Positions 1 through 64,000 of a stretch of DNA of 64,000 bases are shown piece after piece. Position numbers and translations under genes: made by a program. How positions within the stretch are numbered: position 1 is the first letter of the stretch; every line of letters starts with the position of its first letter. The notes beneath the pieces were generated by a model that made no database searches, was not told the origin of the DNA, and saw nothing but the letters and a program-made list of their open reading frames with translations. The DNA comes from Acidobacteriota bacterium (lineage in GTDB: Bacteria; Acidobacteriota; Terriglobia; Terriglobales; Acidobacteriaceae): positions 1,922,001-1,986,000 of the forward strand of contig JACPYL010000010.1 of assembly GCA_016196065.1 (NCBI GenBank), in the 5' to 3' direction.

Positions 1-1188
1 CGGCATGTTGTCCATGGAGTGCTCCGCCTTTTGCGCGCTGAGAGGTGCGTTACCCAACGTCTGATCGCGCGTGGAACCCACACCCATTCCACGACCCAGA
101 CTTGGACCTTTGTCCTCGGAAGTGGCATGTCCCCCGCGCAAAATGCCCATACCCTCTTCCATGCCCAAGCCCGCGGGCATGCCGTTGCTACCTCGGGTCA
201 TCGGGCCTACCACCGACGACATCTGGTTCATCATGTGGTGGGGCAGGTGGCAGTGGATCATCCAGTCGCCCGGGTTATTGGCGATGAATTCGACATCGGC
301 GGCTTCGGCCACTCCCACGAGAACGGTGTTCTTCGGACCCCAAGTGGTCTTGGGCTGTCGTCCCCCTTCGGTACCGGTTACCACGAAAGTGTGCCCGTGC
401 AGGTGAATCGGATGATGGTCCATTCCCAGGTTGATGAAGCGAAGGCGAACGCGATCGTTGTGCCGGACAATCAGCGGAGTGGTGGCCGGACCAGCCTTGC
501 CGTTGAACGTCAGCCAGTTAAATTCCATGTTCATGGAATTTGGAATGGGATTGTTGGGGAGGATTGCGAACTCTTGCAAGATGATCGCGAAATCTTTGTC
601 GACCGGGGGATCGTAAATCTTCTTGGGATGCATGATGAAGGTCCCGATCATCCCCATCATTTCTTGCATCGCCATGTGGGAGTGATAAAAGAAAGTTCCC
701 GCCTGATGCAGAGTGAACTCATAAACAAAACGGCCGCCGGGGGGCATTGGATCCTGGCTACTTCCCGGCGCGCCGTCCATGTCGATTGGAATCTCAAATC
801 CGTGCCAATGCATCGAGGTGGGCTCAGGAAGATGGTTGTCCACGATGATCCTCACCCGATCACCCTGGTTCACCTGAATGGTGGGTCCCGGAGCGCTGCC
901 GTTATAGCCCCACAGGTTTGCGATCTTTCCGGGCATCAGTTCCTGCTTCACAGGCTCGGCAATCAAGTGAAACTCTTTCGCCCCCCCGGCCATGCGCCAC
1001 GGAAGTTCGGGAACATCCGGCGTCTCCACGGAAACGATCCGGCCGCTGCCCTGCCTAGCGTGGTCCATGTGCTCCATATCCATGCTTTTTCCGCTCGCCT
1101 GCGTAGAGGCTGCAAACAGGCGAGGTGCAGCTGCCAGACCGGCACCCAGGCCAAAAGTGTTTCTCAGGAAATCACGTCTGTTCTTCAT
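1..1188 (-). CDS. Multicopper oxidase, C-terminus beyond the window
   Basis: The minus-strand frame is open for 396 codons from an ATG at 1188 to the window edge, so the C-terminus is missing. The N-terminus MKNRRDFLRN followed by an Ala/Leu-rich stretch looks like a Tat signal, which suits a cofactor-loaded periplasmic enzyme. All four copper-ligand motifs of the multicopper oxidase family are visible in order: HWHG, HSHM, HPIHLHGH and HCHLPHH. The last is followed by Met, as expected for a type 1/type 3 copper site. A Met/His-rich tail begins after the final motif. Family knowledge suggests oxidation of Cu(I) or phenolic substrates; the copper neighbourhood favours a copper-tolerance role. 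The long plus-strand frame over the same bases is a shadow. Confidence 0.9.
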   Translation of the reverse strand, partial: MKNRRDFLRNTFGLGAGLAAAPRLFAASTQASGKSMDMEHMDHARQGSGRIVSVETPDVPELPWRMAGGAKEFHLIAEPVKQELMPGKIANLWGYNGSAPGPTIQVNQGDRVRIIVDNHLPEPTSMHWHGFEIPIDMDGAPGSSQDPMPPGGRFVYEFTLHQAGTFFYHSHMAMQEMMGMIGTFIMHPKKIYDPPVDKDFAIILQEFAILPNNPIPNSMNMEFNWLTFNGKAGPATTPLIVRHNDRVRLRFINLGMDHHPIHLHGHTFVVTGTEGGRQPKTTWGPKNTVLVGVAEAADVEFIANNPGDWMIHCHLPHHMMNQMSSVVGPMTRGSNGMPAGLGMEEGMGILRGGHATSEDKGPSLGRGMGVGSTRDQTLGNAPLSAQKAEHSMDNMP

Positions 1189-1328
1189 GGCTCTTCCTTT
1201 TCAAGCGTTGGCGGACCCAATTGCCCTCATGAACTCAATGGACATTGGATCAAAGAGAGATGCGCAGCCAGGCAATCGACACAAGTCGCTGCTTTGGCTA
1301 TGCCGTAGCTAGAAGGAGATGGAGAAAC

Positions 1329-1781
1329 TCAGATGCGAAGGATGTTGAAGGAAGCAGAATATGCAGGCGGAGGAGCGGGGGGACCACTATCCGAACTCCA
1401 CGCTGCGGCACCGGGCGCCAGAAGCTCGACCGTAGCATCCAGGACCATGGGGCCGCTCTCGATTGCCGTCACCTGTGGGAGAACCTCTCTCAACGTGTTG
1501 AGACGTTCGGCGGTGACACAATTCGGCTGACACGATGGCGACATCATCACCAGACTCATGGCCTGAAGCGCTGGACGATTCATGGCGGAGTGATCGTGAA
1601 CCATTCCCGGCATAGCACCCGAGGGCTCACTGCAGTGGGTCTGAATTTCCGTTTGGGCGTGGCGTTGACACATGAGTACGCAGAGCCCAGTCGGAGTAAA
1701 AATCCCGCCAAGGAGAACAACCAAGAGTACGCTCGACGTTGCGGTTCGCGAGGTCACTTCTCGAAACTCTACCTCAGACAC
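1329..1781 (-). CDS. Small exported Cys/His/Met-rich protein, 'CTFLI-type' member 1
   Basis: This 150-residue protein has no function I recognise. A hydrophobic segment at about residues 16-35 is followed by CVLMC, a His/Met stretch (HDHSAMN) and a second Cys pair (SCQPNC). A Pro-rich linker leads to a short hydrophobic C-terminus, SASFNILRI. The layout matches two other proteins in this window (36895-37278 and 52510-52923), both ending in CTFLI; this one is the most diverged and lacks the terminal Cys. It sits 140 bases upstream of the multicopper oxidase on the same strand. A periplasmic or membrane-anchored metal-binding role is inferred from composition and context only. Confidence 0.6.
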   Translation of the reverse strand: MSEVEFREVTSRTATSSVLLVVLLGGIFTPTGLCVLMCQRHAQTEIQTHCSEPSGAMPGMVHDHSAMNRPALQAMSLVMMSPSCQPNCVTAERLNTLREVLPQVTAIESGPMVLDATVELLAPGAAAWSSDSGPPAPPPAYSASFNILRI

Positions 1782-1930
1782 TATGAGATGCGCAAACTCG
1801 TTTAAAGGCTTTCCCGATTCCCCACCTTGTAGCAGTCTTAATCTCGACCGTTTCGTCGGGCTGTTTTAGCCTTACTTTCCCTCACGGACGGAAAATGCTA
1901 GGCGGAGGCGGAAACACACAGAACTTTGCA

Positions 1931-1952
1931 GGCTCCCATCTAATCGGGAGCC
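1931..1952. repeat. Inverted repeat between divergent genes
   Basis: GGCTCCC and GGGAGCC form a perfect 7-base stem around an 8-base loop, in the gap between the minus gene starting at 1781 and the plus gene starting near 2085. No T-run follows on either strand, so an operator or mRNA leader hairpin is as likely as a terminator. Confidence 0.4.
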
Positions 1953-2084
1953 ACCGCGCTTAAGAAACTGGTTATTGCTCCTATTCGTTTTTTGAATTGG
2001 AGTGTCGAACCTCAGCGGGGTACTCTGACGCGCAGGCAATTTCAATGCGAGTTGCGATTGCGACAAGCACATGAGGACATGAAA

Positions 2085-2501
2085 ATGCTCGATACACCCA
2101 TGAAAAGCAAACCGAGAACCAAAATTTTGACCGGCGCGATGGCCCTTTTGCTGGTGATTGGCATGGCCGTAGTCTTACAGAGCAAAAGCTCAGCCGAGGA
2201 TCAGTCCAGCGACAAAATGCAAATGAAGGTTCCGCAAACTGCCATGGATCACTCCGCAATGGCAGAGCATTACCAGAAGAAGGCAGCGGAATATCACGCC
2301 GATATCGAAGCTCACAAGGCAATGTTGGCCGAATACAAAAAGGGTGCGGTCGAGAACCCAAAGATGGGTGAAAACCCCCACGTCAAGGCTGAGCGGCTCC
2401 ACTGTGAAAAGTACATCAAAGCTGCGGAAGCCTTGGCGGCAGAAGCTGCCGAATCGGCCAAGTTTCATAGCCTCCGTGCGAAGGAGATGGAGGGCAAGTG
2501 A
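2085..2501 (+). CDS. Exported helical-hairpin protein with HC motif (copy 1)
   Basis: A 138-residue protein with one N-terminal hydrophobic segment (about residues 12-30), then an Ala/Lys/Glu-rich, almost wholly helical body. It carries the pattern of a small family with other copies at 36275-36754 and 41411-41819: an aromatic pair near the start of the first helix (HYQKKA), a tyrosine before a Pro/Asn turn, and a single HC dipeptide at the start of the last helix (LHCEKY). ATG 2085 was chosen because GAGG ends 8 bases before it; ATG 2079 is also possible. Unlike the others it lacks the SKKELK segment after the signal. The function is unknown; a periplasmic metal-stress role is inferred from neighbours. 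Confidence 0.65.
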   Translation: MLDTPMKSKPRTKILTGAMALLLVIGMAVVLQSKSSAEDQSSDKMQMKVPQTAMDHSAMAEHYQKKAAEYHADIEAHKAMLAEYKKGAVENPKMGENPHVKAERLHCEKYIKAAEALAAEAAESAKFHSLRAKEMEGK

Positions 2502-2529
2502 ATCCTTCCCAGGCAGCGTGCGCCGTACC

Positions 2530-2642
2530 GCAGCGATCTTCTGGTGCTCCATTGGCTCTTTTGCCGTCTTGAGCAGTACCTTCAATTCCTTCTTACTGAT
2601 GACCGGTTTCTTGTCGACGGCCGCGGAGTATGCGGGCACAAG
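2530..2642 (-). pseudogene. Fragment of an HC-hairpin family gene
   Basis: The minus strand encodes about 36 residues (AYSAAVDKKPVISKKELKV, then LLKTAKEPMEHQKIAA) that match the segment just after the signal peptide in the gene at 36275-36754. The signal peptide upstream and the helical body downstream are missing. After about 2530 the frame runs into the antisense of the plus-strand gene. This is a broken remnant and not an expressed gene. Confidence 0.7.
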
Positions 2643-2921
2643 ATGATCGTGGACGGCATCGTAGAACCGATGGAGCTAGCGCATCTCCCTTATAGAAACG
2701 GCAAAACCTACGAAGATTACCTGGGATTGAGAGGCCTCGAACGCATGGGGAAAAAGAAATGGCGCCACTACGTTGCTCGCATCGTGCAGGACTTTCAGAC
2801 GGCCTTGGACGCGGACTGCGTCGTGCTCGGCGGCTGAAATGTGAAGAAAATCAAAACACTACCACCGAAAACACGTTTGGGCGCGAATGGGAACGCATTC
2901 CTCGGCGGCCACCGCTTGTGG
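2643..2921 (+). pseudogene. C-terminal fragment of a ROK-family (polyphosphate) glucokinase
   Basis: From about 2643 the plus strand encodes VDGIVEPMELAHLPYRNGK, YEDYLGLRGLERMGKKKW and VVLGG. As I recall the family, this is the C-terminal third of ROK / polyphosphate glucokinases. An in-frame TGA at 2835-2837 interrupts it where glycine is expected. The same frame then continues with NVKKIKTLPPKTRLGANGN and FLGGHRLW, the usual family ending. The N-terminal two thirds, with the phosphate-binding and sugar-binding motifs, are absent. It abuts the reversed fragment at 2530-2642. It is a non-functional remnant. Confidence 0.65.
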
Positions 2922-3064
2922 TCGACGAAACAAGGTGCGGGAAGCAGCGTTTCGTCGAATAGCTACAAGCCAAAGGAACATCTCAATCACATTCCGCCAG
3001 CCACTCACTATTGAGAACGGCAAAGAAGAAATAGCGAATGAACCTGCCGACTCCGCTCGTAACC

Positions 3065-4324
3065 TTAAGCATGGCTAGTCCGGGCATGATTGGACAAATT
3101 CGGTGGCCTCCTGCCATCCCATGCCTTCCAAGCGATGGCTAAGGCGACCACAGCCAACAATGCCGCCGTCAGAAGGTATGGAGCGTTCATCTGCCAGGCG
3201 AACAGCGCGCCTCCCAATATGGGGCCGCTGGCCTGACCGAGACTGTTGGCCGCATTTTGAAGGCCGAGCGCAGTACCTACCCGGCTGTTTCCCCCGCGCT
3301 TCGAGATCAAAGCCGCGAGGTTCGGAGAAACAAACGCCGTTCCCAAAGCGAGCAGCCCAACAAAGGCAAAGACAAAGAACCTTGCGCGTACCATTACCAG
3401 AAGCGTAAGACTAGTTCCCATCAAGCCGAAGCCCGCTCCGATCTGGTAAATCTCGCGGATACGTCCTGCTAGCAAACCGACCGCCCCGATTTGAAAAACG
3501 GTCATCACCAATCCACATACCACGAACACGGCCCCCACTTCAGTGGGACCGTAGTTGAATTTCGCCTGCGCATAAAGCGCGAATGTCCCTTCAAAGATCG
3601 CAAGCCCGAATTGTACGGCGAGCGCCAGACCGAGGAGCGCACCGAGACTTCGTGCTAGGCCTCGCCAGTCCGTCTTCGTCTCTTCGCCCCCGACTCGCGG
3701 CCGATGTGCGGGCAGCGACTCCGGCAGCCACCGCATCGCCGCAAAAAGCGTGAGCACGCCCAGGAAGGCCGCCGCGAAGAACGGGACCGAGAAACTATCA
3801 ATCATGAAGTGCCCGTAGCGCGCGGTGAAATGCAGGTTTCTGCGAGACAATATTCCGCCGAGCGCCGGACCGACGACGAAGCCGAGACTCACCGCCGTGC
3901 CCAACCACGCCATCCCTCGACCGCGCTCCTCATCCGTCGTCATGTCGGCAACGTAAGCTCCCGAGACCGGCAGCGTCGCCGAAGACAAGATGCCACCGAG
4001 AATGCGTGCCGCGTAGAGCAGCCAGAGCGATGTGGCCAGGCCGAAAAGGACCTGCGCGATGACGTAGCCCGCAATGCCGATCAAGATGAGCGGTCTCCTT
4101 CCCGTTCGATCTGACAAGCGCCCCCATACGGGCGCGAAGATGAGTTGCCCCACCGCGTACACGCCAGTCAAAAAGCCGACGTGCATCACCACCGACTGGC
4201 GCGATACACCTTCTGCCAGTGCGAGACGCTCGACGTAGAACGGCAGTACTGGCACCGTAATGCCCAGGCCGATCATGACGACGAACAAGCATGCGAGAAG
4301 CACAAACAGATGTTTACTGATCAC
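3065..4324 (-). CDS. Major facilitator superfamily transporter (TetA/MdtG-like)
   Basis: A 419-residue protein with about twelve hydrophobic segments, the usual MFS size. The loop 2-3 signature GRLSDRTGRRPL is intact, as is a motif-C-like VVGPALGG in segment 5, typical of drug/H+ antiporters. The start is GTG at 4324, with AAGGGTG upstream. A drug or small-molecule exporter acting by proton exchange in the inner membrane is the family expectation; the substrate cannot be read from the sequence. It is separated from both neighbours and probably forms its own unit. Confidence 0.85.
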   Translation of the reverse strand: MISKHLFVLLACLFVVMIGLGITVPVLPFYVERLALAEGVSRQSVVMHVGFLTGVYAVGQLIFAPVWGRLSDRTGRRPLILIGIAGYVIAQVLFGLATSLWLLYAARILGGILSSATLPVSGAYVADMTTDEERGRGMAWLGTAVSLGFVVGPALGGILSRRNLHFTARYGHFMIDSFSVPFFAAAFLGVLTLFAAMRWLPESLPAHRPRVGGEETKTDWRGLARSLGALLGLALAVQFGLAIFEGTFALYAQAKFNYGPTEVGAVFVVCGLVMTVFQIGAVGLLAGRIREIYQIGAGFGLMGTSLTLLVMVRARFFVFAFVGLLALGTAFVSPNLAALISKRGGNSRVGTALGLQNAANSLGQASGPILGGALFAWQMNAPYLLTAALLAVVALAIAWKAWDGRRPPNLSNHARTSHA

Positions 4325-4400
4325 GCCAGCACCCTTCCGTTTGCCTTTATAGCGTCTCTAGGCACGCGCCAAGTAAAAATGTGGGCGGGCCGAGGTGTGA

Positions 4401-4670
4401 CTACTGCTTTGCCGGCAGACCCCACCGGCGGGTGAGCAGGTTATAGATGGGGACGAACACAAGTCCGGCATATACGCCGTAGAGAAAGCTCTCAATCAAC
4501 CCCAAGCAGAAGCCCCCGAAGGTCAGCCACTTGAAAGCAGGTAGAACCATTTCGAGGCATTGAGCCATGTGTAAGCTCGGCGGCACGATCAATCCGTAGA
4601 TGACGCACAGGACGAAGCTGATAGCGGTAAAGATTCCCAGTGACCAGCTCACGATTTTGACATTCAGCAT
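4401..4670 (-). CDS. Small two-helix membrane protein, DUF5676-like
   Basis: An 89-residue protein with two long hydrophobic segments (about 8-30 and 45-75). The beginning MLNVKIVSWSLG and the end LVFVPIYNLL resemble what I recall of DUF5676 proteins, which often sit in heavy-metal regions. ATG 4670 has GGGAG a suitable distance upstream. No catalytic or metal-binding residues stand out. The function is unknown. Confidence 0.55.
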   Translation of the reverse strand: MLNVKIVSWSLGIFTAISFVLCVIYGLIVPPSLHMAQCLEMVLPAFKWLTFGGFCLGLIESFLYGVYAGLVFVPIYNLLTRRWGLPAKQ

Positions 4671-4733
4671 TGCTCTTACTCCCTTCCGCTTCGCGGTTGT
4701 TCGTGCTTCTCGCGGGCGACAGTCGTTTCCCTC

Positions 4734-5861
4734 TCATCCGGGCTTCGCATAGACCTTAGCTTCCGGAGGGTCGGCGAGTATTCCTGGGGGCAGGCGTTCC
4801 GGCAGGTCAAGCCGTGCCACACCGATCCGGTTGTCCGCCATACCGTAATAAATGTCGAAGCGATTGGGTGAGTCGATATCGTCGCGCCGGTCGATGGCGG
4901 TGGGAAACACCACGTTGGCGATGGTCCCTTGTCGCTCCTGCGGTAACTCAGGTGTTAACACTGGCTCCGGGGAACGATAACGGATAAAGCTCGGATGTTT
5001 CTCCGAGAGCACCATCACCCCTCCCGAGTATCGCAACTGGCGTTCGTTGTTTGGCGCCGCCATTTCGCTCACGCCATGGTAAAAGATTAGCCAGCCGTGC
5101 CGGGTCAGGACAGGCGGCGTGCCACCGCCGATCTTGAGCCGCTCCCAGGGCGACACAGGAGCGGCCAGCCGGTGGTGCGAATCGAAATGGCAGAGGTGAC
5201 GACAGAGCTGATTCTCGCAGCATTCCTTGATCAGAGAGTTATAGGATATCCAGATGCTCTCCAGAAGGATATCCACCACGCGAGGACCGCGGCTATGAAG
5301 TTTTTCGTCCGGCCCGGTGCCTGGGAAGAGCGGACGATGGATGAGCGCCATGGCAGGTTGTCCGTCTGGATCGGGGATGGCGACGGGAAAGAACGATGCA
5401 TCTTTGTTGGCGACATCGTTGAAATCCACACCCTCATACGGCTGGAAGGTCACCAGCCCCAACCGTTCCCAGTGAAACAGATCTTCCGAGACGGCCAGCG
5501 CAATACGTGGTCCCCGTGATGAAAACGCCGTGTAGGTCATCACATACCGCTGGAGCGGCTCGATGAAAGTGATGCGCGGATCCTCGCAACCTCCGCCATC
5601 GGCCCGTAATTCGTAATCAGCTTCTGGCTCCAGCGCGATACCGAGTCGCTCGACTCCCACCGGATCACCGGCCTCGTTGAAGCGCACGCGCGCGATGCCA
5701 ATCCGCGAGTAATTGCCCCGCGCCACCCACCGGGGAAAGAGATAGAGCTGCCCATCGCGACCACGCGCCGATGCCGGATTCAACACGCCTTCCACCTCCA
5801 TCGGATTGCCCGGCTCCGGCTCCATCACTATTCCCAGGCGCTGCAGCGTGAGTTCACTCAT
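4734..5861 (-). CDS. GH130-family glycoside phosphorylase/hydrolase
   Basis: A 375-residue protein matching GH130 (beta-mannoside phosphorylase type) in length and motifs. Visible are VLNPASARGRDGQLYLFPRW early, CEDPRITF (carrying the family's Asp/Arg pair), and KDASFFPVAI. Family members attack beta-1,2- or beta-1,4-mannosides with phosphate or water, usually in the cytoplasm. No signal peptide is seen. ATG 5861 is preferred to the TTG one codon earlier because AAAGGGA lies just upstream. A HAD remnant follows the start on the upstream side (5872-6129), so the two may once have formed a sugar-phosphate operon. Confidence 0.8.
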   Translation of the reverse strand: MSELTLQRLGIVMEPEPGNPMEVEGVLNPASARGRDGQLYLFPRWVARGNYSRIGIARVRFNEAGDPVGVERLGIALEPEADYELRADGGGCEDPRITFIEPLQRYVMTYTAFSSRGPRIALAVSEDLFHWERLGLVTFQPYEGVDFNDVANKDASFFPVAIPDPDGQPAMALIHRPLFPGTGPDEKLHSRGPRVVDILLESIWISYNSLIKECCENQLCRHLCHFDSHHRLAAPVSPWERLKIGGGTPPVLTRHGWLIFYHGVSEMAAPNNERQLRYSGGVMVLSEKHPSFIRYRSPEPVLTPELPQERQGTIANVVFPTAIDRRDDIDSPNRFDIYYGMADNRIGVARLDLPERLPPGILADPPEAKVYAKPG

Positions 5862-5871
5862 CAAATCCCTT

Positions 5872-6129
5872 TCACAAGGTCACGCCTTCCCAGTCGCGAT
5901 CTGCCAAACAAGCGGTAATCGTTTCGATAATCCGTTTCGTCTCATTGGGATCTCTCACCTGGATGGAGACAACGCCTGTTTCTCTAGCCGGATAGTCGTT
6001 TTCACCAGGAAACACGGCCACTTTGACGATCCCGAGAAGGTCATGCGGCAGGACGGACATTTCGACATCAAGAGACGATTTGCTTTCGGCAAGCGTGCCA
6101 TCGAGGTCGAAAACAATCAGACGTTTCAT
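5872..6129 (-). pseudogene. HAD-superfamily phosphatase with in-frame internal deletion
   Basis: The 85-codon frame starts with KRLIVFDLDGTLAESKS, the catalytic DxDGT loop of HAD hydrolases. At about residue 39 it jumps to FPGENDYPARETGVVSIQVR, which belongs to the family C-terminus after the Mg-binding loop. About 150 or more residues of the usual ~250, including the cap and motifs II and III, are absent. The frame and both ends are preserved, so a short protein may still be made, but it cannot be an active phosphatase. The intact relatives are sugar-phosphatase/phosphomannomutase-like HADs often found beside GH130 genes. Confidence 0.65.
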
Positions 6130-6173
6130 TTTTACTTTTCGTCATTCGCTTAACTTCGTACGTCCGCTCGCAA

Positions 6174-6356
6174 TCAGTGCTGATGCCCGCCTGAACTCGT
6201 GTTCACGACGCGACCTTGCGCTTCGTCTTTTTCATCCTCGCTTCGTTGACGATTATCTCCACTATGGCGACTATGCCCACCGTGCCCGAACATGTGCATC
6301 GCGATAAAGGCGATGAAGATCAACACCCAGAACCAGTTTGCCGTAACCCATGCCAT
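6174..6356 (-). CDS. Small one-helix His-rich membrane protein, DUF2933-like
   Basis: A 60-residue protein: MAWVTANWFWVLIFIAFIAM makes one membrane helix, followed by HMFGHGGHSRH and a charged tail ending GGHQH. The Trp-rich helix plus Gly/His cluster is the recalled hallmark of DUF2933 proteins from copper/heavy-metal loci. GGAGGGAG lies in front of ATG 6356. A metal-binding role is inferred from the histidines. Confidence 0.65.
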   Translation of the reverse strand: MAWVTANWFWVLIFIAFIAMHMFGHGGHSRHSGDNRQRSEDEKDEAQGRVVNTSSGGHQH

Positions 6357-6501
6357 GACTTTTCTCCCTCCGGTTTGTCGTCCCGCCCCTCCTCGCTAAG
6401 ACTTGAAGCCGGCAGCGGCGATGAAACTCTCGCGCGACGGGCTCTTATCACCGCTGCCGTTTTCTTGAAAGGCACCTTGGGCGCAGCGGGCGGATCGGGA
6501 A

Positions 6502-7920
6502 TCATCGTATGTATCCTTCAAAGCTGCCGTATCGCTCGATGACGGGACCGCGTGGGAAACTAAGCAGTATCACCAGGGTACCGGCAACCATGTCGTTCCA
6601 TGTCGCGGCAGTCGTGGCACCGGCCAGTAGCCACGGGGCAGCGATTATCCATGCGCCAAAAAGCACGTTGACAAAGCGCGCGGCACGACCCACTTCGGCG
6701 AGCGCGATTACGGCGACGGTCAGGATAAGAGCGCCGACAAGGTGGTCGCTGTGGGCAGCCTTCCCAGTACTGCCAAGTGTGGAGGGCGCAAACATCAGCC
6801 ACAGCCCCAGCGACGCGCCGATGAGTAAGTTCCACGGTAGCGACACTCCCCAGAACATTGCCATGGGATGCATCACGTCGGGATGGACTGTAATCGTGCC
6901 AGCTTCACGTGTCTCGCGCAGCGCGCCTCCCGACCAGAATACTTTCCAGAGCGACTGACCTTCCCGGTGCGATTGGACGAGGAATTGCAGCATTGCCGCA
7001 ACTTCGTCGAGCGTGAGCGAAATCATGATGAGCATCGCGGCGGCGGCGATGAGACAAGGTGTGCACCATGCCCCGACGGCAAGCGGCTGCAGGATGATGA
7101 GCGTGATGCTGACAACGCCCAGCGGCACGACGAGGATCCCGAAGAACGTAACCATCCACGGCATCGTGCGCCACCGGGTCTTGTCACCCATGAAGCCCAT
7201 GAGGAATTCGACCATGTAGGCGACTGCCCCAAGTCCGGCATCGGGGATTGGAAAGGCGCTCGACACGGCGGATGTAAGGACGCTCATCGTCCCGTGTCCG
7301 AAGAACGGGTCGCGGAACGACGTGATGTAGTGAAGTTCGAACGAAGTCATTTGCCGCGACAGGAAGAACCCGACGAGCGCGAGCACGATAATCGGCGCGC
7401 GCTGTGGCCAACTCGATGGGTTGTACGACCAACCGCGCGGCACGTCCGGACCGGGCACCATACGCATCCCCGGCATCGCTACCAGAATCGCAAAGACGAT
7501 CACCAGCGCGCCGACCAGCGTGTCGTTGGAGTAGACCGCAGACGTCGGCGCCCAAAAGACAAGCGGTGCGAAGAGCAGCCAGAGGCCGACGAGCGAGCTC
7601 GTCCACGGCGCCCAGAGCTTGAGCCACGGGCGATGCGACAGCGAGAGGATGCTCAGAATGATGATCAGCACACCGCTCACCGCATCACTCGCCTGGAGCG
7701 CCGTACTGCGGTATCCGAGCGCGAAGATACTCGTGGTCAGCCACAGTCCCACAACCATGTTGGCAAAGTGAGGCCAAGTTGGTGCCATATGCTCCATCTG
7801 CGCGCCGGCCGCCGCAGGCTGGGCACTCTGCATGTGCATCTGCGTGGCCTCGCCGCCCGGCATTGAGCCGGGATGCGCGGGTGGCTCGTGGACTTCTGGA
7901 TGCGCGTGGGCAGGCGACAT
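6502..7920 (-). CDS. SPW-repeat / vitamin K epoxide reductase (VKOR) fusion membrane protein
   Basis: A 472-residue polytopic protein. A His/Met-rich N-terminus (about 1-40) is followed by an SPW-type repeat pair (WLKLWAPW, LVGLWLLFAPL). A central VKOR-like domain carries the redox pair in GAWCTPCLIAA. A second SPW segment near the C-terminus includes VSLPWNLLIGASLGLWLMFA. VKOR proteins pass electrons from disulfide-forming proteins to quinone. Only the CxxC of the active site is clear here; the loop cysteines of classic VKOR are not evident. ATG 7920 is chosen over GTG 7929 because AAAGGGG fits its spacing. It directly follows the epimerase gene (stop at 7926-7928), suggesting one transcript. 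Confidence 0.75.
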   Translation of the reverse strand: MSPAHAHPEVHEPPAHPGSMPGGEATQMHMQSAQPAAAGAQMEHMAPTWPHFANMVVGLWLTTSIFALGYRSTALQASDAVSGVLIIILSILSLSHRPWLKLWAPWTSSLVGLWLLFAPLVFWAPTSAVYSNDTLVGALVIVFAILVAMPGMRMVPGPDVPRGWSYNPSSWPQRAPIIVLALVGFFLSRQMTSFELHYITSFRDPFFGHGTMSVLTSAVSSAFPIPDAGLGAVAYMVEFLMGFMGDKTRWRTMPWMVTFFGILVVPLGVVSITLIILQPLAVGAWCTPCLIAAAAMLIMISLTLDEVAAMLQFLVQSHREGQSLWKVFWSGGALRETREAGTITVHPDVMHPMAMFWGVSLPWNLLIGASLGLWLMFAPSTLGSTGKAAHSDHLVGALILTVAVIALAEVGRAARFVNVLFGAWIIAAPWLLAGATTAATWNDMVAGTLVILLSFPRGPVIERYGSFEGYIR

Positions 7921-7925
7921 GAGAC

Positions 7926-9032
7926 TCACCCCTTTACCAGCGTTGCAGCTTGCTCTTGCATTTCGGATGATGGTTCCAGTTTGTTCTCGCGGTACCAGCC
8001 GAGTGGGTCTGCTTTGAGTGCCGCGATCATCTTCGGCAGCGTCTCGCGCAGCGAACGCTTCGGCTCCCAGCCGAGCAGCGTGCGGGCGCGCGTGATGTCA
8101 AGCGCGTAGTGGTCGTTCGCACGGTCAATCATCCACGGTTTAATGAACGGATCGGCCCCAGGTAGTTTCTCCATCACCCAGGCCCCCGCTTTTGCCAGCG
8201 GCGCAAGCGGGCCGGGAACTTCGAGTGTCTCCCAGTCTTCGCCATGGATCAGGCGCGCCAGCGTATGCTGAATTTCGTCGTAGCTCAGGGGCTCCGGTTC
8301 GCCCAGCAGTATCGGCAGTTCGGGCGGCAACGTGGCTCGGTGCTCGACCACCAGATCGATGGCATCCACTAAATCGTCCATATGCATAAAGGACTGTCCG
8401 TGCGAAGTGCTGCCGGAGTAAACGTGACTGGTCAACTGGCGCTCGTAAATCCGCTGAATCTGGTGCGCCAGTGGGATGGAATGACAGCGATCGCCGTATA
8501 CACCGGCGATGCGCAACAGCGCCGCAGGAATCTCTCCGCGCTTCTCATGGATGAGCTTCTCGGTGCGAACCTTCGACTCCGGGTACGCCCATGTTGGCCC
8601 CAGCGGCCATTCTTCATTGATGAACTGTCCCGGCTCAGCCGGGCGATGCACGAGCATGGTGCTCGAGAACACAAACTGCTCGACTTTGAAGCCGAGATCT
8701 CGCAGTCCGCGCAGCAGGCGTCCAGTACCATTCACCGTGATCTCGTCGTATTTCGTGCTCGGCTCGCCGAGGAAGTCGTAGTACGCAGCGAGATGAATTA
8801 CCGAGGCGATGTGATCTCCGTGGTGTTCACGCACGGTGCGGAGCCCTTCCTGCACGCTCTCGTCCGATGTGATTTCGACGGGTATACCTACACATCCGGG
8901 GCTTGGTATTTTCGGTGCCTTGAGGTCGAAGCCGACGATGCTGTCAAAGCGACCGACGAAACGCCGCATTACGGCTGAGCCAATCGTTCCATTGGATCCT
9001 GAAACTAGGGCGATACCACTTGCTTTCTCCAT
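7926..9032 (-). CDS. NAD(P)-dependent epimerase/dehydratase (extended SDR)
   Basis: A 368-residue extended short-chain dehydrogenase. The nucleotide-binding glycine motif is SGSNGTIGSAV near the N-terminus, and the catalytic Tyr-x3-Lys appears in AYPESK. Family members epimerise or dehydrate nucleotide sugars, but sterol-type or other substrates also occur. ATG 9032 was chosen because AGAAGGAA lies just upstream; an in-frame ATG at 9068 has no such site. The gene is followed closely by the SPW-VKOR gene. Confidence 0.8.
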   Translation of the reverse strand: MEKASGIALVSGSNGTIGSAVMRRFVGRFDSIVGFDLKAPKIPSPGCVGIPVEITSDESVQEGLRTVREHHGDHIASVIHLAAYYDFLGEPSTKYDEITVNGTGRLLRGLRDLGFKVEQFVFSSTMLVHRPAEPGQFINEEWPLGPTWAYPESKVRTEKLIHEKRGEIPAALLRIAGVYGDRCHSIPLAHQIQRIYERQLTSHVYSGSTSHGQSFMHMDDLVDAIDLVVEHRATLPPELPILLGEPEPLSYDEIQHTLARLIHGEDWETLEVPGPLAPLAKAGAWVMEKLPGADPFIKPWMIDRANDHYALDITRARTLLGWEPKRSLRETLPKMIAALKADPLGWYRENKLEPSSEMQEQAATLVKG

Positions 9033-9203
9033 TGATGTTCCTTCTGTCCGAACAGTCGATTTGGACAATGTTTCTCACCTTGGGCGAGCTCGCTTGTCGG
9101 TTCATTCGAGCCTCACCAACTCCGACAAATGCTGTTCCGGTTTCTCTGCCTGCAAACCGCTGCCATACGAGATTCAACTTCCTGCGTTTTAGCTCGCGCA
9201 TTA

Positions 9204-9338
9204 CTACGAGTGTTTATCAAACACCGTTTTGCAGCCCTCGGAGCAGAAGTAGCAACGATCCCCCTGGTAGGTGGCTTGTAACGTGGCCATTTGATCATCG
9301 ATCTTCTCGCCGCAGACAGCATCAGTATGTGTCGCCAT
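9204..9338 (-). CDS. Minimal YHS-domain protein
   Basis: A 44-residue protein that is essentially one YHS domain: AVCGEKIDD, then RCYFCSEGCKTVF. YHS domains are small Cys-based metal-binding modules found alone or fused to copper ATPases. GAGGAGA precedes ATG 9338; the longer open frame upstream has no ribosome site. The window holds several other YHS copies (17780, two in the copper ATPase, one fused to glycogen phosphorylase). A copper-binding role is inferred. Confidence 0.75.
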   Translation of the reverse strand: MATHTDAVCGEKIDDQMATLQATYQGDRCYFCSEGCKTVFDKHS

Positions 9339-9390
9339 TGCTGCATCTCCTCTTAGGTCGCAACTTTGAAAGCTGTAGCCGGTCCCGACT

Positions 9391-10263
9391 TCATCGCGCT
9401 CGTCTCCATTCAATGTCCGGTTGAAACACCATTTGCGAGGAAAAGTCCTTGCGTGTGGTTGTCGGTACTTGAAAAGCAACGCCAAGCATCATGAACTTGT
9501 TCACGCGCACCTTCAACCCGAGCAGCAGGCTTATGATGGGTCGCTCGCCGCGCGCTGCCTCTGTTAGAACTTCCATCACAGGGTAAAAGCGGGAGCCGGC
9601 TTTGAAGACGAACGATGCGCTGCCGTCGACCATGTCTTCTCGGGGGTTGTAATGTAGCACCTGATTAAAAGATACCCGTGAATTTGCGAGCGCCGTCGAG
9701 AAGCCGACAAGCGTGTTGATACGTTTACCGCCGCCTGATCGCGTCGGAAATTCAAACTCGATCAGCGGTGAAAACCCGCTCATCCCGTTCTTGCTCCTGA
9801 CCGCGGCAAACTGGAACATGGCTTCCGTGCGTGTATTGGTAAGGAACCTGTCATTTCTTACGTGAAGGCCGATGAACTTCGTCAATCCTGTTTCGAAGTG
9901 GAAAGCGAAATCGCCGTCGGTATGGCCGTCGGTGCGAGTCGCTAGGCCAGCAAGCCGAAGATTGTAGACGCCCACCCCTTCCGGCACTCCCATGTGTGTG
10001 AAGAATGGGTGAGCCACCTCTTCCTCCTCCATGCCCACCTTGTCGGTCTGGTTATCCTGGTTCTTCCCTGGTGCCGCGGCGGTGGTGTTTTGTGGCATTT
10101 GTTGGCTGTAGGCTGGAAGCCCCCACGCGGCGAACATGATCAAACAAACCAACGCTATTGAGTAAGCCCGTGTTTTTGCAATTGTTTTGCCGCTTCTTAA
10201 GTTACAGTTACCGACTGTCACTTCACGAGCCTCATGTGTTCCAGAGCTCCCATGTCGCCCCAT
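9391..10263 (-). CDS. Putative outer-membrane beta-barrel protein
   Basis: A 290-residue protein with a hydrophobic segment at about residues 35-53 ending PAYSQQ (signal peptide), then a body of alternating strands (FAFHFETGLTKFIGLHV, FSPLIEFEFPT). This looks like a small outer-membrane barrel, but the last residue is Arg and not the classic Phe. ATG 10263 has AAAGG 6 bases upstream; starts at 10284 and 10269 are alternatives. No named family was recognised. It precedes the YHS gene on the same strand, so a metal-related role is possible. Confidence 0.5.
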   Translation of the reverse strand: MGRHGSSGTHEAREVTVGNCNLRSGKTIAKTRAYSIALVCLIMFAAWGLPAYSQQMPQNTTAAAPGKNQDNQTDKVGMEEEEVAHPFFTHMGVPEGVGVYNLRLAGLATRTDGHTDGDFAFHFETGLTKFIGLHVRNDRFLTNTRTEAMFQFAAVRSKNGMSGFSPLIEFEFPTRSGGGKRINTLVGFSTALANSRVSFNQVLHYNPREDMVDGSASFVFKAGSRFYPVMEVLTEAARGERPIISLLLGLKVRVNKFMMLGVAFQVPTTTRKDFSSQMVFQPDIEWRRAR

Positions 10264-10366
10264 AGACATCCTTTCTCCATTCATTGCTTACTCACGGTCA
10301 CATTTCGGGCTCTGCTGACCAGGAGTCCGCGCATCTGGGTGTCCTGTGAGACAGATTCCCGGCCTT

Positions 10367-11119
10367 CTATATAGGCGATCGTTCGAGTTTGACCATCCCC
10401 GCCGAGAGCGCGCCCTGGCGGTGCCATGTCAGGTGCTCGTAAACGCTCGACCAATACAGGCCGAAAGTGAAACCGAACATCAGCTCTTCCAGGGGTACGC
10501 CGATCACTCGAACACCTGAGATTGCTTTCAGGTTCCACACCGCCTCGACGTATCCTCGAAAAACAACGTTGAATAAAGCGAATACTAAGAAGTAGACCCC
10601 GAAGAAGAGGACGCCGCTGACGATCATCTTCAACCATAGATCTCGACGGCAATACAGGGTGGCAAAGAATCCGACAATGAGCGCGATTGCCGACGAGTAG
10701 ATGGGATTCAATCGTGTCGTGGCGCTGAGTATTCCGAACAGCAGCGGTGCCGAAAGGACGGCAAGAGTGTGCTGTCGGTGGCGTCCTTTTTCGTGCTCCG
10801 CCGCGATGACTTCGACGGGTTTAACGTGAAACAGGAGCTCGTATGCGGCGAACACGATGCCGCCGATGGAAAATGAAAACAGCAGACTTTCCAGATCAAA
10901 ACCGGTCCGGCGTGCAAGATTCAGAATAGTGAATGGATTCCAGTAGCGTGGGACAAATATTGGCTCAGTTAGCCCCAACAATGCCGTACAGGCGCTTACT
11001 CGCAACATACTGGCGTTGAGGTCGTGACGGAGTACGTGCAATGTAGCCCACACTAAGGACAAGGCTATGCTCAGGCTGAGGTAGGCGTAGGTCCAAATCG
11101 CGGGCTCGTGTAGGGTCAC
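10367..11119 (-). CDS. Lycopene-cyclase-domain integral membrane protein
   Basis: A 250-residue protein with about seven hydrophobic segments. Near the C-terminus it has GVPLEELMFGFTFGLYWSSV, which resembles the PxEE(F/L) signature of CrtYc/CrtYd-type lycopene cyclases. GTG 11119 was chosen because GGAGGAA lies 6 bases upstream; the longer open frame has none. No other carotenoid gene is in the window, so it could be an orphan cyclase-like protein of another function. The next gene downstream is the outer-membrane protein at 9391-10263. Confidence 0.6.
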   Translation of the reverse strand: MTLHEPAIWTYAYLSLSIALSLVWATLHVLRHDLNASMLRVSACTALLGLTEPIFVPRYWNPFTILNLARRTGFDLESLLFSFSIGGIVFAAYELLFHVKPVEVIAAEHEKGRHRQHTLAVLSAPLLFGILSATTRLNPIYSSAIALIVGFFATLYCRRDLWLKMIVSGVLFFGVYFLVFALFNVVFRGYVEAVWNLKAISGVRVIGVPLEELMFGFTFGLYWSSVYEHLTWHRQGALSAGMVKLERSPI

Positions 11120-11294
11120 AGCGTTCCTCCGCGACCCGTGTGCCAAGTTGAGGCGGCGGTCCGCTTTGCCTAAATAGGAAACACTGAAGCGGGCGTGAGG
11201 GTCCGGACGTCGCCAGATCGCCGACACTAGCCCATGGCTGCCCCCTAAAGGGCTGTCCCCGCCTCAGAACAGCCTTCACAATACTGCTCCAACA

Positions 11295-11350
11295 AATGGA
11301 GTTACTGTTCAGAATTGCTCACTGTTCAAGACAATCGCAGGAATCTTAAC
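11295..11350. repeat. Dispersed 56-base repeat, copy A
   Basis: An ungapped alignment to 37537-37592 gives about 45 identities in 56, starting AATGG.GTTACTGTTCA.AA and sharing GCTCACT. The adjoining 18 bases (from 11341) match 37301-37318 at 17 of 18 (GAAT.TTAACGTTCCCAC). The sequence is non-coding on both strands here. Confidence 0.5.
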
Positions 11351-11498
11351 GTTCCCACTGTTCAAATTCGCACGCTCTGCTCGATTGATCTTCTCCCATG
11401 GAGTTCCAACGTCTGCCGCATGGCCCAGCTATCGTCTCGCCTGCAGCTTCTTGGATGTAGGATGGACGCTCGTACGTGCGACGAAAGGATCGTGTCCA

Positions 11499-12200
11499 AT
11501 GTGTTTTTCGGCCTCGGCTAGTTTCATCGCCGGTGCTTCACTTTCCGCGGTCGGCATAGCGGCCATCAAGAAAACGCAGAGGACAACTGAGATACCCTTC
11601 GCGATGATTCCGTTGCTGTTCGGGCTCCAGCAGTTGACCGAAGGCGTCATCTGGCTGACATTCCACCATGACGCGCCGCTGCTCAAGCAAGCGATGACGT
11701 ATCTGTATTCAGGATTCTCGCACGTACTGTGGCCGATGTACGTGCCGTTCGCTATGGGCATCCTGGAATCGGTACGCTGGCGTAAGCAAGCAATCTTCGC
11801 GTTCGAAGCCGCGGGGGTCGCCGTTGGCCTCTACCTGCTCTATTTCATCGTGACCCGCCCGGTAGTCGCTGAAGTCGTGGGCAGGCATATCGTCTACGCT
11901 TCGCCACATTTCTACTTGATTCCCGTGATGGTGCTCTACCTAGCGGCGACGTGCGTCAGTTGTTTCTTCTCGAGTCATGGATACGTGAAACTGTTTGGAG
12001 TGTTGGCGTTGTTGTCATTCATCGCAGCGTACCTCGTTCATGTGATGGCCTTGGTCTCGATTTGGTGCTTCTTCGCGGCTATCTTGAGTCTTCTCATCTA
12101 TCTCCATCTCAGATTCAGAGATCTTGGAGGGTTTCCTAAGGAGGCTGGATTGCCGCCGGCCATCGCGCGCGATGCCGTAACGGGACACGATGTCGTTTGA
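11499..12200 (+). CDS. DUF6629-like integral membrane protein
   Basis: A 233-residue polytopic protein with about seven membrane segments. The N-terminus MCFSASASFIAGASLSAVG and the following PFAMIPLLFGLQQLTEGVIW match what I recall of DUF6629 proteins, which are common in environmental bacteria and of unknown function. ATG 11499 has AAAGGA upstream; the longer open frame to 11385 is not supported. Confidence 0.65.
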   Translation: MCFSASASFIAGASLSAVGIAAIKKTQRTTEIPFAMIPLLFGLQQLTEGVIWLTFHHDAPLLKQAMTYLYSGFSHVLWPMYVPFAMGILESVRWRKQAIFAFEAAGVAVGLYLLYFIVTRPVVAEVVGRHIVYASPHFYLIPVMVLYLAATCVSCFFSSHGYVKLFGVLALLSFIAAYLVHVMALVSIWCFFAAILSLLIYLHLRFRDLGGFPKEAGLPPAIARDAVTGHDVV

Positions 12201-12457
12201 GGCAGCCGACGCGTTCGATTAGGTGGCGGGGAGAGGACGTCACAAGCAAGATTGTGAAATGAGCGGTTTTGACCAGACGACCCGAATGTTCACACGGTAT
12301 TCTTCGGTTTTGCCCGCCTGTATGTAGTTCGATGAGAAATCGAGATCGAATTCTGGTTGCGTAGAGTCAGTAACTTCTAATCCAACTAGGCCTGCACAAA
12401 GATCAAAAGCAGGCCTCTCAATCAACAGCAGTAGTCAAAACAAAAGGGAGAAAACAC
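12201..12457. other. Gap with no recognised gene
   Basis: About 260 bases between the DUF6629-like gene and the Met-rich exported gene. It probably holds the promoter of the latter. No convincing hairpin with a T-run or known operator was seen. Confidence 0.4.
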
Positions 12458-12823
12458 TTGAATACTTCAATGAAGTTGATGCTTATGCTGGTGCTGGCTA
12501 GTTCGATGTCAGTGATGGCACAAACAGACATGTCCCATGATTCTTCGATGAAGAAAGACCAAATGTCTGGTAAGAAGATGTCCATGACGGGTTGCATCGC
12601 GGAAAAAGACGGCAAGTACATGATGACGAACCAGGAGCATCCGGACGGTGTTCAACTGATGAGCTCAGAAGATCTGAAACCGCATGTGGGGCACAAGGTC
12701 AAAGTGACTGGCATGATGGAAAGTATGTCCGGGGATTCCATGAAACCCGACGACAAAATGCCGATGATGGGCATGATGAAGGTAAGCAGCATGAAGATGG
12801 TGTCTGCGCACTGTGGCAAATAG
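12458..12823 (+). CDS. Exported Met-rich small protein (DUF5818-like)
   Basis: A 121-residue protein with a signal peptide (cleavage likely near VMAQT), then many Met and His residues (DMSHDSSMKK, MPMMGMMKVSSMKM). The core TGCIAEKDGKYMM, HPDGVQLMSSEDLK and HVGHKVKVTG resembles DUF5818-type OB-like proteins abundant in Acidobacteria. TTG 12458 fits the GGGAG 8 bases upstream better than ATG 12470. Methionine clusters suit Cu(I) binding; this is inferred. The protein at 63541 is a distant relative in layout (TGT...VTG). Confidence 0.65.
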   Translation: MNTSMKLMLMLVLASSMSVMAQTDMSHDSSMKKDQMSGKKMSMTGCIAEKDGKYMMTNQEHPDGVQLMSSEDLKPHVGHKVKVTGMMESMSGDSMKPDDKMPMMGMMKVSSMKMVSAHCGK

Positions 12824-13054
12824 GCCGGTCCGTTGCGCCCGCTTGGCGGTTGCCTCTCGGGATTGTGCCTGATTTCATAGCAACGACGTGGAGATCGCTT
12901 GAGCCCCAGGGCAGGCTTTGATCTTGCGCACAACCTCACAACCAAGGCCATTCAGAAATGTGTGGCTGATTACTTTGGCACGCTGGGACGGTTGGCGGAC
13001 TGGTCGGCTGCTGGTCGGAGCCAACGTGGTCCGTGATCGGACGTAGCATTGGTC

Positions 13055-14533
13055 CTACGTTGGGTTCGGGACATGGACTGTGCTTTCTTTGTATTCCTCG
13101 GGATTATGCCAGCCGCCCACATCTACAGCCAAACGATCCGCCTCAGGAGGTCCCCACGAGTCTGGCTCGTATGGATGCAAAGTTGTGGCATTCGCGAGGA
13201 TAGGCTCAACAATGGCCCAAGCCGCTTCCACCGCGTCTTCCCGAACGAACAGCATCGCATCTCCACGCATGGCGTCTCCTAGAAGACGCTCATAGGCATC
13301 AACTTCGTCGGCGGTGTGTTCCTCGACGGCCGAAAGTTGCGCGGGCATGGAAACCAGTTCTTCGCCGGGACGCTTCACGCGGGCGCTGAGGTTGATCGAA
13401 AGCTCACCGGGACCGAGACGGAAGCGGAAATGATTACTTGATTCGCCGGCCAAATTATCGAGCGGAGGTTTCCTGAGTTTGACCAGCACTTCGGTGGTGG
13501 TAACCGGGAGGCACTTTCCGGCTCGAATCAGAAATGGCACGCCCGACCAGCGCCATGACTGAATTTCCAGACGCACAGCGGCAAACGTCTCCACCGTGGA
13601 ATCAGATCCGACTCCTTTTTCTTTTGTGTAGCCCTTGAACTGCCCTCGGACCAGATGCTTTGGGTCCAGCGGTGGAATTGTGCGGAATATTTTGGCCTGT
13701 TCATCGCGGATCGCATCGCAATGTAACCCGGTGGGGGCCTCCATGGCCAGAAACGCTACGACCTGAAGCATGTGGTTTTCTACTACATCGCGGACCGCGC
13801 CGGTGTCATCGTAAAACTTACCCCGACCCTCAATGCCAAACTTCTCCGCCATTGTGATCTGCACACTCTCGATGTAATTCCGATTCCAAATCGGTTCGAG
13901 GAAGCTATTGGCGAAGCGAAAGAAAAGAAGATTGAGAACGGCCTCTTTACCGAGGTAGTGGTCGATACGAAAGATTCTTGATTCCGGAAGCACCGCATGA
14001 AGTGCGGCATTCAACTGCTGGGCCGAGGCAAGATCGTGTCCAAAGGGCTTCTCGACAATGACTCGTGCATTTTTGTTGATGCAGTTCGACTTTGCGAGAG
14101 ACTTGACAACACTTGTAAAAAGACTCGGTGGAATCGCCAGATAATGTGCAGGGCGGCTGGCTGAGCCAAGCGTTTTCTTCAATAGGTCGAAGGTCGCAGG
14201 TTCCCCATAATCGCCGCTGACATAGCGAAGCAAGTTCAACAGCTTAGCCAGAGCTTGCTGATCGATGTTGTCATCTTGCTGCTGGATGCTGTCGCGCACG
14301 CGCTCTTGGAGATCTTTTTCCGTCCGCCCCGACCTGGCTATGCCAATCACGGGCACATCCAGATGACCATGCCGGACCATATGATAAAGAGCGGGGAAGA
14401 TCTTCTTATGGGCTAGGTCTCCCATTGCTCCGAAGAGAACCAGAGCATCGGCTGGCGCCGTATCGTCCCCGGGTTTTCCTGTCGTGCATCCTTGTCTTAG
14501 ATCCGGCACGAACTCCTCCGCATGATGTTTCAT
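13055..14533 (-). CDS. zwf: Glucose-6-phosphate 1-dehydrogenase
   Basis: A 492-residue protein, the normal length for bacterial G6PD. The NADP-binding glycine region reads [18 protein letters not shown], and the catalytic signature [15 protein letters not shown] is intact with its Asp-His. The enzyme oxidises glucose-6-phosphate to 6-phosphogluconolactone, making NADPH for the oxidative pentose phosphate pathway. No 6PGD or lactonase gene is adjacent, although glycogen-degrading genes lie 28 kb away. It stands alone on the minus strand; an NADPH supply role under oxidative metal stress is plausible. Confidence 0.93.
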
Positions 14534-14659
14534 GGCCAGACTCGCGTCGTTAAATTCTAGCCGCGAACGCGCAGTTGCGTCGCGACTGAAGCTGCAGGGT
14601 GCGACCCTCCAAGGGAGAACCTTCTTCGAAAGAATCCTCGGGCGGTGGTCCCCACTTTT

Positions 14660-15043
14660 TCACGCTGCCGCTTCGTCAATAATGGCGAGAAGTTCTCGTT
14701 CGACGTCCTGCGCCAGAGTATCCGCATGCCGAAGGCCGGTTGCAGCGAAAATATCCGTCGGTTTCACCGTGGCAATCGTACTGCCGTCGGCATTGCTGTA
14801 GACTGCTATCCGGCACGGCAGAACCGTCGCCGTGGCCATGTCCTGGTGCAGGGCCTGCGATGCTGCCAGCGGGTTGCAGACATCGTAGATTCGAACTTCG
14901 TTGGCCAGATCAATCCCCTTGTCATGCAGAGTCTTCTTAAGATCCAAAACGTGAAGAACGCCAAATTTATGACGCTGCGCGGCTTCGTGGAGACTTTGCT
15001 CAACTTCCTGTGGCGAGTGCTTCGATGATTTCTGGTAGATCAT
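14660..15043 (-). CDS. DUF302 domain protein (copy 1)
   Basis: A 127-residue soluble protein matching the DUF302 layout: an N-terminal SPQEVEQSLHEAAQRHKFG helix, a central VRIYDVCNP strand, and LPCRIAVYSNADGSTIATV near the end. AAGGGA precedes ATG 15043. DUF302 proteins are alpha/beta sandwiches of unknown function often found in metal or redox loci. A second, diverged copy is at 48848-49306. It may be co-transcribed with the small membrane protein and the Met-rich protein upstream. Confidence 0.8.
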   Translation of the reverse strand: MIYQKSSKHSPQEVEQSLHEAAQRHKFGVLHVLDLKKTLHDKGIDLANEVRIYDVCNPLAASQALHQDMATATVLPCRIAVYSNADGSTIATVKPTDIFAATGLRHADTLAQDVERELLAIIDEAAA

Positions 15044-15104
15044 AGTGTCCCTTCTTTCACCTGCCGCATCTGCTTCTAAACGTTACATGTGGAGCACACA
15101 GATT

Positions 15105-15206
15105 TCACTTGCGTGCCCGGAATATCAGGGCCAGAGCGATGATCAGCACCACCCCGAACATCCACATCCAACTCATGTTCCACCCGTCCATACCATATCC
15201 GTGCAC
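15105..15206 (-). CDS. 33-residue single-helix membrane protein
   Basis: A very short frame starting at GTG 15206 with GGAGG seven bases upstream. It encodes HGYGMDGWNMSWMWMFG followed by a hydrophobic run and RARK: one membrane helix with a Met/Trp/His-rich outer face and a basic inner end. It fills the gap between two metal-type genes on the same strand. Small Met/Trp membrane peptides of this kind occur in copper loci, but no family is assigned. Confidence 0.5.
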   Translation of the reverse strand: MHGYGMDGWNMSWMWMFGVVLIIALALIFRARK

Positions 15207-15254
15207 AGAACCGCCTCCGGAATTGCTGTTTGAGAATACGGGACACTGTCAGAC

Positions 15255-15671
15255 TCATTTCTTCTGATCGTCCACCATCCCTTTGTCTTTCTTCTTCGTC
15301 GCCCCGCTTTTCTTGTGCATGTCCATTGGCTCCGGCATCATGGCCATGTGGTCGGTCATCGTCTGCATGTGATCCGTCATGGCTTGCAACTGGTCAAGCA
15401 TCGCCTGCTGCAGTTCCATCTGCCCCTTCATGCTGGCTTGTTCCGTTTCCATGTGGCTCTTCATGGCGGCATCAGCGGCAGCCATTTTCGCCATGTTGTC
15501 CTTCATCAGAGTCTGCATCTGTTCCATCTGCGCACGCAGCTGCTCCATCTGCGTTTTCATGTTCTTCATATCCATGCCGGAACTTGGCATGGCGTTCTGG
15601 GCTTGCAGTGGTGAACCGTAAAAGCCCAGTAGGGATAGTGCGAGAATCGATACGAACAGCAGTTTTGTCAT
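15255..15671 (-). CDS. Exported Met-rich coiled-coil protein
   Basis: A 138-residue protein with a signal peptide (cleavage near PLQAQ), then a long helix full of Met, Gln and His with heptad spacing (MEQLRAQMEQMQTLM, AMTDHMQTMTDHMAMM). The tail is strongly basic and acidic (KKSGATKKKDKG). AAGGAG lies before ATG 15671. No named family was recognised. The dense methionines suggest periplasmic Cu(I)/Ag(I) buffering, by inference. Confidence 0.65.
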   Translation of the reverse strand: MTKLLFVSILALSLLGFYGSPLQAQNAMPSSGMDMKNMKTQMEQLRAQMEQMQTLMKDNMAKMAAADAAMKSHMETEQASMKGQMELQQAMLDQLQAMTDHMQTMTDHMAMMPEPMDMHKKSGATKKKDKGMVDDQKK

Positions 15672-16375
15672 TGCTTCATCTCCTTGGTGTTCTCAAATCG
15701 ATTGCTGATAAAGACCAGATCAGCGCTACTGCAGCAACCACGGCTCGTTTCAACTCATCCGGAACAGAGCCAAGCCTGCATCGTCGCTCACGGAGCCGGT
15801 GATCGCCGATGTAGAAGTTCGATAAGGAATATTTGAAGACAGGACCCAGATTTTGCTGCTGACGTTGTCGATGCCGAACTGGTCCGTGTTGCCGAGCGCC
15901 GCTATCACGTCGAGCCCATGTCTTGGGACGGCCCTGCCTCAAGAGGGTAGGTAGGCCGTCAGGTTTGGCGGGCAAGCGACCCTTTTGCGACACCAATAGA
16001 TTCACTCACTCGCTTTAGCAATACTGTGCGGAATGGCTCATGTCATGAGCCATCAGCCCCAATGCGGGCTCTCCCTGATTTAGAACCGTCCAGCGCATGG
16101 CGGGCTGTGGTTTTCGGATGTTTACGCTGTCCAGGAAAACGGTAAAATAGACGTGTCGTTGTTCAGGCAGACGGGGGTGCCTATGTCTCCTGCGCGCCAA
16201 TCCAACGGTTCTCCAGGCAGAAGAAAAATCGCACGCCCAAACCCAATCGACCCGCCAACCCAAACAGAGGGTAGTGCCATAAATCCAAGTATTGCGGCCA
16301 GGAAGGGGAGCGGTTTCGATCCCCATTCATTCCTCGCAACCATCGCCCATGGCAGCCTTTCGGTTAGATCGTGTC
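15672..16375. other. 700-base gap with possible decayed coding sequence
   Basis: No gene can be supported. On the minus strand a frame ending at 15750-15752 reads sensibly for about 60 codons (GLDVIAALGNTDQFGIDN then VSSKIWVLSSNIPYRTSTS) but has no start and no family match. Other short frames at 16015-16343 also lack ribosome sites. This may be the remnant of one or two genes. Confidence 0.3.
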
Positions 16376-17488
16376 TCAGCCACGAGGCCCATTCGTGAGA
16401 ACAACCTTGAGGGCATTTTCTTTTGCTGCGTTTCCAAACGTGTCGTACGCTTTCATGATGTCGTTCATCGCGAAGCGATGAGTCACGAGCTTGCTGGGCT
16501 GCAGCTTGCCCGACTCCACGACCTTCAGCAGCATCGGTATCGTGATCGTGTCCACCAACCGTGTGGTGAGCGAAATGTTACGGTCCCAGAGTTTTTCCAT
16601 GTGCAGTTCCACTGGCTTGCCGTGCACGCCCACGTTCGCGATGCGCCCGCCGGCCGCAACGATGGCCTGGCAGATATCGAAGGTAGCAGGAACTCCGACC
16701 GCCTCAATGGCTACGTCGACGCCGGCCCCCTGCGTTAGTTCCATCACGCGATGGGCGGCGCGCCCATCCGTGCTGTTGATCAGAGTGGTTGCGCCCAGCT
16801 TCTTGGCGACCGCTAGGCGGTTTTCGTCCAAGTCGATCATAAAGATCGCTGCCGGTGAATAAAATTGCGCCGTCAGCAGAACGGCGATCCCGACAGGCCC
16901 GGCGCCCACGATGGCAACCGTGTCCCCGGGTTTCACTTGCCCGTTCAGAACACCGCACTCAAAACCAGTTGGCAAAATATCGCTTACCATTACCATGGCT
17001 TCTTCATCGCCGTCGGCGGGAAAGTTGTAGAGACTCCCATCGGCGTAGGGGATGCGCACGTATTCGGCGTGAGTTCCGTCTGTGGTGTAGCCCAGAATCC
17101 AGCCGCCGTGCCGACAATGGGAATACATGCCCCGTCTGCAGAAGTCGCATTTCAGGCAGGCAGTGACGCACGAGATGATGACTTTGTCTCCAACGTGAAA
17201 GTCTGTGACCCCGGGTCCGACTTGTTCAATTACACCGATGCCTTCGTGCCCAAGAATGCGTCCATCGGTCACCACTGGGAGATCTCCCTTCAGAATGTGA
17301 AGATCGGTTCCGCAAATTGTCGAAGTGGTAATCCGCACGATGGCATCGCCCGAATCCTGGATGGTGGGGCGCGGCTTGTCCTCCCATGCACGCTTGCCGG
17401 GACCGTGATAGACCAGCGCTTTCATCGTAGTGCCGTTTCTTAGAATTGCGGTACTTGTGGTCGCCACCTCGAGCTCAGCGATTGTCAT
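16376..17488 (-). CDS. Zinc-dependent alcohol dehydrogenase (MDR family)
   Basis: A 370-residue medium-chain dehydrogenase. The catalytic zinc motifs are TICGTDLH and GHEGIGVIEQVG. The structural zinc site is a four-Cys loop, CVTACLKCDFCRRGMYSHC. The NAD-binding glycines are GAGPVG. The family oxidises small alcohols or diols with NAD(P). ATG 17488 was chosen because GAGGGAAG is upstream; the frame stays open further without a site. The start lies 153 bases from the tandem repeat at 17641-17670. Confidence 0.85.
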   Translation of the reverse strand: MTIAELEVATTSTAILRNGTTMKALVYHGPGKRAWEDKPRPTIQDSGDAIVRITTSTICGTDLHILKGDLPVVTDGRILGHEGIGVIEQVGPGVTDFHVGDKVIISCVTACLKCDFCRRGMYSHCRHGGWILGYTTDGTHAEYVRIPYADGSLYNFPADGDEEAMVMVSDILPTGFECGVLNGQVKPGDTVAIVGAGPVGIAVLLTAQFYSPAAIFMIDLDENRLAVAKKLGATTLINSTDGRAAHRVMELTQGAGVDVAIEAVGVPATFDICQAIVAAGGRIANVGVHGKPVELHMEKLWDRNISLTTRLVDTITIPMLLKVVESGKLQPSKLVTHRFAMNDIMKAYDTFGNAAKENALKVVLTNGPRG

Positions 17489-17640
17489 TGATCTTCCCTC
17501 GGAAAGTGGCCAATGGTAGCGCCATTCACAACACCGCGACTGGTCAAGACTGCACACTTTTTCCACTCCGGGGAATTGATGGGACGCATGCTCGCCCTGA
17601 GCTGTTTTGAACAGATTCTGGCATCTCCTTAGTGAGAAAG

Positions 17641-17670
17641 TTTCGGTTAGAACCATTTCGGTTAGAACCA
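17641..17670. repeat. Perfect 15-base tandem repeat with internal palindrome
   Basis: TTTCGGTTAGAACCA occurs twice head to tail (17641-17655 and 17656-17670). Each unit contains GGTTAGAACC, an imperfect palindrome. It lies between the divergent alcohol dehydrogenase (start 17488) and YHS gene (start 17780), a typical operator position. TTCGGTTAGAAC also appears at the end of a coding gene near 28030, which may be chance. Confidence 0.45.
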
Positions 17671-17779
17671 TTTGCGAGCGTGACGGGTCTTCAGGGCAGT
17701 GGATGATGAGCTGCGGGAAACCGGCCAATCGACTTTTGAACCACCTTTACCAACGGAGCCATCATTCGAAGGAGAAATC

Positions 17780-17983
17780 ATGATGAATAGCACAACAGCT
17801 GTGAAAGATCCTGTGTGCGGCATGGACGTAGAGACGGCCACCGCCGCTGGACAAACTGAGCACAAGGGGCAAACGTATTACTTCTGCGGCGCCAAGTGCA
17901 AAGAGAAGTTCGATGCTAATCCTGAGCAATACTTGGGCACGTCTGCGGGAGCGCCGAAGAGTGGCCATGGTTGCTGCAGTTAA
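17780..17983 (+). CDS. YHS-domain protein with Cys/His tail
   Basis: A 67-residue protein: a YHS domain ([11 protein letters not shown], then YYFCGAKCKEKFD) and a short tail GHGCCS that adds ligands. AAGGAG sits before ATG 17780; the longer frame upstream is not supported. It closely resembles the two YHS units at the front of the copper ATPase 1 kb away, so a copper-delivery role is plausible by inference. Confidence 0.8.
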   Translation: MMNSTTAVKDPVCGMDVETATAAGQTEHKGQTYYFCGAKCKEKFDANPEQYLGTSAGAPKSGHGCCS

Positions 17984-18249
17984 CATTCAAAGACGCGCAG
18001 GTGAAAGCCATCCCCACCGTTGACCCTAAGCTTTTCCCTACCTTGGCTCAACGGGAAGTAGGAAGATCGCTGACGCTTTGAATAGCAACCTGAATCTACA
18101 GGACGGATTCGCCAGGGCGGACCGCCCCGGCTCTGTAAGCCTAATCTCGCTCCGCAGAATCGGAACAGTGACTGGTGAATGACTGCAAGGCATTGGAAAA
18201 TGACTTTATCCCTTCCCCTCCTCGATACGCAAAACGGGGACTGGATGGG

Positions 18250-18675
18250 CTACGAACGGCCTTGCGGCGGAAATCGTTCTTTGGCGAGCGCCTGGATCTC
18301 CCGCGACCTTTCATAGGCGAAGCGGACAACCTCTTCTGCTTCGCGTGAAAGTTGCAAATCTTGTCTGGTTAACAGGACCTGCAACTTTGTATGCATCAGG
18401 ATGGCAGGCGCGCATAGGTCTCGGTGAAATTTCTCCACAGTTTCGGCCAAGTGCCGAAAATCGCGCTCGCGCTTGTTCTTCTGCCAGAGCAACCAGCCAA
18501 GAGCGACTCCAAAAAAGATGAACAAGGCGCGATAGAAGATCATCGCTGGCTGCGGCTGGAGCATTTCAATCCAGAAACTCGTGTTCTCCATCCGGGCGTG
18601 CATTACCGTGTCGATAGTGCATGCGCCTAAGCCAAACAGGATCCCATAGAAGATTTCTTTGTATTTTTGAAGCAT
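18250..18675 (-). CDS. Two-helix membrane protein with helical cytoplasmic tail
   Basis: A 141-residue protein with two hydrophobic segments (about 8-25 and 42-62). A charged helical tail follows (RHLAETVEKFHRDLCAPAI), superficially like a kinase dimerisation helix but without a kinase domain. ATG 18675 has AGGAG upstream. It lies 50 bases downstream of the copper ATPase, probably on the same transcript. No family was recognised. Confidence 0.6.
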   Translation of the reverse strand: MLQKYKEIFYGILFGLGACTIDTVMHARMENTSFWIEMLQPQPAMIFYRALFIFFGVALGWLLWQKNKRERDFRHLAETVEKFHRDLCAPAILMHTKLQVLLTRQDLQLSREAEEVVRFAYERSREIQALAKERFPPQGRS

Positions 18676-18726
18676 CTTGACTCCTAGTGCGACAAAGAGA
18701 AGCTGTGGTTGCTGCAGTTGCAGTCA

Positions 18727-21417
18727 TCACAGATGCACGTTTCGCAGTCGCAACGAATTGGTGATCACGGACACTGAGCTGAGACTCATTGCGGCGGCGG
18801 CAAGAATCGGGCTCAACAGGATTCCAAAGAACGGATAGAGCACGCCAGCCGCAATCGGCAAACCCACCGAGTTGTAAATAAACGCGAAAAACAGGTTCTG
18901 GCGAATATTGCGCATGGTGGCCCGGCTCAGCTTGCGGGCGCGTACGATCCCGGCCAGGTCTCCCTTGACGAGAGTGACGCCGCCGCTTTCCATCGCTATG
19001 TCGGTACCGGTTCCCATGGCGATGCCGACGTCAGCCTGCGCCAGGGCGGGCGCGTCGTTGATCCCATCGCCCGCCATCGCAACGATCCGGCCTTCTTTCT
19101 GCAAGCGCTGAACAACCTCGGATTTTTTGTCCGGCAAGACTTCGGCTTCAAACTCTGAGATGCCAAGCTTCCGGGCCACCGCTTCGGCGGTGGCGCGGCT
19201 GTCACCGGTCAGCATGACGATGCGCAGACCCTCGGCCCTGAGATCACGGATCGCCTGTGGTGTGGATGGCTTAATTGGGTCCGCGATGCCGATTATGCCG
19301 GAGAGCCGCCCATCCACGGCGGCAAAGATTACGGTCTGGCCTTTGCGGCGGAGTTCATCGGCCTCTAGCTGCAGTGAACCGAGGCTAAGGCCCAAGCTTT
19401 GAAACAGCTTTTCATTTCCGGCAATCACGGTTTTGCCGTCGACCTTGCCACTGACGCCGCTGCCAGTCAGAGACTGAAATTCCGCAACGCTCGCAAGCGC
19501 AAGACCATTCTCCTTGGCGGCTGCCACGATGGCGGCTCCGAGCGGGTGCTCGCTTCCCTGCTCCAGGCTTGCCACCAGCCTCACCAACTCAGAGTCATTC
19601 TGTCCGGCGACAGGCGCCACCGCTTCGACGCTCGGCTTGCCGGCGGTCAGAGTTCCGGTTTTGTCGACGACCAGCGTATCCACCTTCTCGAAAATTTCCA
19701 GCGCTTCGGCGTTGCGGATGAGAACGCCGGTGTGCGCCCCTCGTCCGGTGCCGACCACGATAGCCATGGGCGTCGCCAGTCCGAGAGCACACGGGCAGGC
19801 GATGATGAGCACCGCCACGGCATTCACCAGCGCGTGCGCCAGACGCGGCTCGGGGCCGAATAGACTCCAGAGAATGAAGGTCAGGACCGCGATTGCGATG
19901 ACAGCGGGCACGAACCACGTGGCTACCCGGTCCGCCACTCGTTGGATCGGGGCCCGGCTGCGTTGCGCCTTGCCTACCATTTGGACGATTTGCGCTAGTA
20001 AGGTCTCACTACCCACACGCTCGGCTCGCATCACGAACGAGCCCGTTCCATTCACTGTTGCGCCAATCACCCGGCTGCCGGCGGCTTTCTCGACCGGCAT
20101 GGATTCACCGGTGATCATCGACTCATCGATGGCACTGGCGCCTTCCAGAACCACACCGTCCACCGGAACTTTCTCGCCCGGACGCACGCGCAGATGGTCT
20201 CCCAGTTTCACTTGATCAAGCGGGATGTCGTGCTCTGCACCGTCACGCAGGATGCGCGCAGTCTTCGGGCTCAGATCGAGCAAGGCACGAATCGCGGCTC
20301 CGGTGCGGGTGCGGGCGCGCAATTCGAGCACCTGTCCCAGAAGGACTAACGTCGTGATGGAAGCCGCTGCCTCAAAGTACACAGCGGGCGTGCCGTTCAT
20401 CTCGCGAAACGATGGCGGAAAAATCCGCGGAAAGATGGTCGCGATCAGGCTGTACCCGTAGGCCACCCCCGTGCCCATCGCGATCAGCGTGAACATGTTG
20501 GTGGAACGGTTGACGATGGATGCCCAGCCTCGCTGGAAGAATGGCCAGCCTCCCCAAAGCACGACTGGCGTCGCCAGGAACAGTTCGATCCACGGCAACC
20601 AGCCGTTGGGAAGTGCGCGCTGGACCGGCATGCCGGGCAACATGTCAGCCATGGCGATGACCAGCAACGGGACGGTTAGCGCGACGCCGCCCCAAAAGCG
20701 CCGCGTCATGTCGCGTAGTTCCGGACTCTCTTCTTCCGCCGCCGCAGTGCGCGGTTCGAGTGCCATGCCGCAGCTCGGGCACGAGCCCGGCCCTGGCCGG
20801 ACGATCTCGGGATGCATCGGGCAGGTGTACTCAATACGGGCGGTCGGTGCGGGCAGCTCGGGTTCAAGTGCCATGCCGCAACTGGGACACGGCCCGGACT
20901 TCGTCTCCCGGACTTCCGGACACATCGGGCAGATGTAGTTGCCGACGGGTGGTTGCGGGGCAGCTTTCGCCGGAGCCGCTGCAATGTGTGCTAACGGCGT
21001 GCCGGGCGCAGCGATCGGACGCGGCGCCAGATATGAGTTCGGGGTGGCGCGGAATTTCTCCAGGCAGTGAGCGCTGCAGAAATAGTACGCCTTGCCAGTG
21101 TGCTCCGATTTATACCGGGCTGTGCCCGGGTTGACATCCATGCCACAAACAGGGTCTTTGGTGTTGGCGTCGCCAGTTACGGAACTCTCGGGACTCGGCA
21201 TTGCCAGCATGGTCAATCCTGCGGACGGAGCCTTTGCGCCGGGGTTGAGATATTTGTCAGGACTGGCTTTGAATTTCTCTTCGCAATGTCCACCGCAGAA
21301 ATAATGGGTCTCCCCGGCGTGAGTGTGTACATGCTTCGCGGTAGCGGGGTTCACGGACATCCCACAGACCGGATCCTTCATGGCCTCGCTCAAATCGGCG
21401 CGATTGGTTGACATCAT
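18727..21417 (-). CDS. copA: Copper-exporting P1B-type ATPase with YHS and heavy-metal-binding N-terminus
   Basis: An 896-residue inner-membrane pump. The N-terminus has two YHS domains ([10 protein letters not shown] at about 15 and [10 protein letters not shown] at about 88), then two heavy-metal-binding modules with paired Cys (CPMCPEV...CPSCGM and CPMHPEI...CPSCGM). No classic HMA GMTCxxC domain is seen. The pump core is complete: [12 protein letters not shown] in the membrane, DKTGTL with the phosphorylated Asp, [10 protein letters not shown], and the late-helix residues YNSVG and MSLSSV that define Cu(I) pumps. ATG 21417 was chosen because GGGGAAAA precedes it; an upstream ATG at 21525 would overlap the neighbour. 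It exports Cu(I) from the cytoplasm using ATP. Confidence 0.93.
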
Positions 21418-21521
21418 TTTTCCCCGATCCGTATGGTTGCACGCGAAAAAGTAGCGTGTCGTTTTTGTCGTCCGTTCCGTAACTCTGGATTGCATCAAGG
21501 CTAAACGGAACAACGCCCGAT

Positions 21522-22481
21522 TCATGATTTCGAGCGAAAAGCCTTGGTCAGCACCGCCAAATCGTAGTCAAAAAGCTGGAAGTAGTCGGTGATTCCCTTT
21601 TCACCTCCCACCGAAGAAGGCAGGACCACCACCTTCGCCCCGGTCTTCCGAGCGATGTTATTCGGTGTCTTTAGCTCAAAGTAGGGCTCCACTAGAATGA
21701 TCCCCACGTTCTGACTCTTCATGAGGTTGACGAGTTCGGATGCATGGTCCCGGCTGGGCGGGATGCCCGGCTGCGGCTCGATTTCGCCGACCGAGACAAG
21801 TTGGAAGTACTTCAGAAAATTGGACCACGACCGGTAATAGGTGACCACTTTGCATCCGCGGTAGGGACGCATTTCGGCGTTCCAGATTTCTTCTGCGTCC
21901 GAGAGCCGCTTGCTGAACACTCGAAAACGATCGTCAAAATAGGAAGCATCACTTGGCCGTAGCTCGCCTAGCTTGTGGGCAAGTGCTTGAGCGATCTTCC
22001 GACCGTTTTCCGGGTCGAGCCAATAATGGGGATTGCCGAAAGGCTGAATGCTTGGCGTGATAGGGCCGGATGGCATGTCGACAATCTCGGCATACTGCGA
22101 AGCGTCGAAATAGCCTGGAGCCCCTGGCTGAATTCGAGCGTTGCCGGACTGGCTGACCAGAGACGGTGTGTGATGGCTCCGCGTCAGCCAGCCGCTCTCC
22201 AGCTCCAGACCAACAATAATCAGGAGATCGGCCTTTCGCAATTTCAGCAGGTAGCTGGGCTTCGCTTGCACGAAGTGCGGGTGCTGATTACCGCGGACCA
22301 GGGATTGCACCTCGGCACGCTCACCCCCGACCTCCGCGGCAAGTGCCGCAAGGTCGGCGGTGGAGGCGAGGACCTTCAATTTGGAAGTGGCCTGCGCGAA
22401 GAGGGGACTTGCTGCCGCGCCGGCGAGCGACAAAGCCAGAAGCAACGTAAACCAAAGATGCCACTCAAGTATTCTTCTCAT
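21522..22481 (-). CDS. Metal ABC transporter substrate-binding protein (ZnuA/TroA-like)
   Basis: A 319-residue exported protein. The signal peptide ends near LFAQA. The cluster A-I pattern shows: [20 protein letters not shown], then NQHPHF (a metal His), [11 protein letters not shown] (second His), a central helix, and [10 protein letters not shown] near the end. There is no long His-rich loop of the ZnuA type. It would bind Zn or Mn in the periplasm, but no cognate permease or ATPase of that family is in the window. ATG 22481 has AGAGGAG upstream. The barrel protein upstream (22605-23897) is probably co-expressed. Confidence 0.82.
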
Positions 22482-22604
22482 GCGCGCTCCTCTTTTTTCC
22501 AACCGCCCCGTGACGATGTCCGTTGCGATGCCAAGTCAAATACCGACTTGCATTCGCAGACGTCGTTGTCTTTGCTGTGCCTTCATTGGAGGCAATCTCC
22601 GTTA

Positions 22605-23897
22605 TCAGAACGGATGAGCCCCGTGCGCTCCGATAGTAAAGAGGACCTGAAGCAAGAGTTCATTTGCGGTTTGCCCTTCAGCATAATGCGTACGGCGGAG
22701 CTGACCACGAATCTGGCTGAACTCGCTCGGCCAATAGGTCAAAACCAAGGAACCGCCACTGTCCTGCTGCAAGGCATTCTGGGCTCGCTCCGACCAATCG
22801 TAGCGACCGCCCGTGAACCACCTTCTCCCCAATTGATACTCGGCCGAGGCGAAGAAACCAAAGGCCCGCTGTGTTGCGGCCACTTGCTCGCGGTTGCTCC
22901 AGACTAGTTCCGTACGAGCTGCGAAGGAGTGTAGCCTGGGACCTCGCACGGGCTTCCAGCGGAGAGTCGCATCCATCGCGTAGAGCTGGGTAATGAAGTT
23001 GCTGCCCAAGTCGTTGTGCCCACGGGTGTAGGACCCTCCCAGTTCAATATTCGTTGACTCCGTCAGATCTCGATAGCCCCTGAGATGGCCGACTACACTG
23101 ACATCCGTTCGGCGGCTGGAATGAAATAGACTGCCAGAGTCTCCCCGGAAGACCTCGCCGGTACCCTCCAAAAAGATCCCCTTCGGCGCAGGCAGGATTC
23201 GGCTGATGGAAATGCCTGTGTCCTTGATGCCCACATCAGCCTCCGTGAGTGAGCCACCCATCAGGTTGAATGCGACCAAAGGCCTGTCGACCCAGGGAAG
23301 GGTGTGATTATGAAAGGTGTTCACCCGTCCGAATGCGGCCCGCATCCTCCCGACTCTGGGAACAAAACCCCAAGGTACCGAAGTGAAAGTGACATAGCCT
23401 TCCTCCACTTCAATGTCGTTCTCCCCGATCGCCAGGAAGAAATCTGCCCGGGCGTACGGATCCACAATGGATTGGAGCGAGATCTCACTTTCCTGCAATG
23501 CGAGTGCGGGAAGCGGATTGATCGAGTTGTGACCCGCCGCCCCCACAAAATTGCCGATGATTCCGATATCAGGATTGAGTGCCTTGGCTGCGGCGCTGGC
23601 ACCGCCGTATACCGGCAGCTGAGTGCTGCTGTCCGCCGGTGTTCCGGGCGGAGGAAGCTGCGGAGCCGGAGGGGCAGCGTTCATGGCAGATTGCGTCGGC
23701 CCTGCGGAGGCGCCCTTGAGAGCTTGTACCTCGGTTTCTAGTGCACGGACGCGCTCTAACAGCGCTTTGACTTCGGCACGTAGGTCATCTGAGCCGGTCT
23801 GCGCTGCGGCGTCCACCGAATGCAGGAAGACCAGCGCTACTGCGAACATGATTACCACTGAGCGCTTCGGGCAAAGGAACCGTCGCGTCACTTTCAT
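22605..23897 (-). CDS. Putative outer-membrane porin linked to metal uptake
   Basis: A 430-residue protein with a signal peptide (near DAAAQT), a periplasmic coiled coil (VKALLERVRALETEVQALK), a Pro-rich linker, and a long barrel-like domain of alternating strands. It ends in TIGAHGAHPF with a terminal Phe, the usual outer-membrane signature. The coiled coil plus barrel resembles oligomeric porins. ATG 23897 has AAGGAAG upstream (GTG 23906 is also possible). Being next to a ZnuA-like protein it may be a metal-responsive porin; that link is inferred. Confidence 0.7.
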   Translation of the reverse strand: MKVTRRFLCPKRSVVIMFAVALVFLHSVDAAAQTGSDDLRAEVKALLERVRALETEVQALKGASAGPTQSAMNAAPPAPQLPPPGTPADSSTQLPVYGGASAAAKALNPDIGIIGNFVGAAGHNSINPLPALALQESEISLQSIVDPYARADFFLAIGENDIEVEEGYVTFTSVPWGFVPRVGRMRAAFGRVNTFHNHTLPWVDRPLVAFNLMGGSLTEADVGIKDTGISISRILPAPKGIFLEGTGEVFRGDSGSLFHSSRRTDVSVVGHLRGYRDLTESTNIELGGSYTRGHNDLGSNFITQLYAMDATLRWKPVRGPRLHSFAARTELVWSNREQVAATQRAFGFFASAEYQLGRRWFTGGRYDWSERAQNALQQDSGGSLVLTYWPSEFSQIRGQLRRTHYAEGQTANELLLQVLFTIGAHGAHPF

Positions 23898-23953
23898 GGT
23901 TTCCACCTTCCTTGGCAGTTGCGGTTAATGTTTGGGAGCCAACCACCCTGCGG

Positions 23954-24565
23954 TTAGGGGCGGCTCTGTGAATCTCTCGAATCACCGTCTTTTTGAAGTG
24001 TGCCCTTGGCTGAACTGCTGAACATCTCGAACCCTTTTGTGATTGCATCGGGGCGCACTACAACGTTGTTGTTCTCCACCGAGAACGGGACGGGGACTGC
24101 AACACAACTCTTGTCGGCGGTCATGCGCTCGTTCCGATCGCCAATGCGCATCGCACTTTGGCATTGTCCACAGATCAGGTTCCCCTCTTTTAAGTGGTGC
24201 TGTTTACGGAACGAATAGCAGGTGGTACAAGAGGCAAATGCCGCTCGAACCACCCCCTTGGAGTCCCGGTTCACAAGCAGTTTGGACCGCTCCGAAGATC
24301 TGATCGGGTAGGTGAAGAAGCGGGTCTGGCCCGGCTGGAGCTGCGCCAGGTCGTATAGGAAATTCTCTCCTGCTTCGAGCACGATCTCGGGTAAATGGTC
24401 TGACGCGGTCGCCTTTCTTTCCTGGGAGATTGCAAACCATGCCGCGGCTCCCCACACCGCCAGCAAAAATCCAGCGATCAATCCCCAGACGCGCCAGCCT
24501 TGGCGGGTGAGTGCCTCTACCCGCTTTCGTCTCCGTCCTAACACGTGATGCCGTGAACGCCACAT
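23954..24565 (-). CDS. DUF2318 membrane-anchored Cys-rich protein (copy A)
   Basis: A 203-residue protein with one membrane helix at about residues 24-46 and a periplasmic domain. The DUF2318 signature is two CxxC pairs, SCTTCYSFR and ICGQCQSAM, split by a His-rich stretch. GGAG lies 8 bases before ATG 24565. In the Campylobacter P19/Ftr1 iron system a DUF2318 protein works with FtsX-type permeases; the same partners are found here at 25984-28583. Its heme or Fe-S nature is not established. Confidence 0.78.
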   Translation of the reverse strand: MWRSRHHVLGRRRKRVEALTRQGWRVWGLIAGFLLAVWGAAAWFAISQERKATASDHLPEIVLEAGENFLYDLAQLQPGQTRFFTYPIRSSERSKLLVNRDSKGVVRAAFASCTTCYSFRKQHHLKEGNLICGQCQSAMRIGDRNERMTADKSCVAVPVPFSVENNNVVVRPDAITKGFEMFSSSAKGTLQKDGDSRDSQSRP

Positions 24566-24697
24566 CTAAGTTCTCCGGAGAGCAGCGACCTGCCCTCGGT
24601 GTCCTTTCTCCAACATCACCAGGGACCCGAATACCGGATCCTTGAATTGCGCCTGGTGCAATCCATTTACGCGCAAATAGGCTTCGACGAGGGCCAC
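24566..24697 (-). CDS. Possible 43-residue protein
   Basis: A short frame from GTG 24697 reading ALVEAYLRVNGLHQAQFKD then PVFGSLVMLEKGHRGQ. It begins just after the upstream gene stops and ends immediately before the DUF2318 start, so it fills an operon gap exactly. No ribosome site at good spacing was seen, so it could be only an open gap. Confidence 0.3.
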   Translation of the reverse strand: MALVEAYLRVNGLHQAQFKDPVFGSLVMLEKGHRGQVAALRRT

Positions 24698-24703
24698 TAC
24701 CGC

Positions 24704-25204
24704 TCACGCCGGCGATGCCTTACGGAAGCTCCATTGGCGTTCGCAGGCTCCGAGCTCTGACAGATGCTCTTTCATTTCCTTGAGGCAGCGCGTTTCACAT
24801 TGGTCTACAGGTTGGTCAAAACCTCGGCGGTGAACAATCTTCACGCTCAGAGTGACATCGGGACGGCTGCCGCGTACTGCCGAATAGCGAAGTGCCTGCT
24901 CATACGGCCCGATCTCGTACATCGAAGGCCGCTCGTCCTTTGGAAGAATCCAATCGGATATGGCATGCAGAGCGGCATAAACATGCCGGCACGCGGGACC
25001 ACCAGGGCCGACGTGATCAATGTCAGGCTCGGGAGTACCAGAAAGCTCCAGTTCAAACCCCACCTGTTGCTGTTTGCCGCCAACCATCAAGGATTCCGGC
25101 CACACTTCCCAGCAGACCTTGTACCGCTTGACGAGATCAACCAAAGTCTGCGATTCATCATTTAGCGAACCGCCGGCCGGCGATTGTTGTTCTGTGTAAA
25201 TCAT
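24704..25204 (-). CDS. Unnamed paralogous family member 1 (cysteine-bearing soluble protein)
   Basis: A 166-residue protein without signal peptide or membrane segment. It shares a full-length pattern with its neighbour (25201-25884): VDLVKRYKVCWEVWPE, a QVGFELELSGT strand, a GxxCxHxYAALHAI helix, PSMYEIGPYEQALRYS and CLKEMKEHL. ATG 25204 overlaps the neighbour's TGA in ATGA, so translation is coupled. The family is unknown to me. Conserved Cys and His hint at metal or redox binding. Confidence 0.65.
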   Translation of the reverse strand: MIYTEQQSPAGGSLNDESQTLVDLVKRYKVCWEVWPESLMVGGKQQQVGFELELSGTPEPDIDHVGPGGPACRHVYAALHAISDWILPKDERPSMYEIGPYEQALRYSAVRGSRPDVTLSVKIVHRRGFDQPVDQCETRCLKEMKEHLSELGACERQWSFRKASPA

Positions 25205-25884
25205 GAAAGCCCCCATCCCTTCTCGATTGCCGCGCCTCTGGCGTTTTCTTGCGGACTCCTAGTTGGCCAAGTCCTTCCTTCTCCTGGGCCCGGCAAGCAA
25301 TGCAAACCTTCCAATAACTTCCACGCATTCAAGTCCGACGAGGCAAACGCCGCACCGGATTGCCCTGGCTCGGGTTCTCTCCGAATCCCCTCACGCCACT
25401 GCTGTGTCCCAAGACTCCATTGGCGTTCGCCGACCCCGAGTTTTAACAAAAGTTCTTTCGTTTCGCGGAGAACGCGCATTTCACACCGACCTACCGCCTG
25501 GTCAAAACCGCTCAGCTGAACGACTTTCACCTTCAGAGCGAGATCGATCTTCACGGTGAGGGTCGCGCTGGAGCCGCTGCCGCGCACTGCCGAGTAGCGG
25601 AGGGCCGCTGCATATGGCCCTATCTGGTACATCGAAGGCTGCGCTTGCTTAGGGAGGACCCACTCGGTCACGGAATGAAGTGCACTGTAGATCAGCTGGC
25701 ACGTTGGACACCCTCGCCCGATGTGCTGTGTTGCCGACTCGTGAGTTCCCGAGAGTTCAAGGTCAAATCCGGCCTGCCTTTCTTGCCCGTCGATCATCAA
25801 ATATTCCCGCCACACTTCCGAGCAGACCGTGTACTGCCTCACAAGATCAACCAAAACCGGCGGTCGTTGTTCGGTGTAAGTCAT
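25201..25884 (-). CDS. Unnamed paralogous family member 2, with extra C-terminal tail
   Basis: A 227-residue protein whose first ~165 residues match member 1 (YTVCSEVWREYLMIDGQ, GFDLELSGTHE, GCPTCQLIYSALHSV, PSMYQIGPYAAALRYS). The last ~60 residues (from GTQQWREGI) have no counterpart and may be read-through of decayed sequence. ATG 25884 has GGGAG upstream and aligns with the start of member 1; an open GTG start at 25968 is less likely. It sits directly after the ABC ATPase gene. The GCPTC pair suggests metal or redox binding. Confidence 0.6.
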   Translation of the reverse strand: MTYTEQRPPVLVDLVRQYTVCSEVWREYLMIDGQERQAGFDLELSGTHESATQHIGRGCPTCQLIYSALHSVTEWVLPKQAQPSMYQIGPYAAALRYSAVRGSGSSATLTVKIDLALKVKVVQLSGFDQAVGRCEMRVLRETKELLLKLGVGERQWSLGTQQWREGIRREPEPGQSGAAFASSDLNAWKLLEGLHCLPGPGEGRTWPTRSPQENARGAAIEKGWGLS

Positions 25885-25983
25885 TACCATCTCCCTCTCA
25901 CCTGGACTCATGTCTGCTTCGAATTCCTCGACGGGAAGTTCTCCTTCGATTTGCCCGATATTGGCCACGAAGCCTTGAGGTCC

Positions 25984-26760
25984 TCATGGGTAAACATCTT
26001 GCTGATCCATCCCCACGAGTTCCACTTCGCTTGGCAACTGGCCCTCTGTTTGTATGGGCTTCGTACCGTCTCGGCGTGACGCACAACAACCCATCAGAGA
26101 ACCATCCCTGATTTCCAGCACCCGGTCGGCCAGGCCAGCGTTGTTCCGGTTGTGTGTAACCATAAAAATCGTCTGCCCCCGGCGATTGAGATCGATGAAG
26201 ACTTCCATGATTTCGCTCCCGGTCTTGCTGTCGAGCGTTCCGGTCGGTTCATCCGCAAGCAGCAGCGGAGGCTGATTGACCAAAGCCCGGGCGATCGCGA
26301 GCCGGCCCTGTTCGCCGCCCGACAGCTGGTTGGGAAGTCGCGAAGCCTTGTTCCCCAGCGACACGCTCTCCAGCACAACCATGGCGCGCTCACGCTTCTC
26401 TCTCGCGGGAACGGGGGAGGTTGTTAGCGGGAGCATTGCGTTCTCCAGAGCAGTGAGATACGGCATCAGGTGATGCTGCTGAAAGACAAAGCCCAAGTAT
26501 TCCATGCGAAAGTCGGCACGGCGCTCGTCAGACAGGCCGTACACATCGATTCCGTCGACCAGGACCTTGCCCGTCGATGGGCGATTCATGGCGCCGATGG
26601 TCGTCAGGAGTGTGCTCTTGCCCGATCCTGAGGGACCCATTAGCGCAATGAACTCGCCTTCCTGGATCTCGACGCTGATGTCGGTGAGTACCTGCACAGT
26701 TGAGTCGAGTTCGGTCTCGTTATAGGTTTTGCTGACGTTTTCTATCGAAATGAATGCCAC
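25984..26760 (-). CDS. ABC transporter ATP-binding protein (MacB/LolD type)
   Basis: A 258-residue ATPase with Walker A GPSGSGKS, Q-loop VFQQHHLMPY, signature LSGGEQGRLAIARAL, Walker B LLLADEPTG and the H-loop in MVTHN. GTG 26760 is preferred since GAGGAGG is 6 bases upstream, whereas ATG 26766 touches it. It pairs with the FtsX-type permease just upstream (5-6 bp away by the nominal frames). This class does mechanotransmission or extrusion, and in the Campylobacter P19 locus supports iron uptake. A Cys pair (GCCAS) near the C-terminus is unusual. Confidence 0.88.
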   Translation of the reverse strand: MAFISIENVSKTYNETELDSTVQVLTDISVEIQEGEFIALMGPSGSGKSTLLTTIGAMNRPSTGKVLVDGIDVYGLSDERRADFRMEYLGFVFQQHHLMPYLTALENAMLPLTTSPVPAREKRERAMVVLESVSLGNKASRLPNQLSGGEQGRLAIARALVNQPPLLLADEPTGTLDSKTGSEIMEVFIDLNRRGQTIFMVTHNRNNAGLADRVLEIRDGSLMGCCASRRDGTKPIQTEGQLPSEVELVGMDQQDVYP

Positions 26761-26771
26761 TTGCATCCTCC

Positions 26772-28010
26772 TCAGATGTAGCGCACTGCCTCGGACGGAT
26801 CGAGCCTTGCTGCCCGAACCGCCGGGTAGATGCTGCTCAGCGTGCCAATCAGCATGGCTCCGAACAATGCCGCGAGCAGCAGGGTTGGGTTCAGCTCACG
26901 CCCAACCCCGGTCTCACTGAAATAGGGAAGGACCACCCAGCTTGCCGCCAGACCTGCCGCCCAGCCAAAGAAGCCCCCGGCAGCGCTGATCGTTGCCACT
27001 TCCAGGATGAGGCCTTTGATGATGTGAGTCCGGCGAAAACCAATTGCTCGCAGCACGCCGATCTCCTTGGTGCGCTCGACGACGGAACCCATCATGGTCG
27101 TAAAGATCATCAAAGCTCCGATGATCAGAACCACAACCGCGACAGCTGCCGAAAAGCGTGAAAGCCGCGCTACCATCTCTGTCCGCGCCTTCACCGCCTG
27201 CTGTACGGCCGAGACCTTGGCGTGGGGAAGTTTGTCGCGAATCTGCCCGACGATGTCCTCGACCGGACAGCCTTTGCACAAAGCGCTGACCTCGATCACA
27301 TTCAGCTGGCCAACCTTGTTCACCAGCTTCTGAACGTGCAGGAGTTCCCCGAAAATCATCCGGTCTTCCGGTCCACCCGTGGCCCCAATCACACCTGCCA
27401 CGCTGTGCGGCTGCCCAGCAATTTGCAGGCTTCCCTTGACGACCTTGAACTGGATTTGTTCTTCCGCGGAGTGGTGCTCGCCCATCTCGGCGCCTTTCTG
27501 AGGAGATTGTTCCGTGGGCTTGACAATCGAGAGCGCCCGCGCCACCTCGTAGCCGACGAGCACGTCTCCTTCCGTCTCCGGGTTTCTTCCCGTGATGCGC
27601 CACCATTGCCTCAGCTTGAGCTCATTCTTGAAGTCGACGCCTGCCAGGAGTACCTGCTGGCCCTCGACTTCCGCTGCGCTCAAGACCTTCGGAGCGATGA
27701 CACTCAGACGTTTGTGATAGGGAATCTGCCGGATCTTCTCGATATCTTCATTGCTCAGCTCATGCTCGTCGAAGGTGACGCCCGGAACAGAGACCCCGCC
27801 ATAGTCCAAGGCCAGGCTGTTCGATTCCGGCACAATCACGATATTCGCCCCGAAGCGGTCCAACTGTGCCCCGATCTCTTCCTGGATGGAGTTGCTCAAA
27901 CTCAACAGCGCTACAATGGTGCCGACGCCAATGGCAATGCCCACGGTCAGGAACATGGCCTTGCCTTTGCGTCGGTTCAGATTGGCGAAAGCCAGCGTGC
28001 TTATTCGCAT
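26772..28010 (-). CDS. ABC transporter permease (FtsX/MacB family)
   Basis: A 412-residue permease with the family layout: one N-terminal helix (about 18-40), a large periplasmic domain, then three C-terminal helices (about 290-400). RKGKAMFLTVGIAIGVGTIV and IGVLRAIGFRRTHI are typical motifs. A CKGCPVED motif in the periplasmic domain is notable, as a possible metal or redox site. GGGGGA lies before ATG 28010. It stands between a DUF2318 gene and its ATPase and is likely one operon with both. Confidence 0.87.
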   Translation of the reverse strand: MRISTLAFANLNRRKGKAMFLTVGIAIGVGTIVALLSLSNSIQEEIGAQLDRFGANIVIVPESNSLALDYGGVSVPGVTFDEHELSNEDIEKIRQIPYHKRLSVIAPKVLSAAEVEGQQVLLAGVDFKNELKLRQWWRITGRNPETEGDVLVGYEVARALSIVKPTEQSPQKGAEMGEHHSAEEQIQFKVVKGSLQIAGQPHSVAGVIGATGGPEDRMIFGELLHVQKLVNKVGQLNVIEVSALCKGCPVEDIVGQIRDKLPHAKVSAVQQAVKARTEMVARLSRFSAAVAVVVLIIGALMIFTTMMGSVVERTKEIGVLRAIGFRRTHIIKGLILEVATISAAGGFFGWAAGLAASWVVLPYFSETGVGRELNPTLLLAALFGAMLIGTLSSIYPAVRAARLDPSEAVRYI

Positions 28011-28034
28011 AAGTCCCCCAAGCCTCTTGTTCGG

Positions 28035-28583
28035 TTAGAACAATTCGGCACGGGCCTCCAACTCGCTAGTGGCGATCAGCAGCTTGTCTCCCTGAATCGT
28101 TCGCGGGATCCCGTCCGGATTGCAGCCTCCTGTGACCTCGTTGACCAAAGCGGACGGAAAGTGTTTGCGGCACTTGTTGCAGACCATGTCGTTGCCCTGT
28201 TGGTGATAACCCATCTTTTCCCGAAAGCAAACGACGCAGGCGTCGGCTGCGGCCCGGTACACACCATCGGAACTCTTGATCACGAAGAAGCGAACGGTCT
28301 TCTGGTTCGACGCCTTGTATTCGTAGAACTTTGGGTCGCCGGTGCTGACTTCGGTGAGTGGGATCTGGATCTGGCCAGACGATGAGTCGCCTGCCGGAAC
28401 CGGTTTCACTGCGGTGACCGCGCTCGATTTATTCGTGCCAGCAAACGCCAGGTAGATGAACGCTAGAACCACGAGTGTGCCGAGTACGCCAAGTATGTGA
28501 TTGGGCTTGATTCGCGGCCCAGCGTGGCCGTGTGCAAATCGTTCTCTCTTTTCTGTGCGTCTGTCGTTGGATCTATGAGTCAT
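28035..28583 (-). CDS. DUF2318 membrane-anchored Cys-rich protein (copy B)
   Basis: A 182-residue protein with one membrane helix at about 30-48 and a periplasmic DUF2318 domain. Motifs include KFYEYKASNQKTVRFFVIKS, then CVVCFREK and VCNKCRKHF as the two CxxC pairs, and GGCNPDGIP. GGGAGAA lies before ATG 28583. It is only about 20-30% alike to copy A by eye, so they are old duplicates or separate acquisitions. Its position just upstream of the permease mirrors the P19-type iron loci. Confidence 0.8.
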   Translation of the reverse strand: MTHRSNDRRTEKRERFAHGHAGPRIKPNHILGVLGTLVVLAFIYLAFAGTNKSSAVTAVKPVPAGDSSSGQIQIPLTEVSTGDPKFYEYKASNQKTVRFFVIKSSDGVYRAAADACVVCFREKMGYHQQGNDMVCNKCRKHFPSALVNEVTGGCNPDGIPRTIQGDKLLIATSELEARAELF

Positions 28584-28698
28584 AATGAGTTCTCCCTATG
28601 AGTTCTCCATCTCAACTGATTTCTGATATCGGTTTCGTTACCCGGCCTTGCCTGAGCGAACAGGTCACTGTTTGCCGTAATTTGTTGTCCGCGCATTC

Positions 28699-29544
28699 TT
28701 AGTTCTCCATTTCGGCTCGCGTGTAAACCACCGCACGACCTGCAGATTGCCCCATAGCCGGTGTGAGGTCTATTCCCTTGCCTGCCAGGAAGCCAATCGC
28801 GTTCAGCACCGCAGGCACATAGCTGCGTGTTTCAAGAGGCAGCATGCCCGCGCGGGCAATCGAACTGAAGTCACGCGTCGAGGTACGGTCGACCGCACGC
28901 TGGACGGTGTCCTCGCCTGCGTTATAGGCCGCCAAAGCCAGAGGCCAGTTGCCGAACTGGGTATGTAGGTCACGCAAATAACGCGCCGCCGCACGAGTTG
29001 ATTTATAAGGATCGAGTCGCTCGTCCAGAGCGGCTGTCACGACCAGGCCGTAGCGACGTGCGGTAACCGGCATGAATTGCCAGAGACCGCGCGCCCCTTT
29101 GGGAGATAGAGCGGTGCTTTGCCCACCGCTTTCCACCAAGACAACCGCCGCCATTTGCTGAGGAACTCCTTCTTCTCTCAGAATCGGTTCCAGCACCGGC
29201 CGTAGCCCTTGCACTCGTTGGACTGCCTTCTGTAATTGAATGTTCTGTCCTGTCTTTCCTTCTGGGCGTAGTGCCGAAACGAACTCAGGGTCTGAACTTA
29301 GCGACGCCTCGAGCTGCGGGCGCACTGCTTCGGTTGGGCGCTGAGCGCTGGCAAGGAGGTCGGTTGCCGTGACGCTCATCACCTGGTGAAAAGTCAAAAA
29401 GGCTTCGTCAACCGAAGCGGCTGATGTCCGGGAAACGGATTCCTGCGCCCAGCCCCATGCGGATGTGAGGAGCAGGAAGATAGCGGCGCCAGCCAACCTC
29501 TTCAATAGCGCAGGGCAGGCAACAGCAGAACACGGCTTAGGCAT
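28699..29544 (-). CDS. Lytic transglycosylase (SLT domain, GH23)
   Basis: A 281-residue exported protein. The signal peptide lies at about 10-32. A helical region leads to an SLT domain with the catalytic Glu in [20 protein letters not shown], then [10 protein letters not shown] and [10 protein letters not shown]. It cleaves peptidoglycan glycan strands to anhydromuropeptides, acting in the periplasm. GGAG lies 6 bases before ATG 29544, which overlaps the end of cusA, so it is co-translated with the efflux system. A role opening the cell wall for the trans-envelope pump is plausible. Confidence 0.85.
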
Positions 29545-32500
29545 TGGTTTCTCCACTCGCCAACGCCGGTTGTGCCTTCAGCCCGGGCTTCACCTCGAAG
29601 TTCCACTTCCAGATGGCAAAGATGGGTGGATAAACCACAAGTTCCATCAAGAAGGAGATCAAGATTCCGCCCACGAGCGGCGCCGCAATACGCTTCATCA
29701 CGTCGGCTCCGCTTCCCACGGACCACAGGATCGGCAGCAGAGCAAATAGCATGCACGCCACAGTCATGATCTTGGGGCGCAGCCGCTTGACCGCACCCTG
29801 CACAATGGCCTCGCGCAAATCATCCCAGTTCCGCATCAGCCCTTTCTTTTGCGCGTCATGGTAGGCGATGTCCAAATAGAGCAACATAAACACCGCTGTC
29901 TCGGCGTCCACACCGAGCAACGCGATCAAGCCCACCCAAACGGCAATGCTCATGTTGTATCCGAGCAGGTACAGCAGCCAGATGGCTCCAATCGCGGAGA
30001 ACGGAACTGCCAGGAGAATGATGAAAGTCTTCACGATCGAGCCGGTGTTGAAGTAGAGCAGCAGGAACACGATGAAGAGAGTGATCGGGATCACGATTTT
30101 GAGCCGCTCCCGGACGCGCTGCATGAACTCGTACTGTCCGCTCCAGACGAGCTGGTAGCCCGCTGGAAGCTTCACATTCGCCAGAACTGCTTTCTTGGCA
30201 TCTTGTACGTAACCTCCGATATCTCGCCCAGACACATCCACATACACATATCCGCTCAGCCGGCCATTTTCGTCCCGGATCATGCTGGGACCGGTGAGAG
30301 TACGGATGTCAGCCAGTTGGGTCAGCGGGACCTGGGTGCCATCCGGCGTGGCAACCAGAACACGCTGCATGGCGCTAAGATCACTGCGGTAGTCGCGCAG
30401 GTAGCGAACGTTGACCGGATATCGTTCGCGCCCTTCTACGGTGGTGGTCACGTTTTCGCCGCCGATTGCCGACATGAGCACGTCTTCGGCATCGCCAACG
30501 GTGATTCCGTAACGGGCAAGCTGGTCCCGGTTCAGATCAAAGTCCAGGAAATACCCACCTGCTGTACGCTCTGCGAAAATGCTGGTGGTTCCCGGTATGC
30601 CCTTCAGCGCCATCTCGATGTTTTCCCCAATCTCCTGGATCTTGCCTAGATCGGAGCCGAGAATCTTGATGCCGAGAGGAGTTCGGACGCCGGTCGTAAG
30701 CATGTCGTTGCGGGCCTTGATCGGCATGGTCCAAGCGTTCGAGATACCGGGGAACTGCATGGCTTCGTTTAGGCCGCCCGTTCCGTAAATGAGTTCCTGA
30801 GTGTTTTTGTGATCCGGCCACGCGCGCCGCAAGGCCTTCTGCGTCCACTCTGGTGCCCAGCTTGAATACCAGCGCTTCTTCTTGGGCCATTCCGTCTGGG
30901 ATTTGAGGACCACCACTGTCTCCATCATGGAGAAAGGAGCCGGGTCGGTCGCGGTCTCGGCCCGTCCAGCCTTTCCAAATACTCGGTCTACCTCTGGGAA
31001 GCTCCGGAGAACTTTGTCTTGCATTTGGAGAATCCGGCTGGCTTCGGTAATCGACATGCCCGGCAGCGTCGTGGGCATGTAGAGGAGAACACCTTCATCG
31101 AGTGGAGGCATGAACTCAGACCCCAGACGGAAATACACTGGGATGGTGACCGCCATCGCGATGATTGCAGCCGCGATCGTCTTCCACCTGTGCTCGAGCA
31201 CAAACTCGATGACGGGGTGATAAATCTTCATCAACGGCCGGCTGATGGGGTGGTTTTCCTCGTTGTGGATCTCGCCCACCACTATCGCGTTGGTCACTTT
31301 TGCCAGCCAAGCCGGCCGAAACTCGAATTTCTTCAGCCGGATGAATAGCAGCAAGATAGGAGGCACCAGGGTAACCGCCAGAATTGCGGCGATTGCCATG
31401 GAAAAATTCTTGGTGAAAGCCAGGGGCTTAAAGAGCCGCCCTTCTTGCGCTTCCAAGGTGAATACCGGCAGAAAAGAAACCGCGATTACCAGCAAGGCAA
31501 AGAAACTTGGGCCTCCGACTTCCTTGATGGCGCCGATGATTACGTCTTTGTAGTCGCCAGGTCGTCCTTCAGCTTGCCAGTGTTCCAGCTTTTTGTGGGT
31601 TTGTTCCACCACCACGATTGATGCGTCGACCATGGCACCAATGGCAATCGCCAGCCCCCCCAGCGACATGATGTTCGCAGTCAAACCCAAAGCATGCATG
31701 GGAATAAACGAGAATAGGAGAGCCAGAGGAATCGTGATGATGGGGACCATGGCACTTGGAAGGTGCCAGAGGAATATCACGATGACCAAGCTCACAATGA
31801 TAAGTTCCTCGATTAACGTGCCCTTCAGGTTCTCGATGGAGCGATCGATCAGCTCAGAACGGTCGTAAGTGGGAACAATCTCCAGACCTGGCGGCAGACT
31901 AACCTTCATCTCCTCCAGCTTCGCCTTCACCCGTTCAATGACCTTCTGGGCGTTCTCGCCGAATCTCATAATTACTATCGCCCCGACTACCTCTCCCTCT
32001 CCGTCCAGTTCCGCGACTCCCCGACGCAACTCCGGGCCGAGGGTAACTGTCGCCAAGTCCCGCACGAGCACGGGCGTTCCGGTAGCCGGGTTGTATCCCA
32101 CTACCGATTTCTCGATGTCTTTGAGCGACTTGATATAGCCCCGGCCTCGGACCATGTATTCCCTGCCGGTGAATTCGACCAGCCGTGCGCCGATATCGTT
32201 GTTGCTGCCCTTTATGGCGTCCACAACTTTGTTGATCGGGATCTTGTAACCCAAGAGCTTGTTGGGATCGACGTTAACCTGGTATTGGCGGACGAAGCCG
32301 CCCAAAGGCGCCACTTCAGCCACGCCCGGAACGGCCTGCAGGGCATAGCGCAAATACCAGTCCTGAAAAGTCTTCATGTCCGCCAGGCTGTATTTACCCG
32401 TCTTGTCGACGAGCGCATACTCGTAGATCCAACCAACGGAGGTGTAGTCTTTCGCCAACTCCGTCTGTACGCCTTGCGGCAGTCGCGGCAGAATGGCGCT

Positions 32501-32839
32501 AAGGTACTCCAGGGTGCGGGAACGCGCCCAATAGAGGTCGGTGCCCTCCTCGAAGATCACATACACATACGAGTAACCGAAGTCAGAGAAGCCACGGATG
32601 TCTTTCACTTTCGGCAGTCCCAGCAGCGAGGAAACGATGGGATAGGTGACTTGGTCCTCCATGATGTCGGGGCTGCGGTCCCATCTGCTGTAGATGATGA
32701 CCTGCGTGTCCGACAAATCGGGGATCGCATCCAGTTTGGTGTTGCTCAGGGAATACCACCCGATCATCGCTGCTACGCCGGTGAAGAGGAAGACCAGGAA
32801 CTTATTACGAGCACAGGCATCTATGATTCGATTTATCAT
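29537..32839 (-). CDS. cusA: Heavy-metal efflux RND pump (CusA/CzcA family)
   Basis: An 1100-residue pump, normal for the family. There are twelve membrane segments in the RND pattern, with N-terminal [17 protein letters not shown], the [15 protein letters not shown] segment, and the charged helix-4 region [18 protein letters not shown]. The periplasmic domain has Met-rich spots ([23 protein letters not shown]) suited to Cu(I)/Ag(I). ATG 32839 overlaps the preceding gene's TGA in ATGA. It works with the CusB-like and CusC-like proteins upstream in one operon. Confidence 0.92.
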
Positions 32840-33327
32840 TGGGCACTGACTCCCTGGAGTAGCTTCTGCAATTGCATAACTGTCCCACCGTTCTCTCGTA
32901 CAAATGCTTCTGCATCGTCTCGATGAGCAAAGGCGTAGGTCCCGGGAAAACAACGGTCGTAAGTCATCTGTTGCATGTGCTTACTCTGATCGACCATCGT
33001 TTCGTCGTGAGCGCAGAGCACCTTGCGGCTGCCGTCGACGAAGTAGGCCTGTTCGGGGTTGAGGCTGTTGCCCGAGACGTAATCGGTGACTGCGATCAGA
33101 CGTAACGGCTTCTTCTCCTGGTAGGCCTCACTGACCGCGCAACGCGCGCAGCAAACCGTGCGGCGCCGCCCGTCGATTTCAGCGATTACCTTGGTATTCG
33201 CGTGAATCGAACGGTGGCAGAATCCACAAAACGTTTCTTCGCGGTTGGCCATCAAGCGATAACCGGCGGCTACAAGCCCTGCCAGCACTACTAATACCGC
33301 TGTCGCAATCCATGCGCGTTTCGCCAT
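32836..33327 (-). CDS. NosL-like copper-binding protein within the cus operon
   Basis: A 163-residue membrane-anchored protein: one helix (about 5-25), then FCGFCHRSI, a CCARCAV cluster, VTDYVSGN and AYFVDGS, and a C-terminal AFAHRDDAEAFVRENGG. That order matches the NosL family, in which such proteins deliver Cu(I) to nitrous oxide reductase. Here it lies between cusB and cusA with ATGA overlap to cusA, and no nos genes are present. A copper chaperone for the efflux pump, playing the part of CusF, is inferred. AAGGAG supports ATG 33327. Confidence 0.7.
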   Translation of the reverse strand: MAKRAWIATAVLVVLAGLVAAGYRLMANREETFCGFCHRSIHANTKVIAEIDGRRRTVCCARCAVSEAYQEKKPLRLIAVTDYVSGNSLNPEQAYFVDGSRKVLCAHDETMVDQSKHMQQMTYDRCFPGTYAFAHRDDAEAFVRENGGTVMQLQKLLQGVSAQ

Positions 33328-33345
33328 TCTCATTCTCCTTGTCGC

Positions 33346-34830
33346 TTAGTGCTTCATTCCGCCCATGGCACTTTTCAGCCGGCTCTCCGAGTCGATCAGG
33401 AAATTGCCGGATGTGACGATGGTTTCCCCCGCTCGCAGGCCGGAGAGCACTGCTATCTTGTCGTCCAGTTTCACGCCGATTTTGATCTCGCGCGGCTCGA
33501 AGTATCCGTCTGGCAGGGCGACGAAGACGGTCTGCCGCTCGCCGGAATCGAGCACTGCGCTCTGCGGCACAACCACCTGGGTGCCGTAGTCGATCTTCAG
33601 ATTGACCTCTGAGTACATGTCAGGTTTCAAATCGAAATTAGGATTTGCAAATTCAAGCCGTACTTTGACCGTGCGGGTTTGAGGATCCAACGTGGGAAGA
33701 ATGTAGGTCACACGTCCGTTGTATTTCTTGCCCGGATAGTAGCTCAGCTCCATTTGCGCCATCTGACCTACGTGGACGTACGGCACTTCGTATTCGTAAA
33801 TCTGGGCGTTGGCCCAAATAGTGGAAAGATCGGCGATCACATAGAGATCCATGTCTGGCGTAATCGCAGTTTGGGGAAATGCTTTGCGATCCATCACGAA
33901 GCCCGTGACTGGGGAATAGAAAGTTAGCGTTCGGGTGATTTTCCCAGTCTCATCGAGTTCCTTGATTTGCTGGTCGCTGATGTCCCACAGGCGGAGGCGC
34001 TCGCGGGTGGAACTCAACAGCGACTCTGCCCCCCGAGAGGCCTCCGGAAAGCTTGAATCCCCGAGGTACTGTTTGCCACGACGAGCTATCAGGTATTCCT
34101 GCTCGGTAGCGACGAGATCCGGACTGTAGACCGTAAATAGTGGATCTCCCTTCTTGACCAGCTTCCCTACGTAATCGACATATACCTGCTCAATCCAGCC
34201 GTTGACCTTCACGTGGACGTGTGCCAACTTGGTTTCGTCAGCGGTCAACTGCGCCACGGCGCGAACCGTGCGGAACAACGACTCACGCTGCACGGTCGCC
34301 GTCTGGACACCGATCAGCTGCTGCTTTCCTTGGGACAGTTTCACGGTGCCAACCGGCATGTTCGCCGTCGCTTCTTCCTCATCGGCGTACCTGGGAACCA
34401 GCGGCATACCGTCGGTAGCGGTGCCCGGCTTGGACGACTGGAAAGTCGGGTTCATGGCGTCGTAGTAATAGAGAACCTTGCGCTCTCCCGGCGGGGTGGA
34501 CTTATCTGTCCCTGGCGTGCTGGCCATGCCCGGCATGTTGGCCATGCTGCCGCTACTGGGCGAAGCATTGCTCTCGTCTGCATATTTCGGCACCAGGTCC
34601 ATCCCGTCCGGCGCCTTGCCTGGCTTGTCATAGTGGTTCTTCGAGTTCATGGCGTCGTAGTAGTAGAGAACCGTGCGTTCCGGAAGTGTGCTCGTCTGCT
34701 TGTCGACAGTTCGGGACGCCATCGCCTTGTCGTCCTGGAGCCAAGTGCCGATGCGACCACGAAACAGAATGCCGAAAACGATTACCACCGCCAGGATCAG
34801 TGCGAAATACGTTGCAAACTTGCGAATCAT
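33346..34830 (-). CDS. cusB: RND efflux periplasmic adaptor (CusB-like) with two heavy-metal-binding motifs
   Basis: A 494-residue adaptor. After an N-terminal helix there are two copies of a heavy-metal-binding motif, each beginning VLYYYDAMN and ending PGM.LVP(K/R)YADE style (GKAPDGMDLVPKYADE and GTATDGMPLVPRYADE). The lipoyl/barrel-sandwich and beta-barrel domains follow (VKVNGWIEQVYVDYVGKLV, KPDMYSEVNLKI). It bridges the inner-membrane pump and the outer-membrane channel. AAGGAG is 9 bases before ATG 34830; ATG 34848 overlaps the upstream stop and is the alternative. Confidence 0.9.
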   Translation of the reverse strand: MIRKFATYFALILAVVIVFGILFRGRIGTWLQDDKAMASRTVDKQTSTLPERTVLYYYDAMNSKNHYDKPGKAPDGMDLVPKYADESNASPSSGSMANMPGMASTPGTDKSTPPGERKVLYYYDAMNPTFQSSKPGTATDGMPLVPRYADEEEATANMPVGTVKLSQGKQQLIGVQTATVQRESLFRTVRAVAQLTADETKLAHVHVKVNGWIEQVYVDYVGKLVKKGDPLFTVYSPDLVATEQEYLIARRGKQYLGDSSFPEASRGAESLLSSTRERLRLWDISDQQIKELDETGKITRTLTFYSPVTGFVMDRKAFPQTAITPDMDLYVIADLSTIWANAQIYEYEVPYVHVGQMAQMELSYYPGKKYNGRVTYILPTLDPQTRTVKVRLEFANPNFDLKPDMYSEVNLKIDYGTQVVVPQSAVLDSGERQTVFVALPDGYFEPREIKIGVKLDDKIAVLSGLRAGETIVTSGNFLIDSESRLKSAMGGMKH

Positions 34831-34844
34831 GGTTCTTTGCTCCT

Positions 34845-36155
34845 TCATTTCGTTAGCTCCACGCCGACCAGCGGCTCTAGGTTCGCCAGGGCCATCTGGT
34901 AATTGGCCAACTCGCGGTAATAGCTCACTTCGTAGTCCAGTACGACCGTGAAGTTCGTGAGAATGGTGAGGAAATCGACCGCGCCTACCTGATAGGAAGC
35001 CATCGAGGACTCCAGGGCCAGCGAGGACTGCGGCACAATTGCCTGCGAGTAGAGCTCCAGCAACTGCTCTGACGATTTCGCCAACAGGTACTGCTGTTTG
35101 ACCGCGAAGGACAATTCCGTTTGCCGATTTTCCTTGCTCCGCTGCGAACTGGCGAGTTGCTCGGTTTGCTCCCGAACAGCTTCCCGCTGTTTGGTCCGGT
35201 AATAAATCGGAATGTTTGCTGTCACGGTGAACCCGTGCATATCCTTCATGTCCGGCCGCTGCTGGTACATGTAGCCCACGTTAAAATCAGGTCGATAGTC
35301 CTTTTGGGCCAGATTGACCGCATACTGGTTGCGTTCGATCATTCGTTGTTCGCGCTGCAATCCCGTGTCTTGTTCACGGGCTAAAGTGTAGAGTTCATCG
35401 AGTGAGTGTGCGAGCTTGGCAGGCTCGAACGACGCCGGCGAAGGCAACGGCGCCTCCGGATCACGGAGCAGAAGCGTATTCAACCTGACTTGAGCGGTTC
35501 TCTGCTGCTGCTCGAAAACGGTCTGTCGCTGCTGGAGAAGTGATATTTCTACTTGCGACCTTAGAACATCCTGCTGGACACCTTTGCCGACGCGATAGCG
35601 TGCTTCGGCAATGCTTGACAGTTTTTGCAGCAAATCTTTGTTTTTCTGTGTGATCCCAACCGCCTTGGAAGCGGCAAAGTAGTCGTAGTAAGCCGACTTC
35701 ACATCGGCGACTAGCTTGCGCCGGGCCGCCTCGTAATCCCACTGGGCTGCTTCGGCTTCACGATCAGCAATCTCGCCGCGTAATTTGAGCTTGCCGGGGT
35801 AAGGTATCCCCTGGCTGGCGGTGATCGCCCGATTGCTGGATGAATCTCCATTCTGCACGCTGAAGGGCGTGATGTTCCCTGCCCAGCCAACCGAAACCGT
35901 GGGGTCCGGTAGCGTCCTTGCCTGGGGCACGCGGTGCCTTAGTGCTTCCACTTGCCGCTGCGCGCTCTGAACTCCGGGGTTCTTCTGCAAGGCTTCACGG
36001 ATCAAGCCGTCGAGATCGGCAGATGGCGGCTGCGCAGTCTGTGTCGGCGTTTCAGTGGAGGGCGACTGCACAGTCATCGGGACTGGTGTCTGTTGCCCGT
36101 ACGCAAAGGCAACCAAAAGGCAGCCAACAACCAGCGATAGTACTTTCCTCATCAT
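34845..36155 (-). CDS. cusC: Outer-membrane efflux channel (CusC/TolC family)
   Basis: A 436-residue exported protein with a signal peptide ending near FAYGQQ. It shows the two-fold TolC pattern of long helices (LDGLIREALQKNPGVQSAQR, VKSAYYDYFAASKAVG, KQQYLLAKSSEQLLELYS). No lipobox Cys is present, unlike E. coli CusC. It forms the outer-membrane channel for the metal pump. Its start is preceded by a (GA)8 tract that must provide the ribosome site. Confidence 0.88.
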   Translation of the reverse strand: MMRKVLSLVVGCLLVAFAYGQQTPVPMTVQSPSTETPTQTAQPPSADLDGLIREALQKNPGVQSAQRQVEALRHRVPQARTLPDPTVSVGWAGNITPFSVQNGDSSSNRAITASQGIPYPGKLKLRGEIADREAEAAQWDYEAARRKLVADVKSAYYDYFAASKAVGITQKNKDLLQKLSSIAEARYRVGKGVQQDVLRSQVEISLLQQRQTVFEQQQRTAQVRLNTLLLRDPEAPLPSPASFEPAKLAHSLDELYTLAREQDTGLQREQRMIERNQYAVNLAQKDYRPDFNVGYMYQQRPDMKDMHGFTVTANIPIYYRTKQREAVREQTEQLASSQRSKENRQTELSFAVKQQYLLAKSSEQLLELYSQAIVPQSSLALESSMASYQVGAVDFLTILTNFTVVLDYEVSYYRELANYQMALANLEPLVGVELTK

Positions 36156-36158
36156 GAA

Positions 36159-36175
36159 TCTCTCTCTCTCTCTCT
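36159..36175 (-). repeat. (GA)8 simple repeat in the cusC ribosome-binding region
   Basis: The plus strand reads TC eight times then T. On the coding strand this is an AGAGAG tract ending four bases before ATG 36155. Purine-rich GAGAG can pair with the 16S tail, so length changes could alter translation. Confidence 0.55.
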
Positions 36176-36182
36176 GTCCAAG

Positions 36183-36225
36183 GGCCGTCTTTCCTTAGCG
36201 TTGCTTCCGCTCGGGAAAGACGGCC
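36183..36225 (-). terminator. 12-base-stem hairpin between HC-hairpin gene and cusC
   Basis: GGCCGTCTTTCC (36183-36194) and GGAAAGACGGCC (36214-36225) are perfect inverses around a 19-base loop. It lies downstream of the gene ending at 36275 on the minus strand. No T-run follows, so it may attenuate or protect the mRNA instead of acting as a full intrinsic terminator. Confidence 0.55.
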
Positions 36226-36274
36226 TTCTCGGTTTATCGGTCTGGGAGCGCAGTTGGCGATCGTTTTCATTCAG

Positions 36275-36754
36275 CTATTTACCCATGCTCGAAAACGTCG
36301 TCGCTGCCCGCGCAACAGGCGCTAGCGGTTGCGAGTTAGCTGCCTTCAGCTCGGCCTTTCTGGCCATGTCTTCGTGCAACCCAGCCAGTTTTGTTGCCTT
36401 TTCTGCCTGCTCGGCGTCTGCCTGGGCCCAATGGCGGCAGTGGCTAACGCCTTGGCCAAACGCAAACCCGTGCTTCGCCTCCAGGGCTGGGAAGGGTGGG
36501 TTGTTTGCGTAAGTCGCGGCCAAATCGGAATGTTGTTTTGAGCTGGCGTTTAATTGCTGGGCCTCTTGCCGATAGTAGGCCGCGATGCTCAGGTGCTCTG
36601 CTGGTGTTTTGGCCCTTTTCAGCAGCACCTTCAGCTCCTTCTTGCTCAGGGTTGGATTCGTCTCTGCGGCTGCGGAATAAGCAGGGGCAAGGGACAACAG
36701 CGTCAGGAAGACGATCATTTGAACGACTAGCGAATTGAGGCGCGCGGTCTTCAT
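36275..36754 (-). CDS. Exported helical-hairpin protein with HC motif (copy 2, intact)
   Basis: A 159-residue exported protein: the signal peptide ends near AYSAAAE. The family segment NPTLSKKELKVLLKRAKT is followed by a helix with AAYYRQEAQQL, a YANNPP turn, then SHCRHW with the conserved HC and a last helix LAGLHEDMARKAEL. GGGAGG precedes ATG 36754. It is the best-preserved copy of the family. It lies upstream of cusC, separated by the hairpin. The single Cys-His pair could bind metal or form an intermolecular disulfide. Confidence 0.75.
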   Translation of the reverse strand: MKTARLNSLVVQMIVFLTLLSLAPAYSAAAETNPTLSKKELKVLLKRAKTPAEHLSIAAYYRQEAQQLNASSKQHSDLAATYANNPPFPALEAKHGFAFGQGVSHCRHWAQADAEQAEKATKLAGLHEDMARKAELKAANSQPLAPVARAATTFSSMGK

Positions 36755-36894
36755 AATTCCTCCCGTAGAGCTCTGCTTGGTTGATTTGGTTGTTGGTTCG
36801 GAGCGGCGGAAGGTCCGAGGGCAATTTTCTTGCTTACTTCCTCGGAGCTACCCGCCGCTTTGCTGCTAAGGAATTTCTTTGGTTGGAGAGAGGA

Positions 36895-37278
36895 CTAGAT
36901 TAGAAAAGTGCAGAGAGCGGCTTGGGGAGGGCCACCGGGCGATTTCACATTCCAGTCAAAAGAGCCGTGGACCACGGGGGCAGCCGGAAGATCAGACAAG
37001 AACGCTTGCGACGCCGTTGGCGCAACTGATCTGGCAACCGATGCCTGCGGCACAGTGATCGATTCAGGTCTGGCCGCTGAGACCTCGCAGCAAGGGCGAA
37101 CGGAAGGCGCCGCCTTGACCTGGTCCGCGGAGGGGTACATTCCCATCATGTGGCACTGGTGGTGTGGGTTGCCCCCCAAGGGAGTCATGAGCACGCAGTG
37201 GAGAGAGAGCGTGGCCGCCGGCATCGCGAACACTGCGATACTAGCCACGACAGCCGCGAATTTCCGAATGCGTGTCAT
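36895..37278 (-). CDS. Small exported Cys/His/Met-rich protein, CTFLI-type member 2
   Basis: A 127-residue protein: a signal or anchor helix at about 8-26, then LHCVLM, a ligand-rich HHQCHMMGMY, a CC pair (RPCCEV) and a Pro/Ala linker. The extreme C-terminus is GGPPQAALCTFLI. The last six residues ICTFLI/LCTFLI are shared with the protein ending at 52923. A perfect CRP-like palindrome lies 74 bases upstream of ATG 37278. It heads the gene row leading to cusCBA, so a copper-sensing or buffering role is plausible but unproven. Confidence 0.7.
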   Translation of the reverse strand: MTRIRKFAAVVASIAVFAMPAATLSLHCVLMTPLGGNPHHQCHMMGMYPSADQVKAAPSVRPCCEVSAARPESITVPQASVARSVAPTASQAFLSDLPAAPVVHGSFDWNVKSPGGPPQAALCTFLI

Positions 37279-37351
37279 CTCTACTCCACTACTATCTTGC
37301 GAATGTTAACGTTCCCACGGACCCGGCACTATGCCTTAAGTCACTCCCTAT

Positions 37352-37367
37352 TGTGATCGCGATCACA
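37352..37367. promoter_or_regulatory. Perfect CRP-type palindrome
   Basis: TGTGATCGCGATCACA is a full 16-base palindrome with the exact TGTGA-N6-TCACA consensus of CRP-family regulators. It is 74 bases upstream of ATG 37278 on the minus strand, a normal activator distance. A matching site precedes the related gene at 52510. Confidence 0.65.
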
Positions 37368-37536
37368 TGCCCCGAGATCCTAGATGCTGACCTGCTCTTG
37401 GGGCGTAGCACTTAAAAACCCCCGGCCGGTCGTGACTCCTAGCGTCTGCCTCTCCACCAACCCATGACCGTCCCCGGAAGGGCAGTCCGGTTTCCTAGCG
37501 GACTGCCACGTTAAGCTCAACGAATACTATTTCCGT

Positions 37537-37592
37537 AATGGTGTTACTGTTCACAATCGCTCACTCTCCAAAACAGTCTGAGGAGTCTTGAC
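37537..37592. repeat. Dispersed 56-base repeat, copy B
   Basis: About 45 of 56 bases match 11295-11350 without gaps. It abuts the stop codon of the HtrA gene. A short related piece (GTTACTG, CTCACTCTC) also occurs at 39570-39585, again just past the end of a minus-strand coding remnant. Confidence 0.5.
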
Positions 37593-38681
37593 TCAAAACT
37601 GCATTTGCATCTTTAGAAGAGGTACCGAAACGTCCAGAGTGCGGCCCTGGCGGTACACTTGAAGACGCAGTTCCTGACCGGGCTGAGATCGCAGCAAACT
37701 CTTGGCGATCTGCGAAGCCACGCTGAAGACCTCACCGTCTATGCCAACGATGATGTCTCCGCCCAGCACATAAGGCTTCTGGCCCACCATCACGATGCGG
37801 CCGCCAGCTCGTAGACCCGCCTCTGCACCAGGAGAATTGGGTAGAACTTCCTCGATCAGGAATCCTTTCTCTACAGGCAGTCCGAACAATTTGGCCAAGC
37901 TCGGTGTGATCTCGCTTCCGCTGAAGCCGAGCACCGGACGATAGGGATGCCCCATTTCGATCAGATCGGGAATGACGCTGCGAGCCAAGTCAATCGGAAT
38001 GGCGAAGCCTATGTTTTGCGCTCTTTCGATGATGGCGTCGTTAATGCCGATCACTTCGCCTGCCGAATTCAGCAATGGCCCGCCACTATTGCCTGGATTG
38101 ATGGCGGCATCGGTCTGAATGAGCGCGTCTTCCAACTCGACTGCCGTGTCGCCCATACTCCGCTGCAACGCGCTGATCACCCCCACAGTCAGGGAGTTGT
38201 GTAACCCGACGGCATTACCGATCGCCATCACTTTCTGCCCGACTTCCAAAGATCCGGAATTACCCAACGCTAAGGGAAATAACTCATCCTTGGGTGCATC
38301 AACCTGGAGCACCGCGATATCCAACTGTGGTGCAGTTCCTAATAGCCGCGCTGCATACTCGTGGCGGTTGCCAAGGACGACCGTGATTTGATCCTTGTCC
38401 TTAATGACATGAAAAGCTGTCAAGATGCGGCCGTCGCTATCGATCGAGAATCCTGTGCCCGTCGAACTGTCGACTGTGTGCTTCTCAAAAGGGGAGGTCA
38501 TGGAGGCTTGGGCACTGATGTGAACCACACCCTTGCTTGCTCGGCGGAAGACCTCGACCGTTTTGCGCTCATCGAGAGCTAACCCGGATTCCTGAGCCCA
38601 CGCGGGCAATCCCGCGAATAACATTGTCAGCATCATGAGCAACCAGGAAGAGACAATGTGACCTGTGCTTGACCGCTTCAT
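37593..38681 (-). CDS. Trypsin-like serine protease with PDZ domain (HtrA/DegP family)
   Basis: A 362-residue exported protease: a signal peptide ends near PAWAQ. The catalytic triad is His in ILTAFHVIKD, Asp in PQLDIAVLQV and Ser in NPGNSGGPL. A single PDZ domain follows (FLIEEVLPNSPGAEAGLRAG, GGDIIVGIDG). It degrades or refolds damaged envelope proteins. GGGAGG precedes ATG 38681; the longer upstream frame lacks support. The gene is near the cus operon, so it may counter copper-damaged periplasmic proteins. Confidence 0.9.
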   Translation of the reverse strand: MKRSSTGHIVSSWLLMMLTMLFAGLPAWAQESGLALDERKTVEVFRRASKGVVHISAQASMTSPFEKHTVDSSTGTGFSIDSDGRILTAFHVIKDKDQITVVLGNRHEYAARLLGTAPQLDIAVLQVDAPKDELFPLALGNSGSLEVGQKVMAIGNAVGLHNSLTVGVISALQRSMGDTAVELEDALIQTDAAINPGNSGGPLLNSAGEVIGINDAIIERAQNIGFAIPIDLARSVIPDLIEMGHPYRPVLGFSGSEITPSLAKLFGLPVEKGFLIEEVLPNSPGAEAGLRAGGRIVMVGQKPYVLGGDIIVGIDGEVFSVASQIAKSLLRSQPGQELRLQVYRQGRTLDVSVPLLKMQMQF

Positions 38682-39038
38682 GAACCTCCCTTGACCTGTA
38701 ACACCTGAAATAAGCACGCGCCCTGCCACGACAGCCAACCTCTGTACGGCGAAACCTAACTCTTGTGTTGACAGACACTTACGCACAGCCGACATAGTGT
38801 GGCACTCTGCCCTGGCTTTGGCGACTGTTTGCCTGATTTGGGACTTAGTCAGCCCATATGAGGCAGACCGGCTTTCGGCCCAAGTCGTCGGAAGCACCTG
38901 CTACTCGTCAAACCTTGCGACTCCCGAGGATTCCCTCTGCGACTCATCTCGTCTGATTCTGCCGCGTGCTTCACGTTTGCGCTTCCTACATTCATCGCAG
39001 AAAGCCCGTAGAACGTACGCTGGTGAGAGGCGGAAATG

Positions 39039-39383
39039 TCAAGGGGTAATGGTAAATGTCGCCGAGTCCGAGACAGTTGGGTCAAAGACTGAAGTCGCAG
39101 TCACGGTGACCGAGGGGTTTAACGGCACCGTTAGAGGTGCGTTGTACTGGACGGAATGAGACGTCTGGTTAGTAAGCGCGCCTGCGCCTGTCATGCTCCA
39201 CGTCACACCGAGATTTCTATGATGAAGGTGCTCGATGACAGTGGTATTTAGGACGATGCTAGTTCCGGCGGCCACGTCTGTAGGTTTGTTCGTGATCGTC
39301 ACTACAGCCTTTCGCGCCCCGCAGGCCACGAGCAAAGCCATGGCGACAAGGAAAGCTGAGCTACAGATCCATTGTGTTTTCAT
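39039..39383 (-). CDS. Small lipoprotein with Ig-like fold
   Basis: A 114-residue protein with a lipobox LLVAC at about residue 21, so it is probably a lipoprotein. The rest is one bacterial Ig-like domain (VTITNKPTDVAAGTSIVL, VTWSMTGAGALT, VTVTATSVFDPTVSDS). Such domains in Acidobacteria usually sit in larger surface proteins; this one is a single domain. The function is unknown. Confidence 0.65.
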   Translation of the reverse strand: MKTQWICSSAFLVAMALLVACGARKAVVTITNKPTDVAAGTSIVLNTTVIEHLHHRNLGVTWSMTGAGALTNQTSHSVQYNAPLTVPLNPSVTVTATSVFDPTVSDSATFTITP

Positions 39384-39570
39384 CTTTCTACGACCATGTT
39401 CCGTTCTGTGGGCACTTCCTCCTGCCTAACACGGACGAGCGATCCTGGGGCCAAGCATGTGGCCCAATTCCCTCTTCGACTCCCATCGCCGATCCGGGGT
39501 GATCTGATTGCCACTAGTCGTGACACATTGCCGCTTCGTTTGTATGATCGAGTTGTGCGTCCACGAAACG

Positions 39571-39789
39571 TTACTGCTCACTCTCGTGCGGTGCGTAATA
39601 GCCAGCGCGAGTCCGGGCCTTCAGTTCTAGATCGCGCATGTTGTTCTCCAGATTCAGGCGCACCTCCACGTTGTGCCAACCGCCATCCTGAAGTCGAAAA
39701 CTTGGGTAGTTTCCCACGGCGTGCTGCTGCCGCAACTCGTGGGCAATGGTGATGCACGCCTGCTCGCAGGGTACCGGCGGCAAATACAA
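39571..39789 (-). pseudogene. C-terminal fragment of a VWFA-related domain protein
   Basis: The minus frame encodes ITIAHELRQQHAVGNYPSF, DGGWHNVEVRLN and LELKARTRAGYYAP. As I recall them, these are the closing residues of VWFA-related-domain proteins of Acidobacteria (the ELRxQY and RxGYYAP hallmarks). The VWA domain itself is missing, so this is a remnant. Confidence 0.6.
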
Positions 39790-39896
39790 GCAACGCTGGC
39801 ATGAGCCAGGCTAGATGTTGGCCCAGGCTCTGGCAATTCCACGGCCACGTGCGGCAACATGCGGTGTATCGCGCCAATCACGGTCGTAGCGGCAGT

Positions 39897-40409
39897 TCAC
39901 ACTGCCTTCTGCGCCAACAAAAGTCCTCTGTCGTCCACCGATTCCGCTGGCAGATAAACGAAGGGGGCTTCGTGACAACCAATATCCAGCAGTTCCGTTC
40001 TGATCTCGTCAGTGAGCTTCACAGCCCAGTTTTCAGATACCTGTTGATGAGTCGGCCGCCGGATAATCTTCACGTCTAGAACAACCTCGGGCCAGTCTCC
40101 AGCCGCTGAAACATAACGAATCAACTTTTCACACTGAGCACTGACTCCCCGAACCGCGTAGGGAGGTTGTTCTGCGGAAAGAGTGCGGTCGTGAAGTTCG
40201 AGCAGTACAAGCAGGACTTCGAGGCAGTGCGGGCATCCGCCGCCCACATGCTTTCCCATAGCGTAGTGTTGCCCGACGAGTTCCACTTCACAGCCGATCT
40301 CGGGTCCGTCCCCAGCAACGCTCCCGTAAGCCGGCCTGAGCCGAAAGGAAATCGAGAACCTGCGTATTAGGTCACTTAGGAGTAATCTCTTCCATGCCGT
40401 TTTGTGCAT
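39897..40409 (-). CDS. Unnamed paralogous family member 3
   Basis: A 170-residue soluble protein related to the two at 24704-25884. Shared features: a short N-terminal helix, a strand GCEVELVGQH, GGGCPHCLEVLLVLLELH, a YAVRGVSAQCEKLIRYV segment, VVLDVKIIRR and a C-terminal helix with EIRTELLDIG. It has more His and Cys (HVGGGCPHC). AAGGAG supports ATG 40409. Three copies in 16 kb suggest a role tied to this locus; the function is unknown. Confidence 0.6.
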   Translation of the reverse strand: MHKTAWKRLLLSDLIRRFSISFRLRPAYGSVAGDGPEIGCEVELVGQHYAMGKHVGGGCPHCLEVLLVLLELHDRTLSAEQPPYAVRGVSAQCEKLIRYVSAAGDWPEVVLDVKIIRRPTHQQVSENWAVKLTDEIRTELLDIGCHEAPFVYLPAESVDDRGLLLAQKAV

Positions 40410-40458
40410 CGCTCCATCTCCTTCCGGAATTAGTTGGCTTGTCCCAAGCGTGTTCGGT

Positions 40459-41019
40459 TCAGCCTTCAACTCCGATTTCCAATCCCAGTTCCCGGTGCTG
40501 CTTCTGCCACTTCTTGAGGCTTTTCTCCAATTCTTTGGCATGGGCGGAGAGACGCTTGGCATCTGGCGTACCTTCGGCCAGATCGCGATCCATAGTTTCG
40601 AAGCGGGCGGAAAGCTCGGACCAGGTCTTGTCCATCTTTCGGAGGCGATCTTTCAAATCCGCTTGCTGGTCCGTATTCAGGCTCTGCAGAAAGACTTGGT
40701 GGTGGCTCTGCATCGCATGCCGTAACACTTCATTCCATCGCTGATGGGCCTCTGCCGATCCGGGTTCTGATAGAGCTGCAGCCTTCTTCATATCGGCGGC
40801 CAGCATAAGAAGACGTTCGGACGCTCCGACACAGGTGCGCAGTTGGGTGCGCTGTTCTTCGGTAGCTTGAACCTTCATTTTCTTCTGCAGGTCGTCCACG
40901 GTCCGATCTTGCCCCGGGTACCCAGAGCCGCCCCCTGAATGACCTCCATGCTGTGCCAAAGCCAGCGTTGACGCCCCAGTGAAAATCATTGCTGCAAAGA
41001 ACAACCTTTTCGTTTGCAT
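40459..41019 (-). CDS. Exported helical protein, Spy/CpxP-like
   Basis: A 186-residue exported protein: a signal peptide ends near LALAQHGG, a Gly/His stretch follows, and then a long series of helices rich in Lys, Glu, Gln and Met (ATEEQRTQLRTCVGASERL, SLNTDQQADLKDRLRKMD). Length and composition recall metal-responsive Spy/CpxP chaperones, but the LTxxQ repeats are only approximate (TEEQRTQL, NTDQQADL). AAGGAG supports ATG 41019. Confidence 0.6.
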   Translation of the reverse strand: MQTKRLFFAAMIFTGASTLALAQHGGHSGGGSGYPGQDRTVDDLQKKMKVQATEEQRTQLRTCVGASERLLMLAADMKKAAALSEPGSAEAHQRWNEVLRHAMQSHHQVFLQSLNTDQQADLKDRLRKMDKTWSELSARFETMDRDLAEGTPDAKRLSAHAKELEKSLKKWQKQHRELGLEIGVEG

Positions 41020-41410
41020 TTTTCTCCTTTTGAGCACGGATTCATGTGTCAGATTGCCCCGTATTCCGTGTGCTTTTTCGGCGACGCATGAAAATTGCCG
41101 TTTGCTAGCCTGCACACTGATATGGGCACGCTCTGTGCCAAGAGCTGCGACGGCCTCTGTCCAATCGCAACCGCTTCTCCCCTAAACAGTTGCACGATGG
41201 GCGACATGAAGGACACGAGCCGCGCCGCGATCGGGTTTGCCTGATATCGGGCGGCATTCAGCCCTTATGGGGCACGCTGATTGAACCAATCAAAAAATGC
41301 GATTGGACAATCCGCAACGCACCGCGCTAGTGTCAGGCTGTCTTTGGTTGGGGTCGAGGGAGGGGCGATGAACTCCCGCGTTCAAGCCACATTCCACTCA
41401 CTGGAGAAAC

Positions 41411-41819
41411 ATGAAAGGAACCATGAACAGAACGCGCAACGTTTCGATAACCCTGGCAATCGTCCTCCTTCTGGCCTTGCTCTCCTTTGTCCGGACTTTC
41501 CCTGTCACAGCGGGAAGCAACCCCACGCTCTCCAAGAAAGAAGTAAAAGCGCTGATCGCGAGTGCCAGAACTAAAGGAAGACCATCAAAAGCTGGCCGAC
41601 TACTACAAGGCTGAAACGGAGCGGCTGGAAGCGGAAGCGAAGGATCATGACGAAATGGCAGATGCCTACAAGAAGAACCCAAGTCCGATGGCGGTCAAAC
41701 ACCCGGAAGCAATCGGCGAGGGCCATTGCCATGAAATGGCGCGGCGGTTCCGCGAGGCGGCTACTCAGGCAGGGGAGCTAACGGCGATGCATGAAGACAT
41801 GGCAAAAACGGCACAGTAG
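41411..41819 (+). pseudogene. HC-hairpin family gene broken by a frameshift (copy 3)
   Basis: ATG 41411 starts a signal peptide and NPTLSKKEVKALIASARTK. At about 41570-41577 the family reading continues in the next frame: EDHQKLADYYKAETERL, YKKNPSP, GHCHEMARR with the HC motif and LTAMHEDMAKTAQ. One extra base (or two missing) at the AAAGGAAG stretch explains the break. The gene is otherwise complete, so it is either a recent pseudogene or a sequencing error. Confidence 0.75.
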
Positions 41820-41917
41820 AACTTGAGAAGCGGTGGGCGAACGACTGCGCGTTCGCACTCTGTCGTTATCGACATAAGGTCTCAGTGGTGCCCCTAGTAG
41901 TGGGAACGCCATCCCCC

Positions 41918-42319
41918 TTAATTGCGGGGCCGGTTATACCGACGGAAGTAATAGCGCGGCCTGTGACCGGGTGGAGATACATAGAATGCATGTGAGCCGT
42001 ACCGGTTCCCGTAAAACCGCGGGCCCGAGGAATACAGACGGCCGGACCGTGCATACCCATACCGACCATGCCCCCACGCGGGCGACCGATTGCTCCGGTG
42101 CCCGCCTCCATAAGCGAACCTGTGCTGCGGCACACCCCAGTGGCCCACAGCAGCACTATGGAAGCTCGCGGATCGCTCGCCTGAGTGTCCGAAACTGCCA
42201 GACGAAGAGCCATGCACCTGTGCGTACGTCTTGCCGCCTGTGGAAACGAGAAGTGCAGTACCAACCATCGCGAAGAGCCTTACAAGTTTCAAAATCCCCT
42301 TTCGCCGGCGCTGGTTCAT
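41918..42319 (-). CDS. Exported Gly/His/Tyr/Arg-rich low-complexity protein
   Basis: A 133-residue protein: a signal peptide (about 12-33) then a low-complexity body of Gly, His, Ser, Arg and Tyr (HRFAYGGGHRSNRSPAW, PPGHRPRYYFRRYNRP). There is no domain. GAAGGGGG precedes ATG 42319. Histidines could bind metals, but such proteins are common in envelopes and the role is open. Confidence 0.6.
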   Translation of the reverse strand: MNQRRRKGILKLVRLFAMVGTALLVSTGGKTYAQVHGSSSGSFGHSGERSASFHSAAVGHWGVPQHRFAYGGGHRSNRSPAWGHGRYGYARSGRLYSSGPRFYGNRYGSHAFYVSPPGHRPRYYFRRYNRPRN

Positions 42320-42538
42320 ATTTACCCCCTTCGGAGACCGCCGCTTCGAACGCTCCTGCTCCTTACTATCGGCACGGACGTGGCCTCAAACATGTGCTTT
42401 CTAGACACTCTGGAAATTGCAGTCGAGAAAGAACTTACGTCCCCATGTGGCAGAAGTAAGAACAAGCAAGCATGAAGGTCTTGGTCTCATTTGCGACACA
42501 GCTTGGCTGATATCAGACAAGAATAGTTACTGGTAAGG

Positions 42539-42558
42539 GCGGAGGATTCCGCCTCCGC
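42539..42558. repeat. GCGGAGG / CCTCCGC inverted repeat
   Basis: A seven-base stem with a six-base loop in the 600-base gap between divergent genes at 42319 and 42927. It could be an operator or a weak terminator; no T-run follows. Confidence 0.35.
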
Positions 42559-42702
42559 ACTGTTCGCCTCCCGGAGACCGGCAACACGCCGCGTTACCCT
42601 AAGTCCGTCATCCGCTCCCATTCAGCCGGAAAATAGGATTGCCGTGAACAGACTTGAGGAAGGTGATTGCCTTGCCGGTTTCCTTCTAGGCTGGAGAGCC
42701 TT

Positions 42703-42718
42703 TGGCACGCGAGGTGCA
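42703..42718 (+). promoter_or_regulatory. Candidate sigma-54 (-24/-12) promoter
   Basis: TGGCACGCGAGGTGCA matches TGGCAC-N5-TTGCA with one mismatch (G for T) and correct GG-to-GC spacing. It lies about 210 bases upstream of ATG 42927 of the YHS-glycogen phosphorylase gene. A sigma-54-type response regulator is encoded 8 kb away. This is a one-site match by eye. Confidence 0.4.
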
Positions 42719-42926
42719 CCACTCGAAAGGTTGGGCAGCAATCAGCAAGGGTTCATCGGGGCGTCTCTCCGGAACCTTTGGCACCACGTTCTGTGGCTTG
42801 TCTGCTCTAATGCTGATGGCGGGGCCCAGGTTTGATTTTTTCCTGCCGCACGCAGCCGACCCGGCCCCGAGCTTGTGGTGGGAAAGGCGTCTCCAGATTT
42901 TGGGTTGCTCCCGAGGCATATTGCAC

Positions 42927-44768
42927 ATGAACAATGTTCACAAAGATCCTGTTTGCGGAATGATCGCTTCAGCGGAAGCTGGGCTGTCCGTTTCCTACGA
43001 CAATCGAACCATCCATTTTTGTTCTGAATATTGCCGGAGCAAATTTCAAGAACACCCCAACCGTTATCTGGCGGCCGTCGTCACGCCTGTTCATGAGGAA
43101 GCCAAGGAAAACAGACGTGTCGCTTACTTCTCCATGGAGGTCGCGGTTGACCCCAGGATTCCGACGTACTCCGGCGGACTTGGAATTTTAGCTGGCGACA
43201 CCTTGAGGTCTTGCGCTGATCTCAAAGTCCCTACCGTCGGCGTCACCCTTCTTTACCGCAAGGGCTATTTTGAACAAGTTCTGGATGACCGCGGTCGGCA
43301 ACAAGAAAGGCCCGTACAGTTTTCTCCTGAACAGGCCCTTCAGCCCCTGGAAGCGAGAGTGCAAGTCCAGATCGCGGGCCGCACGGTCGCCGTGCGCGGT
43401 TGGCAATACAACATCCTTGGACAGAGCGGCTCTACCGTGCCCTTGATTCTGCTTGACACCGATCTGGACGACAACAGCGAATATGACCGCAGTTTGACCG
43501 ATTTTCTGTATGGAGGCGATCAGGACTACAGGCTTGCGCAAGAAATCGTCCTGGGAATCGCGGGGATCAAAATGCTTCGTGCGCTGGGCTATAACGGAAT
43601 CCAAAGATTCCATATGAACGAAGGACACGCCAGCTTTTTGGTCCTCGAACTCCTCAATTGGCTGGGTGGTCCCCAGCCCACGGAATGGGACTTCGAAGGC
43701 GCCCGAAGCCGGGCAATCTTCACCACGCATACTCCAGTATCCGCAGGCCACGATCAGTTTGACTACGACTCCGTACGGCGCATTCTTGGTGCCCCAGTGC
43801 CTTTCGACGTGCTTCAGATGCTCGGGGGCCAGCCACGACTGAACATGAGCCTGTTGGCTTTGAACCTTTGCCACTATGTAAACGGCGTGGCTAAGCGGCA
43901 TGAAGAAGTATCTCGCGAGATGTTCCCGGGATACCCCATACAGCATATTACGAACGGCGTTCATTCCTTAACCTGGACGTGCGACAGCTTCAAGCGACTC
44001 TACGACCAGTACGTTCCCGACTGGCGCAATGATCCAGCCATGCTGCGGAAAGCGTTCATCATTCCGGACAACAAAATCTGGGAAGCACACATGGAAGCCA
44101 AGACGGCGCTGCTTTCACTCATCCCGGAAAAAACCGGCCGGTCTCTAAAGGCGGACACTCTCACTGTCGGCTTTGCGAGGAGGGCAACGGCTTATAAACG
44201 CGCAGACCTGATTTTCAGAGATCTGCCGCGACTGCTCGAAATCTCCGCGCAGACGGGGTCTTTGCAGTTTGTTTTTGCCGGAAAGGCACATCCGAAAGAT
44301 ACCGGAGGCAAGGAATTGATCGAGCACATCTCTGCAATTGCTCGCGAGGTGCAATCCCAGATTCCCATCGTTTACTTAGAGAACTATGACATGGAGATGG
44401 CCAAGCTGCTGGTTTCTGGAGTGGACTTGTGGCTCAATACCCCTCAACGGCCGCTAGAGGCATCGGGAACATCGGGAATGAAAGCTGCGCATAACGGTGT
44501 TCCCAGCTTCAGCACTCCAGACGGATGGTGGATTGAAGGCCAGATCGAAGGACTCACCGGATGGTCGATTGGCTCTGAGGCTCAAGCAACAGATGAACAG
44601 GATGCCGACGATTTATACCGGAAACTAAAGGATGTCATTGTCCCCCTGTTCTACGGCGGACGGGAGAAATGGATCGATATCATGCGCCACTCCATTGCCT
44701 TGAACGCTTCCTTCTTCAATACCCATCGCATGGTTCAGCAATACGTCACCAACGCCTATCTGTCATGA
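42927..44768 (+). CDS. glgP: Alpha-glucan phosphorylase with N-terminal YHS domain
   Basis: A 613-residue protein. Residues ~5-50 are a YHS domain (DPVCGMIASA, then IHFCSEYCRSKFQEHPNRYL). The rest is a short-type alpha-glucan phosphorylase: VAYFSMEVAVDP, YSGGLGILAGDTLRSCADL, FHMNEGHASF, HITNGVHSLTW and the PLP-lysine region EASGTSGMKAAHNGVPSFS. It releases glucose-1-phosphate from glycogen or maltodextrin. ATG 42927 was chosen because GAGG lies upstream and the earlier frame has no domain. The stop overlaps the glgX start in ATGA. Confidence 0.88.
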   Translation: MNNVHKDPVCGMIASAEAGLSVSYDNRTIHFCSEYCRSKFQEHPNRYLAAVVTPVHEEAKENRRVAYFSMEVAVDPRIPTYSGGLGILAGDTLRSCADLKVPTVGVTLLYRKGYFEQVLDDRGRQQERPVQFSPEQALQPLEARVQVQIAGRTVAVRGWQYNILGQSGSTVPLILLDTDLDDNSEYDRSLTDFLYGGDQDYRLAQEIVLGIAGIKMLRALGYNGIQRFHMNEGHASFLVLELLNWLGGPQPTEWDFEGARSRAIFTTHTPVSAGHDQFDYDSVRRILGAPVPFDVLQMLGGQPRLNMSLLALNLCHYVNGVAKRHEEVSREMFPGYPIQHITNGVHSLTWTCDSFKRLYDQYVPDWRNDPAMLRKAFIIPDNKIWEAHMEAKTALLSLIPEKTGRSLKADTLTVGFARRATAYKRADLIFRDLPRLLEISAQTGSLQFVFAGKAHPKDTGGKELIEHISAIAREVQSQIPIVYLENYDMEMAKLLVSGVDLWLNTPQRPLEASGTSGMKAAHNGVPSFSTPDGWWIEGQIEGLTGWSIGSEAQATDEQDADDLYRKLKDVIVPLFYGGREKWIDIMRHSIALNASFFNTHRMVQQYVTNAYLS

Positions 44769-46900
44769 AAGGACGCTTGCCCGACCGACTCCCCGCGCTG
44801 TCCCCTGCTCCGACCAGCCATGGGGCCGATCTCCCATCGCAACACTGGCACGCTGTGGAGGGGACTCCATCACCGCTGGGTGTGACCTCGGTCGAAAATG
44901 AAGCCGCGTACAATTTCGCTTTGTATGCGGAGTTCGCTACGCACGTTGCGCTCTTGCTTTACTCCGAACCAGACCTTTCAATTCCGACTTACGAATACGT
45001 TCTTGATCCTCTCGCTAACAAAACAGGGCGCATTTGGCACTGCCGGGTGAAGGCGCTCTCCGTTCCGCAAGCCCGTTATTACGCCTATCGTGTCGATGGC
45101 CCAAGAAAAACCAGCGAAGGGCATCGCTTCGATAGCCAGAAAGTTCTTCTCGATCCGTACGCCAGATGCGTGTGCTTTCCAACTGGCTTCAGCCGGCAGG
45201 CAGCGCGAGAACCCGGGTCGAGTGCCGGCAGGGCTCCACTTGGTCTTTTGGCCCAGGAGTCCAGTTATGAATGGGGAGACGACAGCGTACCGTTTCATAC
45301 GTCGGACTTGGTGATTTACGAACTCCACGTCAGGGGATTCACCCGTCATCCGACATCCGGTGTCACATCTGCCCGTCGTGGCACATTCATGGGGATCGTG
45401 GAGAAGATTCCGTATTTGAAGGAATTGGGGATAACGGCGGTTGAACTCATGCCCGTGACCCAGCAAGATCCTCAGGAAGGCAGCTACTGGGGATACATGC
45501 CCCTCAGTTTTTTCTCCCCTCATCATGAATACGCCACCGAAGGCAAGCCCTTGGACGCGCTCGAGGAATTCCGCACGATGGTCAAAGCGCTGCATGCTGC
45601 GCGAATCGAAGTCATCTTGGATGTCGTCTACAATCACACCGCGGAGGGAGCTGAGAACGGTCCGACTTACAGCTATCGTGGCATTGATAACAGAACATAT
45701 TACCTGCTGCAGGAGGACCGCACCCGCTATCGAGATGACAGCCGGACCGGCAACACCCTGAATTGTTCCCATGCCTATGTGCGCAAGATGATTCTTGACA
45801 GCGTGCGTTTCTGGCGCGAGGAGATGCGCGTCGATGGTTTTCGTTTTGACTTGGCCTCGATCTTTACCCGGAATGAGGACGGCACGATCAATCTTCACGA
45901 TCCGCCGGTAGTTGCGGAAATCAGCAGCGCCCCAGAACTGGAAAGGATTCGGCTCATTGCCGAAGCCTGGGACCCGGCGAGCTATCAATTGGGAAAATCC
46001 TTCCCGGGCATCTCATGGCTGCAATGGAACGGGCAGTTCCGCGATGATGTGCGGGCATTCGTGCGGGGCGATCCAGGCATGGTCCCCAAACTTATGACGC
46101 GGCTTTATGGGAGCTGCGATCTCTTCCCTGACGATTTACCGAACTCATACCGTCCTTATCAGAGCGTAAACTTTGTCACCTGCCATGACGGATTCTCGCT
46201 CTATGACCTCGTTTCGTATAACCAAAAGCACAACGAGATCAACGGACACGACAATCGCGACGGCACGGACAACAACCTGAGCTGGAACTGCGGTTGGGAA
46301 GGAGATGATGATCTCCCGCCGCCAGTGCTGGATCTACGCAAGCGCCAGGTCAAGAATCTCTGCTGCTTGTTATGCCTCTCGAACGGAACCCCTATGTTCA
46401 GTGCCGGCGACGAATTCATGAACACTCAGAAGGGGAACAACAACCCTTACAACCAGGACAACGAGATCTCTTGGCTCAATTGGGACCTATTGAATCGCAA
46501 CCAGGACGTCTTCCGATTCTTCAAGAGCATGATCGCTTTCCGCAGGTCGCACCCGTCCATTGCGCGCAGCAGGTACTGGCGGGACGATGTGCGCTGGTAC
46601 GGTCCCAACAGCGGACCCGATTTGTCAAACGACTCCCACACACTTGCTTTCTGTTTGCATGGTAGCTCTTATGGCGATTTAGACCTTTACGTAATGATCA
46701 ACGGATTCTGGCATGACCTGACATTTACTATTCAAGAAGGACAAGCCCACGAGTGGTGCTGTGTAATCGACACCGGTAAGCCGAGTCCGGAAGACTTCTG
46801 CGTGTCAGGCGATCCGTCGCGCCTAACAGGCCAGTATGTCTTGAAAGATCGGTCGATTGTTCTCCTCACCCGCACGACGCGCGGTTTCTCTCGGGGGTGA
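44765..46900 (+). CDS. glgX: Glycogen debranching enzyme
   Basis: A 711-residue GH13 isoamylase-type enzyme. An N-terminal CBM48-like domain is followed by the (beta/alpha)8 barrel. Catalytic regions: VDGFRFDLAS with the nucleophile Asp, IAEAWDP with the acid Glu, and FVTCHDGFSLYDLV with the third Asp. It hydrolyses alpha-1,6 branches left by phosphorylase. ATG 44765 overlaps the glgP TGA, so the two are translationally coupled and presumably act together. Confidence 0.92.
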   Translation: MKGRLPDRLPALSPAPTSHGADLPSQHWHAVEGTPSPLGVTSVENEAAYNFALYAEFATHVALLLYSEPDLSIPTYEYVLDPLANKTGRIWHCRVKALSVPQARYYAYRVDGPRKTSEGHRFDSQKVLLDPYARCVCFPTGFSRQAAREPGSSAGRAPLGLLAQESSYEWGDDSVPFHTSDLVIYELHVRGFTRHPTSGVTSARRGTFMGIVEKIPYLKELGITAVELMPVTQQDPQEGSYWGYMPLSFFSPHHEYATEGKPLDALEEFRTMVKALHAARIEVILDVVYNHTAEGAENGPTYSYRGIDNRTYYLLQEDRTRYRDDSRTGNTLNCSHAYVRKMILDSVRFWREEMRVDGFRFDLASIFTRNEDGTINLHDPPVVAEISSAPELERIRLIAEAWDPASYQLGKSFPGISWLQWNGQFRDDVRAFVRGDPGMVPKLMTRLYGSCDLFPDDLPNSYRPYQSVNFVTCHDGFSLYDLVSYNQKHNEINGHDNRDGTDNNLSWNCGWEGDDDLPPPVLDLRKRQVKNLCCLLCLSNGTPMFSAGDEFMNTQKGNNNPYNQDNEISWLNWDLLNRNQDVFRFFKSMIAFRRSHPSIARSRYWRDDVRWYGPNSGPDLSNDSHTLAFCLHGSSYGDLDLYVMINGFWHDLTFTIQEGQAHEWCCVIDTGKPSPEDFCVSGDPSRLTGQYVLKDRSIVLLTRTTRGFSRG

Positions 46901-46946
46901 ATGGTGTCCTCTTCTCCGGAATTCGCTGTCGCGGTCGTTTCAGCCC

Positions 46947-47390
46947 TTACCACGCTCTGGGTGCCGAGGATTGTGGGGCCTCGATCAATCTCATCCCCAT
47001 CAGCGTCATGTCGTCACGTTGTTGCGCACTGCCTACAAACTCGTCCACGGCGCACAACACGCGCTTCGCCAACTCGTCGGACGAAAGGCCACCATTGCAC
47101 TCTATCGTTTCCATGCGACGCAGCTCACCGAACTCCTCATCCGCTGCGTTCATGGCCTCGCTGATGCCGTCGGTGAAAGCCACCAGCAGATCGCCAGCCT
47201 TCAGTTCCAACGTCTCCTGTTCGAACAGGATGCCCGGCAGCAGACCTACTGCCGTGTCGCCCGCTTCCAGTCGCTGTGGCTGCCAGCGACCCTCGAATTT
47301 ACGGAACAACATCGGTGAATATCATGACTGCTGGTGAGAACGCGCTCATTCGCGGGGTTCACAATTCTCGGTCTGCTCGATTCGAGTTGT
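46947..47390 (-). pseudogene. C-terminal fragment of a SpoIIE/PP2C-type phosphatase
   Basis: The minus frame from 47312 reads LFRKFEGRW, DTAVGLLPG, LKAGDLLVAFTDGISEAMNA and DDMTLMGMRL, the C-terminal half of SpoIIE/RsbU phosphatases with metal-binding Asp residues. Upstream, the next expected motif (N-A-G-H-type) appears in another frame as SSHD, so a one-base deletion near 47320-47330 is likely. The N-terminal half is missing. It is a remnant. Confidence 0.55.
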
Positions 47391-47495
47391 TCGCAGCCTT
47401 GCCATGAAGGCAATTGGATCAGCGGCAGCCAAGAAGTGGACATCAGCGTGGACGGCTTTACTCTCTGAGACTGTGCGGCCGACTCGGGCCATTGC

Positions 47496-47918
47496 CTAGA
47501 AGACGTGAGCAACATTCTCGCCGGCGATTTCGATTCTCGTGATCCGACGCGCACCTCCTTCCGTGCTCATGCTTACGGCTGTCTGCTTTGCCTTGGCACT
47601 CATCGGTTCCAATCGGCATTTCACTTCCCCAGGGTGTGCCGTCCCGGTTGCCCCGCTCTCATAGTAGGGATTACGGTGAACTCCCTTCAGTTCGGTGAAA
47701 TGGATCATATGGTCCGAACCATCTACTCGGTGTTGCATTTGGTAGTGGCCGGCCTTCAGGGTTAAGTCACCGACCTGGGTATCTTGACTCAACATGATCT
47801 CGCCTTTCTTGCCGACTTTGACCGCTTGTTCGTCTGCTGCACTGGCGGCAGTGATGCTGAGTAGCAGCATCCCCGTGACCATTACAGCCATGCGCAATAA
47901 CAACCAACGCTTTTGCAT
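47496..47918 (-). CDS. Exported beta-rich protein of unknown function
   Basis: A 140-residue protein with a signal peptide ending near ASAAD, then KVGKKGEIMLSQDTQVGD, LTLKAGHYQMQHRVDG and VHRNPYYESGATGTAHPGE. The pattern is familiar from Acidobacteria-type secreted proteins but has no function known to me. GGAGG precedes ATG 47918. One Cys and several His are present. Confidence 0.55.
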   Translation of the reverse strand: MQKRWLLLRMAVMVTGMLLLSITAASAADEQAVKVGKKGEIMLSQDTQVGDLTLKAGHYQMQHRVDGSDHMIHFTELKGVHRNPYYESGATGTAHPGEVKCRLEPMSAKAKQTAVSMSTEGGARRITRIEIAGENVAHVF

Positions 47919-48656
47919 TTCCTTATCCTCCGTGATCTATGAAGTGGTACTACTGCTGATTCCTTTGCTTCTTTGCTCCATTGCATCTCGTCCTCGATAA
48001 GATTGAGATGACGAACTTTAATGCCTTGGCCTCCCGTCGCGAGCGCCGAATCCTGTTCTTCTTTTCGGCTATTCCTTTGTAAGGAGCCCTTCAAGGCTAC
48101 ATCTCGTACTGGTGCGCCCTAAATCTTCGCCGCTGAGTCGATCCTTACTCGCCGCTCGCTGATCCCATTCCTCAAGTACTCCCCCCCGATGCTGTCGCAG
48201 AACCTGTCGGGGGCGGTGGTAGCGTTTGCACCTGAAGAGGATCAGCGTCTTCTCGGGTCTCCGCTGGGCCTCTACACTACTTGCAGGGCCCGGTGCTTGC
48301 GCGTCTAGGGGGAGAGCTGCCGCCGCGGGGGCCTGGGATGGTGGACATCCAGACCGGTTGCGGCGTTTGCACAGCACCGGAGCCACTGCAAGGGTCGCGA
48401 CAACAACCCACGGCCGTCGAATTAGAGCCTTGTTCGTCACTTACTCAGTCCTTGGGATGTCTTTGCTCGGAATATGTGTCGAGTTATCAAGCTACCCAAC
48501 CCCTGTCTTCGGAGGGTGGGATTCACGTGCCCGCCCCGCACCAACCGCTGTTGCAACGTCTCCGTCGGGCTGGCCCTGATTCAGCGTAGATTCGTAGATT
48601 CACGCCTTTCTCCTTCTGCAAAATTGAAATCGCGACATTTCCACTTGCTATAGTTC
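47919..48656. other. 740-base gap without a supported gene
   Basis: Several open frames exist on both strands but none has a ribosome site or recognisable domain. A minus frame starting near 48440 (signal-like N-terminus, then low-complexity) is the least bad candidate. No clear terminator or tRNA was seen. Confidence 0.35.
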
Positions 48657-48851
48657 CTAGGAATTGCACCTGCGACTACGCTGGTTGACAGCCACCGGGT
48701 AAAAGGGACAGAGCCTTGCCAGCCAAACCCTACTTTCGCGGCTTTCCCATGGGGCATTCTCCGTCACGAGTCCAACCAAGATTCCAAGCATCACTACGAT
48801 GGCTCCAGCCATCAACACCGCAAAGAGCGTTGTCCAAAGTATCGAGCTCAT
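48657..48851 (-). CDS. Small one-helix membrane protein
   Basis: A 64-residue protein with a membrane helix at about 5-30 (LFAVLMAGAIVVMLGILVGL) and a basic tail. ATG 48851 overlaps the DUF302 gene's TGA in ATGA, which is the main support. No family was recognised. Confidence 0.5.
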   Translation of the reverse strand: MSSILWTTLFAVLMAGAIVVMLGILVGLVTENAPWESRESRVWLARLCPFYPVAVNQRSRRCNS

Positions 48852-49306
48852 CGGGCCTCCCTCGCAGAGCGTCTCGCCGTTCCATTCCCGGGAATCACCT
48901 CGTGGCTAGCAAGCTCAAGGAAGATTTGCCGCATCTTGCAGTTAAGTTCGCGCACTAAGACCTGGATACCGATGGGTCGTTGATTGAGCCCAGCCAACAC
49001 ATGGTTCGTGACGGCGATTGACGTGTAGCCAGTGTCTTCAGCAACCACCAGGTTGAACGGCATAAACAGGCCTCCATCGCGGTCGCTGAGTAAGGCTTGG
49101 TATGCGTGGAAGGGGCTCCAGATAACCAAGACGGTGTACTTCTCCCATGGAAGTCCCACAGTCTTCTCAAACTCGCGATGAAATTGCACCTCCGACACGA
49201 CACGAAAGCCTTCGCGCTGCAGTTTCTGCCGCAGTAAATCCAAGCAATCCTGGAAGCCCAGCGTCGTGCGTAGGGAAAAGGAGAAGTCTCGCGTCATCGT
49301 GGTCAT
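48848..49306 (-). CDS. DUF302 domain protein (copy 2)
   Basis: A 152-residue soluble protein. The DUF302 layout shows: an amphipathic helix CLDLLRQKLQREGFRVVSE, then VLVIWSPFHAYQALLSDRD and PFNLVVAEDTGYTSIAVTN, and a helical end. ATG 49306 has AAGGA upstream. It is distantly related to the copy at 14660-15043. The start of the small membrane gene overlaps its stop. Confidence 0.7.
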   Translation of the reverse strand: MTTMTRDFSFSLRTTLGFQDCLDLLRQKLQREGFRVVSEVQFHREFEKTVGLPWEKYTVLVIWSPFHAYQALLSDRDGGLFMPFNLVVAEDTGYTSIAVTNHVLAGLNQRPIGIQVLVRELNCKMRQIFLELASHEVIPGNGTARRSAREAR

Positions 49307-49537
49307 TGGCGTTCCTTGATACTTTGGCTCAGTACACTCGGGTAATGGCACGCAGCCTGCCAGAGTGGGGGTGCCGTCTCCCGATCCTCGTGAGCCGTTG
49401 ACTGAGAAGTAGTTACATTCTCCTACCCGGCCACATAGGGCTTAAGGATTTTGGAGTTGTGCCCGATTTGCGGCAAGGACAGCGCTATATGCGCCAATTC
49501 GGCGGGCTCCAGAGACAAGACCTTGTCCGAAGACCCT

Positions 49538-49660
49538 TATGATCGTAGGCAATTGCGTCTCCGGATGACGTCAGGGCTGCGGGAGAACGGGCTGGACGCT
49601 CTTCGTGTTGTGCTGAAAGACGGGCGCCCGATGTGATCGTCCTTGATCTGACTGCTACAT
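49538..49660 (+). pseudogene. Decayed response-regulator receiver fragment
   Basis: In one frame RQLRLRMTSGLRENGLDALR reads like receiver helix 1 and the following turn; in another RAPDVIVLDLT reads like the phospho-Asp strand. LMIV precedes them in yet another frame. The acidic pocket and much of the domain are missing. It lies just upstream of the intact two-component pair. Confidence 0.4.
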
Positions 49661-49668
49661 GTGGTGGG

Positions 49669-49680
49669 TCGCGATCGCGA
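49669..49680. repeat. 12-base perfect palindrome
   Basis: TCGCGATCGCGA lies about 100 bases upstream of the sensor kinase start. It could be an operator. GCGATCGC octamers also recur by chance in GC-rich genomes. Confidence 0.3.
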
Positions 49681-49778
49681 CGAACGGGGTAGCCCTTGCA
49701 GCACGGGCAAGTGCAGTAACCTGGGAAAGGCGCGGGAAAAAATCCCTCGGCGTTACGCGGTGCTAGAATCGCGCTGAA

Positions 49779-50906
49779 ATGGACAAGCAGGTGAGAAAAC
49801 GACGGTGGCGAGCGTGGGGTTTGGTCGCGGCAATTGCAGCGGTGTCACTGCTCCACTACGAAACTCCAATCTCCCACGTTTGGCTACATCCACTGCTTCA
49901 GCGTGCATACTACGTACCCATCTTGTTAACGGCGTTGTGGTTTGGCTGGCGAGGCGGGATCTTGGCCGCCACCCTGTCTGGTCTTTTCTACATTCCTCAC
50001 ATATTGATGTCCTGGGCGTCCCATCCTGAGTACAGCGCCGCTCAATATGTCGAAATCGGGATGTTCTTCGTGATAGGTGGCCTAACGGGCGTCCTGGCCG
50101 ACGATGAAAGGATGCAACGCAAGAAGGTGGAAGAAACTGCCCACAAGCTCAGCGATGTCTATGCCCAACTACAGGCTTCATTTGAGCAACTGCGCCGCGC
50201 CGACCGTCTCTCCGCACTTGGTGAGCTCTCGGCAGGGTTGGCCCACGAGATTCGAAACCCTTTGGGTTCTGTCGAAGGTGCAGTACAGATTTTGTGCAGA
50301 CACGAGTTGCCGACAGAAACCAGGCAGGAGTTTGGAGACCTCGCTCAAAAAGAAGTCAACCGGTTAAAGGGGTTGCTTACAAATTTCCTGGACTTTGCCC
50401 GACCCCAGACTCCCAAGCGGGTACCCACCGAACCATCGCAACTCTTGGAATCTGTAAGCAAGCTGGCGGCGGAAACCGCAAAGATGTCAGGAACAAAAGT
50501 GCGCATCGAGTCGACCGGGGGGGGGCCAACTGTGTCAATCGACCCCGAACAAATGAAGCAAGTGCTCTTAAACTTGGTAATCAATGCGATCCAAGCGATG
50601 CCCGCCGGAGGCGAGGTGGTCATAAGGGCAGCCAGAGAAGCAGACTTCGTAGTCCTCGAAGTACAGGACGCAGGGGTAGGCATTCCAGCCGAAGACCTGG
50701 AACGGGTTTTTAACCCGTTTGTCACGACCCGCGCAGATGGAACCGGTTTGGGTCTATCGATTGCCTACCAGATCGTCAGCCAACATGGAGGACACATTAC
50801 AGCGCACAGAAATCCCGAAAGAGGCATGACCTTCCGGGTTACTCTCCCGCTGGGGTCCGAGGCGAATCTTCCTGAAACGGTCTTGCAGGAGGAGAATCGT
50901 GCCTAG
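49779..50906 (+). CDS. Sensor histidine kinase (NtrB/ZraS class)
   Basis: A 375-residue kinase with about four membrane segments (residues 12-107) and almost no periplasmic domain. A coiled coil leads to the DHp helix with His156 in GLAHEIRNPL. The ATPase domain follows (NLVINAIQAMPAGG, DAGVGIPAEDLERVFNPF, TGLGLSIAYQIV). The short input region suggests sensing within the membrane. It overlaps the next gene by 8 bases; the two are a pair. Confidence 0.92.
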   Translation: MDKQVRKRRWRAWGLVAAIAAVSLLHYETPISHVWLHPLLQRAYYVPILLTALWFGWRGGILAATLSGLFYIPHILMSWASHPEYSAAQYVEIGMFFVIGGLTGVLADDERMQRKKVEETAHKLSDVYAQLQASFEQLRRADRLSALGELSAGLAHEIRNPLGSVEGAVQILCRHELPTETRQEFGDLAQKEVNRLKGLLTNFLDFARPQTPKRVPTEPSQLLESVSKLAAETAKMSGTKVRIESTGGGPTVSIDPEQMKQVLLNLVINAIQAMPAGGEVVIRAAREADFVVLEVQDAGVGIPAEDLERVFNPFVTTRADGTGLGLSIAYQIVSQHGGHITAHRNPERGMTFRVTLPLGSEANLPETVLQEENRA

Positions 50907-52311
50907 CGCGCCCATCTTAATAGTCGATGATGATGCCAGCCAGCGGCGGCTGATTGAGTTCTGGCTACAAGAGGAAGGTTACTCGACCCTCGTTGCCGAC
51001 GATGGCAAAGCGGGCCTGCACGCCTTCGAGCAGAAATCTCCTTGTCTCGTGATTGCCGACATACGCATGCCTGGAATGGATGGGCTTGATTTGCTCAGCC
51101 GCATCAAGGGGATCAACCAGGACACGCCTGTGATTCTCATCACCGCTTTTGGCACGGTCGGCAATGCCGTGGACGCAATGAAACTGGGCGCCGTCGACTA
51201 CATTCTAAAGCCCTTAAATCCCGATGAACTGAAACTGAGCGTTCACCGAGCACTCGAGCGCAAGGAACTGGTGGATGAAAACCGCTACTTGCGCGATTTT
51301 GCCGATACCACTTTTCGCTTCGAGAACCTAATCGGCCAGTCACGCAAAATGCGTGACGTTTTCGATGTGGCCACACAGGTGGCCCGCCGTGATTCCACAG
51401 TATTACTAACAGGCGAAACAGGTACTGGCAAAGAGCTCCTTGCCAAAGCCATCCATCAGAACAGCCTGCGGGCCAAGAAGCCGTTCATCACCATCAACTG
51501 CGGGGCCATACCGGAAAACTTGATCGAATCTGAGCTGTTCGGGCATCGGAAGGGTTCCTTTACGGGAGCCTTGGCCGATCGCGTGGGCAAGTTTGAAGCC
51601 GCCAACGAAGGAACTGTGTTTCTAGACGAGATTGGTGACCTGACACCCAGTCTCCAGATCAGGTTGCTCCGTGTCATTCAGGAGCGAGAGATCGACAAGA
51701 TCGGGTACCCACATCCGATCAAGATAAACGTGCGCATTCTGGCCGCTACCCACCGCAATCTCAAGGCCTTGGTGGAAGATGGCCAATTCCGCGAGGACTT
51801 ATTCTATCGGCTAAGCGTGGTCACGGTGCATCTGCCGCCTCTTCGTGAAAGAAAGGAAGACATTCCACTGCTGGCGGAGCATTTTCTGAAGAAGCAATGC
51901 GCAAAGTACCAAATGCCCCTGGTTTCGATCTCCGAAGACGCGCTTGAAGTATTGGCGCAGCACAACTGGCCCGGGAACGTGCGCGAACTGGAGAACGTAG
52001 TGGAGCACCTGGTCGTGCTGGGCAAGGGAGACCTCGTCAGAGTCGAGCATTTGCCGGCAGACCTCCGGCAGCACCGGTCTCGAATTGCAAACATCAGCCT
52101 CAAACTGCCCGAAGAGGGCATCAGTCTGGAGGACATCGAAAAGGAAATTCTGGTCCAGGCACTGGAAAAACATGACTGGCACCAGACGAAAGCGGCCCGA
52201 TATCTGAGCATCAGTCGGAAGACGCTAATTTATCGTATGGAAAAGTACGGGCTTACTCCCCCCGATGAAAAGGGGGAAGCACAAGTCGTCGCTGACGATT
52301 TGGACGAATAG
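50899..52311 (+). CDS. Sigma-54-dependent response regulator (NtrC family)
   Basis: A 470-residue regulator: a receiver domain with Asp10-12 and phospho-site Asp54 (VIADIRMPGMDG) and Lys104. The AAA+ domain has Walker A GETGTGKE at about 172, Walker B FLDEIGDL at about 241, and the sigma-54 loop as GSFTGA (219-224) in place of GAFTGA. A Fis-type helix-turn-helix ends it (DWHQTKAARYLSISRKTLIY). GTG 50899 overlaps the kinase. It activates sigma-54 promoters; targets may include the cytochrome or metal genes nearby. Confidence 0.93.
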   Translation: MPSAPILIVDDDASQRRLIEFWLQEEGYSTLVADDGKAGLHAFEQKSPCLVIADIRMPGMDGLDLLSRIKGINQDTPVILITAFGTVGNAVDAMKLGAVDYILKPLNPDELKLSVHRALERKELVDENRYLRDFADTTFRFENLIGQSRKMRDVFDVATQVARRDSTVLLTGETGTGKELLAKAIHQNSLRAKKPFITINCGAIPENLIESELFGHRKGSFTGALADRVGKFEAANEGTVFLDEIGDLTPSLQIRLLRVIQEREIDKIGYPHPIKINVRILAATHRNLKALVEDGQFREDLFYRLSVVTVHLPPLRERKEDIPLLAEHFLKKQCAKYQMPLVSISEDALEVLAQHNWPGNVRELENVVEHLVVLGKGDLVRVEHLPADLRQHRSRIANISLKLPEEGISLEDIEKEILVQALEKHDWHQTKAARYLSISRKTLIYRMEKYGLTPPDEKGEAQVVADDLDE

Positions 52312-52429
52312 GCTTCGACTCACTTAGCAACTGCTACAGTCGGTATACCGCCGCCATGTCTGAAGAGCACGAATTTGGGGGCCTTGTCTGGTTCGAGCTT
52401 TAGCGCTACCATGACTCGTCTCTGCCATT

Positions 52430-52445
52430 TGTGACGAAGATCACA
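52430..52445. promoter_or_regulatory. CRP-type operator TGTGA-N6-TCACA
   Basis: TGTGACGAAGATCACA has both perfect CRP half-sites with N6 spacing. It lies about 65-80 bases upstream of the CTFLI-type gene starting near 52510-52525, the same arrangement as the site at 37352-37367. Confidence 0.65.
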
Positions 52446-52509
52446 TCGTTGCGTGCTCGTCGTCATCGCCAGGTGGGGCAAACTGTCCCTAGTCTCTGGC
52501 TGCTGAACC

Positions 52510-52923
52510 TTGGGAGGGGAGAGTCTGCGACGCGCAGCCCAATTCGTTCTTGTAGTGCTGCTGATCACATCGCTGGGCGCACCTGCGGCAATTTGTTGCC
52601 GGCATTGCGTCAAAGAAGATGTGAATCAGAAGACTACGCCTTCTCCCTCCGACCAATGCTCTCACCACATGTCTCATGTGGCACTCGGTCGCACCTTGGA
52701 AGCGGTGACCCATCGCGTTGCGTGCCACTCTTGCTCCCGAGCCAGTCGACCGTCCAGCGCCACTCTCGTTACGCCTGATCGTACGCCAGGTCCTTCACTC
52801 ACTGACGACGAGGCGAACGTTGGAGATGCAGTGCCAGTTGCAGCCCTACCGCGCTTGCCCGAAAGCCCTCCCCCGCTAAGGTCGAATTCCAAACAGGCCG
52901 TCATTTGTACCTTCCTGATCTAG
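52510..52923 (+). CDS. Small exported Cys/His-rich protein, CTFLI-type member 3
   Basis: A protein of about 132-137 residues: one helix (VLVVLLITSLG), then AICCRHCVKED, CSHHMSHV and ACHSCSRAS, a Pro-rich linker, and the C-terminus SKQAVICTFLI. The ending is nearly the same as in 36895-37278 (AALCTFLI). GGGAGGGGAG sits inside the first codons, so the true start may be a rare CTG at 52525. Cys and His clusters suggest metal binding. It lies between the two-component genes and the cytochrome operon. Confidence 0.65.
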   Translation: MGGESLRRAAQFVLVVLLITSLGAPAAICCRHCVKEDVNQKTTPSPSDQCSHHMSHVALGRTLEAVTHRVACHSCSRASRPSSATLVTPDRTPGPSLTDDEANVGDAVPVAALPRLPESPPPLRSNSKQAVICTFLI

Positions 52924-53054
52924 GATTGTCTCCACTCTGACTCGTCGCCGGTGTTGGCGTCAGCCGCAATGCTTAAGTGATCGTTGCCCGCTCACCGCCA
53001 CCGTCGGTCTCAATCTCAAATTGCAAGCCCGGAAACCAAGACAAGGGGTACGAC

Positions 53055-53405
53055 ATGAGGTTTGTCTCGCATGCTGTGCGGCTGTCCGTTGTTATCCTCC
53101 TTTTTTTCGCGGTAACAATTGCGCCCAGCTTGGCCCAGGGGCAGACTGCTCCAACTGACGGGGCCGGACTTTTCAAAGCAAAATGCGCCATGTGCCATGG
53201 TCCCGACGGCGCCGGCAAAACGCCCATGGGACAGAAACTAAACATCCACGACCTGAACTCTCCTGAAGTCCAGAAGCAATCGGATGCTGAGTTGTCCCAG
53301 GCGATTGCCCAAGGCAAAGGCAAGATGCCAGCGTTCAGCAAGACGTTGAGTGCCGACCAAATCAAACTGTTGGTAGCTTCGATCCGCGAACTGGGCAAGA
53401 AATAA
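53055..53405 (+). CDS. Monoheme cytochrome c (class I)
   Basis: A 116-residue exported protein: a signal peptide ends near LAQGQ, and there is one heme site CAMCH with a Met ligand in KMPAF. AAGGGG precedes ATG 53055. It closely resembles the cytochrome at 59621-59962 (GxxLFKxKCAxCHGPDGxG and ASIRELGKK). As the first gene of the electron-transfer row it may shuttle electrons between the Rieske/cytochrome b and the multiheme proteins. Confidence 0.9.
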   Translation: MRFVSHAVRLSVVILLFFAVTIAPSLAQGQTAPTDGAGLFKAKCAMCHGPDGAGKTPMGQKLNIHDLNSPEVQKQSDAELSQAIAQGKGKMPAFSKTLSADQIKLLVASIRELGKK

Positions 53406-53424
53406 ATCCATTAGAGAGGCGGCT

Positions 53425-53910
53425 ATGGCAACGAGTGATCAGGGCATGATCAGTCCCGGTGATCGGTTGTCTCCACCATTACCGCGCAGGCGGTTTGTCG
53501 AGGTGCTGCTCGGCGGGGGATTTTTGGCCACGGTTGTCGCTTTCGTCTACCCCGTCTTGCAATACCTGATTCCGCCCAAGGAAGCCGATCTGGGAAGTGA
53601 TTCAGTGGTGGCGGGCCGCACAGGAGAACTTAAGCCGAACAGCGGGAAGATTTTTCGCTTCGGCAACCGCCCAGGCATACTGATCCGCACCTCCAGCGGA
53701 GAGTATCGCGCCATGTCGGCGATCTGTACTCACCTTTCCTGTACGGTCCAATATCGCGATGACATGCAGCACGTCTGGTGCGCCTGCCACAACGGTCATT
53801 ACGACCTGAACGGCAAAAATATTGCTGGACCACCGCCACGCCCTTTGGAATTGTTCGAAGCTCAAGTGCGCGGTGACGAAATCTTCGTGAGGCGTCGGCG
53901 GGAGACTTGA
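53425..53910 (+). CDS. Rieske iron-sulfur protein (QcrA/PetC-like)
   Basis: A 161-residue protein with an N-terminal helix ([20 protein letters not shown]) and a Rieske domain. The [2Fe-2S] ligands are CTHLSC and CACHNGHYD, both complete. It accepts an electron from quinol at the Qo site of cytochrome b. Its stop lies two bases from the next start, so it is one operon with cytochrome b. Confidence 0.93.
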
Positions 53911-53911
53911 G

Positions 53912-54977
<1,066 letters not shown>

Positions 54978-54997
<20 letters not shown>

Positions 54998-56246
54998 CGC
55001 CCTATCACTGACGAGCGTCCGCCTTTTTCTGTTGGCGGGGTTCATGGTGCTCTGCGCCACCCTTAGCCACGGACAGGCCAAAAACTCTTGCTTGGACTGC
55101 CACTCCACCTTGCCCGACTTTCTAGGGGTCAGCCAGGACAAGTTCAGCCAAGACATTCACTCGCAGAAAGGTCTATCTTGTGCCAGTTGTCACGGTGGCG
55201 ACCCGACCAGCGATGACCCCGAGAAGGCCATGAGCCGCAAGGCTGGGTGGAAGGGCAATATTGATCGCAGCCAAGTCCCGCAGCTATGCGGAAGCTGCCA
55301 CTCCGATCCGGCCTACATACGGCAGTTCAATCCCAGCCTCCGCACCGACCAGCTAAGCCAATACAAGACAAGCGTACACGGCATACGCCTGGCTGCAGGT
55401 GACACCAAAGTCGCCGTCTGCACCGACTGCCACAGCGTCCATGATTTGCGAACTCCCAGCGACCCACGTTCGACTGTGAACCCCGTCAACGTAGCCAACA
55501 CTTGTGCTCGCTGTCACGCGGACGCCGTTCACATGAGCGGTTACAAGATTCCGACGAGCCAGTTTGCGCAATACAGCAAGAGTGTCCACCACGACGCGCT
55601 GGCCATTCGCGGCGACCTTAGCGCCCCGACCTGCACCACCTGCCACGGCAATCACGGCGCAGCGCCGCCGGGAGTTGCCTCTGTGGCTAACGTTTGCTCG
55701 ACCTGCCACGTCTTCCAGGCGCAGCTGTTTGAATCGAGTCCTCATAAAGAGGCCTTCGCGTCTGCCGGTCTGCCGGGTTGTGTAACCTGCCACAGCAATC
55801 ACGACATCGTGCACCCGACAGACGAATTTATCGGAATAGGCGACAAGGCGATCTGCACGCAGTGTCACACCGACGGCGACGCGGGTTTCGTTGCCGCGGC
55901 AAGAATGAAGCAACAACTAGTCAAGCTTGCAGGATCTATCGACGCGGCGGACCAGATTCTGGGTCGTGCCGAACGCTCAGGCATGGAAGTAAGCCAGCCG
56001 AAGCTCGAGTTGACGCAAGCCAAGGATTCACTGATCAAGGCGCGCGTCACCATCCACAGTTTGAATGAGGCCAAGGTCGAAACCAACGTCAAGCCGGGCC
56101 TGGAGACCGCCGCTAAGGAATATGACGCGGGAAAGAAAGCTCTGGCGGAACGCAATCATCGCCGTGTTGGATTAGGACTGTCGCTGATCGCTATCGCTCT
56201 GGTTTTGATTGGACTCCGGCTGTACATCAAGCGGATTGAGAGTTAG
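54978..56246 (+). CDS. Nine-heme cytochrome c, membrane-anchored
   Basis: A 422-residue protein with a signal/anchor helix at 10-30 and another at the C-terminus ([20 protein letters not shown]). Nine CxxCH sites are present: CLDCH, CASCH, CGSCH, CTDCH, CARCH, CTTCH, CSTCH, CVTCH and CTQCH. A helical stretch joins the last heme to the anchor. It probably replaces cytochrome c1 as acceptor from the Rieske protein and passes electrons into the periplasm. ATG 54978 lies inside the cytochrome b end. Confidence 0.9.
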
Positions 56247-56295
56247 GTCTCAAGAACCAATTTCGGAAATGATGCCCACATTGAGGAGCAAAGCT

Positions 56296-57267
56296 ATGAA
56301 ATTCCTAAAGGGCTTTCGGCGGCTTTCATCGCCACTAGCAATCACGGCACTCATGATCTCGGGACTCGCCGCCTATCCACAGGTACCGGGGAAAGATCAG
56401 GCTGCCAAAGCTGCGCCGGAACCGGCTTCCTCTCCATACGTTGGGGCCGACACCTGCAAAACCTGCCACGAAGATCTTTTCAATGGTCTGCAGAAGACTA
56501 GGCACTGGAACAACCTGCTGAAAACCAAAGATGGTGCCGAGGCACACAGCTGTGAAACCTGCCACGGGCCCGGAGCGGAGCACGTCAACGGCGGCGGCGA
56601 CAAGACCAAGATTTTCGTCTTCAAAGATCAGGCGCCCGATGTCATCAGTAAACGCTGCCTGTCGTGCCACTCGTTGAAGCAGGAACACGCCAATTTCCTG
56701 CGCTCGGCTCATGCTGACGCCGGCGTGAGCTGCATCTCGTGCCACTCTCCCCACTTTGCGAAAGAGCAGCGCCGCCTGCTGGTCGAGAAGCAACCACAGC
56801 TCTGCTACAACTGCCACACGGATCAGAAGGCCGATTTCAGCAAACCCTTCCGTCACCGGGTTAACGAGGGCCTGCTGAAGTGCACCGATTGCCACAACGT
56901 GCACGGCAGCCCCATGCCGCGCTCCTTGCGCGTTGCGGAGGAACAGGACGCCGTCTGCTTCAAATGCCATCGGAATCTTCAAGGGCCGTGGGTCTTCGAA
57001 CATCCGCCCATGAAGACCCAGGGTTGCACTTCCTGCCACCTGCCGCATGGCTCGGTTAACTCACGTTTGCTGACGGTGAGTTCGGTGAACATTCTCTGCC
57101 TGCAGTGCCATACCCCAACTGCCACTCCGAATACGCGCGCCAAAGATTCGATCGCGCCCGGAACACCGCCCGGGCCTGTGCATGACCAAAACGCAAAATT
57201 TCAAGCATGCACGATTTGCCACGTATTCCTACATGGTTCGAACGCTGATGAGACTTTCATGAAGTAA
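56296..57267 (+). CDS. Decaheme cytochrome c, MtrA/DmsE-like
   Basis: A 323-residue exported protein: a signal peptide, then ten CxxCH sites: CKTCH, CETCH, CLSCH, CISCH, CYNCH, CTDCH, CFKCH, CTSCH, CLQCH and CTICH. Length, heme count and the first YVGADTCKTCHEDLF segment match the DmsE/MtrA family. Such proteins insert into an MtrB barrel and carry electrons across the outer membrane. GAGGAG supports ATG 56296. The barrel gene follows at once. Confidence 0.92.
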   Translation: MKFLKGFRRLSSPLAITALMISGLAAYPQVPGKDQAAKAAPEPASSPYVGADTCKTCHEDLFNGLQKTRHWNNLLKTKDGAEAHSCETCHGPGAEHVNGGGDKTKIFVFKDQAPDVISKRCLSCHSLKQEHANFLRSAHADAGVSCISCHSPHFAKEQRRLLVEKQPQLCYNCHTDQKADFSKPFRHRVNEGLLKCTDCHNVHGSPMPRSLRVAEEQDAVCFKCHRNLQGPWVFEHPPMKTQGCTSCHLPHGSVNSRLLTVSSVNILCLQCHTPTATPNTRAKDSIAPGTPPGPVHDQNAKFQACTICHVFLHGSNADETFMK

Positions 57268-57306
57268 AAGGCGCGGATTCAGAAATCGAAGTTCAGGGAG
57301 TGCGAT

Positions 57307-59565
57307 ATGAAATTCTATCGATTCTTCATGTTGCTGTTGGTCGTGGTGCAAGGGATGCCGGTGATCACATCGGCCCAGGCTGCCGGTCAGACCGGTGCCG
57401 GAAACCCGAGTTCTCCGCCGCCGGAAGAGAAAAAACTCGGAGACTTCGTCGTGCAGCAGAGTTTCGAGTTTGGCTATCGCGCTGTGGATGTCAGCAGCCA
57501 GAAGTTGAGTCCTGCCGACCCGACCAGTTATGCCATGTACGACACGTTGGTGAACCAGCACACGGGACCTCGTCTTCTTGAGCAGACCCTCTCCCTCCGG
57601 TCGCCGGATCACAATGGGTTGCTCTTTGACGATCTGTTCGTGAGCAGCTTCGGATTTGGAGGCGATCCTAACAACGTCGCACGCGCCCAGATTTCCAAGT
57701 ACAAGTGGTACGACTTCAACGCACTCTTCCGTCGCGACTGGAACTACTTCGATTACAACCTGCTGGCCAATCCGCTGAATCCGTCCACTTCGACGCCGAC
57801 CATTTTGATCAACAATTCGCCGCATCGTTGGAACAGCGTTCGGCGTATGACGGACCTTGGCTTAACACTGCTGCCACAGTCCCGTATCAGTTTCCGCATG
57901 GGATACAACCGAAATGTTTCCGAAGGACCGTCATCCACAACGATCCCGGAAGCTTCTGACGCCGAACCGATCGAGACCAGACTTGCACAACGTAACAGCA
58001 TGCTGAGTGATGTCTATCAATTTGGGGTGGATTTCAAGTTCTTGCCCCGTACAAACATTAGCTACGATCAGACCATTAGTCATACCCACAACGACGGTTC
58101 CTGGCGAGACGACTCATTCCCGTATGTGCTATCGAACGGTACTCCAGCGGACTTGGGCATTTCCTGGGATACTCAGGCGGGCTCGCCTTGCACCACTCCA
58201 TTCAATCCGGCTCCGCCCACTGCAAACGAGTTCTGCAGTCTGTACCTGGCGTACTCGCGAACCGACCACATGCGCTCTCATACGCCGACCGAGCAGCTGA
58301 GCTTCCAATCGAACTACTTCCGCAGATTGAACCTCAGCGGCCGAGCAAGCTACAGCAACCTGGATATGTCCGGCCCATTCAACGATTTCTTTAACGGCTT
58401 TTACGCTGATTCTGGCATCCGCCAGTTCACTACGACGGGGCCCATGAAGGGCAACCGAATTTCCGTCAGTGCCGATTTCGGTGGTACCTTCCAAATCACC
58501 AGCAGACTCAGGATCAGCGATCGTTTTCGTTTTTACAACTTCCGCATCCCAACACAGTGGGACGTAACGACCTCGACTTGGTTAGGCGACTCTGCACTGA
58601 CTCCCGTGGGTCCCACGCCAGACGACGTGGACAATACCATCTTTGCCAGGTTTCTTGGCGAAAATACCAAATCGAATGAGATTGACGTAGAGTACGACTT
58701 CTCAAAGCATGTCGGTGGCACCTTGGGTTACCGCTTTCGCCAGATGACCTACCACCACAAGGACGACACCAATGACATATCCACCGGCGAAGTCTCAAGT
58801 GGCGAGGACTTTGTCGACGTGAACTTTCACACCGCCCTGGCCAGCGTATGGTTCCGGCCTAACGACAAGCTGCGAGCCAACTTTGATGCTGAACTGACCA
58901 CGGCCAACAACTTTTTGACTCGCATTAGTCCGCGCCGGTTGCAGCAGTACCGGGCACGCATCAGGTATCAGCCCGTCCGCTGGGTCACCCTGGCTGCTAC
59001 GGGAAGCATCTACGAAGCACGAAACGGAATCCAGGAGATTAGCTACAACGCTCATACCCGGAACTTCGGTTTCACCGCGACTGCCAATCGCAACCAGCGG
59101 TTCGGGGTGGAGCTTGCATACAACTACAACAACGTAGGTTCGAATGCTTTTATCTGCTTCCAGGACACGGCTTCTCTAATTCCAGGAAACCCCGGACCCT
59201 GCGCGGCTGATCCCGAGGGCGGAGCACCATTCGAGCTGTACCAGGTCTACAGCAATAAAAATCATTTCGGCACAGCAACTCTGTTGTTGAAGCCGGTCAA
59301 ACGGCTCACGACGAACGTTGGCTATAGCATCGTCACCTCTGACGGCGACTTTACGATCATCAATCCGCTGCAGCCGTACGGCAGCCTAAGAAATAACTTC
59401 CACCGGCCGTTCGCCGATTTCGAATTCGAGGTCGCCAAAGGCTGGACGGCTGTCGCGAAGTGGAACTACTACGACTACGGAGAGAAGAATCCGTTTTTTG
59501 GTCCCACGTATCCACGGGACTTCCACGCCAATGTGACCACGTTGTCTTTGCGCTATTCGTTCTGA
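57307..59565 (+). CDS. MtrB/PioB-family decaheme-associated outer-membrane barrel
   Basis: A 752-residue exported protein: a signal peptide (near TSAQA), then a long barrel of alternating strands ending in LSLRYSF with a terminal Phe. The size and position after an MtrA-like gene fit MtrB/PioB, which sheathes the decaheme wire in the outer membrane. The N-terminal CxxC of Shewanella MtrB is not present; a few Cys occur in loops (SPCTTPF). GGGAG precedes ATG 57307. No MtrC-type surface cytochrome follows. Confidence 0.87.
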   Translation: MKFYRFFMLLLVVVQGMPVITSAQAAGQTGAGNPSSPPPEEKKLGDFVVQQSFEFGYRAVDVSSQKLSPADPTSYAMYDTLVNQHTGPRLLEQTLSLRSPDHNGLLFDDLFVSSFGFGGDPNNVARAQISKYKWYDFNALFRRDWNYFDYNLLANPLNPSTSTPTILINNSPHRWNSVRRMTDLGLTLLPQSRISFRMGYNRNVSEGPSSTTIPEASDAEPIETRLAQRNSMLSDVYQFGVDFKFLPRTNISYDQTISHTHNDGSWRDDSFPYVLSNGTPADLGISWDTQAGSPCTTPFNPAPPTANEFCSLYLAYSRTDHMRSHTPTEQLSFQSNYFRRLNLSGRASYSNLDMSGPFNDFFNGFYADSGIRQFTTTGPMKGNRISVSADFGGTFQITSRLRISDRFRFYNFRIPTQWDVTTSTWLGDSALTPVGPTPDDVDNTIFARFLGENTKSNEIDVEYDFSKHVGGTLGYRFRQMTYHHKDDTNDISTGEVSSGEDFVDVNFHTALASVWFRPNDKLRANFDAELTTANNFLTRISPRRLQQYRARIRYQPVRWVTLAATGSIYEARNGIQEISYNAHTRNFGFTATANRNQRFGVELAYNYNNVGSNAFICFQDTASLIPGNPGPCAADPEGGAPFELYQVYSNKNHFGTATLLLKPVKRLTTNVGYSIVTSDGDFTIINPLQPYGSLRNNFHRPFADFEFEVAKGWTAVAKWNYYDYGEKNPFFGPTYPRDFHANVTTLSLRYSF

Positions 59566-59620
59566 TGAAGTAGTGGGAAACAAGTGAAAACTCTGATGTG
59601 AACTCAAGGAGGATGATTCG

Positions 59621-59962
59621 ATGACGCGGAATTTGATTCGAGTGTTAGCGCATGGCGTAGTTCTCGACGGGCTGGTTGCGATCTGCGTAATTTCTTCTCC
59701 GGCCCAGACTGCCGGGGAAACCTTGTTCAAAACAAAGTGTGCAGCCTGCCACGGACCGGATGGGAAGGGTGAAGTGCCGATGGGAAAGAAACTTGGTGCC
59801 CGCAACCTGAGCTCGACCGAGGTGCAGGGTCAATCGGACGCACAACTCGTCGATGTCATGACGAAGGGTAAGAACAAGATGCCCGCCTATGCCGGCAAGC
59901 TGACCAAAGAACAGATGGCCGACCTGGTTGCCTACATTCGGGAGCTGGGCAAGAAGCACTGA
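59621..59962 (+). CDS. Monoheme cytochrome c (second copy)
   Basis: A 113-residue exported protein with one heme site CAACH and Met in KMPAY. It is close to the cytochrome at 53055-53405 over the whole mature part (GPDGKGEVPMGKKL, YIRELGKKH). AAGGAGG precedes ATG 59621. The two cytochromes bracket the operon, which suggests duplication and two electron-transfer steps. Confidence 0.9.
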   Translation: MTRNLIRVLAHGVVLDGLVAICVISSPAQTAGETLFKTKCAACHGPDGKGEVPMGKKLGARNLSSTEVQGQSDAQLVDVMTKGKNKMPAYAGKLTKEQMADLVAYIRELGKKH

Positions 59963-60132
59963 TGTGCTCGTCAACGTTCCCTTCCCTTCCCTGCGTGAGA
60001 TTGAAGTGGTTGTCCGACGTTAGCGGGGTGGACAAACGACAGCGGCTTCAAGCCCCCGGCGCTCATGATGTAGGGAATCTTCGAAGTCGAGAGTCTTTCC
60101 GCGACGCGGGGAGCAGAAGCAGACGAGCGTTT

Positions 60133-60612
60133 ATGGTTCCGACCTGGGGTGTCATTGATCAGATTGTCGTGGTACTGATGGCAGATGGTGGAACTCGTCT
60201 GGAAAAGGCTAAAGCTGTGGCTGAGCTCATTCGATCGGCAGGGGCCTATCGGTGGGTTGGACTATACGATGTCGGCGACGAGCAGATCACCGCCATTGCC
60301 TGGACCGGCGCAGTAGCTCCGGCGTTTGCGACGTTTCCGCTTTCGCAGGGCCTCTCGGGCGATGCCGTCCGCACGCGCGCTCCTGTGATCGTTGAAGACG
60401 TTTCAATAGACCCCAGATATGTGATCACATTCCCGTCCACGAAATCGGAAATCATTGTGCCCGTACTGGTCGGGGACGCCGTGCCGGGTACGATCGATGT
60501 GGAAAGCGAACGCGTCGATGCGTTTTCGAGCCAGGATGTTCGTTTTTTACAGGATTGCGCCCGAGCTGCCCGCCAGCTTTGGTCATTGCACGAAACTGAC
60601 GGTTCACATTGA
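60133..60612 (+). CDS. GAF-domain protein
   Basis: A 159-residue protein formed by one GAF domain: AYRWVGLYDVGDEQITAIAW, FPLSQGLSGDAVRTRAPVIV and STKSEIIVPVLVGDAVPGTI. It resembles free methionine-(R)-sulfoxide reductases, but the Cys expected before SEIIVP is not there (YVITFPSTKSE), so catalysis is unlikely and ligand sensing is more likely. The start ATG 60133 has only a weak ribosome site. It is 13 bases before the next gene. Confidence 0.7.
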   Translation: MVPTWGVIDQIVVVLMADGGTRLEKAKAVAELIRSAGAYRWVGLYDVGDEQITAIAWTGAVAPAFATFPLSQGLSGDAVRTRAPVIVEDVSIDPRYVITFPSTKSEIIVPVLVGDAVPGTIDVESERVDAFSSQDVRFLQDCARAARQLWSLHETDGSH

Positions 60613-60625
60613 TTGAGGGCGCCTA

Positions 60626-61918
60626 ATGTCGGTCCCAACTTCGGCCGTTGCCGCTGACACTGGTATTCGAGCTCTGATCTTGCACTGGCGCGGAAACCCC
60701 GACGCTACGTACCAAAGCTGGTTTCTATGGCCAGAACGCTTGAAGAATTTCAGGTCGATTCGTCGCGGTATGCAGCAGGTGATTGCCGAGATCGAGGAGA
60801 ACACATTTGGTACGGCGTACCGCGGCTCGTCGCTTGAAACCGTTGTTAAGTCGATCGCCGAGCAGCGACAAATCTTCAAGGGTGCGGACCATCCCTTTCT
60901 GTGGAAGCCGAAGCTTCGCATTCCAGACATCTACGAATCCCGGGAGAACCAGGTTGCCTTCGGGCATTTCCTAAATACGTGCATGTGCTGTAACACCGAG
61001 GCGCAGTTGCTCGCGGCTATTCAGCGGCTCGACCAGAAGAAAATAAAGGGACTCGGTCCGGCTGCCGCCAACCTGCTGTACTTTCTGCACCCAACCGTGA
61101 TTCCGCCGTTTAACACAGCGATTGTGAAAGGCTATAACTCGTTGACCGGTGCGAATGTGAAGCTGGGCGATTGGAGCGAGTACCTAGCCATGCGTTCAGG
61201 AATCCTCCGGTTGGTCGATCAGAACCGGGCGCTGCTGTCGAACGATCTCGGGGCGATAGGCGGACTTCTATTCGATATTGGCAGCGGGAGATACGCTGCA
61301 CCACCGTTAGACGGCAATGCCGAAACACGTGCCGCTTGGGAGGCCGATCTCGCGCGAGTCCGGGAGGCGAGTGCGAAAGAGAAAAAAGCAACAGAAGAGG
61401 CGCAAGACAGTGACCGGACTCACACCGAGATTCAGGGATGGCTGCGCAATCTCGGCCTATCGCTCGGTTTTGACGTTTGGGTCGCAGCCAACGATAGATC
61501 ACGGCCATTCGCCGATGGCAAGCTCGCCGACGGTTGCATGGCACAGCTACCGTCGTCGGTGGCTGGTGGCGGAGATGCGGTTGCGTTAATCGATATCGTA
61601 TGGTTCACAAAAGAAGGCGCTCCGGCGGCGGCTTTTGAAGTCGAGCACACAACGTCCATTTACTCGGGCATCGTTCGCCTGCTCGACCTCGCCCAGGGGG
61701 CTGCGCTAAGTGACACCCTTCCACTGTTCCTTGTCGCGCCGGACAAACGGCAGGAAGAAGTCCGAGAACAATTGCTGCGGCCAGCTTTTCACGCGGCGAC
61801 ACAGCAACTGCGATTGCGCTACCTACCGTATGGAGAATTGGAGACGCACCGTGAAGCAATGGCGCGATTCGGGCAAGGGATGAAGGCTGTGGAGGCCATA
61901 GCGAAACAACTCGTGTGA
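60626..61918 (+). CDS. Probable DNA-acting fusion: helix-hairpin-helix-like N-terminus plus PD-(D/E)xK-like C-terminus
   Basis: A 430-residue soluble protein without close match in memory. Residues ~140-175 (KKIKGLGPAAANLLYFLHP, PPFNTAIVKGYN) look like the helix-hairpin-helix of DNA glycosylases. After a charged linker (~245-270), residues ~325-345 read IDIVWFTKEGAPAAAFEVEH, a D...ExE pattern like PD-(D/E)xK restriction-type nucleases. GAGGG supports ATG 60626. A repair or defence nuclease is inferred; no methylase is nearby. Confidence 0.5.
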   Translation: MSVPTSAVAADTGIRALILHWRGNPDATYQSWFLWPERLKNFRSIRRGMQQVIAEIEENTFGTAYRGSSLETVVKSIAEQRQIFKGADHPFLWKPKLRIPDIYESRENQVAFGHFLNTCMCCNTEAQLLAAIQRLDQKKIKGLGPAAANLLYFLHPTVIPPFNTAIVKGYNSLTGANVKLGDWSEYLAMRSGILRLVDQNRALLSNDLGAIGGLLFDIGSGRYAAPPLDGNAETRAAWEADLARVREASAKEKKATEEAQDSDRTHTEIQGWLRNLGLSLGFDVWVAANDRSRPFADGKLADGCMAQLPSSVAGGGDAVALIDIVWFTKEGAPAAAFEVEHTTSIYSGIVRLLDLAQGAALSDTLPLFLVAPDKRQEEVREQLLRPAFHAATQQLRLRYLPYGELETHREAMARFGQGMKAVEAIAKQLV

Positions 61919-62052
61919 TGCACAGGATCAGGTGCGGCTTGATCTCACAACTGCGCTTCTCGATCCGTGGCAAGGCACTGGTTCAAGGAGTCACACGAAC
62001 AACCACAGGCGATCGCAGCTGAAGAGGTTCGAACCACGATGCAGGAGCAGAT

Positions 62053-62715
62053 ATGAGTCACCACTCTCGTCACGAAAGAGTCGAGGAAGTGCCAGCGGGA
62101 TACTGGAGTTCAACGCAGGCCTATGTCCTGGCGGTCATTACCCTGCTCCTCGGTGTCGCCGTTGGCTACCTGCTCCGCGGGTCGGCCACGACAGCGACCC
62201 TAGGCCAAACGCCAAGTGCACCCTTCACTGTACCCACCTTCGGCGGGACGGGCGTCGGCGAGCAACAGCCAAAATCAGCGGAATTCGCAGCGCGCACAGT
62301 CGAGCCGCTCCTGCAGCAGCTCGAAACTCGGCCGGACGACGCCGACCTGCTCATCAATATTGCAAACAGCTACTACGATGGCCGGGACTACGCAAAGGCC
62401 ATCGAGTATTACCAGAAGGGACTGAAAATCAGGCCGGAAGAAGTCAACGTGCGCACTGACATGGCGACCGCGATGTGGTACTCGGGCGACGCCGACGGAG
62501 CGATCAAGCAATATGAGCTGTCGCTTAAGTTCCAGCCGACGCACGCGCAAACTCTGTTCAACATGGGTATTGTCAAATGGCAAGGTAAGAAGGACGGCAA
62601 AGGGGCTATCCAGATCTGGGAAAGGCTGCTGGCCTCAAACCCCAGCTATCCTGACCGTCCCAAGGTGCAGCAGTTGCTGGATCAGGTCAAGCGAGAGATT
62701 GGCAGCGGTTCCTAA
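62053..62715 (+). CDS. Membrane-anchored TPR protein (NrfG/CcmH-like)
   Basis: A 220-residue protein: an N-terminal cytoplasmic piece, a helix at about 26-46 (AYVLAVITLLLGVAVGYLL), and about three TPR units (DLLINIANSYYDGRDYAKAI, VRTDMATAMWYSGDADGAI, TLFNMGIVKWQGKKDGKGAI). This layout is that of cytochrome c maturation helpers such as CcmI/NrfG. Given the many c-type hemes upstream, a heme-ligation role is plausible. AGGAG supports ATG 62053. Confidence 0.75.
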   Translation: MSHHSRHERVEEVPAGYWSSTQAYVLAVITLLLGVAVGYLLRGSATTATLGQTPSAPFTVPTFGGTGVGEQQPKSAEFAARTVEPLLQQLETRPDDADLLINIANSYYDGRDYAKAIEYYQKGLKIRPEEVNVRTDMATAMWYSGDADGAIKQYELSLKFQPTHAQTLFNMGIVKWQGKKDGKGAIQIWERLLASNPSYPDRPKVQQLLDQVKREIGSGS

Positions 62716-62965
62716 TCCGCTCGGCGACGGAAATCCGACTGGCGGCCCCAAAACCACCAGGTTCCTGTTCTGCCCAACCTAGACGCAGTGCCCTAAATCC
62801 GGCAACCCCCGGAGAAATTGAGGCAATCGGTTCCGGCATCCGTCTCAGCCAGAGGCTCACACCAAGCTGTTTCAAGGGCTTAGCCGCACGAGGTTCCTGG
62901 TTCGATGGTACGACAGTTGCCCTTGAAGGGTAGGCCTGACGGTCAGATCAGGTCATGAGGGCCTT

Positions 62966-63277
62966 ATGAAAAAAGAGAAAGAACGCGATCATCTCAAATC
63001 GGTCGAAATCACGTGTCTTGCCCCGGAAGCGCAAGAAGTATTGGTTGGTGGGACATTCAACGGTTGGGATCCCAGCCAGACTCCAATGAGAGAGAGTGCC
63101 GACGGAATCTGGCGAGTGATGCTGCAAGTTCCGACTGGATCCTACGAATACAAATTCGTGGTGGACGGCAAATGGGTATGCGAGCCGGGTGTAGACGAAT
63201 TCGATCCCAAGCTCGTCGGTTCGCCCGACTGTGTCCCTAACGTTTTCGGATCCATGAATCGCAAACTGCAGGTCTGA
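62966..63277 (+). CDS. Stand-alone glycogen-binding module (CBM48/AMPK-beta type)
   Basis: A 103-residue protein with one early-set fold: VLVGGTFNGWDPSQTPM, WRVMLQVPTGSYEYKFVVDG and VPNVFGSMN. These are the glycogen-binding Trp and Lys positions of CBM48. GAGGG precedes ATG 62966. It may target an enzyme to glycogen; the GlgP/GlgX pair is 16 kb upstream. Confidence 0.82.
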   Translation: MKKEKERDHLKSVEITCLAPEAQEVLVGGTFNGWDPSQTPMRESADGIWRVMLQVPTGSYEYKFVVDGKWVCEPGVDEFDPKLVGSPDCVPNVFGSMNRKLQV

Positions 63278-63540
63278 ACATTTTCGATCCGGGAAATGCG
63301 CCTGTCCCGCGCATGCAGCGCCATGGTGGGTTCGCAAAATGTCCAACTTTCGGAAAGGCCGGCCCTAGTTGCAGAACACGTGCAAGAGTCCTCCTCATCA
63401 GTAGGCGGCGTACCCGAAAGCGCCTGGCGGCTGCAGACCTGTGTGGCAGGTAACAAGGTTTTTCGCCCTGCAACATCTCCAGCCGTCGGATGGTCAGAAC
63501 TCATGATGTTGCATATCGACCTAAAAAGGAGAAAACATAG
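63278..63540. other. Gap upstream of the last gene
   Basis: About 260 bases with no supported gene. AAGGAG just before 63541 is the ribosome site of the following gene. No hairpin with T-run was seen. Confidence 0.4.
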
Positions 63541-63870
63541 ATGCGTAATACCTTCGTGATCAAGTCTGCGGTTGCCGCACTGTTCATTCTTGGATCCTAT
63601 TCTTTCGCCGCCGATAAACCCCTTACCGGGACCGTCACCGATGACATGTGTGCTCGCAAACACACGATGATGCCGGGCAAACCTGATTCAGATTGCGTGC
63701 GCGCCTGTGTCAAAGCAGGACGCGAACATGCGCTGCTGGTTGGCGACAAGCTCTATAAGCTTGAAGGCCAGAACGCCGAGGTGGACAGGCTGGCCGCAAG
63801 GAGAGCCAGAGTCACCGGAAATCTCACCGGCGATGTGGTTCACGTTGTCACCATCGAAGCGGCAAAGTGA
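63541..63870 (+). CDS. Small exported protein with conserved cysteines
   Basis: A 109-residue protein: a signal peptide ends near YSFAAD, then LTGTVTDDMCARKHTMMPGK, DCVRACVKAGREHALLVGDK and RARVTGNLTGDVVHVVTIE. The OB-like TGTVTD...VTG frame recalls secreted Acidobacteria proteins and the 12458-12823 gene. Three Cys and HTMM could bind metal. AAGGAG is upstream of ATG 63541. Confidence 0.65.
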   Translation: MRNTFVIKSAVAALFILGSYSFAADKPLTGTVTDDMCARKHTMMPGKPDSDCVRACVKAGREHALLVGDKLYKLEGQNAEVDRLAARRARVTGNLTGDVVHVVTIEAAK

Positions 63871-64000
63871 AGTTCAGTCATGACGCAGACCCCCGAGCCA
63901 AGCCTGCACTGCATGGCCACTTGGTAGGTCGTGTTGCGCTCGAAGGCAGAGGTCCAGCTTTGAAAATGCGGGAGCTGCGGCATGTTTTTGGAAGGGAGCA

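Follow-up and report, generated by a model that had tools for sequence, protein, structure and literature searches.

The FetMP-FetABCDEF iron system of Campylobacter jejuni contains a DUF2318 protein with CxxC pairs, an FtsX-type permease and an ATPase, a set of components likely, there as in the locus described here, to give redox support to a metal transporter (accessible parts of PMC10783030 and PMC6083913). The same parts state that what FetA and FetBCD do in the Campylobacter iron system is not known (PMC10783030), and that DUF2318 hardly ever occurs apart from FTR1 clusters (PMC6083913). Flavin-associated P19/FTR1 clusters, rather than a DUF2318-FtsX module of the present kind, are the subject of PMC8238504, as far as its accessible text goes.

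The module analyzed here lies at positions 23954-28583 of the window, the whole stretch of 64,000 nucleotides under study. Its relation to the accessory genes of the Campylobacter P19/FTR1 system, proposed in a preliminary description, was supported. In comparison with FetMP-FetABCDEF as covered by the available portions of the papers, however, the module lacks FTR1 and P19, has a single permease where Campylobacter has both FetB and FetC, carries a CxxCP motif in this permease, and contains DUF2318 as a single-anchor protein and not as the eight-TM FetA or an FTR1 fusion (PMC10783030, PMC6083913). The last DUF2318 cysteine is spaced by 15 or 16 residues, as opposed to 14 in the FTR1 type, and the surrounding genes are, unlike those of the Campylobacter system, copper efflux genes.

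Composition of the module and predicted folds

The module consists of six open reading frames, all on the minus strand. FtrDa (28035..28583), a membrane-anchored DUF2318 protein of 182 aa, matched PF10080 with 96.5 bits (1.1e-27), and FtrDb (23954..24565), a second, divergent DUF2318 protein of 203 aa, with 43.1 bits (5e-11). Both scores exceed the curated cut-off of 26.3, and both proteins have kept the CxxC...CxxC...C pattern. Between them lie a single FtsX/MacB-type permease of 412 aa with a type VII ABC fold (26772..28010; PF02687, 3.3e-22; PF12704, 4e-10) and, as a separate reading frame, a LolD/MacB-like ABC ATPase (25984..26766; PF00005, 2.7e-34). The Pfam matches agree with the preliminary description of these four genes. 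Its claim of two copies of an unnamed cysteine-bearing family was upheld as well: CysA (25201..25968) and CysB (24704..25216), recognized by sequence comparison, are 51% identical over 169 columns, and neither had a match in Pfam (E up to 1) or NCBIfam (E up to 0.1). This pair is accessory to the module, because L004, the nearest relative of the locus, has no such genes in the interval from the ATPase to the second DUF2318 gene.

In the MacB/LolE/FtsX class, to which the permease is predicted to belong, ATP use is linked to motions in the periplasmic part. The permease model superimposed on 5xu1_M with a VIA Z-score of 24.9 (rmsd 6.8, 359 residues). Among the matches listed, the solved structures closest in both sequence and fold were MacB and LolE, and FtsX of FtsEX-EnvC was among the structural matches. 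Permease fold and ATPase family are thus those of the MacB/LolCDE/YknZ-type (type VII) systems, from which the module differs by an invariant periplasmic CxxCP, a DUF2318 partner that looks obligate, the encoding of permease and ATPase in two genes, and the lack of a recognized dedicated adaptor. Nor is it a MacAB-TolC system, which has a fused MacB and a dedicated MacA; here, the two reading frames are separate and the adaptor scanned is of CusB type. The motif itself, CKGCP at residues 245-249 (27264..27278, minus strand), follows the last strand of the periplasmic domain, and in its CxxCP form it is invariant in the clade.

FtrDa contains five invariant cysteines (C116, C119, C135, C138 and C154, spaced CxxC-x15-CxxC-x15-C) in residues 116-154, corresponding to 28122..28238 on the minus strand as computed from the gene start. 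The model of its domain (residues 66-182) matched the Rieske protein 1vm9 (VIA Z 9.9, rmsd 2.9, 101 residues) and, among the Foldseek matches listed, 5bok (4.1e-4). A search of PDB sequences with the DUF2318 profile gave no credible match (best E 0.13). Rieske clusters are bound by CxH...CxxH. The modeled DUF2318 domain shares with Rieske ferredoxins and proteins the predicted fold and the two-loop arrangement of ligands, but it has CxxC-x15-CxxC instead of the Rieske ligand motif, and a fifth invariant cysteine in addition. In 49 aligned sequences, cysteine occupied all four Rieske ligand positions. We therefore predict for DUF2318 a Rieske-like fold with cysteines in place of histidines; such a domain would be expected to contain either a metal site, Fe-S or other, or a pair of dithiols. 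The redox role suggested earlier gains support from this predicted fold.

Related loci and the relation to FTR1

Related loci were collected from two listings of PF10080 places. The first contributed 39 of 56 places (the 17 left out all have open frames of at least 393 aa), and the second 60 of 69. G301 was added separately as L008, and 8 places were left out. L009 and L010, unrelated weak FtsX matches, were dropped before counting. The resulting 104 stretches comprised 57 loci of module type, 30 of FTR1 type, 15 with DUF2318 but no FtsX, one with the permease only (L007) and one with nothing (L031). Classes were assigned with profiles whose input sequences had been sorted beforehand by BLAST against the proteins of the window and of the genome's own FTR1 locus; presence of FTR1, number of FtsX genes, CxxCP and cysteine spacing were not used in the sorting. 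Members of at least three bacterial phyla carry the module; the phylum names given to the groups around G301, G302 and G303 are in part our assumption.

The two types differed consistently. All 57 module-type loci had a single FtsX gene, whereas 29 of the 30 FTR1-type loci had a pair (L106 has only one). An FTR1 gene was found in none of the 57 module-type stretches and in 29 of 30 FTR1-type stretches, the exception being L073. CxxCP was present in 53/53 module-type permeases (57 minus four that were too short) and in 0/59 FTR1-type permeases, which justifies the attention given to CKGCP in the preliminary description. A CxGCP signature had to be widened to CxxCP, with glycine at the third place in only 20 of the 53 permeases. 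Only the spacing of the last DUF2318 cysteine separates the types fully (15 or 16 in 57/57 module-type loci, 14 in 30/30 FTR1-type loci); a separation by x15 versus x13 between the CxxC pairs was discarded, as x13 also occurs in 7 of 57 module-type loci. The module-type permeases were monophyletic with a support of 0.993.

In Chloroflexota, which were outside the original sample, seven of eight profile matches had CxxCP and one FtsX, and the eighth was of FTR1 type, with two FtsX genes and no CxxCP. In L130, a locus from Chloroflexota, FTR1 is encoded some 1 kb away from the module, and a partnership with FTR1 may thus exist in some module-type loci. No module was found in 349 Pseudomonadota genomes, a weak absence as generally only five candidates per genome were scored. 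By eye, a Fur-like reading frame was recognized before 6 of the 30 FTR1-type loci and in none of the listed upstream reading frames of module-type loci.

The claim that FTR1 and P19 are missing holds for the cluster, but for the source genome only in part. Neither was seen in the cluster, for which reason a simple iron-uptake operon was rejected, and a genome-wide search for P19/FetP (PF10634) was negative at E <= 0.001. However, an FTR1-DUF2318 fusion is encoded on the same contig, about 227 kb from the module, in a locus that also encodes two FtsX permeases and an ATPase of its own. FTR1 and P19 genes elsewhere in the genome and co-regulated with the cluster had been named as evidence against a separate system; of the two, only FTR1 was found, accompanied by its own ABC genes. 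Ten of 12 module-carrying genomes had no FTR1 match, the two exceptions being the source genome and that of L004. Together with the clade of its own, the invariant CxxCP and the single permease, this bears out the proposal of a separate system. That the module is a decayed copy of the genome's FTR1 locus was rejected on the grounds of its own permease clade and invariant motifs.

The copper-efflux gene run

The module is embedded in a same-strand run (36754-18250, minus strand) with genes for CusCBA, NosL and a copper-type P-ATPase, and is separated from its closest neighbors in the run by 115 and 47 bases. The preliminary description covered the module but left the CusCBA, NosL and CopA genes on both sides unlinked to it. 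In the direction of transcription, and all on the minus strand, the run begins with an exported protein of 159 aa and unassigned family (36275..36754), the first gene after a candidate leader reading frame. An outer-membrane efflux protein of CusC type (34845..36155; PF02321), a CusB-type adaptor (33346..34848; HlyD_D23, 1.4e-76; HMBD), a NosL-like protein (32836..33333), a CusA-type RND pump (29537..32953) and a lytic transglycosylase (28699..29556; SLT, PF01464) directly before FtrDa come next. Downstream of the module are an exported protein of 433 aa, porin-like by reading and with no Pfam family over the cut-off (22605..23906), a ZnuA-type metal-binding protein (21522..22502), a P1B-type ATPase with YHS and HMBD domains (18727..21525), and a membrane protein of 141 aa as the last gene (18250..18675). 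The Pfam scan detected no thioredoxin or FMN-binding protein among the proteins of the run that it covered.

The best solved match of the RND pump was E. coli CusA (2.9e-301, versus 8.6e-139 for the zinc pump ZneA), and the three Cu/Ag-binding methionines of CusA, which we take to be 573, 623 and 672, are kept in it, as counted by hand on the alignment. The CPC, YN and MSxSS motifs of the P1B-type ATPase are presumably those of the copper type. Nothing pointed to iron, the other half of the copper/iron function suggested earlier, and the surroundings point to copper/silver efflux. The genes flanking the module are those of CusCBA/NosL/CopA copper-silver efflux islands, but we know of no classical Cus operon that contains the DUF2318-FtsX-ATPase triad present in this run.

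A candidate copper-sensing leader reading frame of 127 aa (36895..37278, minus strand) lies upstream. It has an export signal, as judged by a hydrophobicity score alone, a Cys/His/Met-rich middle with a cysteine motif, and a proline-containing C-terminal tail ending in CTFLI. It had no Pfam match at E <= 0.1, DUF2946 (PF11162) included, and a promoter and terminator scan nearby gave nothing informative. The copper-sensing leaders CutF, CruR and CopL, as presented in the accessible parts of the sources, share the export signal, the cysteine motif, the proline-containing tail and the position directly upstream of copper genes, but their tail reads RAPP, whereas the tail found here reads PP...[S/T]xL[I/C] and a DUF2946 match is lacking (PMC9973294, PMC9426467). 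A relative with the same tail occupies the same place in L004. Leader-type reading frames directly preceded the DUF2318 gene in 15 of 57 module-type loci, an enrichment that is partly circular, as the tail patterns were written after seeing the sequences.

CusA or CopA relatives occurred within 8 kb in 20 of 57 module-type loci, 21 of which had less than 15 kb to examine, and in 2 of 30 FTR1-type loci (p=0.004). The difference was significant in Acidobacteriota (7/10 versus 2/25, p=0.0005; 6/9 and p=0.0014 without the near-duplicate L004) and not significant in Desulfobacterota (13/47 versus 0/5, p=0.31). The other 37 module-type loci had no such relative within 8 kb, and 16 of the 57 showed none of the counted metal signs; the figure of 41 with a metal sign depends on also counting leader, HMA and SurA/CC-tail neighbors, which were chosen after looking. 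Desulfobacterota loci without copper genes weaken a copper-only reading of the whole family. In a divergent Desulfobacterota subgroup (L074-L077, L112 and L117), the neighbors look like ordinary metabolic genes. The same module also lies in a named copper-type island, Pelobacter propionicus pPRO1. No paper in the open-access literature searched named a copper-linked FtsX/DUF2318 module, and copper stress papers on Oleidesulfovibrio and Corynebacterium, in their accessible parts, mention FtsX only as a cell-division protein.

Function of the module

The module lies inside a copper-efflux gene cluster and therefore probably handles copper in the cell envelope. We suggest, with a probability of about 0.5, that it is an FTR1-independent, ATP-driven periplasmic thiol/redox module, one member of a separate family of three-gene modules, here serving copper. 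The core unit would be the membrane-anchored DUF2318 protein, the single FtsX-type permease with its periplasmic CxxCP, and the ABC ATPase. Powered by ATP hydrolysis, an exchange of dithiols or metal would take place between CxxCP and the cysteines of DUF2318. In the copper operon, this would maintain the copper of the periplasm in the Cu(I) state, or its carrier thiols in reduced form, and the copper would then be passed on to the CusCBA pump; the module itself would not transport copper across the inner membrane. Expression may be copper-controlled via the leader reading frame. A more far-reaching version, possible but doubtful, is a hitherto undescribed copper-handling machine, an ABC motor that transports nothing and instead powers a dithiol relay. 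The relay would run from CxxCP to a Rieske-fold protein whose ligands are all cysteines, and would reduce copper in the periplasm, or the carriers of this copper, ahead of export; Campylobacter FetABCD would be an iron-adapted branch.

The genes could instead be auxiliary or relic Fet iron-uptake accessories working with FTR1 encoded elsewhere in the genome. Their homology to the FTR1-linked set, the FTR1-DUF2318 locus of the genome and the arrangement in L130 would fit, but we consider this unlikely: most module genomes (10/12) have no FTR1 match, the FTR1 locus is already equipped with two permeases and an ATPase, the genome lacks P19, and a separate clade with invariant CxxCP and a different cysteine spacing does not resemble decay. 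A ZnuA-type protein is encoded between the module and CopA, with no ZnuB or ZnuC seen beside it, and the module might use it to serve a different soft metal, for example zinc. This is least probable, given that the same query reported no ZnuA relative in the other loci annotated with it and that the RND pump is far closer to CusA than to ZneA.

Two further readings have little probability each. By analogy with FtsEX, itself among the structural matches, the module might control a peptidoglycan hydrolase for the assembly of CusCBA through the wall, with the adjoining lytic transglycosylase as effector. An SLT gene directly precedes FtrDa in the window, L004 and L023 (a partial match), an M23 peptidase gene directly follows the ATPase in pPRO1, and L047 has an M23 relative. 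Yet of the 57 module-type loci, only four (the window, L004, L023 and L037) had a homologue of the window SLT or the pPRO1 M23 protein within 8 kb, so that such a neighbor was rejected as a general feature, and the invariant CxxCP and DUF2318 cysteines would be left unexplained. The similarity to MacB and LolE and the adaptor and OEP genes of the run would suit a MacB-like exporter of a metallophore or peptide, with DUF2318 as a substrate-binding accessory. The only adaptor seen in the run, however, is CusB-type with HMBD and belongs with CusA, many module-type loci have no adaptor or OEP relative nearby, and permease and ATPase are, unlike in MacB, separate genes.

With a large FTR1-free sister family, recognizable by the invariant dithiol of its permease, the ABC/DUF2318 engine can be studied apart from the iron channel and its role tested alone. 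The predicted Rieske-like fold makes all DUF2318 proteins open to a concrete test in biochemical terms. If the module supports copper handling, copper efflux would gain a thiol/redox step driven by ATP, and one engine would be used for two metals.

Copper-efflux surroundings in the window

All six ORFs of the preliminary description were real and located on the minus strand. The DUF2318 protein FtrDa (28035-28583) was directly followed by a single FtsX permease (26772-28010) and an ABC ATPase (25984-26766), which together form the module, and then by two unnamed Cys-bearing proteins, CysA (25201-25968) and CysB (24704-25216), and another DUF2318 protein (23954-24565), which matches FtrDa at E = 2e-11. 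The six genes are part of a series of same-strand genes (the run) spanning 36754 to 18250 with no gap above 138 bases, and we infer that it is one operon. The run starts with genes for a 159 aa protein, an OEP, a CusB-type adaptor, a NosL-like protein, CusA and a lytic transglycosylase, and continues after the six genes with those for an exported protein, a ZnuA-type protein, a P1B ATPase and a 141 aa protein.

The RND protein of the window matched E. coli CusA at 2.9e-301, but the zinc pump ZneA only at 8.6e-139. By hand count on the printed alignment, the three Cu/Ag-binding methionines of CusA (573, 623 and 672) were kept in this pump. The P-ATPase bears the CPC, YN and MSxSS motifs of the copper type. 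The preliminary description had suggested copper/iron trafficking. Of the two metals, copper, supported by the efflux surroundings in the window, is the more likely one for the window module. Elsewhere in the window, a VKOR domain is fused with SPW repeats (6502-7929, minus strand); VKOR domains function in thiol oxidation.

CysA and CysB share 51% identity and had no match among Pfam or NCBIfam models. Relatives were found in 6 of 297 Acidobacteriota genomes. Among the comparison loci, L136 has one relative flanked by CusA and a NosL-like gene, and L023 has another inside its copper island. A distant third copy (28% identity) is encoded in the window at 39957-40382 (minus strand), and the module of L004, a near-duplicate relative of the window module, lacked the pair. 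The unnamed proteins seem to have an accessory role in copper islands and are probably cytoplasmic.

Two classes of DUF2318 and FtsX loci

A survey of gene neighbourhoods classified 104 stretches into 57 of the module type, 30 of the FTR1 type, 15 with DUF2318 but without FtsX, and 2 others. Module loci had a single FtsX in 57/57 cases, and FTR1 was absent from all 57 stretches examined. FTR1-type loci had two FtsX in 29/30 cases and FTR1 in 29/30. The module-type permeases formed a single clade (support 0.993) in a tree with its root placed in the FTR1-type set and six other FtsX proteins serving as outgroup. The system singled out in the preliminary description is real and distinct, and its separateness was rightly recognized. 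The weight given to the CKGCP motif of the window permease was also borne out, as C-x-x-C-P was present in 53/53 full-length permeases of the module type versus 0/59 of the FTR1 type. The spacing of the last DUF2318 cysteines was 15 or 16 in 57/57 module loci versus 14 in 30/30 FTR1-type loci, and that of the first was 15 in 50/57 and 13 in 7/57 module loci, compared with 13 or 14 in 30/30 FTR1-type loci. The window carries the anatomy and class markers of the module together with copper-efflux surroundings. At L047 (9502-10350), a DUF2318 gene like that of plasmid pPRO1 was adjoined only by a short ORF with permease and ATPase fragments, which looks like a broken permease or a faulty assembly.

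In Acidobacteriota, 7 of 297 genomes had a match to the window-type permease (E <= 1e-40); DUF2318 was matched in 53 of the 297, as well as in 62 of 247 genomes in the phylum of a Desulfocapsaceae MAG. The permease profile matched 8 of 151 genomes in the phylum of an Anaerolinea MAG and, in a weak search, none of 349 in the phylum of Stutzerimonas. The Chloroflexota matches were kept out of the making of the class rules. Seven of the eight had one FtsX bearing CxxCP and a nearby DUF2318 ORF, although two of these (L131 and L132) were exceptions with scores intermediate between the classes; the eighth was of the FTR1 type, with two FtsX and no CxxCP. A named record carrying the module is the Pelobacter propionicus plasmid pPRO1, where genes for a metal-sensitive regulator, a heavy-metal P-ATPase and an HMA protein flank it on one side, and TolC, adaptor and CusA/CzcA genes on the other.

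The module is genomically independent of FTR1. FTR1 was sought in 19 genomes (completeness unstated for seven), 12 of them with the module; of these 12, the genome of the window and the L004 genome gave a match, and the other 10 gave none. Besides the two DUF2318 places in the window, the own genome has a third, fused to FTR1 about 227 kb away, at a locus with an ATPase and two FtsX permeases of its own. P19 gave no match in the genome. In the one exception seen, L130, which is among the seven CxxCP-bearing Chloroflexota matches, an FTR1 gene (12435-13283) is located roughly 1 kb from the module. A gene for a Fur-like regulator, recognized by eye, directly precedes 6 of the 30 FTR1-type loci (L089, L091-L094 and L096).

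Copper genes and leader ORFs across loci

Copper genes were counted as a CusA relative of at least 40% identity or a P1B-ATPase relative of at least 33% within 8 kb. Such a gene was near 20/57 module loci versus 2/30 FTR1-type loci (p=0.004) and 3/15 DUF2318-only loci, with the reservation that relatives scored as CusA may move other metals, the Met residues having been checked in the window pump alone. Restriction to loci with at least 15 kb available gave 15/36 versus 1/27 (p=0.0009). Within Acidobacteriota the counts were 7/10 versus 2/25 (p=0.0005), or 6/9 module loci without L004 (p=0.0014), and within Desulfobacterota 13/47 versus 0/5, which was not significant (p=0.31). Upstream of DUF2318, an HMA-domain protein was found in L037, L041, L104 and L110, and a SurA-like protein, bearing either a zinc ribbon or a Cys-rich tail, in L051, L056, L074, L076, L102, L111 and L117; these calls rest on Pfam for L037, L051, L056 and L104 and on sequence likeness for the remaining loci. 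Pooling copper genes, leaders, HMA and SurA-type neighbours, 41 of 57 module loci have one and 16 none. Two DUF2318 genes without a module-type FtsX adjoin CusCBA (L032:10115-10666, also with CopA, and L052:9722-10186), and the ABC part may be dispensable for the action of DUF2318 in copper islands.

The putative leaders are small exported Cys-rich ORFs immediately upstream of the DUF2318 gene in many Desulfobacterota loci. A pattern of tail, export-like start and at least five cysteines, applied to 4,444 ORFs of 90-250 aa, picked 18, of which 15 preceded a module-type DUF2318 gene by 28-214 bases and three were in the window; this enrichment is partly circular, because the pattern was written after part of the sequences had been seen. 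The window ORF 36895-37278 (minus strand) was absent from the sequences on which the pattern drew. It is exported, rich in Cys, His and Met, ends in ...PGGPPQAALCTFLI and heads the run, with 140 bases between it and the first gene; an ORF with the same tail occupies the same place in L004. A simple gene call masks it by an opposite-strand ORF. Another leader-type ORF (1329-1781, minus strand) precedes a multicopper oxidase gene (1-1188, minus strand) by 140 bases, and the third (52510-52923, plus strand) follows a sigma-54 two-component pair (49779-52311, plus strand) that shares 39% and 50% identity with a related pair adjoining the module in pPRO1. Cytochrome c, Rieske and cytochrome b genes come after this third ORF. 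In a Pfam scan, none of ten leader-type ORFs, window ORFs included, matched a family, and neither did that of L053. The leader-type ORFs of module loci and window resemble CutF and CruR, in which a Cys motif and a proline-containing C-terminus are required for the following gene to be controlled by copper (PMC9973294, PMC9426467).

Predicted folds and a possible copper relay

The DUF2318 domain of FtrDa is predicted to adopt a Rieske-like fold. In the FtrDa model (pLDDT 87.9), residues 66-182 were covered by a Rieske ferredoxin match. Foldseek returned 5bok as best and sole match below 0.001 (E 4.1e-4), VIA returned 1vm9 as best (Z 9.9, rmsd 2.9, 101 residues), and the best 50 VIA rows were, judged from titles, Rieske proteins or fold relatives. 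The pairs C116/C119 and C135/C138 and C154 were all invariant in an alignment of DUF2318 relatives, and the model places a hairpin between the two pairs, as in Rieske proteins. Rieske proteins have the ligand motifs CxH and CxxH, whereas FtrDa has two CxxC pairs at the predicted Rieske-like fold. The window permease, modelled from 49 sequences (pLDDT 85.6), is predicted to have a type VII ABC fold, with matches to 5xu1_M, LolE and MacB (Z 24.9 down to about 20), a class of ABC permeases that works at the periplasmic side.

We file the window module as a variant of the DUF2318/FtsX-ABC kind, outside the FTR1/P19 system. For the Fet cluster, the proposed role of FetBCD and FetA is to pass reducing power on to FetMP (PMC10783030). 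If this proposal is carried over to copper by analogy, ATP would drive dithiol or metal exchange between the permease and DUF2318, and this exchange would provide CusCBA with Cu(I) or with reduced thiols.
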